Assembly: GCF_019649055.1 (NCBI RefSeq)
Contig: NW_026570278.1
Span: forward strand, 620,001-684,000
Length of the DNA: 64,000 nucleotides
Direction of reading: 5' to 3'
From: Paramacrobiotus metropolitanus
Lineage: Eukaryota; Tardigrada; Eutardigrada; Parachela; Macrobiotidae
Positions 1 to 64,000 of the stretch are shown here, in pieces; the first letter of the stretch is position 1, and each line of letters starts with the position of its first letter. The notes beneath the pieces are model-generated. The model saw only the letters and a list, made by a program, of their open reading frames with translations, had not been told where the DNA came from and ran no database searches. The translations under genes were made by a program, and so were the position numbers.

Positions 1-783
1 AAACTATTTCGAATGTGGCGCTTCGTACCGGGCGAGCAAAAGCCAGTTAATCTTGCCCGCTCCTGAATCGCATTAAATTTTCAAGCATTTTGGTAACCAC
101 AACCTTCTGCACTACTTTTCACACCGCTTTTTTAGTTTTTCGGCTTTTCACTCTGACATGAGCAGACTGCGCAACTGATTTGGCGATTAATTTGCCGCAC
201 CTCAATTTGGCAAAGTTCAAAACGTTCAGGTGCGCGGTCGGTAATGTAGTGATCAGTGATTTGAGCCAGGAACAACTGCTAACATCTCTCACATTCGCTA
301 AAGTTACGAGTAATACTGTGTATTTTGATCTGTAATACTGTGTATTCTAGAGAATTGTTGTTGTTGTAAGTGTCTGCTGCCTCGAATTGGGATCCTTCCC
401 TGAATATGTGCGGACGTTAAACCATTAAACCATTGGTAGCAGTTACAACAAAACTTCATTTCTTAATATAGTATAACTTAGGATAGGTCATAACTCTGAC
501 TGCTTTTCCGCTGGCGCGTTCGTCTCAATACTTCTGGTGAAAGTTTTATACATGAGTTTCTTTTACAAAATTTCTGGTGATAGTCTCATGCATGTGATTT
601 AATTCTGCTCGTCCCAAAAGCAACAGCATTCGTAGCCAGCAGATAATATACTTTTTGGCAGCTTCGGTATTGATAATTCGGTTTACTTAGCTGTGCACGT
701 TGTCCAGGACAAAAAGCTTTCTGATGTAATCGTGTGATTTCGTTTGCTGAAATTTTCTGCTGCAATCCATCACTTAATTTCAG
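1..783. other. no gene recognised
   Basis: I see no convincing coding sequence here. Only short shadow ORFs occur. A splice acceptor (TTTCAG, about 778-783) marks the start of the integrase exon that follows, so the upstream part may be intron or lost 5' sequence of that gene; the first two catalytic aspartates expected for an integrase were not found in it. Confidence 0.5.
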
Positions 784-1753
784 ATGAATGCAGCGATGAA
801 CAAAGCTTTTCGGATCAAACATTCTTTGATTCGCCCCTATCATCCCCGCTCCAACGGAATTATCGAACGTGCCAACAAAGAAATAAAGCGGTAAACAAAA
901 ACAACCTTTTAAGTGCTTGAGCGCATTAGTTGCTAACAGCAAACATTATAAATATAAGCGCAAAAGGAGATTATCCAATAGATAAGGGTTTTACTGTACA
1001 ATATTATTGCAGTAAAATCGGGATAGCCGCGAGGCGGCGTTCAGTGGAATGGGATGAGTGCGTTAACGAAGGGCTTTTCGTAATTCGGCAAAGCAAGCAT
1101 AGCACTACCCATTATTCGCCACACGAGTTGTTCCACACCTTTTCCTTGCGGTTTGACCCTGGAGAAGCGTTCTCAAACGACGAAGATGATTTTGTGGCCT
1201 TGTTGGAAAAGAATCAGAAAGGCACGGTTGAACAGGTTGTGGTTGGCGAATGTAATGCGATTATGAACCGCTTGGATGGGATGAGGGCAGCAGTCGAAGC
1301 CGATACGATGGCAAACATAAAAATGGAGCAACAGCGTCAGACAAGAGCCTTCGATAAGAGAAATCTCGGAAAAGGAGAAGTTTTAAAGCCAGGTACGGGC
1401 AAAATAAATTAGGGCACATTTGCAGCGTGCTCGAAAACGTGAAAAACAAATAGGTGCACAGAGCTACTACCGCTGTGTGAATAGATGCAAATACAACTAC
1501 GCATACCGTTTATTCTATTACAGGAGACAAAGTGTTCTTCTACGATAAAGTGAAAGGAAACCGAATACAAGGTCAGAAACGCCGGGCGTTGAAAGGCCCC
1601 GCTACGGTTGTATCGGCAAGAGCCGGTGATGCTCAAATTCGCTACGGCGCGGTACTCAAGTTTGTACCTAATGATGATATTCGCGTGCCGAAGAGAACGC
1701 AACCTTCACCCCAATTGCTATCGAACGCGGAGAACAAGAAAGAGGTTTGTTGA
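784..1753 (+). pseudogene. Retroviral-type integrase, 3' part, Ginger-like transposon (truncated)
   Basis: Three exons can be read: 784-890, 1013-1392 and 1524-1753, separated by GT-AG introns of 122 and 131 nt with matching phases. Exon 1 carries the glutamate region of a DDE integrase (YHPRSNGIIERANKEIK). Exon 2 carries the usual downstream W-D and H-S-T-x-x-x-S-P-x-E-L segment (HSTTHYSPHELF). Exons 2 and 3 join as KPG-DKVFFYD and lead into a GPY/F-like module (RALKGPATVVS). The first two catalytic aspartates and the N-terminal zinc finger are not visible upstream, so the gene looks 5'-truncated. Integrases of this kind occur in Ty3/gypsy elements and in Ginger cut-and-paste transposons; the Ulp1-like and PHD domains downstream favour Ginger. 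The family assignment is inference; the integrase homology is clear. Confidence 0.72.
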
Positions 1754-1756
1754 ATA

Positions 1757-2384
1757 TGTTTAAGTTTGCGCTGAGAAGGTGTCATACGTAGGAGCTGCAC
1801 AGTAGAAACTGGCAAGGATATAACATATGGCAGACGGAGTCTTCCTATCGGTCGCATGAGCTGTGGAACTCATTAGCGAAAAAAACTTTGGAGGTGCTAG
1901 GTTTAGTGTTAACAGAATCAGGCCACATTCTTACCCATGCATAAAATGTTAAAAAGCTTTGCTTGGTGAATTTCCTGCCGGTGGTGGCAGCAGTAAAATT
2001 GAAAAGGAGGCGCTGGTGGGAAATTAGAAGACTAAATTGAAAGGTGATGACAACAGCCGAAAGGGCTTGTGGCAAGAATTGAAAGTAGGCACTGGGGGTA
2101 TTTATTTTATTAAAGGGGGTGATAATAGTCAAGGGGGGTGGCGACGAAAGTCTACAATAAATCTAGTTGTTCCGAGCTTTTGGTTCTGTCTGTCTTCTAC
2201 GAGTAACGATTAATCTTTACCCTGGCTGATAATTCTTTGGACTCTCATCCGACTGATCCGAGTAGTGAAGAAATGCTGTATCGCTAAACTGTAGTGCGAC
2301 TATTTGGCTGCACGAACGAAGCGAAACACACTTGCTTTCGTATTGTCTTTCGACTGTACCCGCTGCTAGTTTTTACGTGCATGT
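1757..2384 (+). other. non-coding stretch between integrase and protease exons
   Basis: No supported ORF. The stretch is T-rich towards its end and finishes in a plausible acceptor (GCATCGGCAG at about 2387-2396), so it may be an intron or spacer of the transposon. Confidence 0.4.
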
Positions 2385-3324
2385 TTGCATCGGCAGGTAC
2401 CACCGCGTACTGTACCTATCAACGAAAATCCACATCCAGAAGTCGGTGAACCTTTTGATGAGCCGGTTATCGAAGGCGACCGCGCTATCCGCTGCTGTGG
2501 GCAGTTTGTTCTCCAAAGCGAAATTGACCAGATACGGAAAAACGGTGATATTACCCCAGATGTGGTGAATGTTTTGTCCTCCGTAATAAAACTGAATAAT
2601 AAAGAAGTATCCGGGATGTTGGAGACATGGGAAGTTTTGGCGCCGAAATTTCCTGGACTGGATAAAGCAGCAAGTATTTGCTGCCAAGTACATTTCAATG
2701 ATGTCAACCATTTTTGTTTTTCAAAATGGAATGCAGCAACTGCCAAAATTGAACTCTACGATTCACTAGCTGCTCAGCTAACAGACGGGCTCAAATATCA
2801 GTTATGGAAGTTTTATGGCAAAGAATGCGAAGAAATTCGAATTCGGTACATGCCAGTTCAAAAACAATCGGATGGGGTCAACTGTGGTTTTGTTCACAAT
2901 GGCATTTGCTGCGGACGTTATCATTTTTGCGAATGACCCTTGCAAGCGTCATTATGACCCGAACGATTTGCGGCGGTGGGTAGAGAGCATCTTATCGTCT
3001 TCACAAATACTATGTCCCGAAAGCCACGATAACCTGCTCGATAAGCGAATAAAAAGCTCGATTCCACCTGTAACAGTTACGAAAGTAGAAGCAGACAGAA
3101 TTGGAACAGCAATAGAAACAGAAGTAAGCCAAGTAATCTTTGCCCGTCGCCAATACTTATTTTGCGCAAAACCGTGCCCTTATTTACGCGGTTCTACAAT
3201 AACAAAACGTGCAAGCAGCTCCAAAATTGTTATTTCTTTTAACAATGATCTTTTTCAGAAGCGAGCGCAACTTGACAAGGAACCTAAGTGCACCGAAGAA
3301 GCAAATGCAGAAAGCCGCGTAAAG
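2385..3324 (+). pseudogene. Ulp1/C48-like cysteine protease, one frameshift
   Basis: The reading frame entering at about 2385 has no in-frame ATG, which suggests an internal exon. It contains a C48 (Ulp1/SENP-like) catalytic layout: His in NHFCFSKW, Asp in ELYDSLA, Gln in PVQKQSDG and Cys in GVNCGF. Just after the catalytic Cys, near 2891-2896, one extra base shifts the frame; the family-like helix AFAADVIIFAND and the tail LRRWVESIL continue in the +1 frame to a good splice donor (AAG|GTAAGA, exon end 3324). The break could be genuine decay or a sequencing error. Ulp1-like proteases cleave SUMO-type linkages in the nucleus, and related domains ride in transposons. The phase of the donor fits the next gene (see the 4002-5627 entry). 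Confidence 0.68.
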
Positions 3325-3989
3325 GTAAGATGCTTGAGGTTCGTTGCTTTTGTTTTCGTAAACGATAGACGTTTGTATGAATGTGTCACGACACTTCAGT
3401 ATTTTTTATTCGGTTTTTCTTCGCGTTATTTTCATTTTATGCACACCTTCCTCTAACTACTGTTCACTGCGCTGAGGACGTTCGTAATCCGCAAGTAGGC
3501 TTTTTCGAAATCAAATTTCTGGACAATGCTTTAAACGATAATTTGCTTCATTCTTGTTTCTGCAAGGGCAATGAGTTAGCTAGAGTCATATGTTAAGCCG
3601 GTATTTTTGGTTGCCTCTTATTAAGCTGCCAAAAACTTGAGCTAAAAATACTCAAAAAATTTGAACAAGAAAACCGGCATATTTTGGAAGAGTGACAAAG
3701 TGCAAAAACTGGATAACTCATTCATGGCCGGGCCACGCGTATGGTGTTGTCGGCCGTTTGAGATTCAAACTAGCCGACGGTACGTCTCCGCTGTTCGCAC
3801 CACCGCCGTGTTCTTTAAATTGCAGAAAATAAGTGGTAGCGTGCGAGGTAGTGCATAGAGTGAAATAAAGAAGTCATGTGCCGGGCCAAAAAAGCCCGAA
3901 AGTTACAAACCGAATAAAAACTAACAAAAGGCTTTGAACGCAAAGGTCACCCTTTATTAATTATTATTTCCCGATTTTTAAATTTTTAG
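3325..3989 (+). other. probable intron
   Basis: The stretch starts with GTAAGA and ends in TTTTTAG. Both flanking exons are in phase 0, so it can be spliced out to join the C48-like exon to the 541-residue frame downstream. It has no convincing coding content of its own. Confidence 0.45.
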
Positions 3990-4001
3990 GTTCAGCAGAA
4001 A

Positions 4002-5627
4002 TTGACTACGATGTTACCAAAACTTTCTGCCTTGCTGAGTAATCGTGGAAGTATTGCTGTGAAACGCGCTAACGAATCCGCAGCACCACTAACGAGCAAA
4101 CGAGTGGCAGTTTCTTCCAGCAACTACATTCCAGTGGAAAAGGCAGATTCAGCCCAGTCGTCGGAAACTGAACGAGTTGATTTGCTGAAACTAGACGGAC
4201 ATAGCCTTGTGGACTGTTTACACCATGTTTTAAAACAGGCGCTACCGAAGAATGCGTGTATGTTCCTTCGCTCTGACGTCGCCGGACTAGCTCGCAGTTT
4301 ATTTTGTGATATGCGGCGGGATGTTAAGTATGGCATGCGCTGGGTCCAGATCATGATTACCGGCGACCAGCACTACGTTACGGCGGTTTGTGATCGGCTT
4401 GGAAAAGTCTTTGTACACGACAGCACAAATTCCAACAAGCTACCGCATAGTATGGTGGATTGCTATTGGCAATTGTTTGGCCCCGAAGAAGGACGCTTGG
4501 AGGTGGAGTTTTGTGCAATACCTTTTCCGTCAACGAATACAGCTCTGTCAAGTATAGCTTTTGCTTTCGAAGCTCTTGCTCGAGCTCCGATAGCTCAACG
4601 AAGATATGCCAGTGAACCTGAGCTGCTAAAATGGTTAAAAAAGTGTGTTCGGGAGAAGCAGCTTTCTTTGCCGCCGCACGGTCAGATGACAAGAAAAGCG
4701 AATGCTGCAATTGCTGCCATGGCTAGTCATACAGAAGTTATTGACCTAGCACGCGTGTATTCCGTTCAACAAGACCGCCACGATAAGGATGTTGCCAACG
4801 AAACAAAAGCTAAAGCGGAAATAGAGCCTGACTTTTTCAAGCTTGTGGACACAAAGGGTACCGTTAAGCAACCGGTTGTTGTCCCTCCGGAAACTATAAA
4901 CAGCTTAACAGTGAAAGATTCGATGGAACTAGTGAGCATCTTCTATAACTACATGAAAAACGCCATGCCTCGAAATGTATGCGGATTTTGGTATCCCGAC
5001 GTCAGAGGTTTGAGTCGGCAAGTTTTCAGATCCACCAGAAAGGATACTGAAAATGGAAAACGATGGGTTCAACTAATTCGGTTTGAAGATGACGTGTTTG
5101 TGCTCGCGGTGTGCTCGAGCTTGGGCAAGGTTAAGGTCTACGACGCCTCTCAATCCCAGCTGACCGATGAAATGATCGAACGATTCTGGGAACTTTTTGG
5201 GTCCGAGCAAACAAATCTGGAAATAGAGTTCCAGAGTGTGCCCCTTTCGCCCGAATATACGGGGCTGTACAGTGTGTTGTTTGCTGCGGAGTGTCTTGCG
5301 GCCGCTCCCATAGCTACTTTGCCGTACGCTTCCCAAGACCAACTTTTGATCTGGTTTAAGAAAAGCGGAGCAGTTGGTCAGTTTTCGTTGCCTCCATATC
5401 TTCGTGCGCCAGCAAAAGCTACTTTCCTGTCCCGAAAAACCACAACTGTAATCGACAAAGGAAGGCTGGAAACCGCAACCACTAACCTCTATAATGAGAA
5501 AATGGCTATTCAGAAAGCATTTCGGCGTTGGCAAGAGGTACGGTACTACATTCACTCAAAGACAGCCATGCGATTTGTTCCTAGCACTCCGTTAGTTCGG
5601 AAAGTCTCAAAAACCGGCCACGGTTAA
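4002..5627 (+). CDS. Protein with two tandem degenerate C48-like (Ulp1) domains
   Basis: The open frame (541 codons counted from 4002, where the codon is TTG; first ATG at 4011) holds two clear internal repeats. Repeat 1 spans about residues 68-235 and repeat 2 about 305-465. Matching segments are RWVQIMITGDQHYVTAV / RWVQLIRFEDDVFVLAV, GKVFVHDST / GKVKVYDAS, YWQLFGPEE / FWELFGSEQ, and RYASEPELLKWLKK / PYASQDQLLIWFKK. The layout parallels the neighbouring C48 proteases, with the Asp kept in both repeats and the His only in repeat 1. The catalytic Cys is missing from both (TALSSIAF, TGLYSVLF). I infer a non-catalytic, binding-type pseudoprotease. A short IQ-like stretch (IQKAFRRWQEVRYY) lies near the C-terminus. 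The frame is clean for 1.6 kb, which suggests recent constraint. It may be a separate gene or the 3' exon of the upstream C48 gene. Confidence 0.7.
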   Translation: MTTMLPKLSALLSNRGSIAVKRANESAAPLTSKRVAVSSSNYIPVEKADSAQSSETERVDLLKLDGHSLVDCLHHVLKQALPKNACMFLRSDVAGLARSLFCDMRRDVKYGMRWVQIMITGDQHYVTAVCDRLGKVFVHDSTNSNKLPHSMVDCYWQLFGPEEGRLEVEFCAIPFPSTNTALSSIAFAFEALARAPIAQRRYASEPELLKWLKKCVREKQLSLPPHGQMTRKANAAIAAMASHTEVIDLARVYSVQQDRHDKDVANETKAKAEIEPDFFKLVDTKGTVKQPVVVPPETINSLTVKDSMELVSIFYNYMKNAMPRNVCGFWYPDVRGLSRQVFRSTRKDTENGKRWVQLIRFEDDVFVLAVCSSLGKVKVYDASQSQLTDEMIERFWELFGSEQTNLEIEFQSVPLSPEYTGLYSVLFAAECLAAAPIATLPYASQDQLLIWFKKSGAVGQFSLPPYLRAPAKATFLSRKTTTVIDKGRLETATTNLYNEKMAIQKAFRRWQEVRYYIHSKTAMRFVPSTPLVRKVSKTGHG

Positions 5628-6542
5628 TTTACAGTTCGTGCAACCGGTCGTCGGCTGGCCGGCCGGCTATCATACATAATGAACTACACAGTGCAATCAC
5701 TAAGGGTGATAAACTTTAAATTATCACATGAACCGATTTTGGGGACTCTTCAGACATTTGGCTGCCGTATCCAGTTCCGAAGCTAAATGAGAGTTGAATA
5801 GAGAGAAAGAAAAGGCAAGGGTTGACCGGTTGCTCGGCCTGCCGCAAAGTGTTTCAAACACCTGTTTCGGTTCTAATGTTTTAATAATCGTACCGGTTAT
5901 AGTAACTACGAGTCATAACACATAGTATGAGCCCAATGTTAAATGCAGCGCTGTACATAACCATCAATAACTTAAATGCCAACGTGACCACTGGCAGCCT
6001 GATCGCAAAGATCCATGATAGATGATATTGCGGTTTAGTTCGTTTCTTACGAATGCAATTATGCACGTCAAATTCCACTAAATAAACAATACTACGTAAA
6101 ATTTTAAGCCCAGGCTACGCAGTTGTTCCAAAATATAACTGACTACTAAAACTTCCCTCTCCATCTTCATTTTCGAATTGTTTGCACTACAGGGCCGGAA
6201 ATTCTATAGGCACAGTAATCGTATTTAGAATAGTAGTAGTGGTCCAAGTGGTCGTGTTTTTGCACCGCGATGGCATGAAATTTTTACGGACTGTGCACAT
6301 CCTAATCGTGGCGCTTCCGCGCAGCGTATTGTTTACCAACATCAAATTCTGTAACAATAATTGTGAAAGTTATTTTATCTCAGAGAGTTGATTTCCTAAT
6401 AGCTTGCAGCAAAAACCATATAATAATTTTACACCTCAATACTGCGCTACCTTGAGTGACTTTTAAGGCAATATTTACTAGAAATAGTTTTGGTCGGTAG
6501 AGGTTTAAATAGCGCTATATTTATTTTTAGAAGATTGCTGCA
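5628..6542. other. intergenic or intronic stretch, nothing recognised
   Basis: AT-rich spacer with a small CCGG-rich patch near 5645-5670. No ORF with recognisable content was found on either strand. An acceptor-like TTTTTAG lies about 10 nt before the next ATG. Confidence 0.4.
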
Positions 6543-7669
6543 ATGTTGGGTGAGAAGTCGGACGACGAACTATCAGAACGGAATTCTGATCACTGTTCGC
6601 CTTCTGTTGTGAGGTCGGTGTTGAAGGAGCTTCATTTAACAGAAAAGGACTTGGCCACCATTCTGGACCCTAAAGGGCTGTTGTCAACGTTTGTTATTTC
6701 CGCGGTGTCGCAGATTTTGAAAACTCAGTTTCCTAATGTCGATGGGCTGGAATCTATTGAATACATGAACGGGAAAAGCACCTTGTCTGCTCAGAGGAAA
6801 TCTCTTTCTTATCGTGACTGTCTATTCCTGCAGATTGTACACATCCATCGCAATCACTTTGTACTGATGCAAGGTGCCGGGTACGAAGACGAGACGAAGT
6901 CTTCTTTTATTGTGAATGTTTATGACAGCCTTGCGGTCGAAATGGGCAAGGCGAATGATGCTGAACTTATCAAACTCAGTGCTGCACTGGCCAATGCGAC
7001 GTCGTCCCAAATTGAGATCCGTCTGCAGCCTTGCGATCGACAACCTAATGTGACAGACTGCGGCGTCCATGTGTTGGCAAATGCGACAGCGATCTGCCAC
7101 GGCCAAGAATTACGTTCGCTTTCCTTCAAACAATCCGATGTGAGTATGCTTAAAACTCCTAATTATAGGAATAGCGCCCCATATATTTGAAAACTTATGA
7201 TTACAATGGTACTCGCACAGCCGTAAATTTTGTCAGGTTTTTTTTGGTTGACAGAACAGATTAATTTTTTTGTGAAACAACGTACCGAATTCAATTTTTG
7301 CTTGTTCATATCCGGTATTTGTTGCAAATCCCTGGAGGGCCAAAATAAGAAGATCAACATAACTAATAACCGTACTTACAGATGAGACAGCACCTACACA
7401 AGTGCATCCTAAATAAGCGCGTCGCTCCCTTTCCGAGTTCATCCACGTCTAACATCGCTTTGGAGTCGTGTTCGAACCCGGAAAGATTTGTTCACCGCTT
7501 CTCTATTATTTGCAACTGCAGACTTCCGGCACCAACGTCCCCTAAGAAAATCATTAAATGCCGCTACCCAAATTGTCCAGTTAAACAGTTTCATGCAGCC
7601 TGCGTTACGGGACAGCGAACAAAGGGGGGAAGGTTTACGTGTAGCATCTGCAAAGCTGCGAATGTTTAG
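6543..7669 (+). CDS. Ulp1/C48-like protease fused to a PHD-like finger (two exons)
   Basis: Exon 1 (6543-7139, 199 codons) has the complete H-D-Q-C layout of a C48 protease: HRNHFVLM, NVYDSLA, CDRQPN and TDCGVHVLANA. It ends at a phase-0 donor (GAT|GTGAGT). Exon 2 (7382-7669) follows a CTTACAG acceptor and continues the fold with MRQHLHKCILNKRVAPFPSS. It then has a cysteine/histidine-rich segment, IKCRYPNCPVKQFHAACV followed by FTCSICKA, that resembles the second half of a PHD finger. The spliced protein would be 294 residues. The 242-nt intron is supported by signal, phase and homology to the tail of the other C48 genes. In transposons such proteins may cleave SUMO-like modifiers and read chromatin; that role is inference. 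The ATG at 6543 is preceded by a possible acceptor, so a 5' exon may be missing. Confidence 0.72.
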
Positions 7670-8049
7670 CATTTTTCTAACTGATTTTATTGTACAGGTA
7701 ACTGAAATGGATGAATGTTGAATTTCCTTTCTTTTTGCTTTTCTTTTAACTTTTATATAACAGTGCATTATTTGTTGAACATTGTTCCCTCAACTCTACT
7801 TTTACACTTCTGGTTGTATCCGTTTTCCCGTAGGAAACTGTACCGAAATCGTTATCTTGAGTCCAAATTTGAATACCGCTTTTAATACGAGTCGAATGAC
7901 CGACCGTTATCGAGGTTTACTCAACTGGCAACGGCTTAGAGTATCCGCAATACTGTCTTTTCTGTAAAGCAGTCAACCTTTACAAGCAGAATTAGAATGC
8001 AATGCGGTATAAACTTCACAAAATTTCGCCTCTCTCAAAAATTTTAATA
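7670..8049. other. nothing recognised
   Basis: AT-rich sequence downstream of the PHD-containing gene; no coding or repeat signal that I can support. Confidence 0.4.
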
Positions 8050-8985
8050 ATCAAATGACCTTTAAAAGCCGTGGTAAACTACGGCGGAAAGTGGATGACC
8101 TTAGATAATGGTTTTGAACTTTGTTAGAAAGGTAGACGACCTTTAAATAAGATAGATGTGATCTGGTGGAAAGGTGGATGACCTTTAGAATAAGGTGGAT
8201 CTGATCCGGCAGAAAGGTGGATGACCTTTGGAAAAGGTAGATGTGATCCGGCAAGAAGGTGGATGGCCTTTAGAAAAAGGTGGATGTGTTCCGGCAGAAA
8301 GGTAGATGACCTTTAAATAGGTGGATGTGATCCGGCAGAATGGTGGATGCCCATTGAACAAGCTGGATCTGATCCGGCAGAAAGGTGGATGACCTTTAGA
8401 AAAAGGTGGATGTGATCTGGCAGAATGGTGGACGACCATTAAACAAGGTGGATCTGATCCGGCGGAAAGGTAGATGACCTTTAGAAAAAGGTGGATCTGA
8501 TCTGGCAGAATGGTGGATGCCCTTTAAAGGAGGCGGATACGATCCGGCAGAAAGGTGGAGGACCATTAAATAAGGTGCATCTGATCCGGCAAAAAGGTGG
8601 ATGACCTTTGGAAAAGGTAGATGTGATCCGGCAAGAAGGTGGATGGCCTTTAGAAAAAGGTGGATGTGTTCCGGCAAAAAGGTGGATGACCTTTAGAATA
8701 AGGTGGATCTGATCCGGCAGAATGGTGGATGACCATTAAACAAGGTGGATCTGATCCGGCAGAATGGTGGATGGCCTTTAGAAAAGGTGGACGTGCACCG
8801 GCAGAAAGGTGGATGGCTTATCCACCAATTTGCCGACCTTCGGCAGAAAGGTGGATGTGATCCGGCAGAAAGGTGGACGGCTCATCCACCAGTCTGCCGA
8901 CCTTCGGCAGAAAGGTGGATGCGATTTCATTGAACATCCACCATCCACCCGTCCACCTTTCTGCCGGCTACAGGCGCCCACTACT
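8050..8985. repeat. Tandem array of about 43-bp GGTGGATGACCTT repeats
   Basis: About twenty imperfect units of the form GGTGGATGACCTTTAGAAAA followed by GGTGGATGTGATCCGGCAG run across the segment. The last units (about 8800-8975) change character: they contain short inverted pairs (GGCAGAAAGGTGGAT facing ATCCACC...CTGCC). The same motifs return in opposite orientation at 10,710-11,095, so the array looks like one arm of a fold-back structure. Confidence 0.8.
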
Positions 8986-9281
8986 TCAACTCGGAGTTCC
9001 GGCGTTATCGCTCTTTTCAAAACGAGCGCTCGCACTTTAGCCCGCGCCTTGATTCCACACCCGGACATAGCAGTGGTTCCCAATTCAACAAAATAGCGGC
9101 AGGCAGTGGTCAACAACAAGCTTTCCCACCGGCGCCACAGCAACCTCAAGAATTTATTGACACTATGTGCCGTAACTGGAACCGTGCACAGTGCACCCGC
9201 CCGTCATGCAAGTATGCTCATGGATGCGGATACTGCGGCAGCGGTGACCACTGTGCTGCCGGATGCGTGCGTTTTGCTTGA
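8985..9281 (+). pseudogene. Gag-like zinc-finger fragment (DIRS-type ORF1 C-terminus?)
   Basis: An open frame without its own start reads into a Gln/Pro-rich segment and a Cys/His cluster: MCRNWNRAQCTRPSCKYAH, then GCGYCGSGDHCAAGC, then a stop. The spacing C-x6-C-x4-C-x3-H followed by further Cys residues resembles the C-terminal finger of DIRS-like and related gag proteins. No other part of such an element was found nearby. It sits between inverted arms of the 43-bp repeat. Family assignment is tentative. Confidence 0.45.
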
Positions 9282-10709
9282 CCTTGCCTGATTTGCTTGT
9301 ATTATGCCCGTGCTACGCTTATGCGCTAACGCTCAATGCTGCTTGACTGTCGCTTACGTTCCAAGGTAGCTATGAATTTGCTTTGCTTTGCTCGGTAAGC
9401 TTTGACCTCTTAACCCGCTCTGAGCTAATTCAGTGCTTGTTATCTTGGTTTAACAATAGTTGACTGACCCGGATCAGGATTTCTGTTGCCTTCGCATTTA
9501 CAATGCACTTACAAAAGCGTACTAGGTCGGTTTTGTTGGCTAACTGACCGACGAACTCTTGCTTGTGCTTGTCCTTTTGACCGCTTGCTTGCCCGCTTGC
9601 TTCTCAAAAGCTTCTGGGTTCCGGTCCCAGATATACAGTAAACCGGATAGCCGCTAAAAATACGCTAAATTGAAATTGCGCTGCTTTTGCTTGTGCTTAC
9701 ACTGCTTATGCTTGTGGATATTCGCGTCAGCATTTCATCTGCGTCTGCAATAGCGCTTGCTTGGGGGTTTGGGAGATGACCTTTCGGCCCGTATGATTGG
9801 ATTGCCGTGTTCTGTTATCATTTTGTGCTCACTTTGGTCAGAGCCTCAGCCCAACTGGTAGAAGCTTTCTGCCCATGGTTTAGCTTTATTGAATAAACCT
9901 AACCCCCCACGCATGGTTCACATTATTATGTACTTCCCGACTGCATCGATAAAATAATGTGTGTAATCTGAAAGTGATTGGCTCTATAACTGCTTATTGC
10001 TTTAACTGCTGATTGGCTGCTGCTTTGCTGTCCTTACGATTTTACGTCCAGCATTCAAGCATTTTTTTCAGTGCGTACAGCGTTACAGCTCCATAAAACA
10101 TAAAGCGAAAAGAATGTTCATCTGCCACTGCTGAATACACCTTTTATTGATTTCCACAAAAGGCTTTTACAGAGAAATTCCACCACAGAGAAATTCCTCC
10201 CTCTTTCTGACCCTGGCTGGCAAAATCGTTGAATGCGATTGACCTACAGACTGTGGATTGTTGTGTTGCTAAACATCAATAGACGTAAATTGGGAAGGCG
10301 TCGAAAGTCATCACGCTGCTCGTTCAAATCATTGCAATTCCATGTACCAGAGGTAAGGAGACTGGACAAATGGAGCTCACCGGCTTTTGCCGTCGAAAGG
10401 GAGCTGGCGCATTCAAGCAGGTCGATGGACACGTGTCTGCTCCGCCGTCTGCCACAACGATATCTTACATGCCGGCCGCATCTCTCTGTCTGGGTTCCTG
10501 ATAATTCCGTAAAATTTTCGTGCTCACCGCGTTCTTGACACTTTTCCGTTCGTATATTCGTTCCCCGCTTGAAGATTTCTTTCGTGATATTACTTCCGGC
10601 TGCCCCACGCGACCGACAAGCAGCGTTAACAGATCTGGCGATTATCCTTGGTGGCACGCAACCGAAGATCAGTTGTTCTACGGTCTTTTTCTCTGTGTCA
10701 GACAACCGT
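9282..10709. other. core of fold-back region, GCTTG-rich, no gene
   Basis: The first part is rich in GCTTG/CTTGC words (for example 9520-9730). No supported coding sequence was seen. A 171-codon minus-strand frame at 10,244-10,759 has no recognisable motif. Confidence 0.4.
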
Positions 10710-11095
10710 AGTACCGGCAGAAAGGTAGACTGGTGGATGTTCAATGAAATCGCATCCACCTTTCTGCCGAAGGTCGGCAGATTAGTGGATCAACCATCCA
10801 CCTATGTACCGGAGCAGATCCACCTTTTTTCTAAGGCCATCCACCCTTTTTCCAAATGTCGGCACGTTGGTGGATGAGGCCTCATGACGCCATTGAGTGC
10901 ATTCAAGAATTTTGAAAAATCTTTCTGGCAGAAAAGTGGATGCAGTTGAGCATATACAATGTACGGCAAAAGGAAGTTGAGATCGGCCCGTTGGGATAAC
11001 GGTTCGAAAAAAAACTCGCAACGACACGCCACCAGTAAAACACGGTGGATGCGATTTCGTTGTACATCCACCCGTCCATCTTTCTGCCGGCTATA
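10710..11095. repeat. Inverted-orientation copies of the 43-bp repeat family
   Basis: Contains CCGGCAGAAAGGTAGAC, ATCCACCTTTCTGCCG, and near 11,043-11,090 GGTGGATGCGATTTCGTTG with CATCCACCCGTCC, matching 8,910-8,975 with few changes and partly inverted. Together with the left array it brackets about 1.7 kb. This may be a fold-back transposon or two separate insertions of one family. Confidence 0.6.
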
Positions 11096-11286
11096 AGCCC
11101 TCATTTTTCAGGGAAATGGCCGAATGTTATTTCGCGGTTAAATAATCAATAAACAGTTTATAAAACTCGACGAGTGATGCAGAGTATTATCAGTGTTTAC
11201 TGTTTGGTGCAGTGGTTTTGTAAACGTTGTACAATTTGTGCAAACGTGCAGTTAAAAAGTGCACGCACCGTACTCATGTTGCCTCC

Positions 11287-11530
11287 TTGGCGGCACAGTT
11301 TCTAATTTGCTCACCAACTGCAAATAATTGTAACAGAAATAAATACAGCGAAATCAGCATCTCACGATCGGTGATGGAATAACATTCACGTTAAAATTTA
11401 ACAGATATGCTGCAGCCATTCTACAAAATTTCTTAGGTAATTTGAATCTAACCACCCAGCATGTTTAGATACACGTGTGCGTGTGATGACATCAGCAGAA
11501 TTTCCAAGTCTGTTCAAAGAAATAATAAAA
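11287..11530. repeat. Dispersed repeat, copy 1
   Basis: About 240 bp from TTGGCGGCACAGTTTC onward align with 28,692-28,935 at clearly high identity, including CAGCGAAATCAGCAT, GGAATAACATTCAC and GCAGCCATTCTA. No terminal repeats or target duplication could be fixed. Family unknown. Confidence 0.65.
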
Positions 11531-12053
11531 GCAACCAGAATTTACACATGATCAGTACGATCAGAATTTACACATGATTTACACATGCTGCATGAGTTAG
11601 TACATGCAGCCAACCAATGCGGCGAGTTATCGTTGTTAATCCGCTTTTTCGGTTGACTGCCCAAGCTCACTTCACGGCAGGAAAGTCCTTGACTGTCCTG
11701 GCGTTTCACGCTTCGAAATCAGTTTTTCCGGTTTCGCTACGCGCATAGGTGCCCAAAAGCCGTTCCGTCTTTTTTTTCTTAAATTGTATGTCGCTCGCCC
11801 CTCCCCCTGTGTACATTTATATGAACACACGATCACTGGATTACAAAATCTATAATTCTAGCGATAATATTATCGTAATTGCAAACAGAGCAAACTTGGT
11901 TTACACGTTATGATCGCCGCTAATTGCGTGAAAACAAAATGTTTGAGAATAACCGGTTAGCGGGCTAACCGGTTAATATTTAAGGCGCTCATTCCATTAA
12001 AGTGTGCTGGACTATATCTGTAGAAATGAAGGTCGCCAAAACCAGGCCCCTCC

Positions 12054-12403
12054 CTAAGGGGGGAAGGGGGCGGGGCGCACTGGCGCGCGCCCTAAAAAAG
12101 TATAAGAAGTTTTTCCTACAATTTTCGGCCTTTCTCCAACTGGAGCAGCTGGCGCGAGGCCATGCGCACCCCTTTCCAAAACGCTAAGGACGGGCCAAGC
12201 CAAAACCATGAAAAAATTGCCGCGCCTTACCGCTTTGTCCGTGTTAACGCATCGGTGTCGTTCCCAGATTTGATTATGCCATTTCCAGCATTGTTTGGGT
12301 AGAGCACCGATTCGATGACGCGGGCATCAGACTCCGTTGCGCAGTAAATGAGCAGTAGCGTGACGGTAGTCCACAACGTGATGATAGCAGAGGCTGAATT
12401 CAT
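12054..12403 (-). CDS. Small secreted protein, signal-peptide exon plus tentative exon 2
   Basis: Exon 1 (12,403 down to 12,231; 173 nt) begins MNSASAIITLWTTVTLLL, a typical signal peptide, and ends DALTRTK at a strong donor (GCG|GTAAGG). Exon 1 of the TIL-domain gene at 30,394 has the same length, phase and clear sequence similarity, so this is a real paralogue. A possible exon 2 (12,183 to 12,054) follows a 47-nt intron with acceptor CCTTAG and stays open to a stop, giving 100 residues; it is Pro/Gly/Arg-rich and not TIL-like, so the true second exon may be elsewhere or lost. A TATA motif (TATATAAGG on the minus strand, near 12,511) lies about 100 nt upstream of the ATG. Confidence 0.6.
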
Positions 12404-12504
12404 CGTATAGAAGCAAGCTCGGCAAAGGCCGGAATAAAGTGAAGATTAACTCCGCCAATCAAGTAAATCTGATCCCAATTAATGGCCCTCAAACCCAGCT
12501 GTGT

Positions 12505-12515
12505 CTCCTTATATA
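12505..12515 (-). promoter_or_regulatory. TATA box of the secreted-protein gene
   Basis: CTCCTTATATACAGC on the plus strand reads as TATATAAGG on the minus strand, about 100 nt before the ATG at 12,403. The paralogue at 30,394 has a similar motif at about the same distance. Confidence 0.5.
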
Positions 12516-12676
12516 CAGCCGCTTATTATCGCGACAACGTTCCGGATTAACCGCAATTTGTCTGCTGGTGCCTATCAGTGTTTTAGTGTCAGCAGTAGCA
12601 ATTAATTAGCTTCATAAATACTAGGAGGTGTGTGATGACTGTTTAAAATTCAACGTATACGGAATACGGTTCACAT

Positions 12677-12680
12677 GTAT
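12677..12680. other. 4-bp target site duplication (left)
   Basis: GTAT immediately before the 5' LTR is repeated immediately after the 3' LTR (22,097-22,100), as expected from Ty3/gypsy integration. Confidence 0.85.
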
Positions 12681-13160
12681 TGTAACGATAGAAAATCTTA
12701 GTACCGCCAGTTGGGATTGTTTATTGCTTTTCTACATCAGTTATTGGTTCATTCATTGCTTGTCTTCCTCATTAAGATCATGTGAATCAGCATCTCATTG
12801 TCTTACCGCTTTACCGCTACAATCTCGATGCTCTTAACTTTTACTTTGGCGCACTAGAATCATTCTTGGATTTGCTCCTTGCCAGCTAGCTAACCTTGCT
12901 TTTTGCCTTCTTGCCCTGTGTACTTGCTAATAAGAATCTTGCCGTGACTGCCGTGTCTTGCGTTTGTTGTTTGTAAACACTTCGAGATGAATCATCTCAT
13001 CTCCCACACAGTAGTTGTGTAATTGCCACCTTACTTCCGGTCAGCATCGCTGCTGATCGTGCCAGCCTTTTGATTGTCAGTTAGCCTTAACAGCCGCTAC
13101 ATCGTGGTACGGTGGATTAACCATCCCACTAGAACAGCAGTTTAACCGGCTGCTGTTGCA
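12681..13160 (+). repeat. 5' LTR of gypsy element
   Basis: Starts TGTAACGATAG and ends GCTGCTGTTGCA; the same 480 bp recur at 21,617-22,096. No base differences were noticed. Confidence 0.95.
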
Positions 13161-13178
13161 TGGCGCTCCTGGACTTCG
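13161..13178 (+). other. Primer-binding site
   Basis: TGGCGCTCCTGGACTTCG directly follows the 5' LTR. TGG at the start complements a tRNA 3' CCA. I could not identify the tRNA species. Confidence 0.65.
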
Positions 13179-13798
13179 GACCAGTTTAATTCTATCCGGC
13201 GCCGACTCGCTTGCCAAAATCTTACGCCCCACATTACCTAGACGGCTTTCCAAGGAAGTCAAGCGCCTCACCTGCACATCGCGCGCTTCCACCCACCACC
13301 AGAAAGTCTTCCTTGCCATTCATAAGGGACCGGAAATACCGGATTTCCTTAAAGATTACCGCATACCGCGATTATCAATGGGTAAGTTACTACCATGTTG
13401 CAGTTGGTGAAAACATAATTTCAATTTTGTCGGATTTGATTACTTATATTTCCACCTAAGCCGGCTAAAGTTATCGAAGCCGACGATCTTGTCGTTTTGC
13501 AGTCGCTAACTCAATTGTTGTTTTAACTTTCTCACATTACTGATATTAAAATTATACACACATTACATAAGTTTTCAGGATAAATATTATTTCTTTTGTA
13601 AATTACATACTTTCTCACGTGGCACACCCAATCTTGTTTTGTGCGTATCACAGTATAAGTACTGTATATGTTAGAGAATGAGCAGCTTACATTAGCCTGG
13701 CGCCAGTCAAATGGTTCTTTTCCCACATTACCGAACATAAGGAAGAGAGAAATGTAGATTCCTTTCCCAAACATTAAAAGAATCGCTCCAGTAGATCC
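13179..13798 (+). other. gypsy 5' leader
   Basis: Untranslated leader between primer-binding site and gag ATG. It holds only short ORFs; packaging signals are expected here but none can be assigned. Confidence 0.6.
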
Positions 13799-15433
13799 AT
13801 GGCATCCGAGCCAGAATCTTTGACAGACCAGCTGAGCTATCTAACGAAAGCTCAACTGCTCGCAGTCAGCAAGCGTCTTGACCAAAACATTGCCCAGTCT
13901 AAGAAGAAAGGCCACTTTGTGAAAACATTAGCCGAATACATGACAACACATAAAATCCCTTTCTCCACAGTAGATCCTTCACCTCTACCACACCTTGTCA
14001 GACAGACAGATTCTCCCTCCCGAAGCTCATACGCGACAGCGCGCTCAGATTCACAGTTTCACGCGCAGCGTTCAACCGCGCAACCAGAGCTGGCCGTCGG
14101 TCAGCCCAGAGAGGCCACAGAGCCAGAGAAGAACCCGCCGTCAGCGTTCAGATGGGCTGAGCCGGGGTACAGTACAGAGAGAATTCCCCGCTCACAGTCT
14201 CCGCTCCCGTATACTCTTCCAGAGAGTATACAGGACAAGTTCCAGTCACACCCAGCCGCAGCGAGGATGAGAGAAATATGCCACGCTCTCGACACGTGCT
14301 ACACGTCTAAGCAGAGGCAGGCCGGCAGGGCAAATACAGACGAATTATTAAACTTATCGCTGATCGTAGCAGCTGAATGCATTCAGAGTGCAGCGCAGAC
14401 CAAACCGGCTGCAGAGACAGTCCAATCTCCCAACGTGTGCATTGACCACAGGGCAGACATTAAACACGAACCGGCAACAAACACAGAGAATAGGACGCAG
14501 ATTAACAGTACGCACCGAAATACGAGTACTTATACATTAAATGCGCCTGTACATAATAGTATTCCCGAACCGGCAAAATCACCAGCTGATCTGACAGATT
14601 TGTTGCGCACATTAACGATGAATAACAACAGTGCCAGACTACAGGCTAAGGACTTTAAAATTGAAATCTTTAACAACAAGCCCGATTATATTATCACAGA
14701 TTTTTTCCAGCAGTTTGAGCGTGCCGCTGCAGCACTTAATTGGGACGCAGGTAGAAAATTACAGATGCTACCGAACTACTTAGGCGATATGCCTAGACGT
14801 TTGTTTGAGTCGTTATGGCAGAAAAACTCCCATTTACCATACGATGAATGGAAAGCACAGTTTACTAAGCGATTTTTACCTGAAGATTATGAGTTGACTA
14901 AGAGAATGGAACTGTCAAAAAAGGTGTATAAGAAAGGTGCCGATATTAATGCGTTTCTTGATGAAATGGAACTGTTATTTCAGCAGATAGATCCGCTAAT
15001 GCCTGAAACATACAAAGTAGCTGAAATTCAGCGTGCAATAGCTGACTTGCCAGAGTACAAAAGATTTTTGGCAACATCAAAAACACATACAGTTAGTGAG
15101 TTCCGCTCGATTTTGACCAGATTAACAATTGCGGATCGTCCGGCCGCAGGTACGGAGACAAACCCCATTGAGGTAAACTATATTACCGAAAATAAATTTC
15201 GCCCGTCGCGTGACCGCTCAAATAGCTACCAGCGCACAGATAGATCACGCAGCCGTGATGAGTACCGTCAAAACCGATATTATCAAGATCGATCTCGCAG
15301 CCGCAATCGGTATACTGGTGCAGACTACCGCGATAAACCACAGTCTGGCGAATTCCGTAGGCAGGCCAAGCCAGATCGGTACCGGTCGCCGGCGCCGCGC
15401 GCAAGAACGCAGCGGCCGCTTCAGCTCGACTGA
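13799..15433 (+). CDS. gag: gypsy Gag polyprotein
   Basis: 544 codons from an ATG in CCATGG context. The N-terminal half is Ser/Pro/Gln-rich and low in order. Residues about 290-445 form a retrotransposon capsid-like region with the typical helices (LNWDAGRKLQMLPNYL, WKAQFTKRFLP, INAFLDEMELLFQQ). The C-terminus is Arg/Ser-rich (RSRSRDEYRQNR), suited to RNA binding. There is no zinc knuckle in this frame; the knuckle lies in the next frame, at the start of the protease ORF, which overlaps gag by about 220 nt. Gag assembles the cytoplasmic virus-like particle. Confidence 0.9.
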   Translation: MASEPESLTDQLSYLTKAQLLAVSKRLDQNIAQSKKKGHFVKTLAEYMTTHKIPFSTVDPSPLPHLVRQTDSPSRSSYATARSDSQFHAQRSTAQPELAVGQPREATEPEKNPPSAFRWAEPGYSTERIPRSQSPLPYTLPESIQDKFQSHPAAARMREICHALDTCYTSKQRQAGRANTDELLNLSLIVAAECIQSAAQTKPAAETVQSPNVCIDHRADIKHEPATNTENRTQINSTHRNTSTYTLNAPVHNSIPEPAKSPADLTDLLRTLTMNNNSARLQAKDFKIEIFNNKPDYIITDFFQQFERAAAALNWDAGRKLQMLPNYLGDMPRRLFESLWQKNSHLPYDEWKAQFTKRFLPEDYELTKRMELSKKVYKKGADINAFLDEMELLFQQIDPLMPETYKVAEIQRAIADLPEYKRFLATSKTHTVSEFRSILTRLTIADRPAAGTETNPIEVNYITENKFRPSRDRSNSYQRTDRSRSRDEYRQNRYYQDRSRSRNRYTGADYRDKPQSGEFRRQAKPDRYRSPAPRARTQRPLQLD

Positions 15434-16358
15434 TCGCAGTGACCGCTTCCGGTCAAAAGATCGCTCAGACCGCAGCCGTTCACGAGATGATAGTAAACGT
15501 AGCTCAGGTCAGGATTACAAACGGATAGATAGAAAGTACATAGACTTCGACAGCTACCGGCTTCAGAATGGGAAATTATTTTGTCCACGTTGTGAGGATT
15601 TTACCCATTCTTACAAAGAGTGTGAGGATTCGCATCCTGATGATCGGTATAAAGTCGCACGAGTGTGCCCAGCAGACATTAAAGCACGAGTACAAGAGAA
15701 GTACGACGATTACATAAAGTACAATCTTGCGAAAAAGGTAACGCGTACTGGCGTACTGACGAGGAAAAGAATGAGACCTTACGGTAAAGGAGGTCCGTAT
15801 GGTCGCCAATATGATCCTCCGTTTGTACTTAAGGAATCCGAAATTAATACATACAATGTCCAAATGCATAAAGATTCAATAAAGATATTACCTAGTCAGT
15901 CAAGCCCTTATGCGAACTTCAGCATGCCACAGACAGTAAGCCCCGTCTACGTCGAACTAAACATTAATAATAAAAAATTACCTGTTCTAATAGACACAGG
16001 TGCAGGTTGCAGCATAATATCGGAAGTTTTAGCAGTGCAGCTCAATTTAGATTTTCGGCCTTTTCATAACGATGCTCCTAAATTACGATTTGCTACCATT
16101 TCTGAAAAGTTCCAAGCTAAGAACACGTACTTCAGTGAAATTACTATTACATTCGAACATCGTACACTACAACATTATATATTCATAGTTTGTGACTTGC
16201 CATACGAGAACATTATTCTCGGTAACGATTTCCTTAAAGAGCACAATCTGTGGATAAACAGTTACACTGGAAAATTATACTTCGGAGTTGACAGTACAAA
16301 ACAAAAGTCAACAAATTGCTCAGTCGAGAACGTGTACTTTCCGATGTACAGGACATGA
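15210..16358 (+). CDS. pro: gypsy zinc knuckle and aspartic protease ORF (+1 frame relative to gag)
   Basis: The frame overlaps the end of gag and is expected to be reached by frameshifting. It encodes an Arg/Ser/Asp-rich stretch, a CX2CX4HX4C zinc knuckle (CPRCEDFTHSYKEC, about residues 124-137) and a retropepsin-like protease with the active-site motif LIDTGAGCSIIS and the later hydrophobic segment NIILGNDFL. The protease matures Gag and Pol. The start at 15,210 is only the open-frame limit (no requirement for an ATG). The frame closes at 16,358, overlapping the RT frame by about 40 nt; no classic slippery heptamer was recognised at either junction. Confidence 0.88.
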   Translation: MTAQIATSAQIDHAAVMSTVKTDIIKIDLAAAIGILVQTTAINHSLANSVGRPSQIGTGRRRRAQERSGRFSSTDRSDRFRSKDRSDRSRSRDDSKRSSGQDYKRIDRKYIDFDSYRLQNGKLFCPRCEDFTHSYKECEDSHPDDRYKVARVCPADIKARVQEKYDDYIKYNLAKKVTRTGVLTRKRMRPYGKGGPYGRQYDPPFVLKESEINTYNVQMHKDSIKILPSQSSPYANFSMPQTVSPVYVELNINNKKLPVLIDTGAGCSIISEVLAVQLNLDFRPFHNDAPKLRFATISEKFQAKNTYFSEITITFEHRTLQHYIFIVCDLPYENIILGNDFLKEHNLWINSYTGKLYFGVDSTKQKSTNCSVENVYFPMYRT

Positions 16359-17761
16359 TGTTCGCTGACACTTTCATACCGCGCACAAACTTTGTACAGC
16401 AATATCACTATCATCTAAAGAAAGCACATCGTCATCGTTTGCACGTTGAGCCCATAGCAGAAAAGGATGCCGAAGGTAGTAGCATCAGTTCGGACGTACA
16501 TACAGTACCTCGTGAAGCAAGTGTTTCGAACATTATTACCGCAACCAATACATCATCACCGTTATTTGCGGGTGAACATAACGACAATACGAGTACAGTA
16601 CACAGTACAGACTCTCCCACACCGTCACCGGCGCACGTCGCTTCCCCATTGCCACTGGCACTTACTCCTGTCGTGCCACCGGCGCACATCATGCCCCCAG
16701 TGCAACCAGACTCTCCTTCAAGCCCGTCGGCTGAGAAGGCGGTTTGCACCACTCAGTTCGCGCAGTCGCATGCAGCTCCGCTGCAATCTACTGCGACGGA
16801 CTCGCACACCGGCGCACACGAAAGGTCAGATTCAGCGGCACTGCCTCGCGTGCCACCATGGCCGCCACCGCTGGACACGGAAATGTCTTGCTCACCAGAA
16901 CCAGTAAATGACATCACATGGGATCGAGCCGGCATAAAACTAGCATCTACCACAGTGTTGCCAGCAAAGCACGGCACGATATTGACACTTTCAGCGCCTG
17001 ACATTTACAACGGAGACGTACTCGTATTGGGAAACAAATTACTATTACATAGTCATCTTGTAGCAGTTCCAAATAGTGTAGTACGCTCAGAGAACGGAAA
17101 AATTAACATACTAATAACTAACTTTTCTGATAAAGATATTAAACTCAAACCAGGTGTACTTATTGGTCATATGGAACCCGTAGATGCAGTAGCAGAAGTG
17201 CCGATAACAAAACTAGAATCGTCAGATATTGCCGCCATAGATAAAGATGAGCTGATGCAACACATTAAAACAATGAAGTTTCATTCAGGATTATCTACGG
17301 AAGAGCGAAATATATTAGTCAGATTATTTGTGAAATATCAAAAAGTGTTTCCTAGTAAGGACAGGCCGCTCGGTGATTGTGGCAACATTATGCACGAGAT
17401 CGACACAGGAAGAAATCAGCCAGTGAAAAAACTTCCTTACCGCGTGTCCTATGCACAAAGAATACAAATCAATTCGCAAGTACAGGAAATGTTAGATCAA
17501 AACGTCATTCGCCCATCCACATCTCCTTGGGCATGCCCAGTGTTACTTGTAAAACGTAAAGGGTCGACGAAGCCGCCCAGATTCTGTTGTGACTTGCGAG
17601 GTTTAAATGCTGTGACTAGCAGACCTTTATGGCCCCTTCCAAGAATTGATGACGCAATATCATGTTTTGGAAATTCTAAATATTTTTCAAGTCTTGATTT
17701 TAATGCGGGTTTTGGCAAATCAGAATGGCTCCGAAAGACATACCGAAAACATCTTTTGTGA
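16316..17761 (+). CDS. pol: gypsy Pol, linker and N-terminal reverse transcriptase (frameshifted)
   Basis: The frame begins with a long Pro/Ser/Thr-rich linker, then a segment typical of the protease-RT linker (NVVR-like NITNFSDKDIKLKPGVLIG region at about residues 265-290). RT starts with HEIDTGRNQPVKKLPYRVS and SPWACPVLLVKRK, followed by RFCCDLRGLNAVT and SSLDFNAGF. At the T-run 17,710-17,713 one T appears to be missing: the family continues in another frame from this point (next entry). Codons after about 17,713 in this frame are out of register, so the functional part ends there. Confidence 0.88.
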   Translation: MLSRERVLSDVQDMMFADTFIPRTNFVQQYHYHLKKAHRHRLHVEPIAEKDAEGSSISSDVHTVPREASVSNIITATNTSSPLFAGEHNDNTSTVHSTDSPTPSPAHVASPLPLALTPVVPPAHIMPPVQPDSPSSPSAEKAVCTTQFAQSHAAPLQSTATDSHTGAHERSDSAALPRVPPWPPPLDTEMSCSPEPVNDITWDRAGIKLASTTVLPAKHGTILTLSAPDIYNGDVLVLGNKLLLHSHLVAVPNSVVRSENGKINILITNFSDKDIKLKPGVLIGHMEPVDAVAEVPITKLESSDIAAIDKDELMQHIKTMKFHSGLSTEERNILVRLFVKYQKVFPSKDRPLGDCGNIMHEIDTGRNQPVKKLPYRVSYAQRIQINSQVQEMLDQNVIRPSTSPWACPVLLVKRKGSTKPPRFCCDLRGLNAVTSRPLWPLPRIDDAISCFGNSKYFSSLDFNAGFGKSEWLRKTYRKHLL

Positions 17762-20100
17762 CCATGGACGGTCAATTTGAGTTTTTAAGAATGCCCTTTG
17801 GATTGTGCGGTGGTCCCGCCACATTCCAAAGAGCTATGGACTCCATATTAAGCCATTTAAAATGGCACGGAGTCATCTGTTACATAGATGATGTTTTAGT
17901 AGGCGGAGCAACTTTTACCGAACATTGCAAGTTGTTAGAAAAAGTATTAGACGCTGTAAGCACAGCAGGTTTCACAATCTCCCCTACAAAATGTGAGATC
18001 GGTTTCCCACAGATTAAGTTCTTAGGGCATATTATCAGTAGCACCGGCATACAACCGGATCCAGCTAAAATCAGCGCTATTTCCGCATTTCAAACACCAA
18101 AAACACCGAAAGAGATTAAATCGTTTATAGGTGCACTGAGTTACTATCGTCAATTCATTGACAATTTCTCTACATTATCCGCACCGCTTCTACATCTTAC
18201 ACGGAAAAATGTTTCTTTCATATGGACACCAAAAGAACAACAAGCTTTTGACCAGTTAAAAGAATGTTTGAGCCGTGCTCCAGTTTTGAAGCCGTTCGAC
18301 CACAAATTAAATACACAAATCAAAACGGACGCCTCCGGCGTCGGAGTCGGTGCTATATTAGAACAGGAACATCCAGACGGTTGGCACACCGTCGCCTATG
18401 CGTCTAAAATGCTAGATAAACATCAAGCAAATTATCCAGTTTCTGAAAAAGAATTATATGCCATTGTTTTTGCCATTAAAAAATTCAAACATTATTTAGC
18501 AGGCAAACACTTCGTAGTAATATCAGACCATTCAGCTCTACAGTACTTGCTTAACCTAAAAGAACCTCAAGGAAGGTTAAATAGATGGTCACTACTTCTA
18601 CAAGAATATGATTTTAAGATACAGTATCGTAAAGGACGTCTCCACCAAGACGCCGACCTGCTTAGCCGCAATCCTCACGAACCAGCAGATGATACCGACG
18701 ATTGTGACATTCCATTGTACAGTACATGGTCAGAACCGGCGCACGCTCGATTAGTGTCAGAACAATCAGCCGACGATTTTATCTCAAAAATTAAAACATT
18801 ACTTTCAGATACTACAGAGTACAGTCAAGCTCCGAAGCGTATGCAGAAATTAGCTGACAGCTTCCGCATAGTACACGGTGCGTTGCACAAGCTCAGATAC
18901 CGCAAGGGACGACCACATTTTTTGATTTGTATCCCTAACAATATGCGTGCAGAGATACTGTATGAGTGCCATGACTCCCCGGTTTCCGCACATGTAGGGT
19001 TTTCACGCACATGGAACACAGTGTCATCCCGCTTTTACTGGCCTCGTATGTTGCACTACGTGAAAAATTATTGTGATGCGTGCACATCGTGCCAGCAGCG
19101 ACACAGCATAAACATTCCACCTAGTGGTTATTTGCAGCAAATTAAGCAGTTCGGACTTTTAGAGTCTTGGTCGTTCGACCACGTAGGTCCGTTCCATGCA
19201 TCGCCCGAAGGTCACAAGTACATAATAGTTGCAGTGGAAAATGTATCACGTTTCGTAGTCACAAAAACCGTACAGTCAACCGGTAAAGACGAAACTGCCC
19301 AATTTTTAGTTAATAACATCATATTACCTTATGGACCACCGCTGCATATTACTTCAGATCGAGGAGTCGCATACACAAGTCATATTATTCAAAAAATTAA
19401 CGAAATTATGCAGATTGACCACCAGTACACTACTGCATTTCATCCGCAGTCCAATACATTAGCTGAGCGTTTTATGAGATTCTTAGCAGAAAAACTAACT
19501 ATGTATATTAATGCCGAACAGAACAATTGGGCACATTATCTACCGTATATTACCTATGCGTACAACAATACTAAACATTCAACTACGCAGCAAACTCCAC
19601 ATTATCTACTCTTTGGTGTTGAATCGAGATTACCGATTGATACTGTTTATCAAAATTTTGCATCGACAACCTCTACCGAAATTACCATTAAACAGTACAT
19701 AGAGGATATGCGACAAAAATGGAAACACGCCTTGGAATTCTCAAAAATATTAACGGATATTACTCATGAGAAGAACAGTCAAAATTATGACCACAAGAAG
19801 GTGGATATTTCTTTTAAAGTTGGCGATTCGGTTTACATTAAAGATGAAGTACGAGTAGTTGGTCGTACTGAGAAATTAACAAACAAATATAAAGGGCCGT
19901 ACATTATCACACAAATATTAGAGAACGGCAATGTGCAGATTAAATACGATCACCCAATGTCAAAGCGAAGATCAACGGATACAGTACACATTTCAAAATT
20001 AAAATCTTATAGACAGTACGACGCTGATGTACAGAATAGTCGAAACGACTACGTCCAAAAATTAAGATCCCGGCACACTCATAACGCTAGCGCTAAGTAA
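17714..20100 (+). CDS. pol: gypsy Pol, RT C-terminal part, RNase H and integrase
   Basis: The open frame continues RT with MAPKDIPKTSFV, MPFGLCGGPATFQ and the catalytic CYIDDVLVGG (YxDD). RNase H follows with IKTDASGVGVGAILEQ, EKELYAIVFAIK and VISDHSALQYLL. Integrase has an H2C2 zinc finger (HDSPVSAH ... CDACTSC), then the D, D and E residues in SFDHVGPF, ITSDRGVAYT and SNTLAERFMRF, and a C-terminal GPY/F module (YKGPYIITQI). The frame is 791 codons from the first methionine at 17,725. Apart from the upstream one-base break it looks intact. Confidence 0.93.
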
Positions 20101-20207
20101 TCTGCTCACGTTAAAAGTGTACAATTAGATTATACTCGTTGGATGCGCTAGCCTATGTACACTTGCAGATTTACCATATTAACCGCATTGTAGATGCAAC
20201 TACAGAA

Positions 20208-21437
20208 ATGGACATTCCCATGGAAGATATTAACGCACCGCAAGCTGAAAGCAGCCGTCCACAGCAGCAACCCGCTCCGACAACCAGCGCAGCACCAGCG
20301 GACAAGATTAACCTGCAGCCCGACTACGCTGCTGCTCTACGTAAACCGGCAGACATCCAGTTGGCGACGACGCGTGCACCGCTCTTGGACACACCTGAAG
20401 ATGCAGATGAGCTACAGTACACCGGTCAGAGCCTTCAGTATACTGGCTACCGTGGCCGTGGATCACGAAGAGGAGGACGTGGAAATTATCAGAACACCAT
20501 GCCTCGACAACGCCGACAGCGCGAACAAAGCCCACAAGATCCCCCGGATGATCAGATCCAGTACGTTAACCCTGGACCGCGCCAAGAAGCTCACCACGTT
20601 CGACGACAAGGCAGAAATCCTTTCATTGGATTCAAAATTAAAACTCCGCATCATGACTACCGCGCACATATGGAAAACATCAATACAGCCATTGAGAATG
20701 GATCGGACATCATCAAAGACACAGCAGATCCGTATGAACGTGACATTAAAATCGCACAGAACCAGGTGTTATGCAACACATACACCTTCCTAGAGCGCCT
20801 TCGCCTCAATGTTGACCATGCCGATGAAGACAAATTCTCCTCCTTCCCTGTTCCCATGAGCAGCGTGTTAAGTCCACATTATTTTCAGTCCTGGCGTTTT
20901 GACAGATTTGCGTTATCACCGTGGATCCGCTATCCCGGAGACGACGGAACATGGCGATACGAACACCGATGTGGATTCGTGTACCGCTACATTAAAACCC
21001 CACAACGTCATGGATTCGAGCAAGTTGAACAATACCCGCGCTACTTCAACCCGTACCGCTTCTTCACCACCGACTTTCCCTTTTATCGTGGTCAGATCAA
21101 ATGGGACGGCAGCTACACCGCCGAAAGCCGTGCCGCAAAGATTAGAGCACAGTTACTTGAAGATGACCAGCTGTTCTACGCAATCGGAGACAACGGAGAT
21201 CAGACGTTACCATTTGTGGAATTACCCGAAGTTGCCGTTGGAAAACACATTAACCGCGATGTTGCTTCAATTATGACAGCATTTGGCGTTGAAGGATATA
21301 CCGAAGAGGAAATTAACCAGTATCATTCACCTACCGTCCGGGACAAAGATAAAGAAATCTATGACCTACGACAGGAATTGGATCAGCTCCGTCAGCGAAT
21401 GAACCGTATGCGCGATTCCGACCGGCGCACTCACTGA
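20208..21437 (+). CDS. gypsy third ORF, unknown function, RGG box and coiled coil
   Basis: 409 codons from the ATG at 20,208 (the frame is open 69 nt further upstream without an ATG). It is not an Env: there is no signal peptide or membrane segment. Visible parts are an acidic Pro/Gln-rich N-terminus, an RGG/RGR-rich stretch (YRGRGSRRGGRGN, about residue 90) followed by an Arg/Gln-rich region, a globular middle rich in aromatic residues (FQSWRFDRFALSPWIRYP), and a charged heptad-like C-terminus (IYDLRQELDQLRQRMNRM) likely to form a coiled coil. A splice-acceptor-like ACACTTGCAG lies about 40 nt upstream, so it could be made from a spliced RNA. An RNA-binding accessory role is inference. I do not recognise the family. 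Confidence 0.8.
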   Translation: MDIPMEDINAPQAESSRPQQQPAPTTSAAPADKINLQPDYAAALRKPADIQLATTRAPLLDTPEDADELQYTGQSLQYTGYRGRGSRRGGRGNYQNTMPRQRRQREQSPQDPPDDQIQYVNPGPRQEAHHVRRQGRNPFIGFKIKTPHHDYRAHMENINTAIENGSDIIKDTADPYERDIKIAQNQVLCNTYTFLERLRLNVDHADEDKFSSFPVPMSSVLSPHYFQSWRFDRFALSPWIRYPGDDGTWRYEHRCGFVYRYIKTPQRHGFEQVEQYPRYFNPYRFFTTDFPFYRGQIKWDGSYTAESRAAKIRAQLLEDDQLFYAIGDNGDQTLPFVELPEVAVGKHINRDVASIMTAFGVEGYTEEEINQYHSPTVRDKDKEIYDLRQELDQLRQRMNRMRDSDRRTH

Positions 21438-21616
21438 GCATCATTCCGGAAAACGATCGCAGAATCCCGATCGTCTGCTTGAAAATTAACCTTCGCGTGG
21501 AAGATTAAACTTGGGATCCACCACGCCGTACAGTATTAGCATCAGCGTTATTCTCTATTTTTTTTCATTTTTACTTTCTTGATGAGACACGTATATCTCA
21601 TCGCTACCGTCCGGGA

Positions 21617-22096
21617 TGTAACGATAGAAAATCTTAGTACCGCCAGTTGGGATTGTTTATTGCTTTTCTACATCAGTTATTGGTTCATTCATTGCTTGTC
21701 TTCCTCATTAAGATCATGTGAATCAGCATCTCATTGTCTTACCGCTTTACCGCTACAATCTCGATGCTCTTAACTTTTACTTTGGCGCACTAGAATCATT
21801 CTTGGATTTGCTCCTTGCCAGCTAGCTAACCTTGCTTTTTGCCTTCTTGCCCTGTGTACTTGCTAATAAGAATCTTGCCGTGACTGCCGTGTCTTGCGTT
21901 TGTTGTTTGTAAACACTTCGAGATGAATCATCTCATCTCCCACACAGTAGTTGTGTAATTGCCACCTTACTTCCGGTCAGCATCGCTGCTGATCGTGCCA
22001 GCCTTTTGATTGTCAGTTAGCCTTAACAGCCGCTACATCGTGGTACGGTGGATTAACCATCCCACTAGAACAGCAGTTTAACCGGCTGCTGTTGCA
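21617..22096 (+). repeat. 3' LTR of gypsy element
   Basis: 480 bp, same as the 5' LTR. The sequence just before it (CTACCGTCCGGGA) is not purine-rich, so the polypurine tract is atypical or unclear. Confidence 0.95.
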
Positions 22097-22290
22097 GTAT
22101 CTTATTGTCTGTTGGAAAACCATACCCAATCAAACACATGATTGCCCAAGGACAGAATTTGAGTGTCACACAAGACATTGTAAGAAGTGTGCGCTAATGG
22201 GTCGAGTAAGTGCTTGTCTGCCACCCGGCATTTCTGCTGAACACAGTCATTCGTTAGCTTCGCTTACCAGGATAGATCGGAAATAAACGA
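22097..22290 (+). pseudogene. Exon-like fragment of the divergent partner gene, copy 1
   Basis: After the target duplication, a frame reading THDCPRTEFECHTRHCKKC aligns at DNA level with 30,680-30,760 (THECPKQKQRLLHEISEKC) and, inverted, with 32,010-32,120. In all three places it lies opposite the signal-peptide exon of the secreted-protein family, in divergent orientation. In this copy the gypsy element separates the two halves. It may be an exon of a Cys-rich secreted protein; the function is unknown. Confidence 0.45.
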
Positions 22291-23218
22291 TGAGGAAGTA
22301 AATCTAATTTCTGTTTCGACTTCCGTATATGTTCATTCAGCAGCAATAGTAAGCAACACATCGAATGCTTCCAATTGGCGCTGTGACGCGGGTGGAGCGA
22401 GTATAATGTATAACTACAGTCTACAGTTACTTCCTTGATTAATGTTCCACTTTCCGACAATTTGCTAGTTGACGTATTGCTGATTTCCCCTATTCGCAGG
22501 CTGGCAAATTAGTGGAATAACAATGCGGTGTGAAAACGATCTTCGTAATGCGCGTTTTTTTTTGAAAAAGTCGAAGAGGATCGGTTCGTAATCGGCCTTG
22601 CCTAGACATCCGTTGGTTTATACTTTTGGCATTTTATTTTACTGATAACTCCCGAACTGGATATTGCGGGCAATTGGGCAAAACAAGGTTTCACGCCAAT
22701 GTATACAAATCATTAGGTAATAGAATTTAAACAATGTGTTTTGCAGTGCGCGAAAGCGACTGTTTTAGCTTATGCACCCGAAATTGGTACATGGCGGCAT
22801 ACGTCCCTTAAAGACTGCAGCCGCGGCTGAAGTTGTGACATTTTTTTACAGCGCGTAAGCCACGCAATGTAAGACTGTACGCACTTTTTCAGCCTTCAGA
22901 GAATGTGTTGAAATCACAGACAGCCCGCTGCGAATTCGGCCCATCGCAACGACGGACTTTCTATTGAACTGTCAGCAAACTGGTTATTATTTTGGTATGT
23001 CTCGTGAATAAACTCATAATGAATTTTTTTTACTACACACTTATTGACTTTTGCTTGTCAGTTCTTTCTGTGGAGAATCCCTCATAGAGCATACACAATA
23101 TACTGACCGCACTGGACACATTTATTCAAAACTGGCATTTACACCACTACACTGCCAGATGCTACAAGCAGTACAGAAAGTAGTAGGCTAAGGAACCACT
23201 ATCAACCCCAACTTAGTA
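22291..23218. other. nothing recognised
   Basis: AT-rich non-coding sequence with short shadow ORFs only. Confidence 0.4.
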
Positions 23219-23360
23219 CTGTAGCCGCGCGATGAGTTTGCACCACAGAGTCTGGTATACGGGAATCATCGCACACGCTGCAGCACACTCTGCATAGCGT
23301 ATGCAGGGGCTAGACTGCGGCAGGATCTGATAGTGGTGCAAACTCATCGCGCGGCTACAG
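23219..23360. mobile_element. 142-bp MITE, copy 1 (TA target duplication)
   Basis: A 28-bp perfect terminal inverted repeat starts CTGTAGCCGCGCGATGAG and ends with its complement, CTCATCGCGCGGCTACAG. TA dinucleotides flank both ends. A copy with a few differences and identical length lies at 29,968-30,109. TA duplication suggests Tc1/mariner-type mobilisation. Confidence 0.88.
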
Positions 23361-23362
23361 TA

Positions 23363-24579
23363 ACAATTCGTTGGTGAACTTCAGTTCAAAGACATGCAAT
23401 TATCTGTGGCGCTGAATTAAGACGATTGTACTAAAACTTCCACTAAACTTACTGAACTAAAACTTACTAAACTTTTTACTTATGGGGTAAGAAATCCAAA
23501 TGTAAGATGTCTTCGCTCAGCAAAACGCTTTTTGAGCGGACACAAGAAAAGCGGTCCAGTCAGTTCTTGAAGCACCGAATTAGTATTGCTTTAATGCGTG
23601 GCAATGCTGCGTGCGTACAGGAAACGTTCTGTATTGGTAAGAGGTTGGACGAAGTGTATTACGTACTGAAGTCATTTACAACGTGATTTTCTGTTTCACC
23701 GATGTATGTGTAAACACCCGATTAAAGTTCTAAAACTTCCACATTCTCCGAAAATGTTATAGACATGGTTTCACAAAAATCTCCAGCAGACAAATTTGCT
23801 AACGTTGACCAGAAAATCGTGGGCGCACTGCAACCGTCTGCAGTGTTGTGGCGATCCAGCCATCACGTTAATATTTGTTCGCTTTTCATCTGAGTTGGGC
23901 AGAACAGAACGACTGAACATTCAAACCAGGCTCTAGAACGTTTTGGATATTCATTTTAAATTGTCATGGAATTATGAGCTAGCTTTTTGACTTGTTTTGC
24001 GGGCGTTTAATGGCACAGCAACAAGGTAAGCGTGACGTGGGCATTTTTGATTATTAGGCGTCGCCGTATCAGAAAACGCTCCCTTGTTTTCATCGTAATC
24101 GGCCATCCGAGGATTGAGTTACGGTTCTTCTTATAAGTCGCAACTCGGAAGCTGACCGGCTGACTTAGGCCAATACAAAGGCTCGAAACACGAGAAGAAA
24201 TTATTTTGCTTGTATCTTTAATGGGTATATGACAGTGGATCTGGGAAAGATCCACGGGCAGCGACGGAAACGGAATCTGTCCTGCTGAGTGAGCAGTGTT
24301 GTATACTGCGAGCTATGCAAAAAGGGCTAAACACTCGTCAAACACCTGCACACTTTTATATCCCCTTCGCACAACACTACAGAAGCTCCCGTAGCAGAAT
24401 GCTGCGGGGCCAAAAGGCATCAATTTACTCAGACGACGACGGCTAGCAACTGAAGAATCCACCAGATTGAAGATCTGGTAGATGAAGTAAATACCATCAA
24501 AATACAGCAAAACAACTTAGCACCCGCACCAGTGCGGGTGTACGGGGAGGCCACTTCTCCTCACAGATACCGTAATTAT
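23363..24579. other. nothing recognised
   Basis: No gene or repeat that I can support. A minus-strand frame at 24,007-24,255 has no recognisable motif. Confidence 0.35.
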
Positions 24580-24850
24580 CGAATTTGAAGCCCCCCCCCC
24601 CAAATACAAGCCCCCCCCGTAATTAGAGCCCATGCCTAAGGTCGTTTGAAAGTTATAAGCCCCCCCCCCGAAATAGAGGCCCATGGGCTTAATTAAATAC
24701 CGTAAAGCCCATATTAAAAAAGCCAAAAAGCTGGTTTGAAAAATTGAAGCCCCCCTCCCCCCTAAATACAAGCCCATGCCCGTAATTGGAGCCCACCCCG
24801 TCGGTCATTTGTAATATTTGTAACCCTGGGCTTCTAACTCGATAAATACG
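24580..24850. repeat. Poly-C-rich tandem repeat
   Basis: Four imperfect units alternate runs of 7-11 C with AAATACAAGCCC, GTAATTAGAGCCCATGCC and GTTTGAAA...GAAGCCC. The unit is 60-120 bp and the orientation is constant. Related G-rich strands could fold into quadruplexes. No coding content. Confidence 0.7.
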
Positions 24851-27639
24851 GTATTCCGACAGTAATATTATCCTAATCAAAAATCATACGATCAATGAAA
24901 TTTATTTTAATACTGTATGATACTGGGCAGTGAAACATTTACAATATAATTTTAATTCTTTAAACACGGTAACATCCGTTTTAGGAACAATCAAATCATA
25001 ACAACAAAGTTTCATTTAAGGTTTAAGGCTGCCGCTCCCTCCATTGTCCTGCCCACGAAAGCGGCGTTGCTTCGCTGAAACACTAAGTCGAGGGCACACA
25101 GGGGTCTTCAAATCCAGAAAAATCTCGTCTTTTGTAAAAAACTAAGATTTTCCCCAAGTCGCTTTGCGCAACAGGCGCGGCTCCCTTGCACGGAGACAAT
25201 AAATTCCTCCATTATGATGGGCAATAATTTTGGTTGTTGCACGGAATTTCATGCCAGAAAATGTGGGCGAGTTGTCGTTACAACAAATTGACGGATAAAC
25301 GGTTTTTCGTTCAGCAAAATGTTGTCAGCAAGTTGTCGGTCAACAGGATCGCGGGCAGCAAATTGTCGGTGTGCCTACTGCATATCTGTCATACAAGCCG
25401 GTCGAACTGCGCGCCATATGCCACTTTATGCCATATCTCTACGACTCTGCCTAGGTCCTACACACAGCGCCTACCGCGCATTTGATATGTCACAGAACAG
25501 AGTGTGACATAATAGCCAGAACTACAGAGTATTTCGAATATTCTACCCAGTGCTTGCGGAAAACACTTCGAACCACTAGCGATCAAAGCATGGCCTGGCA
25601 AGCTTTCAAACAGCCACCTCATCGACGTGCGCTTTAGATCACTTTGTGTGTAGATACAGCGTACGCTGTATCTACCACAAACCCAATGTGTTGAGCAATA
25701 ATTCAGTTCGATCAACTTCACATTGCCAATAAGAGCTCGGTGAATGATTTGCCGGTTTTTTCATAGTCGGGAATAATCAGTATGACATGGCAAAGTATAA
25801 TTTCATTAAAATTAATAAAAGTCCCGATAGCTTTGCTGACGCTTGGAAGCATACTGTATAGCTCACTACTTGTCAGCGTAGACATACAGTTCAACATGGA
25901 ATTATTTTGTGCATCAGTGTAACCGATTGATGATGACCTTAAATTGTTTTTCCCACAAGACCCCATCAATGCGTTTTTGTGATTCATGTCCTGCTCACGT
26001 ATGAAAGTAACCTTTATTTTATTTCATTAACCCCGTATAGAAATTTAAAATTGCTAGTTGGAAAAGCACAAATTTAAATGCTGAGGGGTACTGAGATGGG
26101 GAATGTGGCATTTATAAGGTTTGGTTTGTAATGTGTTTGAAAAGCTCGTGTGGGCCTGCTGTCGGAGTGAGCCATTACGCTCCTCTAATGTGGCATGCCT
26201 TCATGCCGATTTATTATGACCGGTCTGGGCATGCATCATGGCACGTACAACCCGGTGATTTTTGAATAACTGGTATGACAAAATCGGCCATAAAGTTTAC
26301 TATTTCGTATTACGAAATTCGTACTAGCTACAATCTCATTCAGAATTAAATCTGTCTGAGGGGTATGCCACTGACTGTTTTCTAATAGCTTTCAATTCAA
26401 GTGAAGGTTTCGTAAATTTTAAGAACACAGAAGTACTAGGAAAGTGCACTCGCTTCTGGCGGGCACTGCATGACCGAAGCGTAGCAGTAAATTTTTAAAA
26501 TAGTTTTTATCTACTTATTACCACAAATTTGCAAAAATGAATGTTACGATAGTGAAGTATGCAGAGGAAAATTCTGTAACGGGTGAGGCCTCTGGCCAAA
26601 TTATTCCGCTGCTCTCAGAACATGGCACAAACTGTTTACGGGATAGTTTTGCCAGTCTAGTTGAGAAATTTTCTTTAAAACTCACTTAGAAAGAAATATT
26701 TACGGTCTGAATTGCGTTGGACGTCCATCTAAGCCGGTGGATGTATGGTTTCATTATAGACGTTTTGCTGGAAAATAGTTGATGCAGTTTCCAAATTTCA
26801 CCTTTGACGATGAGGTAACGTAAAGTCTTTTCTGCCTTAAGGTGTCCACATTCATTGGCATAATGCACGTTCGATGCAAATCCCATGAAGTAGAGCAAAA
26901 AGTAAGGACTTAAAATTGAAGTGAAAAGTGCCGATGAATGTTTCGTTTGGCGGTTTTGAATGGTGATAGTCGACTACATATACTTCATGCCAAGAAACAA
27001 CTGGCACGGCAGCCGCCCGGTGTATCGGGCAATCTACCCGCCCACGGTAGCGGTATGCAGCGATTACGGTTGGCCAGAAAGTTTCATCCATGAATGAGGA
27101 GGTAGGATTCCCCTTCATTCACTGATTTTTTGGATGAATTCGCGTGATTGCCATCCAGATTTTCGTTTCCCACGTACTTTGAATTCATCCAGTGCATGAT
27201 GATTTCTAATTTTCTACACACAGTTGCTGCTGAATGATAAATTTGAATGAAAAAACGTGCATTCATTCAATGCATGGGGTCACCTTTACTCGCAGACCAT
27301 TCGAGTACATAGATAGCGCCGGCGGTAACTTTTCCGGCACAATACCGAAATATTCAACATGAGCTGATTGTTAAATACGTTTTTAGAAATACAACTTTCA
27401 CGTTAGGCTGCTGTAGCCCTTCATGAAACTACATTGCTCTCAGGCCAGGACGCAGTTTACCCATGTCGGTATTGCGCTCTCACACCAAGCAGCTGTGACT
27501 GTTTACGCAACGGGCTTTGCAATCCAGTTCATGTAGCGGCTACGCTAATCAAAATGATTTCAACAACGCATAGGAAAACCGCGGTAGCAATAGTAGAAGG
27601 AAACCGCCCTATTAGTACCCAAAAAATGAACCGACACCG
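24851..27639. other. AT-rich non-coding stretch
   Basis: No supported gene. It holds one perfect 26-bp palindrome (separate entry) and scattered short hairpins. Frames of 60-90 codons occur but show no motif, signal peptide or splice-consistent neighbour. Confidence 0.35.
25650..25675. repeat. Perfect 26-bp palindrome
   Basis: GTAGATACAGCGT followed directly by its complement ACGCTGTATCTAC, with no loop. It extends to nearly 40 bp if one bulged base is allowed (TTTGTG ... CACAAA). Possible binding site or remnant of a terminal repeat. Confidence 0.75.
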
Positions 27640-28175
27640 ACCGTTGCTCCCCTGGACACCATAAAAAGAGGTGGTGACCAGGGGACACCGCATTTTACAT
27701 GTAACCAGAGTACATAAGGCCAGCGCACATTGTTGTATTGAATTGATATTATTTTGCATTTGATAGCAGGGGCCCATGCAAATCAGCATTTATTAGTAGG
27801 GTGTCCGTACATATACGCATTAGGTGGCGGTGACCGACAGATACCACACTTCGCAAGCGGCGTGAGTATATACGGCCAGCGCGCGTGTGTGCATTCAGTA
27901 GTATGACAACTGCGCATATGTACATCATCTGGCGGTGACCGACAGACACCACATTTTGTAAGCGCCTTGAGTATATCCGACCAGCGCGCATGTGCGCATT
28001 TGATAGTACAAAAACTGCGCATAAGTGCATTAGATGGCGGTGACCGACAGACACCACTATTTGCAAGCGCCTTGAGTATATACGGCCAGCGCGCATACGT
28101 GCGTTTGATAGTAAGAAGACCGTGCATATGTGCATTAGATGGCGATGACCGACAGACACCACATTTTCCATGAAC
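27640..28175. repeat. 105-bp minisatellite, about five units
   Basis: GGCGGTGACCGACAG recurs at 27,826, 27,931, 28,036 and (GGCGATGACC) 28,141, exactly 105 bp apart, with a diverged unit before at about 27,667. Each unit has GAGTATATACGGCCAGCGCG and GCGCATATGTGCATTAGATG. Confidence 0.85.
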
Positions 28176-28334
28176 GCTGAACATAGAGGACCTTCGCTAC
28201 GCTTCGGTCGATAAAATTTCACAAAAAGATACAGTTCACACTCGAAAAAATATTCAGTGCTCGCTTCGGATAAATATTTATATTCATGCTGTCAAGGCAA
28301 TTCAAAATAATTGTTACTACGCAATTCACTCAAT

Positions 28335-28470
28335 TATGCACTGCTCCCCCATGTCGGACACCTATAAATTCGATCCGGCAATTATGTCCCCTAAGTCGGA
28401 CACCATTTAATTCGTTTCGGCAATAATGTCACCAATCCCGTACACCATTTAATTTTCATGCCAGTGATGG
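28335..28470. repeat. About 50-bp direct repeats, three units
   Basis: Three units contain TCGGACACC or CCGTACACC, then A/T-rich ATTTAATTC, then CGGCAATAATGTC. A related GGGGGACACTTT pair follows at 28,650-28,680. Confidence 0.6.
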
Positions 28471-28691
28471 CACTATTTTTAGAAGTTGTTTTTGCCAGGT
28501 AACGCAACGGTAACGCTGGTTGCTGTTTTTCTAAAGTCACCGATTGACCTGAAAATTAGTTTCCATTGTAAGTCCGTCATGTCACCATTCTGGCCAAATG
28601 GTTACCGTTTCGGCATTGGTGGCAGGAGGGACACGGCAAAAATTGTCCGGGGGACACTTTCGACATGGGGGACACTTTTGCCGCTTACACT

Positions 28692-28935
28692 TCTTGGCGG
28701 CATAGTTTTTAGTTTGATCACCAACTGCACATACTCGTAACAGAAATAAACACAGCGAAATCAGCATTTCACGATCGATCATGGAATAGCATTCACCGTA
28801 AAATTTAACAGGTATGCCGCTGCCATTCTAAAAGATCTCTTGGTTCCTCTTAATTTAACCACCCTGCATGTACAGATTTACGTGGGCATTTTATTACAAT
28901 AGCAGAATTTTTATTTCTGTTCCGTTCCAAGACAA
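28692..28935. repeat. Dispersed repeat, copy 2
   Basis: Aligns with 11,287-11,530 from TTGGCGGCATAGTTT onward, with substitutions and small indels. The upstream flanks are unrelated, which places one boundary of the repeat at TTGGCGG. Confidence 0.65.
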
Positions 28936-29056
28936 TCAAACCAATCAGACATAAACAGTGGGCATGCAACACCATCAGGAAAATTAAGCAATCGTCAGCG
29001 CTTGCTGTGTACACCAATTAATCACATCATGTATCGTATCCGTGGCCCTCTGATGT

Positions 29057-30394
29057 TTAACCTTTAACATTTCTTGGTATTGTTTTACAGTTGTTGAGCA
29101 GGGGTCCATTTGGCGGCGCGCATGTTGGCGAGGGACCGGAAGTACGATATAGACCTGGTCTGCAGATGCAGGTGGTATGGCAACCTTGAGCGCAGTGAAC
29201 CGACGGGTTGGGTTTGGCGCATGACTTCTCGCACTCGCGACAGCCAAGTGTCGTTAATGGATCGTCACACCAAATTGCTTGTAGGGCGTCGGTTAATGAG
29301 TTACTGCAAAAAATGCAAATCATAAATAGTAGCAATAAGCAATATGCGTAACTGTCAATAGTGGATAGATGCAGTAGGCAAGAGCGACATATTACCACGC
29401 TTCGACCGTCCACGGTTGACGGTTAAGTCAACCGCTAGTGCAGTTGGGATTGAGCTCAATGTTTTGGCGATAGCTGCGCGTTATCTCAAACTCTCTCGTA
29501 GTCAAGCAGTTCAGCATGTGCGTATCTGTGACCCTGCTGTACTAAAGCTTTCTAACCGTTTTGAAATCATTTGCCGTCGCCGTCTTCGCTAAATGTGTAC
29601 GAGGAAGATTATAGTTGAGTCGGTAGCGCAATAGCTGCAGCGAGATAAAGTGAATACCAATTCCGTAGCACCAATTCCATCCACGGTTGGCTGTTAGGCC
29701 GAGAAAACGGCCTAACAGACAACCGTGGATGGTTGCACAGACCAACAGCTGCGGTTGGTAAGTAAACAACGCAACCCCCCACGGAGTGGTTGGGTAGAGC
29801 AGGCATCCGAGGTTTTCTGTTACGTCGACTGCTTACGGAACTGGTGTTCAGTTTAACTCACAGCAGCTAATGCGCTACCGTTTCAACCATAATCCTTCAC
29901 GCACAATAAATCCGCTTTACCATTGCTTGGTCACATTGTATGTCGCTCAAACTCCCGCGTATATATACTGTAGCCGCGCGATGAGTTTGCACCACAGAGT
30001 CTGGTATACGGAAATCGTCGCACACGCTGCAGCACACTCTGCATAGCGTATGCAGGGGGTAGACTGCGGCCGGATCTGATAGTGGTGCAAACTCATCGCG
30101 CGGCTACAGTAGTAGTATGAGCAGTTCACATATGAGACGATAACTTGATAATGATTTTACTGACAATAGATTAATTGTGGCAGACTGTTTTAAATTCTGC
30201 TTACACGACATCGGGTCTTACCGGCGTTCCCTTGAATTCTTGTCGGAGGCAATCCTAGATTGGATTGCGCCGATTCCAGGGAAGACTGTCTTGAGCCCAG
30301 ATCCGACGGTTAGGTCACCAAACTCCGCTGCGCTGTGATGGAGTCGTAGCGTGACGGCGATCCACAGCGTGAGGATAGCAGAGGCTGACTTCAT
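29057..30394 (-). CDS. Secreted TIL-domain (trypsin-inhibitor-like) cysteine-rich protein, two exons
   Basis: Exon 1 (30,394 to 30,222; 173 nt) encodes the signal peptide MKSASAILTLWIAVTLRL and ends RERR at a donor GTAAGA. Exon 2 (29,303 to 29,057) follows a good acceptor (TTTTTTGCAG). It encodes a Cys-rich domain, CDDPLTTLGCRECEKSC ... VHCAQGCHTTCICRPG, whose spacing fits a TIL domain. Phases match exactly (2 nt + 1 nt) and the spliced frame is 139 residues. TIL proteins are secreted serine-protease inhibitors or defence/egg proteins; which applies is unknown. The 918-nt intron contains a 142-bp MITE. A TATA-like motif lies near 30,488 (minus strand), about 94 nt before the ATG. Exon 1 is paralogous to the one at 12,403 and to a decayed one at 32,430. 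Confidence 0.75.
29677..29732. repeat. 25-bp-arm hairpin inside the TIL gene intron
   Basis: CCATCCACGGTTGGCTGTTA continues to a 6-nt loop (AGAAAA) and the complementary arm ending CAACCGTGGATGG. There is one mismatch in 25 pairs. Confidence 0.8.
29968..30109. mobile_element. 142-bp MITE, copy 2 (TA target duplication)
   Basis: Same 28-bp inverted termini and length as 23,219-23,360, with a few internal substitutions (for example ACGGAAATCGTCG for ACGGGAATCATCG). TA flanks both ends. Inserted in the intron of the TIL gene. Confidence 0.88.
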
Positions 30395-30483
30395 CGTACA
30401 CAAGTGAACTCTGAGACGATGAGAAAAAAGTGGACAGCAGAGTGTTGTGTCAAGTAATTGTGGTGTAGGTTAACAGCACTGGT

Positions 30484-30494
30484 TCCTTATATCC
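30484..30494 (-). promoter_or_regulatory. TATA-like box of the TIL gene
   Basis: GGTTCCTTATATCC on the plus strand reads ATATAAGG on the minus strand, about 94 nt before the ATG at 30,394. Confidence 0.45.
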
Positions 30495-30595
30495 TATCTC
30501 TTTTTTTCGCCTTGCTTTTGCCGATGAATGCAACTTTTGCGCTGCTGTCAATCAGCCGGTCAGTGTCACCAATAATTATTAATATTTAGTAAAAC

Positions 30596-30781
30596 ATGCA
30601 CCTGACGCCACCAGGCACCACGCTTATAATGCCAGCCCTAGCATGTACTTTGTTCGATTGGCCAGTTTTCCGTGTATTGAAAACATTGATACAAGCAACG
30701 CACGAGTGCCCCAAGCAAAAACAACGTCTGCTGCATGAAATAAGTGAGAAGTGCCGGGAATTAAGCAGACATTGCCACTAA
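30596..30781 (+). CDS. Small divergent ORF, copy 2 of the partner exon
   Basis: A 61-codon frame ending LIQATHECPKQKQRLLHEIS then EKCRELSRHCH. Its 3' half is conserved at DNA level with 22,120-22,210 and with the minus strand of 32,010-32,150, where the frame is disturbed by small indels. Conservation next to a duplicated promoter supports a genuine exon, but the start and splicing are unknown. It lies divergent to the TIL gene, about 200 bp from its promoter. Confidence 0.4.
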   Translation: MHLTPPGTTLIMPALACTLFDWPVFRVLKTLIQATHECPKQKQRLLHEISEKCRELSRHCH

Positions 30782-30789
30782 ATAAATGC

Positions 30790-32000
30790 AAAACACCGAC
30801 TTATCCGATGACAACCCAGCGTGCAATTAATATTGTTTTACTGCCAGGGATCAAGGTGCTGCGCATACTTACAATGTACCATGTTGTGTAAATGTTTCGC
30901 AAATAGATGCAACGCGCGGTATATTAACGATAAGTAATGTTTACTGTTTAATACTGACATGTGACACTGTTTAATACTGCTAATACTGTTTAATGTGACA
31001 CTGACTGGCTAAATGGCACCCGAAGACAAAATGGGTTCGGCACCTTCGGCCTACTGTTTAAATAATTGTTATGTTAGTAAACAGATTTACCAAACGGCCA
31101 TTGACGCAACAGATTAGGAGCTTTAGTAGTGAAAACATTGCAAAATATTCTTAGTTTTATGCAATGACAGATGATCTTTCACCGAACTACAGTAAAGTAG
31201 GTAAATGTGCTGTCAGATTAGTAAAAAGTAAGCCAATAGTAGGTTCTGAATAAATAAAAGTCTTTTGCTAAATCATTTATCGGTGCTTCAGTAATTTGTT
31301 GCGCTTCAAACCAGCGCAGTGCGAAGATTCTAACGCTAAATTAAATGTATTGAGTTACTTTATTTCAGTAAAGTAAACGTGCTTGGACAAATAGAAATAG
31401 TAAGTAAAGGTAAGTAAAAATCCCAGAAAATGTCAAAAGTAAGTGCATAAATGCCCAAAAACGGATAGCAAAATTAAAAATATTACTGGGAGTTTTTACT
31501 TGCACTAGCAAACGCAAGTTTGCGCGGGATGTCGGCGTGACAATAAGCGCCAGTATGTATACAGGGTCATGCTAAACGGGTATCCTATTAATGTTGATTG
31601 GCAGAACTGTTTCTGGAGCGGGCTCGTCTCAGTACACTAATATTGGGCGCGCATTACGTCCATAGGTAAGTACTCTAAATGAAATATCAAAACATCTCCT
31701 AAATTAGGCAAATCTATTGAAATCGAAAGAAACATGCGGCTTATACAAAGTCAGGGAAAAGTCATATACAAAATGCCTGTTTTATTAATATTTTAATATC
31801 GGTATCAAAAACATGAATTTGGACACCAAGCATCTATAATTACTGATGATAAGCATAATTAATTACTAGTTATTACTACATCCGCATTGGATCTGTTCGT
31901 GAAATGGATACACAACGTTCTTGGTATGCGCACCACGGCGGCAATCACACTGTACAGTGTACACCAGGCCACGCAGCCACGGTGTGTTTTCAGATTCGTC
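30790..32000. other. nothing recognised
   Basis: AT-rich sequence with short direct repeats of TGTTTAATACTG near 30,940-31,000 and AGTAAGTAAA near 31,390-31,420. No gene supported. Confidence 0.4.
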
Positions 32001-32009
32001 GGCATCTTG

Positions 32010-32560
32010 TGTTTATTTATGTGGCAACGTTTGCTTAATTTGCTTGCATTTCTCACTTATTTTTTGCTGCAGACATTGTTTTGTCCTTGGGGCACTCATG
32101 TTTCGCTTGTATCAATTTTTCCAATAAACGGACAACTTGGCATTCGTATACACTAAATTGCGGACAAGTATGATAAGCAAGGTGCCTGGTGGCGTCATGT
32201 GCATGTTTATTAAATGCTAATTGGTGACATTGACCGGCTGATTGGCAGCAGCACAAGATGTTGCATTCTTCTGTAACGCGACAAGCGCGACAACGCAACA
32301 GCGTGTTGCAACGCGACAAGCGCAGTATATAAAGAGAAGGAAGTGTGAATGCTGTTAACTGATATTACATTTACTTGGCAGGCAGTCTGTTGTAAACTCT
32401 TTCCCATCTTCACCGACCTCACTTATCTTCGGTAAAGACAACCACTGCTGTCATCGCTCTGTCGGCCACCGTCACGTTGCTACTCCGTTACAGCGCATCT
32501 CACGCTACTACTCCGTTACAGCGATGCGCTGTAATGCAGTAGCAGCGTGACGGTGGCGGT
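32010..32560. pseudogene. Inverted, decayed third copy of the divergent gene pair
   Basis: The minus-strand part (32,158 to 32,010) matches the partner exon (LIQAKHECPKDK) but is then disrupted. The plus-strand part has a TATA box (TATATAAAG, about 32,325-32,333) and a stretch aligning with the 5' UTR and signal-peptide exon of the TIL gene (TAVIALSATVTLLLRYSAS). The start codon position has changed from ATG to GTA and the frame closes early. The end of the exon is duplicated in inverted form, giving a GC-rich hairpin at about 32,466-32,558. Confidence 0.6.
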
Positions 32561-33962
32561 CGACCCGATTACCACTGAATGTGGAGCTACAAACGTTGTT
32601 CCCCTCTCCCACGCGGAACGCGAAGGATGCCTCCCCATAGTGGACGGAGAAGCCGCAGAGCGAGAAGCGCGTCCTGTGATGCCGACGGCGGACGCGACCA
32701 GGATATAGCGGGAAACCAGAACGGATACGACACCCCCACCAGCTGCATCACTCCGATCCCTATTGTCGGATCCATCACCAGCATCACGCCGAAGAAATGC
32801 CCCACCATACCGCTGCCCGGATCACCCGGACCCCGACCTTCCCCGGACGAAGCGGCGAAATTTCACAGCGGAATGTGTGTTTGGTTTTTTTTGCAAGGTC
32901 ACGGCCATACCAGTGCCCCAAACCCCTGGCCGAAATTCCCCAGAACGTGACCTTTCCCTGCTAAGGATACGACGGAATTAACCCCTTTCCGGGTTGAACC
33001 CTGGATTCTCTCGCGATAGAGCGCTGACCCAGACGGCTGACCTCGGACCGACCCGGACACGATCCGATCCGGAACCCGATCAAAACGGAACCGGACCGAG
33101 TCACCAAATCGGACCGAGCCGACCGGATCAACTTACCCCGAACTGACCGAACCGGACCGTGAGCCGCCCGAAGCTGTGCCGTCCAGTAGTGATGTCTTTT
33201 CGACGTAGTACAGGGACGGGCTTGTACTACGCAGTGTTTTTCTCAATTTGCTGCCCTTCTCCGCCACGCGCGGGCAGTTGCACAAAATAAATTTAAAATA
33301 CTTCTGTGCGGCCGTTTAGTTATCTTCTTTGCGCTTTTCTGGTGTAACTTTTTGTTACGGTTTCAGAGGTACTACAACTGAGGTCTTTTGTAGTGCCAGT
33401 AGCGAGCCAAGCCGTGTTTAAGGGAAAGGGGTAGCGGTCATTTTAAAGATGATTATAGTAGCCTCCCTAATAATTTCAGTAACTGACGTTTTTGAGTGGA
33501 ACTTTCTGTAAATTATTGACTTACCCAAAAGGTATCGTATCTGTTACTGGTTAACAAAAGTACCTCGCGCGATCAGTGCTCGAGGTGACCCCAAAACAAG
33601 ATCTATCTGCCGTAGACTTGTATGGTTAACGGTACCTTCCGAAGAATTTCGATGTCAAGAGAACTAACAGTTGTAGAGATGATGTTAGGGATTAAACGGA
33701 AGTTGGGAAGGGACCATTAGAAAACTACGTTGCCATTTGCTCGCTTTCATTCGCCTAGGATTTTAAAATATTGTTAATCAGACACAGCAACCTGTGTCTG
33801 ATCAACAATATGTTTCCAGGCTTCTTGCCTAGAAACATATTTTAGAAAGTTACTATAGACCAAGGACTATCATGGAAAAATAAAGTATAAATGGTACACT
33901 TCAACATTCGAAGTCAGGAGAATTTTATTACTGCCCGCGTGTGGCGGAGCAGGGCTGTATTA
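32561..33962. other. non-coding, GACCGA-rich patch and hairpins
   Basis: Around 33,020-33,170 the sequence is a degenerate run of GACCGA/CCGGA words. Small hairpins occur at 33,205-33,231 (GTAGTACA ... TGTACTAC) and 33,768-33,841 (separate entry). No gene supported. Confidence 0.4.
33768..33841. repeat. Two overlapping hairpins
   Basis: Hairpin 1 (33,768-33,811): ATATTGTTAATCAGACACAG, loop CAAC, complementary arm with one mismatch. Hairpin 2 (33,807-33,841): AATATGTTTC ... GAAACATATT with AGGC/GCCT pairs inside. They share the AATAT at 33,807-33,811, so both cannot form fully at once. Confidence 0.75.
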
Positions 33963-34586
33963 CAGTAAAATCTGTGTACATTGAACACCTACGGTTCCTT
34001 CGAAGGTGTTCAAAGTAGACAAGTGTTCAATATTCGCAGTAGCTGCCCCAGGGGGTACCAACTTGGGCGCCCCCGGGGGGCAGCAAGATGGACCCCCAAA
34101 GGCAGCTCTCGGTAATTCCCATGTTGTTCCTAGTCTGTTCAAAGGTTAGGCTTATACTGCAAAGTACTAATCTCAAAGCAATTGCGTCCAACTATTGATG
34201 TTTAACGCCATCTTTAATACGAAAACATTGTAGATCAACGAAACAAAGTCAGCTGTAGTGTTATAGATACAGTAACAAACTGCATGTGGTGTGAAAACAA
34301 GTAAACAATGCGGATTTAAAACGGTTCTGTTCAAAGTTATTCTCTCTTTGCCGTCATTCTCACATAACGGAGCCGGAGTTTATGCCTTTGTTCACATTGA
34401 ACAGAGTCATTTTATTAGTACGGTCCCAAGTAAAGCGCTCAGTGTAATGTTCCCTTTACAAAGATGTTCAATATTCGCGGTGGCCCCCCAATGTTATAGT
34501 CTACGAGACGCGCCGGTTCCTAGGCGGGCGTTCAATGTAAAGCCGTGTTCAATGTTCGCAGATGTTCAATCTCGCAGATTTTACTG
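33963..34586. mobile_element. 624-bp pogo/mariner-like non-autonomous element
   Basis: Termini CAGTAAAATCTG and CAGATTTTACTG form an inverted repeat flanked by TA on both sides. Inside, the motif GTTCAATATTCGCAG or GTTCAATGTTCGCAG and its complement recur near both ends, as in pogo/Tigger-like MITEs. There is no transposase frame. Confidence 0.65.
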
Positions 34587-34588
34587 TA

Positions 34589-36059
34589 TATGTTACTTAT
34601 TGTCTTATACTTCATATCTGCATAGACTTCACTTCATATTATGTCTTATTTACGGCGCATACCGCCATTTCATGCACTTCGCAGGAGCTCGACAGTACAG
34701 GAATGTAAGGGCGGGCTTACGTATAACATGCCTCCTCCTCCTTGCTCTTCTGTTATTCGCTGTTTCTGGGTATTTCCACCCAGCACATTTCTATACTGTT
34801 TTGACGGATCTGCAGCACAGCGGTGTTGGCTGCAAAAGCCGCACTTGTCAGTTGGTGTTTGCTCCGCCACAGTGCGCAAGATTTTGCATTGAAGCCTCAT
34901 CCGGGTCCACCGCTGTCTTGACGTCAAGGATACGCTTGGTGCCCATATGGCTCAGCGTTATAGGCTCGCTCGTAACATCGGCAATATTTTTATGCATCAA
35001 AATTTTTGGACGACTTACAAAGTCCGTAATTATCATCTCCTCAAACCTTCAGTGAATAAACTACGGCATACAGAAATGGCTTCTCACCGAAAACGGACTT
35101 TTTGTCACGTCGGTCACTTCGGTTACTCACTAATAAATTTAAAAAATAAATTACAAAAATGAATACTGTGAACAAGAATTTGGATAATTTAAAATAGTTT
35201 GTATTTGCGCAACCGGTACAGCCGTTCTTTGGCTTCTCTTCGGTCTTGTAGTGCCAGCCTAAAGCGGTGCACTTCCCGGGTCGTATAGCCTACAACACTA
35301 AAATTCCATAGTTATTATAAGTGTGAGATGCGAGTATTGTACTTTTTCTGTTGCATCCCAGTTGCACTAGCATTTCTGTTGCATCCCTGTACATACGACG
35401 GCGGTGGACGCGACAGATTTTGCTGGCGTTCGGCCTGCTTCTGAAAACTTGTTTTTCCACTCGTACAGGTTGCAGTGGACTTCTGTAGCTCTTGTCCATC
35501 GGAGATCTCATTCACTTTTACATCGCTCTGCTCGCCATACTATACCATGCCAGTGATCATCGACAGCCCATACCAATATTTAGGGATCACTGATCAGGGC
35601 TGCTGAGTGAAAGGAGTTGATACACGACCTGTTATTGGGACCACTGTTCGGTAATTAAATCCATGTGATTACTGTCGCTCGTTATTACTGTGGATCGACC
35701 GGCGTTCAGTGTTGCCGACTGAACGGAAGTAATAAAAGTTTTACACAGGCCTAGCCTACTCAATAACGAGGAAACACCGATTTTATTCAACGATCAAAAA
35801 TTAATGTTCTTAAAAATTAGCGAAACAGTTATTAGATATTTAGCACCGCTCCTCGATTATAGTGGTACTACTAAAAATTTTGTATTACAATAAGTCATGA
35901 ACCGATCAGCTATTAATTTTTCATTAGTAGAGTCGGCCACGAACGGAAGACAATGCGCAATCCTAAAAACGTTCGGTAAACGAGGCGAAGCCGAAGCTGT
36001 TTCTTAACAAGAAACAAACTTGAAAATAAAAGTTTTCAAGTTTTCCTTGAGGGCGACCC
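34589..36059. other. nothing recognised
   Basis: A 254-codon frame (34,291-35,055) crosses the right end of the MITE and has no recognisable motif. A GGGATCACTGATC word at about 35,582 resembles the Polinton promoter repeat. Confidence 0.35.
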
Positions 36060-38170
36060 CTACCTTATCCCGAAGAGAATCCCTGAAGCAGTGCGCCTTC
36101 AGTGTGCTCGGATCTTGACTGATTTCGTTCGTGACTGCGTGCGCAATAATAATTCGGCCAGTTGGACTGTCCTGCTTCTTTTTGCGCCAACTGCACTGTC
36201 GCTCCCTCCGTCAAAATCCCTGCGGATGGAATCGCTTGCGGCAGTTGTCAGAAGAAACCTTGCTGATTTGTCTCTGGAGAAACGCCAACCAGCCCACTGT
36301 CGCGATTAGTCCAAAAAGGAAGACCGCCTCACCTGATCGGCTGCGTGCACAAGTGACGTCTATGCTCCAGGATGGCAATGTAAAAGGCGCAATCCGAATA
36401 CTACTCTACTGGGTGACGACAAGCTAGTAGTTATTAACCCGCACACAGTGGAGTCTCTGCGTGAAAAACATCCGCCTGCTCCTGCTGACTGCCAGTTCTC
36501 AGCGCCTCCTGAAGACTTCATACAGGCTCCAGCAGTGTCTCCAGCGGAATTAATGGCAGCTGTTTTCAGCTTTCCGCCTGGTTCAGCAGGTGTTTTTGGT
36601 CTGCGTCCACAACACTTGAAAGATCTCCTCGTCTGTAGGGACGACACTCAAAGTGAGTTGTGTGCAGCTTTTGCGGACCTGTCTACTACGGTATTGCGTA
36701 AAGGAGTGCCCGAAGGTATCAGGCCTTGTCTATTTGGAGCAAACCTGATCCCACTGAACAAGAAAAACGGTGGAGTGCGGCCAATTGCGGCCGGAGAAAC
36801 TTTCCGCAGATTATGGTCAAAAATCATGAGCAGACGATGCTGATCAAGCCACTGCTCTGTTTGGTCCAATGCAAGTTGGCTTTGGTATCAAAGGAGGAGC
36901 AGAAGCTGCGGCACATGCAGTACGGACGTATGTGGAGACGAAACACACGGACGCTCAAGTGGTTGTGAAGCTTGATTTTCGTAACGCTTTCAATACTCTA
37001 CGTCGTGATGTTCTCCTAACTGCCATGCGCAACAAATTTCCCGCATACTACCATTATTTTTGGCAGTGATACCGTTACCCTTCTCATCTGTCCTGCGGTA
37101 CAGTCCAACTGTCTTGGCAACTCTACCGCTGTTTGATGACTTGGGATGCGAAATCGCAGTTGGTTTCTTAGACGATGTTACACTGGCTGGTGTGGCTGAG
37201 AAAGGTGTAGCGGCGATACGCACAATAATCACACGTGGCTTCAGCATGGGACTTACACTGAATCTGGACAAGTGTGCAGTTTTCGGCGCAGGACGCTTTT
37301 CTGCGGATCGCCTACACGCTGTTCAGCTTGTGCTTAACGCATGGCCGGAAATGCGGGCTACAAAAGAAGAGGACTTAGTGCTGCTGGGAGCGCCATTAAC
37401 GTCAGCAGCCTACATTAAGTTTATGCACAGCAAGACTGCGGAACTCGAAGTTTTCCTTGGTCGTCTTAAAGAGATATCCGCACACTTCAATCTGTACCTG
37501 CTGAAAACTGCTTGCTTATTCCCAAACTGCTCTACGGGTTCCGTACGTCCAGATGTTATGAACACATGACGTTTGCAGATACGACAAATGTGTACGTGTC
37601 GGCGTCCAGTCCATTTTGAACATACGGTCCAGCGATGTTCAATGGAACCAGATGACACTGCCGGTCAGGGACGGTGGACTAGGACTGCGTACCACAAAAT
37701 CGCTAGTTTTTCCTGTCTTCTCGGCATCGGCGAATTCAGTGGTATCTCTAGTGTCCGAGATCTATCGACCAGCGATGGCGGCGCTTCTGGATCCGGTTGT
37801 CAAACTATGGGAACAATCCACTAAAGTGAACCTCCGCCTCAAGAAGACAGAAGGCTTCAGCATGCCTAGGATCGGCCTTCAATCGATTTTGTCGTATCTT
37901 CATTGAGGTTGGCCGCCACGAATGAGACTGATAAGGCGGTGCTACTGGCTGCTCTACATCGTGACTCCGGCGCTTGGCTAAATGCACTGCCAGCACCCAG
38001 CCTCCGTACATTTTTGCGGGATGAGGAGGTTCAGATTGGCGTCGCGCTGCGATTTGGATTACCCGTAGTGGAGGAACATCACTGCGTGAACTGTGGAAGC
38101 GCAGTTGAAGTAAACGGCCACCATGGACTGTCATGTGCCAGCAGCAAAGGTAGATGGTCACAGTAGTATG
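36060..38170 (+). pseudogene. Decayed non-LTR retrotransposon (LINE) reverse transcriptase
   Basis: Pieces in several frames follow the order of a LINE ORF2: an N-terminal RIPEAVRLQC region; SAGVFGLRPQHLKDLL with KKNGGVRPIAAGETFRRL; motif A (VVKLDFRNAFNTLRRD); motif C (VGFLDDVTLAG); LTLNLDKCAVFGAG; and a C-terminal Cys/His finger (CVNCGSAVEVNGHHGLSC). Motif B (the QGDPLGP region) is missing, apparently by deletion near 37,070-37,110, and there are at least four frameshifts. No endonuclease domain was found upstream, so the copy is 5'-truncated, as is common for LINEs. Clade not assigned. Confidence 0.8.
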
Positions 38171-38488
38171 GATTCATTATCTAACCAGAAACTATATACC
38201 GAATGGACAGATTCCGTTTTGTTGCAGAAAGAACGTCCGAACGGACATCTGATTTTTTAAGCCAAATCGGTAGTACTGTGTACCGTACGTACGTACGTAC
38301 GTACTAAGAATGTTTGAATGACTTGTACTTAGTACTGCTTGTGTGCGCTGCGATCAGCTTACATTATGTGGTATACTGTAGGTACTTGAGAAAGAATTAT
38401 CGTACGGCTGATTGTAAGTACTATGTATATATGTTGCAATATGTAGTAGAAGATTTATTATCCTGGCAACCTACGTCAGTACACATTT
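38171..38488. other. short spacer with (ACGT)n
   Basis: A CGTACGTACGTACGTACG simple repeat lies at about 38,284-38,303. No gene seen. Confidence 0.5.
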
Positions 38489-38806
38489 TTACCCTGAGTG
38501 AAAGCACAATAAATTAGTACTCAGCGTCCAGTTCTTGTTATCACAAAACGTAAAACCAGGGAAAAATATAAAATAACTTATAAACATGGCGACAGAACAC
38601 AAAAAAAAGAGGAAACTAAGAAAAAATAAATAACTTAGCAGTTGTGTGAAGAGGCGGATGCGTTCTCCGTGTAGTGCTCTCTGGTAGTGTATGGCATCGT
38701 GTGGTAAAATGCTGCGGTCCGATGGTGAATGTATGCGTAATCCGTAATTAAGTCCATAAAAAAGGAGCAGCATTATACAAGTACCAAACGGCCTAGTTTT
38801 GTATTG

Positions 38807-39539
38807 TCAAAGAAATCGCAGGTGAGACTTACCGCGGAGGTTGAGGACACCAGTCAGCCGATGCTCAGGTGGTCCGTTGAGGATCCTGCTGCTGAGGCGC
38901 AAAAGGTCCAGCAACTGCGATTCAATCGCGTGGTGGCGAGTTCCCAAAAACCCCGACGAATATTGCTGCATTGGTTGTTGGGTATGGAACAGCATCGTCG
39001 GGGCGTTTTCCGGAGGGGGCGATTCCGGAGAATCAGGTACCACGGGGGAGACGTTTGGTGATAAAACAGGTGAACTGGGTGGTGACGGTGACGAGATAGG
39101 AGAATACGACTCTAAAATCTCTGCAATTGCAGGTGTGGTTTGGGGTTGTTCAGCTAATACTCGTATCGGGAACTGTAGAGCGGATGGCGGAGAGACCTCA
39201 AGAGCTGCCGCGATCGCTGCTTGGACTCCAGGTGAACCCAGCGCGTGGGAAAGGATGGTGGGGTTGAATGCCAGCGGAACAAAATTGGAAGCGTGGCGGT
39301 GGAGAATGAACGGGTGAATAGTTCTCGCGAACGGAAAATATTGGAGGATGAAAAACCAGTGTTGCAGTGGGTGATGGCGTAATTGATCGACGCGGCTGCG
39401 CACAGTATGGTGTAGGAGGGCGGCGGTTGGGTCCCCGACGGTTATGAAAGCTACGAGTCATGTAAGACGGTCTGCCAGAAGAATCCATGGCAAGGATGAC
39501 AGCGCCACAACAGAGCGAAAGAAAGACAACGGTATACAT
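38807..39539 (-). CDS. Proline-rich putative secreted protein, probably in the Polinton
   Basis: Starts at 39,539 with MYTVVFLSLCCGAVILAMDS, a good signal peptide, followed by Arg/Pro/Ser-rich sequence. The better-looking continuation from about 39,330 is in the next frame (NPTILSHALGSPGVQAAIAA, then a Pro/Ser-rich stretch and ESQLLDLLRLSSRIL), so either an unseen splice or a one-base shift joins the two. The second frame ends at a strong donor (GCG|GTAAGT, exon end 38,832), implying a further exon downstream. A TATA box (TATATAAAAG, minus strand, 39,606-39,615) lies about 67 nt upstream, sharing a bidirectional promoter region with the plus-strand gene at 39,810. Function unknown. Confidence 0.5.
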
Positions 39540-39605
39540 TATAAAGTTATATTTTAATGAACAAAAATTTCGAAAAGCTGAATAAATTCTAACACAGTTT
39601 GCCGT

Positions 39606-39757
39606 CTTTTATATAGGCCCACAGGGATCACTGATTTCCGTGATCCCTGCGTAGGGATCACTGACTTCAGTGATCCATAAAAAATGTTGCTAGGCACGGG
39701 ATAACCGAAGACGATTACCTCAGGCAGAAAACTAAGATTTCGGGATACTATATAAGG
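39606..39757. promoter_or_regulatory. Bidirectional Polinton promoter with palindromic repeats
   Basis: Minus-strand TATA at 39,606-39,615 and plus-strand TATATAAGG at 39,749-39,757 flank two copies of an inverted repeat (GGGATCACTGATTTCCGTGAT and GGGATCACTGACTTCAGTGA, 39,625-39,672). The ATGs lie about 67 and 61 nt downstream. The same repeat type forms the 12-unit array at 59,948-60,344. Confidence 0.65.
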
Positions 39758-39809
39758 TCAACCAGCAAAATTATTTTGTGACCTTTATTTTAGTATTTAT
39801 CATTGAAAC

Positions 39810-40254
39810 ATGGATAATTCTTTAGAAGAACTATTTGTATCAGATGCAAATGCACTACGCTATGCGCAAAGCGCTAGCGCTTCTAACACTGCTGTCTCGT
39901 TCGACCTCGGGTGGCTCGATGAAGTACTGGGAGAACTGAACGGACCTGCACAGGCTCAGGAACCCAATGGCACCACACCCATGTCGATCGTCCAGACGGG
40001 TACCGTTCGTGATGGGTTGGAGGATGAATACGCCTGGTTAGACGATTGGCTCAAAGAAATAAGTGGATCGGAAACCATTCAGGACCTCGATAGAATGGAG
40101 GAAGACAACACATCTGCACAACGTAAATAATACATTCGTACTTACATTTTATTGTAATCTAAATTAATTTTTATTTGTATTTTCATTATAATGTTTTTAT
40201 TAGTGGGAAACGGTTTGGTGTTCAGTGCTGAGCAAAATCAGGAATTCTTTCCAG
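39810..40254 (+). CDS. Acidic protein, 5' exons of a Polinton gene split by insertion (tentative)
   Basis: The ORF 39,810-40,130 (106 residues) begins MDNSLEELFVSDANALRY and contains two related acidic/aromatic segments (FDLGWLDEVLGELNG and YAWLDDWLKEISGS), like short activation motifs. A donor at 40,123 (AAC|GTAAAT) and an acceptor at 40,203 suggest splicing to a 51-nt exon (40,204-40,254) with donor CAG|GTATGT. The phases of exons 1 and 2 do not match the open frame of the downstream exons (53,682 onward), so an indel or different splicing must be assumed. The palindromic element sits about 35 nt after the last donor. I do not recognise the protein. Confidence 0.4.
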
Positions 40255-40283
40255 GTATGTGACCGAAAATATTTCACGGCTTC

Positions 40284-40289
40284 GGTCTA
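40284..40289. other. 6-bp target site duplication (left)
   Basis: GGTCTA is repeated at 53,568-53,573, exactly outside the palindromic element's termini. Confidence 0.85.
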
Positions 40290-40319
40290 AGTAGTAAGGC
40301 AATAGGTCTGGCAGGGACA

Positions 40320-40480
40320 CGTGATTGGTCAGACACGCCCCTTTCTCTGATTGGTCAGACACGCCCCTTTCTCTGATTGGTCAGACACGCCCCTTTCTCT
40401 GATTGGTCAGACACGCCCTGCTTCTCTGATTGGTCAGGCACGCCCCCTTCCTGATTGGTCTGACTCCGCCCCCTTCTCTG
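40320..40480. repeat. 27-bp subterminal repeats (left end)
   Basis: About six copies of GATTGGTCAGACACGCCCCT with TTCTCT spacers, followed by a GAACCGAACCG-rich tract (about 40,486-40,530). The mirror set lies at 53,370-53,535. Such subterminal arrays are typical transposase or host-factor binding regions. Confidence 0.85.
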
Positions 40481-40617
40481 ATTGGTCGGAACCGAACCGC
40501 TCAGAACCGAACCGAGACCGGCCGAACCGTATTTTACCCCCTTTCTTTTGTTTATTTTTCCCCACCCTCTTTTATTTTGTTTTCACATGACAATGAACAA
40601 AGTTTAAGTTATACAAA

Positions 40618-41657
40618 TCAGGCCGCATGAACATACGCAGGAGTAGTAGTACAGTCTTTGACAAAAATACAATTTTGGTTAAATTTCTGATGGTCATTGT
40701 ACGGATCTCCCGGCATACACGTAATTGAACAGTTCCTCGTAATTGAACAGTTCCTCGGCTAAGGCATACACCTGCTCCTGCCCGTCCTAGTTACCCACCA
40801 GGTCGTCGGGTATGCTTGAAAATCCAGACCAAGCCCCCGCAATGGCACAAGCCATGATGCCGATGGCATCTGTGCATCCTCCGGTTAACATTGTCGCGTG
40901 GAGAGTGGATTCGAAGGAATAACTACTGCGGCGACCAATAGCAGCGCAGTAAACAGCAACAGGGACGGCTTCCAAGGGGCTAGTACCGACACCAATAGCT
41001 TTGAACAGTTTCTCCTTTGGTTCGGCACGTTGCGCATAGTCAAAACAATCATCATACGTGTATAAAATTTCTCACGTACACATTCGGGGAGAGACTTATT
41101 GCTGTACTCAACAAGAGCGGAAAGAAACTCCAGCTCGGTCAGCTGTGGATTCTTTAGAACCAGACTGATGGCATAGGCCTGCAGTTGTGCTCCAGCTGCA
41201 GCTTCATTGGAAGAGTGGGTGAGCCGAGCTACACGGTCTACAGAGAAACTCATCTGCTCCGTCCGATTGTAAAAGTACAAGGGATACGCTGTTATCCAAG
41301 TGGCAGCATTACATTCTGTTCCGCGGTTGCGGACTGTCGTAGCCGCAGCGGTCCAGTCTTTTGGGGAGAATGTTTCCAACTGGCAATAATGGCGGTCAGT
41401 TCACCAAAAGCTCGACGCTTAGTGTGGTTGTGGTAAAAGGTTTGGCTACATTGTCCTGCGGCATTGTCCATGGAAAAGAAGCCGGTATCCAGTAGAGACT
41501 TGGCGTAAGCGTGCGTTATTAAGAATTTCTCCCAGTAAGTCGAGGCCTTGCTACGCACACCCGCCAAGTTCATGTGGCAGGAGGTAGGTCGTCTCAGGGG
41601 TGTTCCGATGCATTCTCCGATCAATGCGCTTAATAAACAGCCTTTGTACTGATCCAT
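40618..41657 (-). pseudogene. ARH3-like ADP-ribosylglycohydrolase, left-arm copy, broken
   Basis: Starts at 41,657 with MDQYKGCLLSALIGECIG and is nearly identical to the right-arm gene. Lesions compared with the right copy are a one-base deletion in a C-run (near 41,365), a one-base deletion near 41,040, a TGG-to-TAG stop near 40,788, an 18-bp tandem duplication near 40,735, and a deletion of about 170 bp that removes most of the C-terminal part. The stop codon region (40,618-40,620) is shared with the right copy. Confidence 0.9.
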
Positions 41658-41693
41658 GGCGTTCAGAATTGCGAATAAATTCCTAATTCAACC

Positions 41694-41904
41694 AGCTAAG
41701 ATAGACCACGTCGTTTTCAGTATCCAAACTGGCGCTGACCCGCATTCTGTCTCGGCCTCTCATTTGACGATGGCTAATCCAAACTGGCGATGACCCACAT
41801 TCTGTTTCGTCCTCTTTTATTTGACAATGGTAATCCAAGCTGGCGCTGACCTAGATTCTTTGTTCCATAGCTAATCCAAACTGGCACTGACCCACATTCT
41901 GTCT
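41694..41904. repeat. Direct repeats upstream of ARH gene (left arm)
   Basis: Four units containing ATCCAAACTGGCGCTGACCC and CATTCTGTCTCGGCC-like words, mirror of 51,811-52,003. They lie directly upstream of the ARH start codon. Confidence 0.8.
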
Positions 41905-44900
41905 TTTTACATTGTACGAGTACTGTACTTTGTACTTATATAGACAGCACCAACAGCAAGCTGTCTGATTGAAATCCGATAGCATCCGTCAGCGTCTGGC
42001 GATGTGTTTTTTCTTAGAAAGCGCCAAGAGAAAACAATACTTGTACTTAAATGCTGCGCCGATCCGCTCCACCCAACACTGACCCTCTCACAGTACCGAC
42101 CCCCGCACCACACCGGCTCCCGCACAGCACCTGTCTCCCGCACATCACGGCACCGCAAAGGTACGGTAAACAGTACCTAACCACCATGTACAAGTACTGT
42201 ACGCATTATACTGCCACTACTCTGAAACCAATATAAATTGTAGGAGTACTGTACTTTGTACTCACCGCAGCGTACGGCAACGTACAGGTAGAGTAGACAG
42301 ACCAACCATGTACAGTATGTGATTTACCGCTGCTATGCATGCAAACAAAAAATACGAGTACGAGTACAAATATACAAATATTGTACGCCACTAGCTTCCA
42401 GGTAGGTTAGACTGAACAGACCAGCCATGTACTGCCACTACACGCAAGCAAATTTACATTGTACGAGTACTGTACTTTGCTCATATAGATAGAGCGCGCC
42501 AACGGCATGCTTTCTGATTGAAATCAGACAGCATTCGGCAGCGCGTGGTGATGTGACTTTTCTCTGGAAGTGTCAGGAGAAAACAATACTTGTGCTTACA
42601 CACTGCACCGCAGCGGTTCCAAGCACCACCCACCAGCGTTCAGATAGGGTAGACAAACCAGCCATGTACTGTATGTATTTTACTGCTACTACGCGCAAAC
42701 AAGCATACGAATACGATTACAAATATACAAATATTGTACAGGTACTGTAACTTGTACTGAAGTGGACAAAGCGCGCAAACAGCAAGATGTCTAATTAAAA
42801 TCAGATAGATTTGACTGTGAGCATGCAGTCTAAACCTATAAAACTATCATCAAACGTTGGGAACAGAATTAACTTATTTTTAATAACGCTATAATAACTT
42901 TACTTATATTTATTAAAATTCAGTACTAGGTATACATACTGGGTAGCGCAAACAACGCTGTGTATGTACCAGACGACGCAAACAATGTAAGCGTAACGCA
43001 TCGTAGGTACATATCCAATGGGAACAGCCGGGCGTCAGTGCCTTGACACAAATATTGTTCGTATATTCTCATGTAGACACTAGTAATTATTATGATTATT
43101 TTCATACCGGTAGCAGTGTTACCTTAAATTGCACTTCCGCGGAGCGAATTCAAGGAGTTTTTAAATTTATAATAAAACTGCTAATTTCTTCAATCAAAAC
43201 TCTAAAATCTGTACCGTTAACGGAGTATTTTAAAGTAAAATGAGGAGCTTTTCGGAAAAAAATTCTCATAGGTAAAGCATACAAGTAGCGACAAAACAGG
43301 TAGTTTTTTTGTAATGGAAAAAGTGAATTTTAATTTCAGATCTGAAACTACCTGTTTGTTACGCATTTATTGCCCAAATAAGCTCGAAAATCTACGTTTT
43401 ACTGTGCAATTTTACAGACTTTACTGAAAATTACACAACAGCACCGCGCACACGTTCAGTGTATACACAAGGATTATTGCAAGAGGCTTTTAACAGCTTT
43501 GATAAGTTCGCACCAACTACCGTAATATGCAGATTTACGGTTTTTATAGAATGAAGCACGCAAACGTAATGCTATCCGCCAAATGCATTTCTGCATCGAT
43601 TGTGCTGCAGTAACCAACATACTCTAATATCCTATCAGCCGTTTTGTACGGGTTTTGGGGAAAAAAAGTGAAACAAAACTTTGCATCCCCTTTCACTGAG
43701 CATGAGCCTAACGATATGGTCAGTATGGTCAGTGACAGCAGGCTATGGTGATGTAACTGGCAATGAGTCATAGCGAAGCTGTTTTAGAAAAAATAATAGT
43801 TGTACTTACACCGTCCGCGCCGGACAGCATTGGACCCAGCACCGCATGACAACGTATAGGTGGGGTAGACGAACTAACCATGTACTGTATGTATTTTGCT
43901 GCTACTATACGCCCAGACAAATGTACGGGTGCGAGTACAATATCCAAATGTGGTACGAGCAGTGTACTTTGTCTCATATGAACAGGGCGCGCCAAAACAG
44001 TATGCTGTTCTGTCTGATTAAAATCAGTCAGCATCTGTCAGCACCTGCGAGCGAGGAGCCTGTCTGTTCAGTCATGAAACGTTGGAGCAATATAAAGTTA
44101 TTTTCTGATTAACATTACAGATGAGTTTACTTGTACATATGAGCATTGAACACTAGATGTACATTGTGTTCAACACAAACAATATAGACGTACCATGCGT
44201 AACGTAGCTGCATATTCACTAGAAACAACCGAGCATCAGTACCCTGACACCTAGATTGTTCGTATATTCACATGCAGACATTAGTAATTAATATTTCCAA
44301 GCCGGTAGTCGTGTAATCTTACAATTGCACTTCCGCAGAGCAAATTAACGGAGTTTTTAAATTTATAATAAAACTCCTAAATTTTTAAAACAATAAAACT
44401 ATAAAATCTGCACCGATAACGGAGTATTTCAAAGTAAAAATTTGGAGCTTTTCGGAAAAAAACTCTCATAGGTAAAGCATACAAGTAGCGACAAAAACAG
44501 AGAGTTGTTCGTAATGTAAAAAGTGACTTTTTATTTTAAATCTAAATCTGATCGTGCGTTATGAATTTCACGTCCAAATGTTTGAAAAACCATGTGTACT
44601 ATGCAACTTTTACAGATTTCTACTGAAAGTTTCAGGTTGACAAAACAGCCATTTAATGTATGCATTGTACTGCTACTACTCGCAAACAAATAAAATATTT
44701 TTTACGAGTACTGTACTTTCCACTCATATTGACAGAGCGCGACAACAGCAAGATGTCTGACTTAAAATAGATCTGCAGTGACTGTGAGCATGCAACCTAT
44801 CTGTTCAGTTATCACCCGCACCGCTCTGTCCACCGCATCGCACTCCAGACGGTGACCAACACACTGCCGACCTCCGCGCCACACACCAGACTGGTGCCCA

Positions 44901-46744
44901 ACACCACACTACACCGCACGGCAACGTATAAATACTTCATGTATTGTACTGTCACTACTCGCAAACAAATATAAATTGTACGAGTACTCTACTTTGTACT
45001 CATATGGTCACGCGGCAACAGCCTGCTTTCTGATTGAAATCAGATAGCATCCGGCTGCGAGCATGCACCAGTCTGGTAAGTCATCGAACTTTGGTGCAGG
45101 AGCAACTTATTTTTCTAATTAAAACTCCAGATAAGTTTACTTGTAAAAATAAAAAGTCAATACTTGATGTACATGTTGCAAACAACGTAGAATTTATACT
45201 GGTCGGAGCAAACATTCTAGTCGTACCGTGCGTAAGCGTTAGTGCCTTGGAGCATCTGTTGCTCGCATATTCACAAACAGATATTAGTAATTATTACGAT
45301 TATAATGTAAAAATACCATGTATCAACTAAAAAAAGCGGTATTTGACATTTTTCTAAGTGTAATCTGGAATTACACAGGTCGATTCCATGAAAGGGCTAA
45401 GAGAAAACTACTACCTTCACCGCACCGTACCGCACTGGTTGCCGCACCGCACGGAACCACACCGGTGCCCAACACCACACTACACCGCACAGCAACTTAT
45501 AGGTAGGGTAGACAAACCAGCCATTTTCTGCAGGTATTGTACTGCAACTATTCGAAAACAATTAACATATAAATATTGTACGAGTAGTGTACTTTGCACT
45601 TATATGGACAGAGCGCGCCACAACATCCTGTCTGACTGAAATCAGATAGCATTTAACAGCCACTGTGCAGCCTGTCTATTTAGTCATCAACCTTTGGGTT
45701 AGAAAAACTTATTTTTCTGATTAAAACTACAAAATTAATTAGTTTTATTTGTACCTAAAAAATTCAATACTAGGTGTGCATACTGCAAAAAGCACAGTTT
45801 ATATACAGGCCGGCACAAGCAATGTAGACGTACCGTGATGTAGCTTCCTATCCACCGGGAGCAGACATGCGCCAGTGTCTCGGAGCATATGTTGTTTGCA
45901 TATTTACAGCAGATATCAGTAATTATTACGATTATATTCACTTACAGACACCATGCTTCAACCGCAAAAAAGAGGCATTAATGTTTTCCATGGTAATGTG
46001 TAGAATTCTACACATCGACACAAGGGCGGCTTCAGTCTCATGTTCGGGTACTGAAATGGTACCGGTACAATTCTCTAGCGGGTTATCGCTTGAGCTCAGT
46101 GTAACAGTGTGATTATCAACCATTATTGGCACTTATTATAATTTTAATGCATTAGGTAATTTTAACTGATATCTTTACATGTGCGTTAGATATCTAGTAT
46201 AGGATTTTTTTGTACACCTATGCGCGTCTCCTGAGCTAGTGTGCTTTCCCGATAAAACAAAACAACGATGGTGTTGCACAACCGTGATGCGGCACGTTTT
46301 ATTTATGAGTACATAATCAAGCGACACAAACAGCAATGTGATAAATACTCGTACAAGGATGTCCTCTGTTCTAAACATTTGATCATAACCATTGTTAGGT
46401 GCGAGTATGAGTTTGGAGTTAATGGTTTTACTACGGATCTCGTACTACGGATAATTCGTTCTACGGATAATTCCTTTTTGAAACACGTACACTTTTTCTC
46501 ACAAAATATATTATAATTTTTTTGCAGTCAAAATTTCCAGAACTGCACCCACAAACATACTTTTGTCGTACACGATATTGTAGTTTTTCGTTTGCAAAAT
46601 CGCATAGGTACTACATAGAAAACAACGTTAAACGTGAAGTTTTTCTTATCAAAAATGTGCAGTATTTTATTCAGTAAAATACTACATAAAACTCCATTAG
46701 TTTTTTGTCAAATTGGGGTCGCAAATGGTACTTTTTGAACGTAC
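41905..46744. repeat. AT-rich subrepeat region, left arm
   Basis: At least seven diverged units carry TGTACGAGTACTGTACTTTG, then CATATGGACAGAGCGCGCC, then CTGTCTGATTGAAATCAGAT (for example at about 41,915, 42,462, 42,735, 43,948, 44,702, 44,978 and 45,577). Many are followed by ACCGCACCGCAC-type stretches. The TCTGATTGAAATCAGA core is itself palindromic. No protein family was recognised; the frames of 60-90 codons in both arms are mirror copies of the same non-coding sequence. Confidence 0.75.
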
Positions 46745-47011
46745 AAATTTTGTCTCTCGGGCATCCGAAATGCACGTTAGTTAGACCACTACCAAGTACT
46801 CTGTGCGGTACATGATGAAGAGCTATATTCTCTGCTTCCTTTGTCTCCAACTGAGTTTTCCCCAATCTGCATTGCAGTATCACACTCACTCTTATAGTTC
46901 TGGTCCGGATCGATACGACATTTTTTTCATAATAAAAACCAGTGTGTAGCGTCCATACAACCACATTCATCACATTAAGTTTGCACCAATTATTTGCTAA
47001 ATTTGTAAACC
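46745..47011. other. Central spacer of the palindrome
   Basis: About 270 bp of unique sequence between the arms; the inverted repeat resumes imperfectly in its outer 10-15 bp. No terminal repeats of its own and no recognisable gene. A 126-codon minus-strand frame crosses it and the arm ends, without motifs. Confidence 0.75.
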
Positions 47012-50000
47012 GTACGTTCAAAAAGTACCATTTGCGACCCCAATTTGACAAAAAACTAATGGAGTTTTATGTAGTATTTTACTGAATAAAATACTGCACA
47101 TTTTTGATAAGAAAAACTTCACGTTTAACGTTGTTTTCTATGTAGTACCTATGCGATTTTGCAAACGAAAAACTACAATATCGTGTACGACAAAAGTATG
47201 TTTGTGGGTGCAGTTCTGGAAATTTTGACTGCAAAAAAATTATAATATATTTTGTGAGAAAAAGTGTACGTGTTTCAAAAAGGAATTATCCGTAGAACGA
47301 ATTATCCGTAGTACGAGATCCGTAGTAAAACCATTAACTCCAAACTCATACTCGCACCTAACAATGGTTATGATCAAATGTTTAGAACAGAGGACATCCT
47401 TGTACGAGTATTTATCACATTGCTGTTTGTGTCGCTTGATTATGTACTCATAAATAAAACGTGCCGCATCACGGTTGTGCAACACCATCGTTGTTTTGTT
47501 TTATCGGGAAAGCACACTAGCTCAGGAGACGCGCATAGGTGTACAAAAAAATCCTATACTAGATATCTAACGCACATGTAAAGATATCAGTTAAAATTAC
47601 CTAATGCATTAAAATTATAATAAGTGCCAATAATGGTTGATAATCACACTGTTACACTGAGCTCAAGCGATAACCCGCTACCTTGTGTCGATGTGTAGAA
47701 TTCTACACATTACCATGGAAAACATTAATGCCTCTTTTTTGCGGTTGAAGCATGGTGTCTGTAAGTGAATATAATCGTAATAATTACTGATATCTGCTGT
47801 AAATATGCAAACAACATATGCTCCGAGACACTGGCGCATGTCTGCTCCCGGTGGATAGGAAGCTACATCACGGTACGTCTACATTGCTTGTGCCGGCCTG
47901 TATATAAACTGTGCTTTTTGCAGTATGCACACCTAGTATTGAATTTTTTAGGTACAAGTAAAACTAATTAATTTTTGTAGTTTTAATCAGAAAAAATAAG
48001 TTTTTTCTAACCCAAAGGTTGATGACTAAATAGACAGGCTGCACAGTGGCTGTTAAATGCTATCTGATTTCAGTCAGACAGGATGTTGTGGCGCGCTCTG
48101 TCCATATAAGCGCAAAGTACACTACTCGTACAATATTTATATGTTAATTGTTTTCGAATAGTTGCGGTACAATACCTGCAGAAAATGGCTGGTTTGTCTA
48201 CCCTACCTATAAGTTGCTGTGCGGTGTAGTGTGGTGTTGGGCACCGGTGTGGTTCCGTGCGGTGCGGCAACCAGTGCGGTACGGTGCGGTGAAGGTAGTA
48301 GTTTTCTCTTAGCCCTTTCATGGAATCGACCTGTGTAATTCCAGATTACACTTAGAAAAATGTTAAATACCGCTTTTTTAAGTTGATACATGGTATTTTT
48401 ACGTTATTATAATCGTAATAATTACTAATATCTGTTTGTGAATATGCGAGCAACAGATGCTCCAAGGCACTAACGCTTACGCACGGTACGACTAGAATGT
48501 TTGTCTGACCAGTATAAATTCTACGTTGTTTGCAACATGTACATCAAGTATTGACTTTTTATTTTTACAAGTAAACTTATCTGGAGTTTTAATTAGAAAA
48601 ATAAGTTGCTCCTGCACCAAAGTTCGATGACTTACCAGACTGGTGCATGCTCGCAGCCGGATGCTATCTGATTTCAATCAGAAAGCAGGCTGTTGCCGCG
48701 TGACCATATGAGTACAAAGTAGAGTACTCGTACAATTTATATTTGTTTGCGAGTAGTGACAGTACAATACATGAAGTATTTATACGTTGCCGTGCGGTGT
48801 AGTGTGGTGTTGGGCACCAGTCTGGTGTGTGGCGCGGAGGTCGGCAGTGTGTTGGTCACCGTCTGGAGTGCGATGCGGTGGACAGAGCGGTGCGGGTGAT
48901 AACTGAACAGATAGGTTGCATGCTCACAGTCACTGCAGATCTATTTTAAGTCAGACATCTTGCTGTTGTCGCGCTCTGTCAATATGAGTGGAAAGTACAG
49001 TACTCGTAAAAAATATTTTATTTGTTTGCGAGTAGTAGCAGTACAATGCATACATTAAATGGCTGTTTTGTCAACCTGAAACTTTCAGTAGAAATCTGTA
49101 AAAGTTGCATAGTACACATGGTTTTTCAAACATTTGGACGTGAAATTCATAACGCACGATCAGATTTAGATTTAAAATAAAAAGTCACTTTTTACATTAC
49201 GAACAACTCTCTGTTTTTGTCGCTACTTGTATGCTTTACCTATGAGAGTTTTTTTCCGAAAAGCTCCAAATTTTACTTTGAAATACTCCGTTATCGGTGC
49301 AGATTTTATAGTTTTATTGTTTTAAAAATTTAGGAGTTTTATTATAAATTTAAAACTCCGTTAATTTGCTCTGCGGAAGTGCAATTGTAAGATTACACGA
49401 CTACCGGCTTGGAAATATTAATTACTAATGTCTGCATGTGAATATACGAACAATCTAGGTGTCAGGGTACTGATGCTCGGTTGTTTCTAGTGAATATGCA
49501 GCTACGTTACGCATGGTACGTCTATATTGTTTGTGTTGAACACAATGTACATCTAGTGTTCAATGCTCATATGTACAAGTAAACTCATCTGTAATGTTAA
49601 TCAGAAAATAACTTTATATTGCTCCAACGTTTCATGACTGAACAGACAGGCTCCTCGCTCGCAGGTGCTGACAGATGCTGACTGATTTTAATCAGACAGA
49701 ACAGCATACTGTTTTGGCGCGCCCTGTTCATATGAGACAAAGTACACTGCTCGTACCACATTTGGATATTGTACTCGCACCCGTACATTTGTCTGGGCGT
49801 ATAGTAGCAGCAAAATACATACAGTACATGGTTAGTTCGTCTACCCCACCTATACGTTGTCATGCGGTGCTGGGTCCAATGCTGTCCGGCGCGGACGGTG
49901 TAAGTACAACTATTATTTTTTCTAAAACAGCTTCGCTATGACTCATTGCCAGTTACATCACCATAGCCTGCTGTCACTGACCATACTGACCATATCGTTA

Positions 50001-51810
50001 GGCTCATGCTCAGTGAAAGGGGATGCAAAGTTTTGTTTCACTTTTTTTCCCCAAAACCCGTACAAAACGGCTGATAGGATATTAGAGTATGTTGGTTACT
50101 GCAGCACAATCGATGCAGAAATGCATTTGGCGGATAGCATTACGTTTGCGTGCTTCATTCTATAAAAACCGTAAATCTGCATATTACGGTAGTTGGTGCG
50201 AACTTATCAAAGCTGTTAAAAGCCTCTTGCAATAATCCTTGTGTATACACTGAACGTGTGCGCGGTGCTGTTGTGTAATTTTCAGTAAAAGTCTGTAAAA
50301 TTGCACAGTAAAACGTAGATTTTTCGAGCTTATTTGGGCAATAAATGCGTAACAAACAGGTAGTTTCAGATCTGAAATTAAAATTCACTTTTTCCATTAC
50401 AAAAAAACTACCTGTTTTTGTCGCTACTTGTATGCTTTACCTATGAGAATTTTTTTCCGAAAAGCTCCTCATTTTTACTTTAAAATACTCCGTTAACGGT
50501 ACAGATTTTAGAGTTTTTGATTGAAGAAATTAGCAGTTTTATTATAAATTTAAAAACTCCTTGAATTCGCTCCGCGGAAGTGCAATTTAAGGTAACACTG
50601 CTACCGGTATGAAAATAATCATAATAATTACTAGTGTCTACATGAGAATATACGAACAATATTTGTGTCAAGGCACTGACGCCCGGCTGTTCCCATTGGA
50701 TATGTACCTACGATGCGTTACGCTTACATTGTTTGCGTCGTCTGGTACATACACAGCGTTGTTTGCGCTACCCAGTATGTATACCTAGTACTGAATTTTA
50801 ATAAATATAAGTAAAGTTATTATAGCGTTATTAAAAATAAGTTAATTCTGTTCCCAACGTTTGATGATAGTTTTATAGGTTTAGACTGCATGCTCACAGT
50901 CAAATCTATCTGATTTTAATTAGACATCTTGCTGTTTGCGCGCTTTGTCCACTTCAGTACAAGTTACAGTACCTGTACAATATTTGTATATTTGTAATCG
51001 TATTCGTATGCTTGTTTGCGCGTAGTAGCAGTAAAATACATACAGTACATGGCTGGTTTGTCTACCCTATCTGAACGCTGGTGGGTGGTGCTTGGAACCG
51101 CTGCGGTGCAGTGTGTAAGCACAAGTATTGTTTTCTCCTGACACTTCCAGAGAAAAGTCACATCACCACGCGCTGCCGAATGCTGTCTGATTTCAATCAG
51201 AAAGCATGCCGTTGGCGCGCTCTATCTATATGAGAGCAAAGTACAGTACTCGTACAATGTAAATTTGCTTGCGTGTAGTGGCAGTACATGGCTGGTCTGT
51301 TCAGTCTAACCTACCTGGAAGCTAGTGGCGTACAATATTTGTATATTTGTACTCGTACTCGTATTTTTGTTTGCATGCATAGCAGCGGTAAATCACATAC
51401 TGTACATGGTTGGTCTGTCTACTCTACCTGTACGTTGCCGTACGCTGCGGTGAGTACAAAGTACAGTACTCCTACAATTTATATTGGTTTCAGAGTAGTG
51501 GCAGTATAATGCGTACAGTACTTGTACATGGTGGTTAGGTACTGTTTACCGTACCTTTGCGGTGCCGTGATGTGCGGGAGACAGGTGCTGTGCGGGAGCC
51601 GGTGTGGTGCGGGGGTCGGTACTGTGAGAGGGTCAGTGTTGGGTGGAGCGGATCGGCGCAGCATTTAAGTACAAGTATTGTTTTCTCTTGGCGCTTTCTA
51701 AGAAAAAACACATCGCCAGACGCTGACGGATGCTGTCGGATTTCAATCAGACAGCTTGCTGTTGGTGCTGTCTATATAAGTACAAAGTACAGTACTCGTA
51801 CAATGTAAAA
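47012..51810. repeat. AT-rich subrepeat region, right arm
   Basis: Mirror image of 41,905-46,744 with scattered substitutions and indels (for example the left-arm-only segment of about 50 bp is absent near 47,682). Same palindromic core words in opposite orientation. Confidence 0.8.
51769..51777 (+). promoter_or_regulatory. Possible TATA box of the right-arm ARH gene
   Basis: TATATAAGT about 285 nt before the ATG at 52,061, upstream of the four direct repeats. The distance is longer than in the Polinton genes, so an intron-free long leader or another promoter is possible. Confidence 0.35.
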
Positions 51811-52003
51811 AGACAGAATGTGGGTCAGTGCCAGTTTGGATTAGCTATGGAACAAAGAATCTAGGTCAGCGCCAGCTTGGATTACCCATTGTCAAATAAA
51901 AGAGGACGAAACAGAATGTGGGTCATCGCCAGTTTGGATTAGCCATCGTCAAATGAGAGAGGCCGAGACAGAATGCGGGTCAGCGCCAGTTTGGATACTG
52001 AAA
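51811..52003. repeat. Direct repeats upstream of ARH gene (right arm)
   Basis: Four units of about 45-70 bp: ACAGAATGTGGGTCAGTGCC followed by AGTTTGGATTAGC, with variation. They occupy the 5' flank of the ARH gene and are mirrored in the left arm. Confidence 0.85.
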
Positions 52004-52060
52004 ACGACGTGGTCTATCTTAGCTGGTTGAATTAGGAATTTATTCGCAATTCTGAACGCC

Positions 52061-53239
52061 ATGGATCAGTACAAAGGCTGTTTATTAAGCGCATTGATCG
52101 GAGAATGCATCGGAACACCCCTGAGACGACCTACCTCCTGCCACATGAACTTGGCGGGTGTGCGTAGCAAGGCCTCGACTTACTGGGAGAAATTCTTAAT
52201 AACGCACGCTTACGCCAAGTCTCTACTGGATACCGGCTTCTTTTCCATGGAGAATGCCGCACGACAATGTAGCCAAACCTTTTACCACAACCACACTAAG
52301 CGTCGAGCTTTTGGTGAACTGACCGCCATTATTGCCAGTTGGAAACATTCTCCCCCAAAAGACTGGACCGCTGCGGCTACGACAGTCCGCAACCGCGGAA
52401 CAGAATGTAATGCTGCCACTTGGATAACAGCGTTTCCCTTGTACTTTTACAATCGGACGGAGCAGATGAGTTTCTCTGTAGACCGTGTAGCTCGGCTCAC
52501 CCACTCTTCCAATGAAGCTGCAGCTGGAGCACAACTGCAGGCCTATGCCATCAGTCTGGTTCTAAAGAATCAACAGCTGACCGAGCTGGAGTTTCTTTCC
52601 GCTCTTGTTGAGTACAGCAATAAGTCTCTCCCCGAATGTGTACGTGAGAAATTTTATACACGTATGATGATTGTTTTGGACTATGCGCAACGTGCCGAAC
52701 CAAAGGAGAAACTGTTCAAAGCTATTGGTGTCGGTACTAGCCCCTTGGAAGCCGTCCCTGTTGCTGTTTACTGCGCTGCTATTGGTCGCCGCAGTAGTTA
52801 TTCCTTCGAATCCACTCTCCACGCGACAATGTTAACCGGAGGATGCACAGATGCCATCGGCATCATGGCTTGTGCCATTGCGGGGGCTTGGTCTGGATTT
52901 TCAAGCATACCCGACGACCTGGTGGGTAACTGGGACGGGCAGGAGCAGGTGTATGCCTTAGCCGAGGAACTGTTCAATTACGTCAGTAAACTTCACAACC
53001 CCGACGGGCCACTCAGTACTTTTGAGAACTGGCCACACCTCCTTCCTTCTGCAGGCGCCATGGCAAGAACGGGACTGTACTACACCGGATCTGATGATAC
53101 AGTTAAAGGTCATTACTGTCGGTTTACAATGAGCAACTGGACACCGGGAGATCCGTACAATGACCATCAGAAATTTAACCAAAATTGTATTTTTGTCAAA
53201 GACTGTACTACTACTCCTGCGTATGCTCATGCGGCCTGA
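52061..53239 (+). CDS. ARH3-like ADP-ribosylglycohydrolase, intact but atypical
   Basis: 392 codons. Family landmarks: the N-terminal DQYKGCLLSALIGECIG (usual GALIGDxxG), a central NRGTECNAATWITAFPLYFY, ARLTHSSNEAAAGAQLQA (typical LTH and gallery of small residues), and the C-terminal GGCTDAIGIMACAIAGAWSG (usual GGDTDTIxxMxGAIxGA). Family enzymes remove ADP-ribose from proteins with two Mg ions held by aspartates in a T-D-D-T motif and in the GGDTD motif. Here the region aligned with T-D-D-T reads FLITHAYAKSLL, without aspartates, and the first Asp of GGDTD is Cys. I infer a weak or dead enzyme, perhaps still binding ADP-ribose. Human ARH3 is about 360 residues, so length is normal. The frame is free of stops, unlike the left-arm copy. 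Confidence 0.85.
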   Translation: MDQYKGCLLSALIGECIGTPLRRPTSCHMNLAGVRSKASTYWEKFLITHAYAKSLLDTGFFSMENAARQCSQTFYHNHTKRRAFGELTAIIASWKHSPPKDWTAAATTVRNRGTECNAATWITAFPLYFYNRTEQMSFSVDRVARLTHSSNEAAAGAQLQAYAISLVLKNQQLTELEFLSALVEYSNKSLPECVREKFYTRMMIVLDYAQRAEPKEKLFKAIGVGTSPLEAVPVAVYCAAIGRRSSYSFESTLHATMLTGGCTDAIGIMACAIAGAWSGFSSIPDDLVGNWDGQEQVYALAEELFNYVSKLHNPDGPLSTFENWPHLLPSAGAMARTGLYYTGSDDTVKGHYCRFTMSNWTPGDPYNDHQKFNQNCIFVKDCTTTPAYAHAA

Positions 53240-53369
53240 TTTGTTTTACTTAAACTTTGTTCATTGTCATGTGAAAACAAAATAAAAGAGGGTGGGGAAA
53301 AATAAACAAAAGAAAGGGGGTAAAATACGGTTCGGCCGGTCTCGGTTCGGTTCTGAGCGGTTCGGTTCC

Positions 53370-53535
53370 GACCAATCAGAGAAGGGGGTGGAGTCAGACC
53401 AATCAGGAAGGGGGCGTGCCTGACCAATCAGAGAAGGGGGGCGTGTCTGACCAATCAGAGAAAGGGGCGTGTTTGACGAATCAGAGAAAGGGGCGTGTCT
53501 GACCAATCAGAGAAAGGGGCGTGTCTGACCAATCA
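53370..53535. repeat. 27-bp subterminal repeats (right end)
   Basis: Mirror of 40,320-40,480: about six copies of GGCGTGTCTGACCAATCAGA with small variants, next to the GGTTCGGTTCTGAGCGGTTC tract. Confidence 0.85.
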
Positions 53536-53567
53536 CGTGTCCCTGCCAGACCTATTGCCTTACTACT

Positions 53568-53573
53568 GGTCTA
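53568..53573. other. 6-bp target site duplication (right)
   Basis: GGTCTA, identical to 40,284-40,289. Confidence 0.85.
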
Positions 53574-53681
53574 CGATATTCGTATAAGTAATACAAAAGT
53601 TTATTATTTTTATTTTAAGTTTTCAACATCTATTTTTTATTCAGTTTGTTTAAGGTCATTCAATTAATATTTTTCTGTTAG

Positions 53682-54618
53682 CTGAACGATATCGAATCTG
53701 TTGTAGCGGACTACTTTGACTCAATTATATATCAATTTCCGGTTGATTCGAGCATCGCTACGGAGAACATCTGTATGACGGAAGGTCACAGTGAAGCACA
53801 AGATGAGACGCCACCACTTCCAGTACAGAATTATTGGGCGGACAACCACGGTAATCGTACAACAATCTGATATTTTTTTTGAATAAATTATTATTTTGTT
53901 TTATTTAAACTCATTTGTTAGTTACCTGATGCACTAAAAATCGTGCGTTTAATGTTTGCTTGTAGGTCACGAAGCCGTATGCTACGATTACAGTGCGCCG
54001 GCGACTGTAACCATTTTGGATGAAGGAGTAGTACCAGGAGGATGGGTTTCCGAGGACATTGCGATGACGCTGCTGCCACCGGTTGCACCTAAGTGGATAC
54101 GTACGAACCGTGAAACGAGCACAAATAAACTGGTGCCAGCCCCCTTGCGCCACGTCCCGTGGGACGTCAGAGCGAAGAATTTGCTGATGTATTTTGGTGG
54201 TTTCATCGACAGTGACGGATGGTTTAGCCATGCAATGCTTGTGTTTTTCACTAAGGAAAGTATTTTGGAAATTACGCGACAAGAACTACAGGTGCTATTG
54301 AAATACCTTTTTGCGGGTGGTTGGCACAAAGACGTTAAGTATGTTGTGGACTGTACTAACGGGAGACAGGTTCCTGTGCCACCGTATCGCCGGATCAGTC
54401 CAACACTGCTGGGGTGGCATCGGGATTTTGTAAATGGTAGTAAGTCGCGCCATAAGGCAGCGACTACATATCTGACGTTGACACGCGTCTCGCATTTTAA
54501 CACGTATGAGGGGTGTGTGCACCTTAATCTGCATGCGATTGAATATTTACAGTCTCACAAAGATAGATTTGCTGACCTGGTTCCAGATGATGTGGAATTT
54601 CCCGAATTAGTTACCTAA
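53682..54618 (+). CDS. Unrecognised Polinton protein, 3' exons
   Basis: Exon 53,682-53,850 follows an acceptor (TTTTTCTGTTAG) and reads LNDIESVVADYFDSIIYQFP. After a 115-nt GT-AG intron, exon 53,966-54,618 continues with HEAVCYDYSAPATVTILDEG and ends in LVPDDVEFPELVT and a stop. Phases fit (1 nt + 2 nt). The upstream exons are probably those at 39,810-40,254, now 13 kb away because of the palindromic insertion. The protein is mixed alpha/beta by eye, with Trp-rich patches (GGFIDSDGWFSHAMLVFF). I recognise no family; its place beside the polymerase suggests a conserved Polinton accessory protein. Confidence 0.6.
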
Positions 54619-54934
54619 AACTGTTGGTTGTCTTGTTGAATTCGAATGCTAAAAAAAACAAGCGAAATGCAAAAAAAAATTTTATTTTGCGCTTATCTTG
54701 CGTTGGACAAATAAGAAATATTACTGGATACTACTAGTACAAGTTGTAATGGTTTCTGGTCATCATTAGTACTAAATGCAGTACAAGCGAGTACAAGTTA
54801 TAATCGTTTTCAGTGATCTTTATATATACAATTTAAGTTGCGATAGTACGAATTGTAACTGTGTTCCGTGATCCATACGTACAAGATACCGTTGTTTGAA
54901 AATTACGGGCTAATTAGGAAAATATTTGCGGTAG
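54619..54934. promoter_or_regulatory. Intergenic region with degenerate promoter repeats
   Basis: After a poly-A-rich 3' end, words such as TTTTCAGTGATCTT and TTCCGTGATCCATACGTACAA (54,805-54,895) resemble diverged units of the GGATCACTGA array at 59,948-60,344. Confidence 0.5.
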
Positions 54935-54941
54935 TATAAAA
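54935..54941 (+). promoter_or_regulatory. TATA box of the DNA polymerase gene
   Basis: TATAAAA, 55 nt before the ATG at 54,990; a short upstream ORF starts at 54,970 and overlaps the start. Confidence 0.55.
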
Positions 54942-54989
54942 CGCGTAAAACGCAACAGTTATTTTCTCAATGGATAAATTTGCGAAACG

Positions 54990-57900
54990 ATGGATAATTT
55001 GAATATGGATGCACCGTATGCAGTAGAAGATTTTATTAGCGTTGAATGTACCGGTGAGAAGTTTTCCCATAAATACTGGCTTCATTTTAAGTGCTTTTCG
55101 GTAAAAGTTTCGGAGCTTGAAAAAGTGCCCTTTTCCGATATTCCAGTGGTCATTACCCAGATTATCGAGAACATACTGGAGACACTTTTAGAAGATGTTG
55201 GACCAGACGAAATGGTTCGCATGCGCCTGGACTCAAATTCACTGAGCCGACCGATATGGACACCGCCTATCAAACGATCACAGTTAAATGTGACCAGATG
55301 GATGGCAGAAGTCGCTCGGGTGTTAAACTCTTATGAGGAATTCGTCATCGATGACTCCTTTGAAATTTCCGTACAGTATACTGATATTCCGAAAGGAACA
55401 TGCAACCGCGATGTTCCTGCACTCTTGCGACGAAGATTAGAAAAGATGAAATCGGTGGTTGTTATAAAAAATTCCGACCAAATTTGTCTAGCCCGGGCTT
55501 TGGTTATTGGTAAAGCCCACGCGGACGGAAACAAAAACCTTTACCGGAAGCTGCTGCGAGGAAAGAAACTGCAAACAAGAGAAGCTCAGTGCCTCGTCCA
55601 ACGAGCTGGGTTTAAAGAGCAGGACTTTAATCTACGTCATCTACACAAATTTCAAGAAATCCTGCCCCAGTACCAAATCGTTGTGGTCAGTGTCGATCAT
55701 GGAAATCTCATTGTTTTCAGCGGTGCTGCCCAAGATAAAAAAATCGTCCTACTGCATCACGGCCGGCATTTCGATTTGCTCAACTCCTTGCCGGCATTCT
55801 TTTGCAAAAGGTATTAGTGTTTTTCTTGCAATAAAGGATACTCTAACCGAGGGGATCATCGCTGCTCTCAAACGTGCCGAGCTTGTCTCCGGTCCTCCTG
55901 TCCGTCCGATGCGACCTCTATGGTTCACTGTGACGATTGCAATCGGGACTTTTTTGGTCAAGATTGCTTCGCGTAGCATAAAAAAGCTGGTACCAAAGCC
56001 CAACCATCACGCAAGAGCATCTGCAGTATGGTGTTTGTCTGCAAGAAATGCCTGCGGATAGTCTCCATGCGGCAAAGCAAAAATGAAAATACTCGTCAAT
56101 GCGGTGAAAGCTTTTGCAAAACGTGTAGAATTCATGCTCTACCACAACAGCATCAGTGCTACATGAGACCACACAAGGTGGATGCCGATGAACTGGAACT
56201 GAATGAAAACGCTGACTTTTTGTATTTTGATTTTGAGACGTATGTCTCGGAAAACGGAAATTTAATACCTAACCTTGCGGTGAGTCAAAATGTAACATAT
56301 TCAAACCACGGACCGTTGGTAACACAAGTGGTGATTACAGGTTGTACAGGACGATAGCGGTAATGAGTGGGTATTTCCTGAGGATGACGTCCCGCTACAT
56401 GGTGACATAACGAATGAATTATGCACATTTCTGTTCCAAGAGCAACACCGCGACCATTTTATCATTGCCCATAATTTCAAGGTAATAACAGTTTTTTTTT
56501 AATTTTTGTTTTTTGTTCTGTTAAGACTTTTTTTTTCATCAGCCTAATAAAATAACTTTTTTTTTCACGCAGTCTTTTGATGGATACTTCATTCTCAACT
56601 GGCTGCTTAAAAACGACATCGTACCGAAAGTTATTCTGAATGGTGGGAAGATTTTACAATTGGATGTGCCTCAGCTGAATATCCGATTCCGGGATAGTAT
56701 AAACTACAACCCTCAAAGCCTTGCAAAATGGCCGGCTACGTTTGGTCTACCAGAAATCAGTAAAGGAACGTTCCCGCACCGGTTTAACCGGAAAGAAAAT
56801 TGGAATCAAATAGTTCCCTTTCCCTCAGTGGACGAGTACGGGTTTCAAGGAATGAACAAAAAATCAAAGGATTCCTTTTTGCGTTGGTATGAGAAGGAGA
56901 AGCAGGAAAAAAAACCAGTTTGATTTCCGGAAAGAATTTGTGGAATATTGTAAAATGGATGTTACGGTTCTTCGAATTTGCTGTCAGCAATTCCGAAAGC
57001 TGTTCCAAGAAATAAGCAAAGGATTATGTCCGTTTGTTTCGTCGTTAACTATTGCGGGATTGTGTAATCGGTATTGGCGATCCTTCATGCTGAAGCCTGA
57101 GCAGATAGGTCTGTTACCGCATGGTCTAAATGCCCGCAATCGGCATCAGTCGGAAAAAGCTAAGAAATGGTTATCGTGGATGGAAGAAGAAAGTAACCGC
57201 ACTATCCAGTCTGTGATAAACGGGTCTGAATACAGGATTGGACCTTAATACGTTGACGGTTACAGGGAGGACATCAACATGGTCTATGAATTTTATGGCT
57301 GTAGGTTTCACGGCTGCCCGAAATGTGTAGCGCCGACGACGACCCACCCGTTTCGGGATATTTCAATGTCGGACGTTTACAAGGAAACTCTTGACCGAGA
57401 AGATTATTTGCGAGGACAGGGCTACAATGTGACCTGTATTTGGGAACATGAATATGACGACGAGTTGAAATCCAACCCGGATATGAAAGCCTATGTGTCG
57501 CAGCTTCAGTTTATGCAACGACTTGATCCCCGGGATGCTTTCTACGGAGGAAGAACGAATGCCGTGAAGTTATTCCATCAAGTCGTTGGAGACGAAAAGA
57601 TTTGCTACTTTGACGTCAACAGCGAATACCCCTTCGTCAATAAAAACCGGCGTTACCCTGTAGGACATCCTACCATAATTACAAAGAATTTTAGCGATAT
57701 CCAGTCCTATTTCGGCCTGGTTGTGTGCACGGTATTACCACCGGGGGATTTACAATTTCCTGTTCTACCGTATCGCTGTGGGGGCAAATTAACCTTTCCC
57801 TTGTGCAGAACGTGCATGGAAAAACACCAAAACACCAAATGTCATCATCCCGATTGCGATCGAACAATCACTGGAACATGGTGTACACCCGAAATCCAAA

Positions 57901-59043
57901 AGGCGCTGGACAACGGATACAGTATTGTAAAAATATACGAAGTTTGGCATTTCGATAAGTATGAAGATCGCCTTTTTGAAAACTACATCAACCAGTTCCT
58001 TAAACTGAAAACCGAGTCCAGCGGATGGCCGGTGGAAATATGTAGCGAAGCGGAGAAGCGTAAATACATTGCGGACTTTAAAGAGCACGAAAACGTGGAC
58101 TTGGACTACGACAAAGTTAAACCAAATCCTGGTTTAAGAGCACTGGCGAAATTGTGCTTGAACAGGTATTCACGCAGTCTTTTATTCCGTTTTTCAACCT
58201 TTTTCTAAAAATTCTTCTGGTTCCAGTTTTTGGGGCCGTTTCGGAATGCAAGATAACAAGCTGAATACCATGTATATCAGCGAACCAGAAAAATTTTACA
58301 ACATGCTTTTGTCCGGAAAACATCACGTTCATTCGTGGGACCTCTTTACTGACGACATTGTCCAGATAACCTATACCACCGAAAGCGGATTCGTTGATCG
58401 CAACCCTCACACCAACGTGATTTTAGCAGCGTAAGAAAATAATACTTTTAGAAATAAAAGGCTAAGGTGAAAACCTTTTTTCCATGCTTTAGGTTTACAA
58501 CATGTTGGGCTCGACTGCATCTACTCAAGTTCATGGAAATGGTGGGAGGCCGCTTATTATATTTTGATACAGGTTAGAAGCGTCTGTAATTTTAAAGGTT
58601 AAAGTCTCACGAATTAGGCTTTATTTAAATTTATAGATTCTATCTTTTTCGTGACTCGACCAAACCTTGTGGACCCTCCGACTGGAATATTTCTTGGCGA
58701 CCTGACTAACGAGTTGAAGCCTGGGCAACACGTCGGTCAGTTTGTAAGCCTTGGCGCCAAATCCTACGCTTACGTTACCAACGATGGAGAAAGCGTTGTC
58801 AAAGTCAAAGGATTCACCATCAATGGGCGCACAAGCGAACAAGTTAATTATAAAACCATGCTGGACATGTTGGCAAACCGTAGTATTATAGATGTCGACT
58901 ATCCCGATATTTTGCAGCGAAATAAGTCTACTATGACGATTCGCAACACCAGTGTGGTTAAACGATTTCAAGTGACGTATGACAAACGCCGTATTGTTGA
59001 CGATCAGTATAATACGGTACCGTTTGGATATGTTCTGGCTTAA
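54990..59043 (+). pseudogene. polB: Protein-primed DNA polymerase B (Polinton), 4 introns, 3 stops, 2 frameshifts
   Basis: Exonuclease motifs: FDFETYVSE (Exo I), HNFK/SFDGYF across an intron (Exo II), YCKMDVTVLR (Exo III). Polymerase motifs: YFDVNSEYPF (A), KLCLN/SFWGRFG across an intron (B), YFDT/DSIFF across an intron (C). Introns by GT-AG signal and phase: 56,482-56,572, 58,166-58,226, 58,431-58,492, 58,573-58,636. Breaks: in-frame TAG at 55,815 and 55,974, TAA at 57,246, a frame change near 56,340-56,355, and a frame change at an A8 run (56,907-56,914). The zinc-finger-like segment (CFSC, HRC, CRAC, CDDC) lies between the two TAGs. Polintons replicate with such polymerases. As sequenced the gene cannot make a full product unless some breaks are errors or are bypassed. 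Confidence 0.9.
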
Positions 59044-59404
59044 ACCAGCGATTTATTAAATTTATGAATCATTTCCCGAACTTCCCGGACAGCATCAGGC
59101 AGCTGATCACAGCTTTTCAATCCTAGGAAGTTGCATTTACCAGATGGAAATAGCACAGCACGCCCAACTTTAAGTTTGATTGCTAAACCACTAAACAACT
59201 CAGGCGTGTATTCCAGATGAAAATACATGCTAAAATTTTCGATATGCAACCGGTCTGGAAAAGCATGGTTAGCTACAACATTGCAAGAAGTCCTGAAAAT
59301 TTTTGTGGTGTATACTGTGCCATTGGTACAAGGTTTTCAATCTTGCACAGGTCCAGGGTAGTGTTTAAGTCCGCAAAGGCAACAACATTGGTGATTCTGG
59401 GCAT
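59040..59404 (-). pseudogene. TATA-binding-protein-like (TBP) gene, first lobe truncated
   Basis: From the ATG at 59,404: PRITNVVAFADLNTTLDL and QYTPQKFSGL match the start of the first TBP lobe (TBP: N-x-V-x-x-x-x-L, then Y-x-P-x-x-F). The frame then breaks near 59,280. In the next frame the second lobe is nearly complete: NVVANHAFPDRLHIENF, EYTPELFSGLAIKL, AVLFPSGKCNFLGLKS, AVREVREMIHKF. The F-x-S-G-K and Y-x-P-E-L-F-x-G-L words are hallmark TBP. The remainder of lobe 1 (about 40 residues) is missing. The gene is convergent with the polymerase and overlaps its stop codon by a few bases, which ties it to the Polinton. TBP binds TATA DNA to start transcription. Calling it broken depends on the frame change being real. 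Confidence 0.72.
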
Positions 59405-59840
59405 CGCAGTGGTACCACAAGGTGAACCGTACAGCTTTACGGAGGGTCGACACCGGAAGCGAAGTAAGTTTATGATACGGCGGGCAGCCCAAAGATTCGA
59501 GATTCCTGACTTCTGGCAAAAAATGCTCCAGCAGTTGGCACTTTTCCAAGCCTTTGGCAAAGAATCGCACTTGGCTGGGTCGTCCAATTCTTCGAAAAAT
59601 ATCTTCCAACGCACAAGTTACCTGGTTGTGTCGGTACTCTCCTTCCGTATACCACAGCAGTCCGTGCGAATGGCGAGCTTGACTTTTCAGAGCGGGTATG
59701 TGCTTGCTGGCGTGTCGAGGAAGCGTGAAGGTGTACAGGTTTTGTTCGTCTTTGTCCGGACAGTAGAAAGCCAGCTGTTTGATGTACTTGGTTCCATTGA
59801 TTACGAACCAATCGGTGTCCAGTATGCATGGTGCTGCCAT
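59337..59840 (-). CDS. Exonuclease-fold-like protein of unknown role
   Basis: From the ATG at 59,840: MAAPCILDTDWFVINGTKYI, QLAFYCPDKDEQNLYTFTLP, SHGLLWYTEGEY, FFAKGLEKCQLLEHFLPEVR and NLESLGCPPYHKL. This pattern (D-x-x-x-F near the start, KG-x-EK-x-x-L, and N-L-E-x-L-G-C-P) is one I recall from unannotated invertebrate proteins with a possible DEDD-exonuclease-like fold; the acidic catalytic set looks incomplete. The recognisable part ends near 59,450; the rest of the frame overlaps the TBP-like start in another frame. It reads away from the palindromic repeat array, opposite to the PC4-like gene. Confidence 0.5.
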   Translation of the reverse strand: MAAPCILDTDWFVINGTKYIKQLAFYCPDKDEQNLYTFTLPRHASKHIPALKSQARHSHGLLWYTEGEYRHNQVTCALEDIFRRIGRPSQVRFFAKGLEKCQLLEHFLPEVRNLESLGCPPYHKLTSLPVSTLRKAVRFTLWYHCDAQNHQCCCLCGLKHYPGPVQD

Positions 59841-59947
59841 TTGGTCTATCGGAGTACTAGTCAAAATTCCAGTTCACTGATAACGTACACAATGGCAAAA
59901 GTCTCGTATCTGAATGTACTAAAGACCTTGCATTTGTATCAGGTCGA

Positions 59948-60344
59948 GGATCACTGAAGTCGGTGATCCATATCGTACAAGGGATCACTGAACTCGGTGA
60001 TCCCTGTCGTACAAGATATTACTGAACTCAGTGATCCCTGTCGTACAAGAGATCACTGAACTCAGTGATCCATATCGTACAAGGGATCACCGAACTCAGT
60101 GATCCCTGTCGTACAAGAGATTACTGAACTCAGTGATCCCTGTCGTACAAGGGATCACTGAACTCAGTGATCCATATCGTACAAGGGATCACTGAACTCG
60201 GTGATCCCGGTCGTACAAGGGATCACTAAACTCAGTGATCCATATCGTACAAGGGATCACTGAAGTCAGTGATCCATATCGTACAAGGGATCACTGAACT
60301 CCGTGATCCATGTACTTTGCGGGATCACCAAAAACAGTGATCCG
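59948..60344. promoter_or_regulatory. 12-unit array of a 34-bp palindromic repeat between divergent genes
   Basis: Each unit has GGGATCACTGAACTCAGTGA (an inverted repeat of about 10 bp with a 2-3-nt centre) plus a spacer ATATCGTACAA or CTGTCGTACAA. Twelve units in head-to-tail order lie between the minus-strand gene at 59,840 and the plus-strand gene at 60,476. Variation is mostly in the spacer and at the left end of the palindrome. Similar copies lie at 39,625-39,672 and degenerate ones near 54,810-54,890. Likely an operator or enhancer, or an origin-like element. Confidence 0.85.
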
Positions 60345-60397
60345 TGTACTCGGAATTACCGATATCGATGTTGCACTAAGTGAGCACCGAAGATCGC

Positions 60398-60405
60398 TAT
60401 AAAAA
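60398..60405 (+). promoter_or_regulatory. TATA box of the PC4-like gene
   Basis: TATAAAAA, 78 nt before the ATG at 60,476 and about 50 nt after the palindromic array. Confidence 0.6.
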
Positions 60406-60475
60406 GCAGGTGTAATCGATAGGTTCTTACCAAGTTGTTCTATTTACCTCCTGTTGAAAGTAAACTTACATCACC

Positions 60476-61432
60476 ATGGAATTTATGGACCTGTTTGCAT
60501 TCAAACGACCGCAGACCGCTGCGACCAAGCCCAAGCGAAAAGGTCAAGAAGAGGGAGGGAAGCCGGAAGTTAAGAAGAGCAAGCCCAACACTTTACCGGG
60601 TACGATATCTACGCACCCGCGATTTGTATTTGCACAACTGGGAAAGCCGGTTTACCGCTTGGGAAACGACAAGTTCGTGTATGTGGGACCTAGCATTGAC
60701 GGGAAGATCAGTACAATTCGTGTGGTTTTCGGTGAATGGAAGGAGCAACCGGACAATTATTGGAAAGCCAGCTACGGGAAAAACGTTTCGCTGTCAAAAA
60801 TTGGTTTTCTCCGTTTGGCCGCGCTCATGCTGACCGAGAAAGCCGATATGGATGAAGCGGCCCGTGCTAGTGCTGCCGAAACCGGTCGGCTGACCCCGTT
60901 GTACCTCCTGGACAGCAGCATGTACTTTGGCTGGAGTCGCTTCAACGGCACCAACGTGGCGACCATTCGACGTTTCGAAGTAAAGGGAGGGGATATGATC
61001 CCTACCCGCTACGGTATCTCTTTCGGTGAACGCTTCTATGACGGTCTAAAGAGTTTGATGAAGGACTTGCAGCTGTTTAAAGACATTGCCAAAATCCAAA
61101 AAGATCAGGGGAGCGAGGACCCAGTCAAAGAAGGATTAGCGTATACCACGCTCTGCGAAAACATTGCCGATGTATTGACGCCTTTGGTGAAGCAGTTGGA
61201 TGATGGAACCTATAGCCGTTGTCCGGATGGTGACTATCAACCTTCCGACGCCGAATGGAACGGAGCTGTGGAGCGGTTGTTGGAATTGCGTATGGAACAT
61301 GATATCTTGTTTGGACTGGACAAGCTAGGGATTGAACAAGCTATTGATCTGGACGTTGCTAGTTATTTGGTTAAAAATGCTCAATCCATTCGTGCCAGTG
61401 TTGGGGCTAATATTTGTGCCGACTACTACTAA
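60476..61432 (+). CDS. Double PC4-like (transcriptional coactivator p15) protein
   Basis: 318 residues. The N-terminus is Lys-rich (PKRKGQEEGGKPEVKKSK), nuclear-localisation-like. Two PC4-type units follow. Unit 1 is about residues 58-115: KFVYVGPSIDGKISTIRVVF then YGKNVSLSKIGFLRL. Unit 2 is about 150-205: MYFGWSRFNGTNVATIRRFE then TRYGISFGERFYDGLKSLM. PC4 domains bind single-stranded DNA and act in RNA polymerase II transcription and in replication of some viruses; the strand pattern and the [K/Y]-G-[I/V]-S-[L/F] turn are visible in both units. The C-terminal 110 residues are helical and acidic. The gene has its own TATA box and palindromic array upstream and ends convergently, 54 nt from the protease gene. 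It could serve as the element's ssDNA-binding protein; no introns or breaks were seen. Confidence 0.75.
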   Translation: MEFMDLFAFKRPQTAATKPKRKGQEEGGKPEVKKSKPNTLPGTISTHPRFVFAQLGKPVYRLGNDKFVYVGPSIDGKISTIRVVFGEWKEQPDNYWKASYGKNVSLSKIGFLRLAALMLTEKADMDEAARASAAETGRLTPLYLLDSSMYFGWSRFNGTNVATIRRFEVKGGDMIPTRYGISFGERFYDGLKSLMKDLQLFKDIAKIQKDQGSEDPVKEGLAYTTLCENIADVLTPLVKQLDDGTYSRCPDGDYQPSDAEWNGAVERLLELRMEHDILFGLDKLGIEQAIDLDVASYLVKNAQSIRASVGANICADYY

Positions 61433-61486
61433 ATTTTGTTTTTCCATCTACTCGTACAAATAACGGAAACGGGTCAGTGATTTTTT
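61433..61486. other. Convergent 3' region
   Basis: A 54-nt AT-rich gap between the PC4-like gene and the oppositely oriented protease gene, with T-rich and A-rich stretches that can serve as polyadenylation regions on each strand. Confidence 0.45.
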
Positions 61487-61999
61487 TTATTTTATTAAAC
61501 GCTTGCACATTTGTCGGAGTAGAGCTCTGTCCACTATGGTTGTATTAATGTCGAAAAAAGAATTCACATACTGACACACCATTTTGTCGTTGCTTATTCG
61601 GCTATCCGTAAACAAATGCACAATATTAGTGTACGATTCACCACTACAACGTCGTAAAACAAAAAACAAACAGTATTGTCCACAGACAGTGCTAAATTCA
61701 GACTGAAACTGTTCATTTTGTAGAGTAAATTCATTGGCTGCCACGAGTGGTGCGAAATGCTGAGAGTAGCTTTCCAAAGTTTTCCCATATGAATCAAACA
61801 TTTCCATTTTACCGGCCTGTTCCTGGTAAAGGGCAATCCAGTGTTCACCTTCCTGGTCAGCTGGATCGGTATTCACCACACACGCTCCCGGAAAAGGTGC
61901 CAGGCTCGCTGGAACTTGATCACTGGCGTAGACCCCACGAAATACCGCTGTGGTCTGAGGATTTCCATGGAGTGCCGAGGTAATTTCCTGTGTATTCAT
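61487..61999 (-). CDS. Adenain-like cysteine protease (Polinton maturation protease)
   Basis: 170 residues. The catalytic layout of the adenovirus/Polinton protease family is visible: His in EGEHWIALY, Asp in EMFDSYG, Gln-Cys region in STVCGQYCLFF. In Polintons this enzyme cleaves virion precursors. Its ATG (61,999-61,997) overlaps the stop codon of the capsid gene in an ATGA, so both are likely expressed from one transcript. No stops or frame breaks. Confidence 0.9.
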   Translation of the reverse strand: MNTQEITSALHGNPQTTAVFRGVYASDQVPASLAPFPGACVVNTDPADQEGEHWIALYQEQAGKMEMFDSYGKTLESYSQHFAPLVAANEFTLQNEQFQSEFSTVCGQYCLFFVLRRCSGESYTNIVHLFTDSRISNDKMVCQYVNSFFDINTTIVDRALLRQMCKRLIK

Positions 62000-63333
62000 G
62001 TTGTAAAATCCGCAATCAGCTGTCGATGCTGGTTAATTTCAATAATGCTGTCATAGACCAGCATACACGCCATCATAATGGTACTTTTCAGTGGTTTCCC
62101 AAAGGACACAGAAACGCTAAAGTTTCCTTGTTTGATTAGCGTCAGTGGTCCGCGGCCGCTATGTCCTGGAGTCAGGTCGAAACCGAAAATGGTATATCCT
62201 TCGTTATACTGGGTCCGGTTGAAAGGTAGGCCGCCTTGCAGGCTGGGTCGGTGTCCCAGAGTGTCCAGAAGCCAGTCGTAGCACTCCAGAGACAATTTGT
62301 GATCGAAGTCAGCAGTGTACGGTTTTGTGGGGTAACTCTGACCGTCCACTTCGACGCTGATTTGTGAAATATTGAAGTGTTGAAAGTTGAAAGGATTTTT
62401 CTTTTGCGATCCGTGAAAGTCTTCGCTATCCACAAAGCCAATAAAGACGACTTTGGGGATTTGGCCAATCTGCAAATTGCTGACCACGGTGCTTTGGGTT
62501 CGTTGGGGAATGTCCGATACGCGCATCACCACGCGTTCGATATGGTACTTGACCGTTTTTTTCAAGAGTTCTCCGGCTACGGCGGTCAGAAAGTCCGGAG
62601 ACGGAATGTATCGGCGAATTGATAGGCGCGCGTTACGGATAAATGGTTTGAATATCTTGGTAGTATCCGTGTCCCATACACGTAAGGCAAACCCCGGTCG
62701 ACTAACCACAAGGCGAATGTTGACGGGTACACCGGTGCACAGTGGCTTGCTCTGGTCAAATAGGTCGGAAAATAATTTGCCGGAAAGCTGTACGTACTGT
62801 CCAGTATTAAATAACGCCGTTCGATTTTTTTCACCATTGTTCGCGGTTTCACTGTTGAAGGAACCCGGAGAGTCGTAATAAAAACCGGCAGATGTCAGCT
62901 GGCTTTGTTGGGCGTCAAGAGAGTGGGACAACAGAGATTCCAGGGAGGCGCGGTACGGATTGAAGGTGGCGGCATCCGAGATCAACCGGTTGGCCACCGT
63001 CACATGACATGAAGAGAACAGTGAGTGCAGAATGTTGTTGACCGGTGCCACACCATCAGCCGTTGTAATCAGTTCCCATTCCCCAGTGCTCTTGCGGACT
63101 TTAATACCCACTTCCAGTTCCAGGATCATGTCCGCTAAACTGAGTAGTCCAGATGTGCTGGGTGGAATGAAGAAATTAATGTCGCCGGCCGATCCGTTGT
63201 CCGTTAGGATGGTCGTGGGATTGAGCTTTTCGTGCTCAGTGCGCCATCGATCCGTTAATGTGGCCGGTAATGCAAACAGCTGGTTCTCTAGCTGCATTGC
63301 CGGCTCCGAGTTTTCCATCATCAGCATGGCCAT
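61996..63333 (-). CDS. Polinton major capsid protein (double jelly-roll type)
   Basis: 445 residues from ATG 63,333. It matches the invertebrate Polinton capsid family often annotated as F54H12.2-like: SAGDINFFIPPSTSGLLSLA, NILHSLFSSCHVTVANRLIS, FNPYRASLESLLSHSLDAQQ, SAGFYYDSPG, and PVNIRLVVSRPGFAL. The family forms the hexon-like capsid shell. The gene starts 2 nt after the stop of the basic virion protein and overlaps the protease by 4 nt. The frame is intact, in contrast to the polymerase. Confidence 0.9.
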   Translation of the reverse strand: MAMLMMENSEPAMQLENQLFALPATLTDRWRTEHEKLNPTTILTDNGSAGDINFFIPPSTSGLLSLADMILELEVGIKVRKSTGEWELITTADGVAPVNNILHSLFSSCHVTVANRLISDAATFNPYRASLESLLSHSLDAQQSQLTSAGFYYDSPGSFNSETANNGEKNRTALFNTGQYVQLSGKLFSDLFDQSKPLCTGVPVNIRLVVSRPGFALRVWDTDTTKIFKPFIRNARLSIRRYIPSPDFLTAVAGELLKKTVKYHIERVVMRVSDIPQRTQSTVVSNLQIGQIPKVVFIGFVDSEDFHGSQKKNPFNFQHFNISQISVEVDGQSYPTKPYTADFDHKLSLECYDWLLDTLGHRPSLQGGLPFNRTQYNEGYTIFGFDLTPGHSGRGPLTLIKQGNFSVSVSFGKPLKSTIMMACMLVYDSIIEINQHRQLIADFTT

Positions 63334-63335
63334 TT

Positions 63336-63734
63336 TCAGAAAAAATCGGGGATGTTGGTAGGAGGAATACGTTTAACTCTTTGAACTTTCCGTCGAATAC
63401 GTCGTTTCTTGCGGATACCTTCGCCTTCTTGGGAAGCAAAACGTTTACCAATGGCTGTTCCCGCGCGCGAGGCTACGTCTTTAATAGCCCCGGTCGCCGC
63501 TTCTTGCAGGAGAGGGGTAGCCGCTTCAAGAGCGGCTTTGGCATGCGGTGCAGCCTTCCGTAGTATGGGCTGAGCAAATGCTGATAGCTTGGCGAAAAGG
63601 CTCTTTAAAATCTGCGGGAACCCCGATCCATTTTGTAGGGTTCCTCGATACCGGATCAGGGCGCTGCCACCCGTCTGACTGACAAAGACGTTCTCGTATC
63701 GCCGGGGATCCGGCACGTACGCCACGAGAGGCAT
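63336..63734 (-). CDS. Small basic virion protein (Polinton core/minor capsid-like)
   Basis: 132 residues. N-terminus MPLVAYVPDPRRYENVFVSQ, then an Ala-rich helical middle (AAPHAKAALEAATPLLQEAA), then GTAIGKRF and a strongly basic tail (KKRRIRRKVQRVKR) ending PDFF. This matches the small basic proteins next to Polinton capsid genes, comparable to adenovirus core peptides. It starts 1 nt after the stop of the penton-like gene and ends 2 nt before the capsid ATG. Confidence 0.75.
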   Translation of the reverse strand: MPLVAYVPDPRRYENVFVSQTGGSALIRYRGTLQNGSGFPQILKSLFAKLSAFAQPILRKAAPHAKAALEAATPLLQEAATGAIKDVASRAGTAIGKRFASQEGEGIRKKRRIRRKVQRVKRIPPTNIPDFF

Positions 63735-63735
63735 T

Positions 63736-64000
63736 CTAGTAGAGTCGTTGTGGTCGGAAATGCAGTTTCACCAGGGACTTTCCCGTTTGGAACTTGGCGT
63801 CGTCTCCCAGATCGTTGGCAATGGTCAGTTTTATCGTTTCGAAATGTTGGCGTAGTACTGGGACGTAGTGCGGAATGTCGAATCTGGCCTCGACAATTTG
63901 ATTGACTTCTCCTCTAATAGGTACGGAGCGTAAAAACTGCGCTGCAGTATCGCCAATCAAGCTGTAGTCGGCCACATCACTGTAGACAAACAGGCTTTGA
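63736..64000 (-). CDS. Penton-like minor capsid protein, C-terminal part, cut by window edge
   Basis: The open frame runs off the right edge. Visible sequence: SLFVYSDVADYSLIGDTAAQ, then FLRSVPIRG, HYVPVLRQHFETIKLTIAND and TGKSLVKLHFR. The YSD...GD...LR and F-x-T-I-x-L-x-I ... LHFR pattern is typical of the C-terminus of Polinton minor capsid (penton-like) proteins. The stop (TAG) is one base from the next ATG. Confidence 0.7.
   Translation of the reverse strand, partial: QSLFVYSDVADYSLIGDTAAQFLRSVPIRGEVNQIVEARFDIPHYVPVLRQHFETIKLTIANDLGDDAKFQTGKSLVKLHFRPQRLY

What the first reader, a model, noticed from the sequence alone, without database searches (positions are those of the whole stretch)
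40290..53567. A 13.3-kb near-perfect palindrome is a mobile element carrying ARH-type genes
Seen: two arms of about 6.5 kb in inverted orientation, about 270-bp unique centre, exact mirror termini (AGTAGTAAGG ... CCTTACTACT), a 6-bp duplication GGTCTA on both sides, and different lesions in the two arms. Known: few eukaryotic elements consist almost wholly of inverted arms, and such palindromes are unstable. Inference: an undescribed fold-back-like element family with a cargo enzyme. It has no transposase, so it must be mobilised by another element.
Basis: partly seen in the sequence, partly recalled or inferred. Interest (0 to 1): 0.9.

Follow-up and report, generated by a model that had tools for sequence, protein, structure and literature searches.

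The report
Palindromic Polinton derivative in a tardigrade
In a tardigrade genome, a 13-kb mirror-image DNA element turns out to be two back-to-back copies of one end of a virus-like transposon (a Polinton), apparently moved by that transposon's enzymes and carrying an unusual gene; sister palindromes sit elsewhere in the same genome.

Summary
Window 40290-53567 is a near-perfect palindrome: arms 99.5% alike, 267-bp centre, 6-bp duplication GGTCTA. Two paralogous empty sites exist in the same genome. The host is very probably the tardigrade Paramacrobiotus metropolitanus. The element is not a stand-alone fold-back family. Its first 19 bases are identical to those of a 17.9-kb Polinton (Maverick) that codes for PolB, integrase, an ATPase and protease- and capsid-like proteins. 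Its arms contain two inverted copies of that element's right end, with the cargo gene and relics of two further genes. Sister palindromes lie at C32 (15.5 kb), C37 (20.8 kb) and C114 (10.7 kb). C32 and C37 share one centre, so a palindrome was amplified as such. The cargo fuses an ADP-ribosylglycohydrolase domain to a BIR (inhibitor-of-apoptosis) domain. Metal-binding residues are replaced in all 11 copies aligned, yet 9 of 12 comparisons give dN/dS 0.09-0.17. Best explanation: a satellite of Polintons, formed by snap-back copying of one end during protein-primed replication (inferred) and inserted by Polinton integrase in trans (strongly supported). The literature listings that I searched named no palindromic Polinton. 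Reads were not available.

The parts
40284..40289 (.). Left target-site duplication GGTCTA
   Evidence: Sequence; single exact copy in the empty site C36
40290..46744 (+). Left arm of the palindrome
   Evidence: Mirrors the right arm at 6367 of 6401 aligned letters
40322..40487 (+). Subterminal array of a 26-bp repeat (6.3 copies)
40621..41657 (-). Broken copy of the ARH-BIR gene (deletions and frame changes)
43100..43506 (+). Relics of two Polinton genes: end of the TBP-like gene and start of the ATPase gene
   Evidence: tblastn with C60 ORFs
46745..47011 (.). Unique centre (loop) of the palindrome; 78% match in the relative C23:272430-279721
   Evidence: no Pfam match for the ORF across it
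47012..53567 (-). Right arm of the palindrome
50203..50614 (-). Mirror relics of the TBP-like and ATPase genes, in the order and orientation of C60
51811..53567 (+). Outer right arm, 90.7% identical to the right end of the full-length Polinton C60 (704749-706566)
52061..53239 (+). Open ARH-BIR gene, 392 aa
   Evidence: Pfam PF03747 (1.5e-32) and PF00653 (6e-14)
53370..53535 (-). Mirror array of the 26-bp subterminal repeat
53568..53573 (.). Right target-site duplication GGTCTA
53574..64000 (.). Flanking Polinton of another lineage into which the palindrome inserted: PolB pieces 55095-58806 (+), protease-like 61508-62008 (-), F54H12.2-like (capsid-like) 61996-63333 (-); it runs on to the left of 40284

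Best explanation
The 13.3-kb palindrome is a non-autonomous, satellite-like derivative of a Polinton/Maverick (an integrating, virus-like element) in the tardigrade Paramacrobiotus metropolitanus. It is an inverted dimer of the Polinton's right end. It was inserted as a whole by a Polinton integrase acting in trans, into another Polinton, with a 6-bp duplication (strongly supported). The inverted dimer most likely arose by snap-back copying: during protein-primed, strand-displacement replication a strand carrying the right end folded back, primed its own copying, and gave a molecule with a right end on each side of a short loop (inferred). Such molecules keep both ends needed for replication and integration and spread with a helper Polinton's proteins (inferred). 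At least one such form was amplified as a palindrome (supported by the C32/C37 pair).
For: Termini identical over 19 bases to those of the full-length Polinton C60, which codes for PolB, rve integrase with chromodomain, an A32-like ATPase and a TBP-like protein. Perfect 6-bp duplications in 9 of 12 elements whose two flanks I read. Empty sites at C36 and C9. Both arms carry the same C60 end (ARH-BIR, then TBP-like and ATPase relics in the C60 order), and nothing of the PolB side apart from the short terminal repeat and one 61-bp low-complexity hit. Terminal repeats of the four full-length relatives are only 40 to about 355 bp, so long arms are not a general trait of the helpers. Sister palindromes C32, C37 and C114. 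C32 and C37 share a 126-bp centre with one substitution at different sites. Axes of C58 and C32/C37 differ. AAV snapback genomes (PMC8235507, passages) show that one-ended self-complementary genomes with a loop form and replicate with helper functions.
Against: No protein-primed replication, helper dependence or extrachromosomal form is shown here. No single-arm progenitor running through the loop was found, so snap-back is not distinguished from terminal-repeat growth or fold-back repair. Much of the inner arm has no clear counterpart in C60. C37 has flanks matching at only 4 of 6 bases and C1:1838049-1843204 has no duplication. Four one-base indels in the C32/C37 arms follow a mirrored pattern that simple copying of one palindrome does not predict. 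The reversed control pattern also gave 6 places against 12 for the real one, at two mismatches.
Confidence: 0.7

Rival explanations
1. Terminal-repeat growth plus internal deletion: a Polinton first acquired multi-kb terminal inverted repeats (by conversion or panhandle copying), then lost its core, leaving arms and a short centre.
For: C22 and C5 have arms of several kb around large centres, a possible intermediate. Arm-to-arm homogenisation in C32 and C37 is compatible.
Against: The four full-length PolB-bearing relatives with matching ends have terminal repeats of 40 to about 355 bp. No C60 protein other than a weak integrase match was found in the C22 core, which holds retrotransposon-like ORFs, and none in the C5 core.
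Confidence: 0.22
2. Independent fold-back element (FB/Galileo-like) that only shares ends and a gene with Polintons by capture.
For: Long, internally repetitive inverted arms resemble fold-back elements; Galileo is described so in an abstract (PMC3573991, listing).
Against: Ends, 6-bp duplication and gene order are those of the Polinton C60. Other duplication lengths are known for FB and Galileo (recalled).
Confidence: 0.03
3. Chromosomal fold-back repair made the inverted duplication of an already integrated Polinton end, and the product was later mobilised.
For: Fold-back inversions occur in yeast and cancer (PMC7467729, PMC10622511; start of abstracts in the listing).
Against: The palindromes end exactly at element termini with 6-bp duplications, not in flanking DNA, and appear to have formed more than once at different axes.
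Confidence: 0.1
4. Assembly artefact: a read folded on itself was assembled as a palindrome.
For: Long palindromes are a known artefact of some long-read libraries (recalled); no reads could be checked.
Against: The arms differ by 34 substitutions and 20 gap events. The palindrome stops exactly at 6-bp duplications with non-mirrored flanks, has empty sites, and sister palindromes lie elsewhere with their own duplications.
Confidence: 0.03

Closest known systems
Polinton/Maverick elements (polintoviruses, adintovirus-like)
   Same: Termini, 6-bp duplication, cargo gene and relics of the ATPase and TBP-like genes shared with the full-length Polinton C60 in the same genome.
   Different: No PolB, integrase, protease or capsid gene inside; two right ends instead of a right and a left; arms of about 6.5 kb instead of terminal repeats of 40 to about 355 bp.
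Snapback (self-complementary) defective genomes of AAV
   Same: One genome end duplicated in inverted orientation around a loop; described as replicating with helper functions (PMC8235507, passages).
   Different: AAV uses another replication mode and is a different virus; here the molecules are integrated in the germline with target duplications and have been amplified; replication is not shown.
Drosophila Foldback and Galileo elements
   Same: Long, internally repetitive inverted arms (Galileo from the abstract of PMC3573991 in the listing).
   Different: Ends, 6-bp duplication and genes are those of a Polinton; Galileo is placed with P elements in that abstract.
ARH3 (ADP-ribosylhydrolase) and IAP/BIR proteins
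   Same: The ARH domain aligns with human ARH3 over residues 2-306; the BIR domain aligns with NAIP and XIAP chains.
   Different: The two are fused, and most of the metal-binding residues of ARH3 are substituted in all 11 copies aligned.

Membership tests
Polinton/Maverick (autonomous element) | 6-bp target-site duplication | tested here: met
   GGTCTA on both sides, one copy in the empty site C36
Polinton/Maverick (autonomous element) | Terminal inverted repeats shared with an element that codes for an rve integrase | tested here: met
   First 19 bases identical at both ends of C58 and C60; C60 integrase PF00665 with chromodomain
Polinton/Maverick (autonomous element) | Own protein-primed PolB, integrase, protease, ATPase and capsid genes | tested here: not met
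   Inside 40290-53567 only ARH-BIR, the end of the TBP-like and the start of the ATPase gene were matched by 14 C60/window queries
Snap-back derivative of a protein-primed genome | Inverted dimer of one end of the parent, other end absent | tested here: met
   Both arms match the ARH-BIR end of C60; no PolB-end match except the terminal repeat and a 61-bp low-complexity hit
Snap-back derivative of a protein-primed genome | Short unique loop continuing in a single-arm parent | tested here: inconclusive
   267-bp loop found, and the loop plus one inner arm in C23b, but whether C23b is a parent or a deletion product is open
Snap-back derivative of a protein-primed genome | Replication by a helper with protein-capped ends | not testable with these tools
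   Needs DNA from animals or cells
Foldback/Galileo elements | Long inverted arms made of internal repeats | tested here: met
   Direct repeat families within the arms
Foldback/Galileo elements | Target duplication of FB/Galileo length (9 or 7 bp, recalled) | tested here: not met
   6 bp here
ARH hydrolase (ARH3-like) | ARH fold by sequence | tested here: met
   PF03747, E 1.5e-32; ARH3 chains up to 1.4e-15
ARH hydrolase (ARH3-like) | Metal-binding residues (T76, D77, D78, D314, D316, T317 of ARH3; roles and numbers recalled) | tested here: not met
   T-D-D reads x-E-K and the first Asp of D-x-D is replaced in 11 of 11 copies; the second Asp is kept in 11 of 11; the following Thr is replaced in 11 of 11

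The most novel reading that the evidence does not exclude
The palindromes are germline-fixed snap-back satellites of an animal Polinton virus: self-complementary genomes that keep two replication/integration ends and a selected gene (a non-hydrolytic ARH fused to BIR), replicate and integrate with helper Polinton proteins, and can insert into other Polintons.
Probability: 0.35. Interest if true: 0.85.

Novelty: new variant of a known kind. Interest (0 to 1): 0.72.

Why it matters
Polintons are held to replicate by protein-primed synthesis, but this is inferred mainly from their genes. Inverted dimers of one end, each with a short loop and a clean 6-bp insertion site, are the footprint one would expect of snap-back errors of such replication. 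If the reading is right, helper-satellite relations and the replication mode of animal Polintons become testable from genome sequence. The conserved ARH-BIR fusion, apparently without hydrolase residues but under purifying selection, points to a viral-type protein acting on ADP-ribose signalling or cell death.

Tried and rejected
Rejected or disfavoured: an independent fold-back family (ends, duplication and gene order are Polinton's), an assembly artefact (arm differences, duplications, empty sites, sister copies), and an ordinary chromosomal inversion (6-bp duplications at the exact ends).

Led nowhere: Rfam, 0 matches at gathering threshold; tRNAs, 0; viral contigs with the ARH-BIR protein, 0; Pfam for the ORF across the centre, 0; NCBIfam for the capsid-like, ATPase and protease-like proteins, 0, with only sub-cut-off matches for the integrase and the ARH-BIR protein. 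In the protein database the ARH-BIR query found 2 proteins and a six-copy alignment found 3. All 3 are labelled P. metropolitanus and 2 of the 3 have both domains. That search reaches only relatives sharing short words, so it does not show that the fusion is unique to this species.

Literature: Polinton+palindrom (44 papers, 20 listed), tardigrade+Maverick (4), Polinton+terminal inverted repeat+non-autonomous (40, 15 listed), Polinton+ADP-ribosylglycohydrolase (0), adintovirus+inhibitor of apoptosis (0), adenovirus/palindromic/snap-back mixed query (174, 12 listed), Maverick+foldback (10), Polinton+inhibitor of apoptosis (2), Paramacrobiotus metropolitanus genome assembly (8), a mixed snapback query (42, 10 listed). 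I read the listings, plus passages of PMC11071193, PMC8235507, PMC6431247 and PMC11191345. No listing named a palindromic Polinton; papers that I did not open, or that are not held, may.
Full report
OBSERVATION. Window 40290-53567 is a near-perfect palindrome of 13,278 bp: arms 40290-46744 and 47012-53567 around a 267-bp unique centre. Outside the centre 6367 of 6401 aligned letters match, with 34 mismatches and 20 gap events totalling 209 bases. The longest exactly mirrored run is 934 bp. Both ends abut GGTCTA.

HOST. The window is C58:620001-684000 of a 169.8-Mb genome in 533 contigs. Protein records labelled Paramacrobiotus metropolitanus lie on contigs whose lengths equal contigs here: 1,432,182 (C23), 941,505 (C58), 1,283,027 (C32), 930,367 (C60) and 4,484,719 (C1). 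So the host is very probably this tardigrade (inference from contig lengths). A paper on this species mentions nanopore reads spanning genes (PMC11191345, passages); whether G000 is that assembly is not shown.

INSERTION. The left and right flanks have close paralogues at C9 and C36 (87-93%). There they are contiguous: in C36 around one exact GGTCTA, in C9 with the expected 6-base overlap but not the exact word. A third paralogue of the right flank, C274, lies at a contig start and cannot be read to the left. The flank itself is another Polinton: PolB in pieces, protease-like, capsid-like and a further ORF match those of C60, the main pieces at about 27-44% identity. The capsid-like protein has 100 database relatives, several named F54H12.2-like; that this name marks Polinton capsids is recalled. 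The palindrome therefore inserted into a Polinton of a different lineage. The relative C23b (C23:272430-279721) is likewise flanked on both sides by pieces matching PolB. Of seven palindromic or long-armed elements (C58, C23b, C32, C37, C114, C22, C5) these two have matches to Polinton genes in the flanks, but most of the other flanks held were short (about 0.2-1.4 kb), so no preference is claimed.

WHAT IT IS. A pattern search with the first 19 bases (up to two mismatches) gave 12 places; the reversed control pattern gave 6, so single hits mean little. Ten of the 12 pair up as two inward-facing ends: C58 (the palindrome), C60, C7, C23a (C23:165712-182036) and C78. C60:688695-706566 (17,872 bp, GATACC on both sides) codes for PolB, a BIR-BIR-RING protein, an rve integrase with chromodomain, an A32-like ATPase (just under Pfam's cut-off) and a TBP-like protein. 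Its protease-like and capsid-like genes have no Pfam match; they are named by resemblance (recalled) and match those of the window's flanking Polinton. It has one ARH-BIR gene, at its right end. PolB also lies inside C7, C23a and C78, with ARH-BIR at the opposite end. The terminal repeats of these four are short: 232 bp (C60), up to about 355 bp (C7), 40 bp (C23a) and 72 bp (C78).

ARMS. The outer 1.8 kb of each arm is the ARH-BIR end of C60 (90.7% for the right arm). Further in lie the last 23 residues of the TBP-like ORF and about the first 70 of the ATPase ORF, in the C60 order and orientation. Much of the rest is non-coding repeats without a clear counterpart in C60. Of the PolB side of C60 nothing matched except the terminal repeat and one 61-bp low-complexity hit. 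The element is thus an inverted dimer of one Polinton end.

SISTERS. C32:91440-106972 (15,533 bp; CACACG on both sides) has arms 98.4-99.8% alike in the parts held and a 126-bp centre; the middle of its arms was not fetched in full, mirrored hits there are. C37:526129-546921 (20,793 bp) has a 126-bp centre, arms 97.6-99.9% alike, and a duplicated block in the right arm; its flanks CATGGA/CATCAA match at 4 of 6 bases. C114:284360-295043 (10,684 bp; ACCGTC on both sides) has arms 97.0-99.6% alike, about 0.8 kb present in one arm only, and an 889-bp centre. C517 shows inner arms of about 1 kb with an 878-bp centre on a 12.6-kb contig. C22 (ATTTCA) and C5 (GATCTG) have arms of several kb and large centres; that of C22 holds retrotransposon-like ORFs, judged by eye and by a weak integrase match. 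Of 12 elements with both flanks read, 9 have perfect 6-bp duplications (C58, C60, C23a, C78, C32, C23b, C114, C22, C5). C7 has 5 of 6, C37 4 of 6, and C1:1838049-1843204 none. A chance perfect match would be about 1 in 4096 per element.

AMPLIFIED AS A PALINDROME. C32 and C37 share the 126-bp centre with one substitution, at different sites. In a four-way alignment of about 1.85 kb of inner arm, 7 substitutions split by arm (left with left, right with right), all within about 285 bp of the centre; 7 split by element, all further out; none is mirrored; 22 are private to one arm, 20 of them to the right arm of C37. Neighbouring sites may be single events, and four one-base indels follow the mirrored pattern, so I use this as qualitative support. 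It fits one ancestral palindrome with imperfect inner arms, copied to two places, with arm-to-arm homogenisation further out. In C517 and C23b the shared loop is present but an inner arm beside it is missing; centre deletions, which stabilise palindromes (recalled), would leave this. The axes of C58 and of C32/C37 differ: C37 runs about 3 kb further in beyond the last match to C58, and the two loops do not match each other. This suggests at least two palindrome formations.

MECHANISM. Shown: end sequence, duplication length, empty sites, helper-type genes in siblings, one-end inverted dimer. Strongly supported: insertion by Polinton integrase in trans. Inferred: snap-back of a displaced strand in protein-primed replication as the origin. 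The review PMC6431247 (passages) states that Polintons encode a protein-primed PolB and a retroviral-like integrase. AAV snapback genomes (PMC8235507, passages) show that self-complementary genomes of one end, some with a loop, form and replicate with helper functions, though by another replication mode. Chromosomal fold-back repair is an alternative source of inverted duplications (PMC7467729 and PMC10622511, starts of abstracts).

CARGO. The gene fuses an ADP-ribosylglycohydrolase domain (E 1.5e-32) with a BIR domain (6e-14). Against ARH3 the T-D-D stretch reads x-E-K (one acid kept as Glu), the first Asp of D-x-D and the Thr after it are replaced, and the second Asp is kept, in 11 of 11 copies aligned, one of them only 36% identical. 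Residue roles and numbers are recalled. Of 12 pairwise comparisons, 9 give dN/dS 0.09-0.17 (the 0.09 at a saturated dS of 2.6), the near-identical pair C7/C6 gives 0.74, and two with C13 could not be computed. In this window one arm keeps an open frame and the other is broken; in C32 too one copy is open and the other lies in pieces. The BIR zinc site of the window's copy is incomplete; copies with a complete site exist. So the protein family is probably a binder rather than a hydrolase (inference).

NOVELTY. My searches (listings read, four papers in passages) showed no palindromic or snap-back Polinton and no ARH-BIR fusion in one. I rate it a new variant of a known kind.

Noticed in passing
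L060:4711-5256 (C60:702710-703255): The full-length Polinton C60 carries a TATA-binding-protein-like gene (PF00352, 1.4e-19, two stretches).
   Followed up: no
L059:6679-7494 (C60:695678-696493): C60 also carries a BIR-BIR-RING, IAP-like gene besides ARH-BIR.
   Followed up: no
C13:230395-231567 (-) and C13:243615-244784 (+): Two diverged ARH-BIR relatives (36% identity) lie in inverted orientation about 12 kb apart; possibly another Polinton family with mirrored ends.
   Followed up: partly
C23:272430-279721: A 7.3-kb relative with 1.6-kb terminal repeats and TTTACT on both sides is flanked by PolB pieces of another Polinton.
   Followed up: partly
window 59948-60313: 34-bp tandem repeat (10.8 copies) in the flanking Polinton, with related repeats in C9, C238 and C274.
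   Followed up: no
window 13799-21437: Large ORFs that look like a Gypsy-type LTR retrotransposon (gag and pol, by eye; weak integrase match).
   Followed up: no
window 8082-8925 and 31276-32119: A 42-bp tandem array at the left has an inverted relative about 23 kb away (about 790 bp, 80%).
   Followed up: no
window 6543-7187: ORF with a Ulp1-type peptidase match (PF02902, 9.9e-5) left of the finding.
   Followed up: no
   Followed up: no
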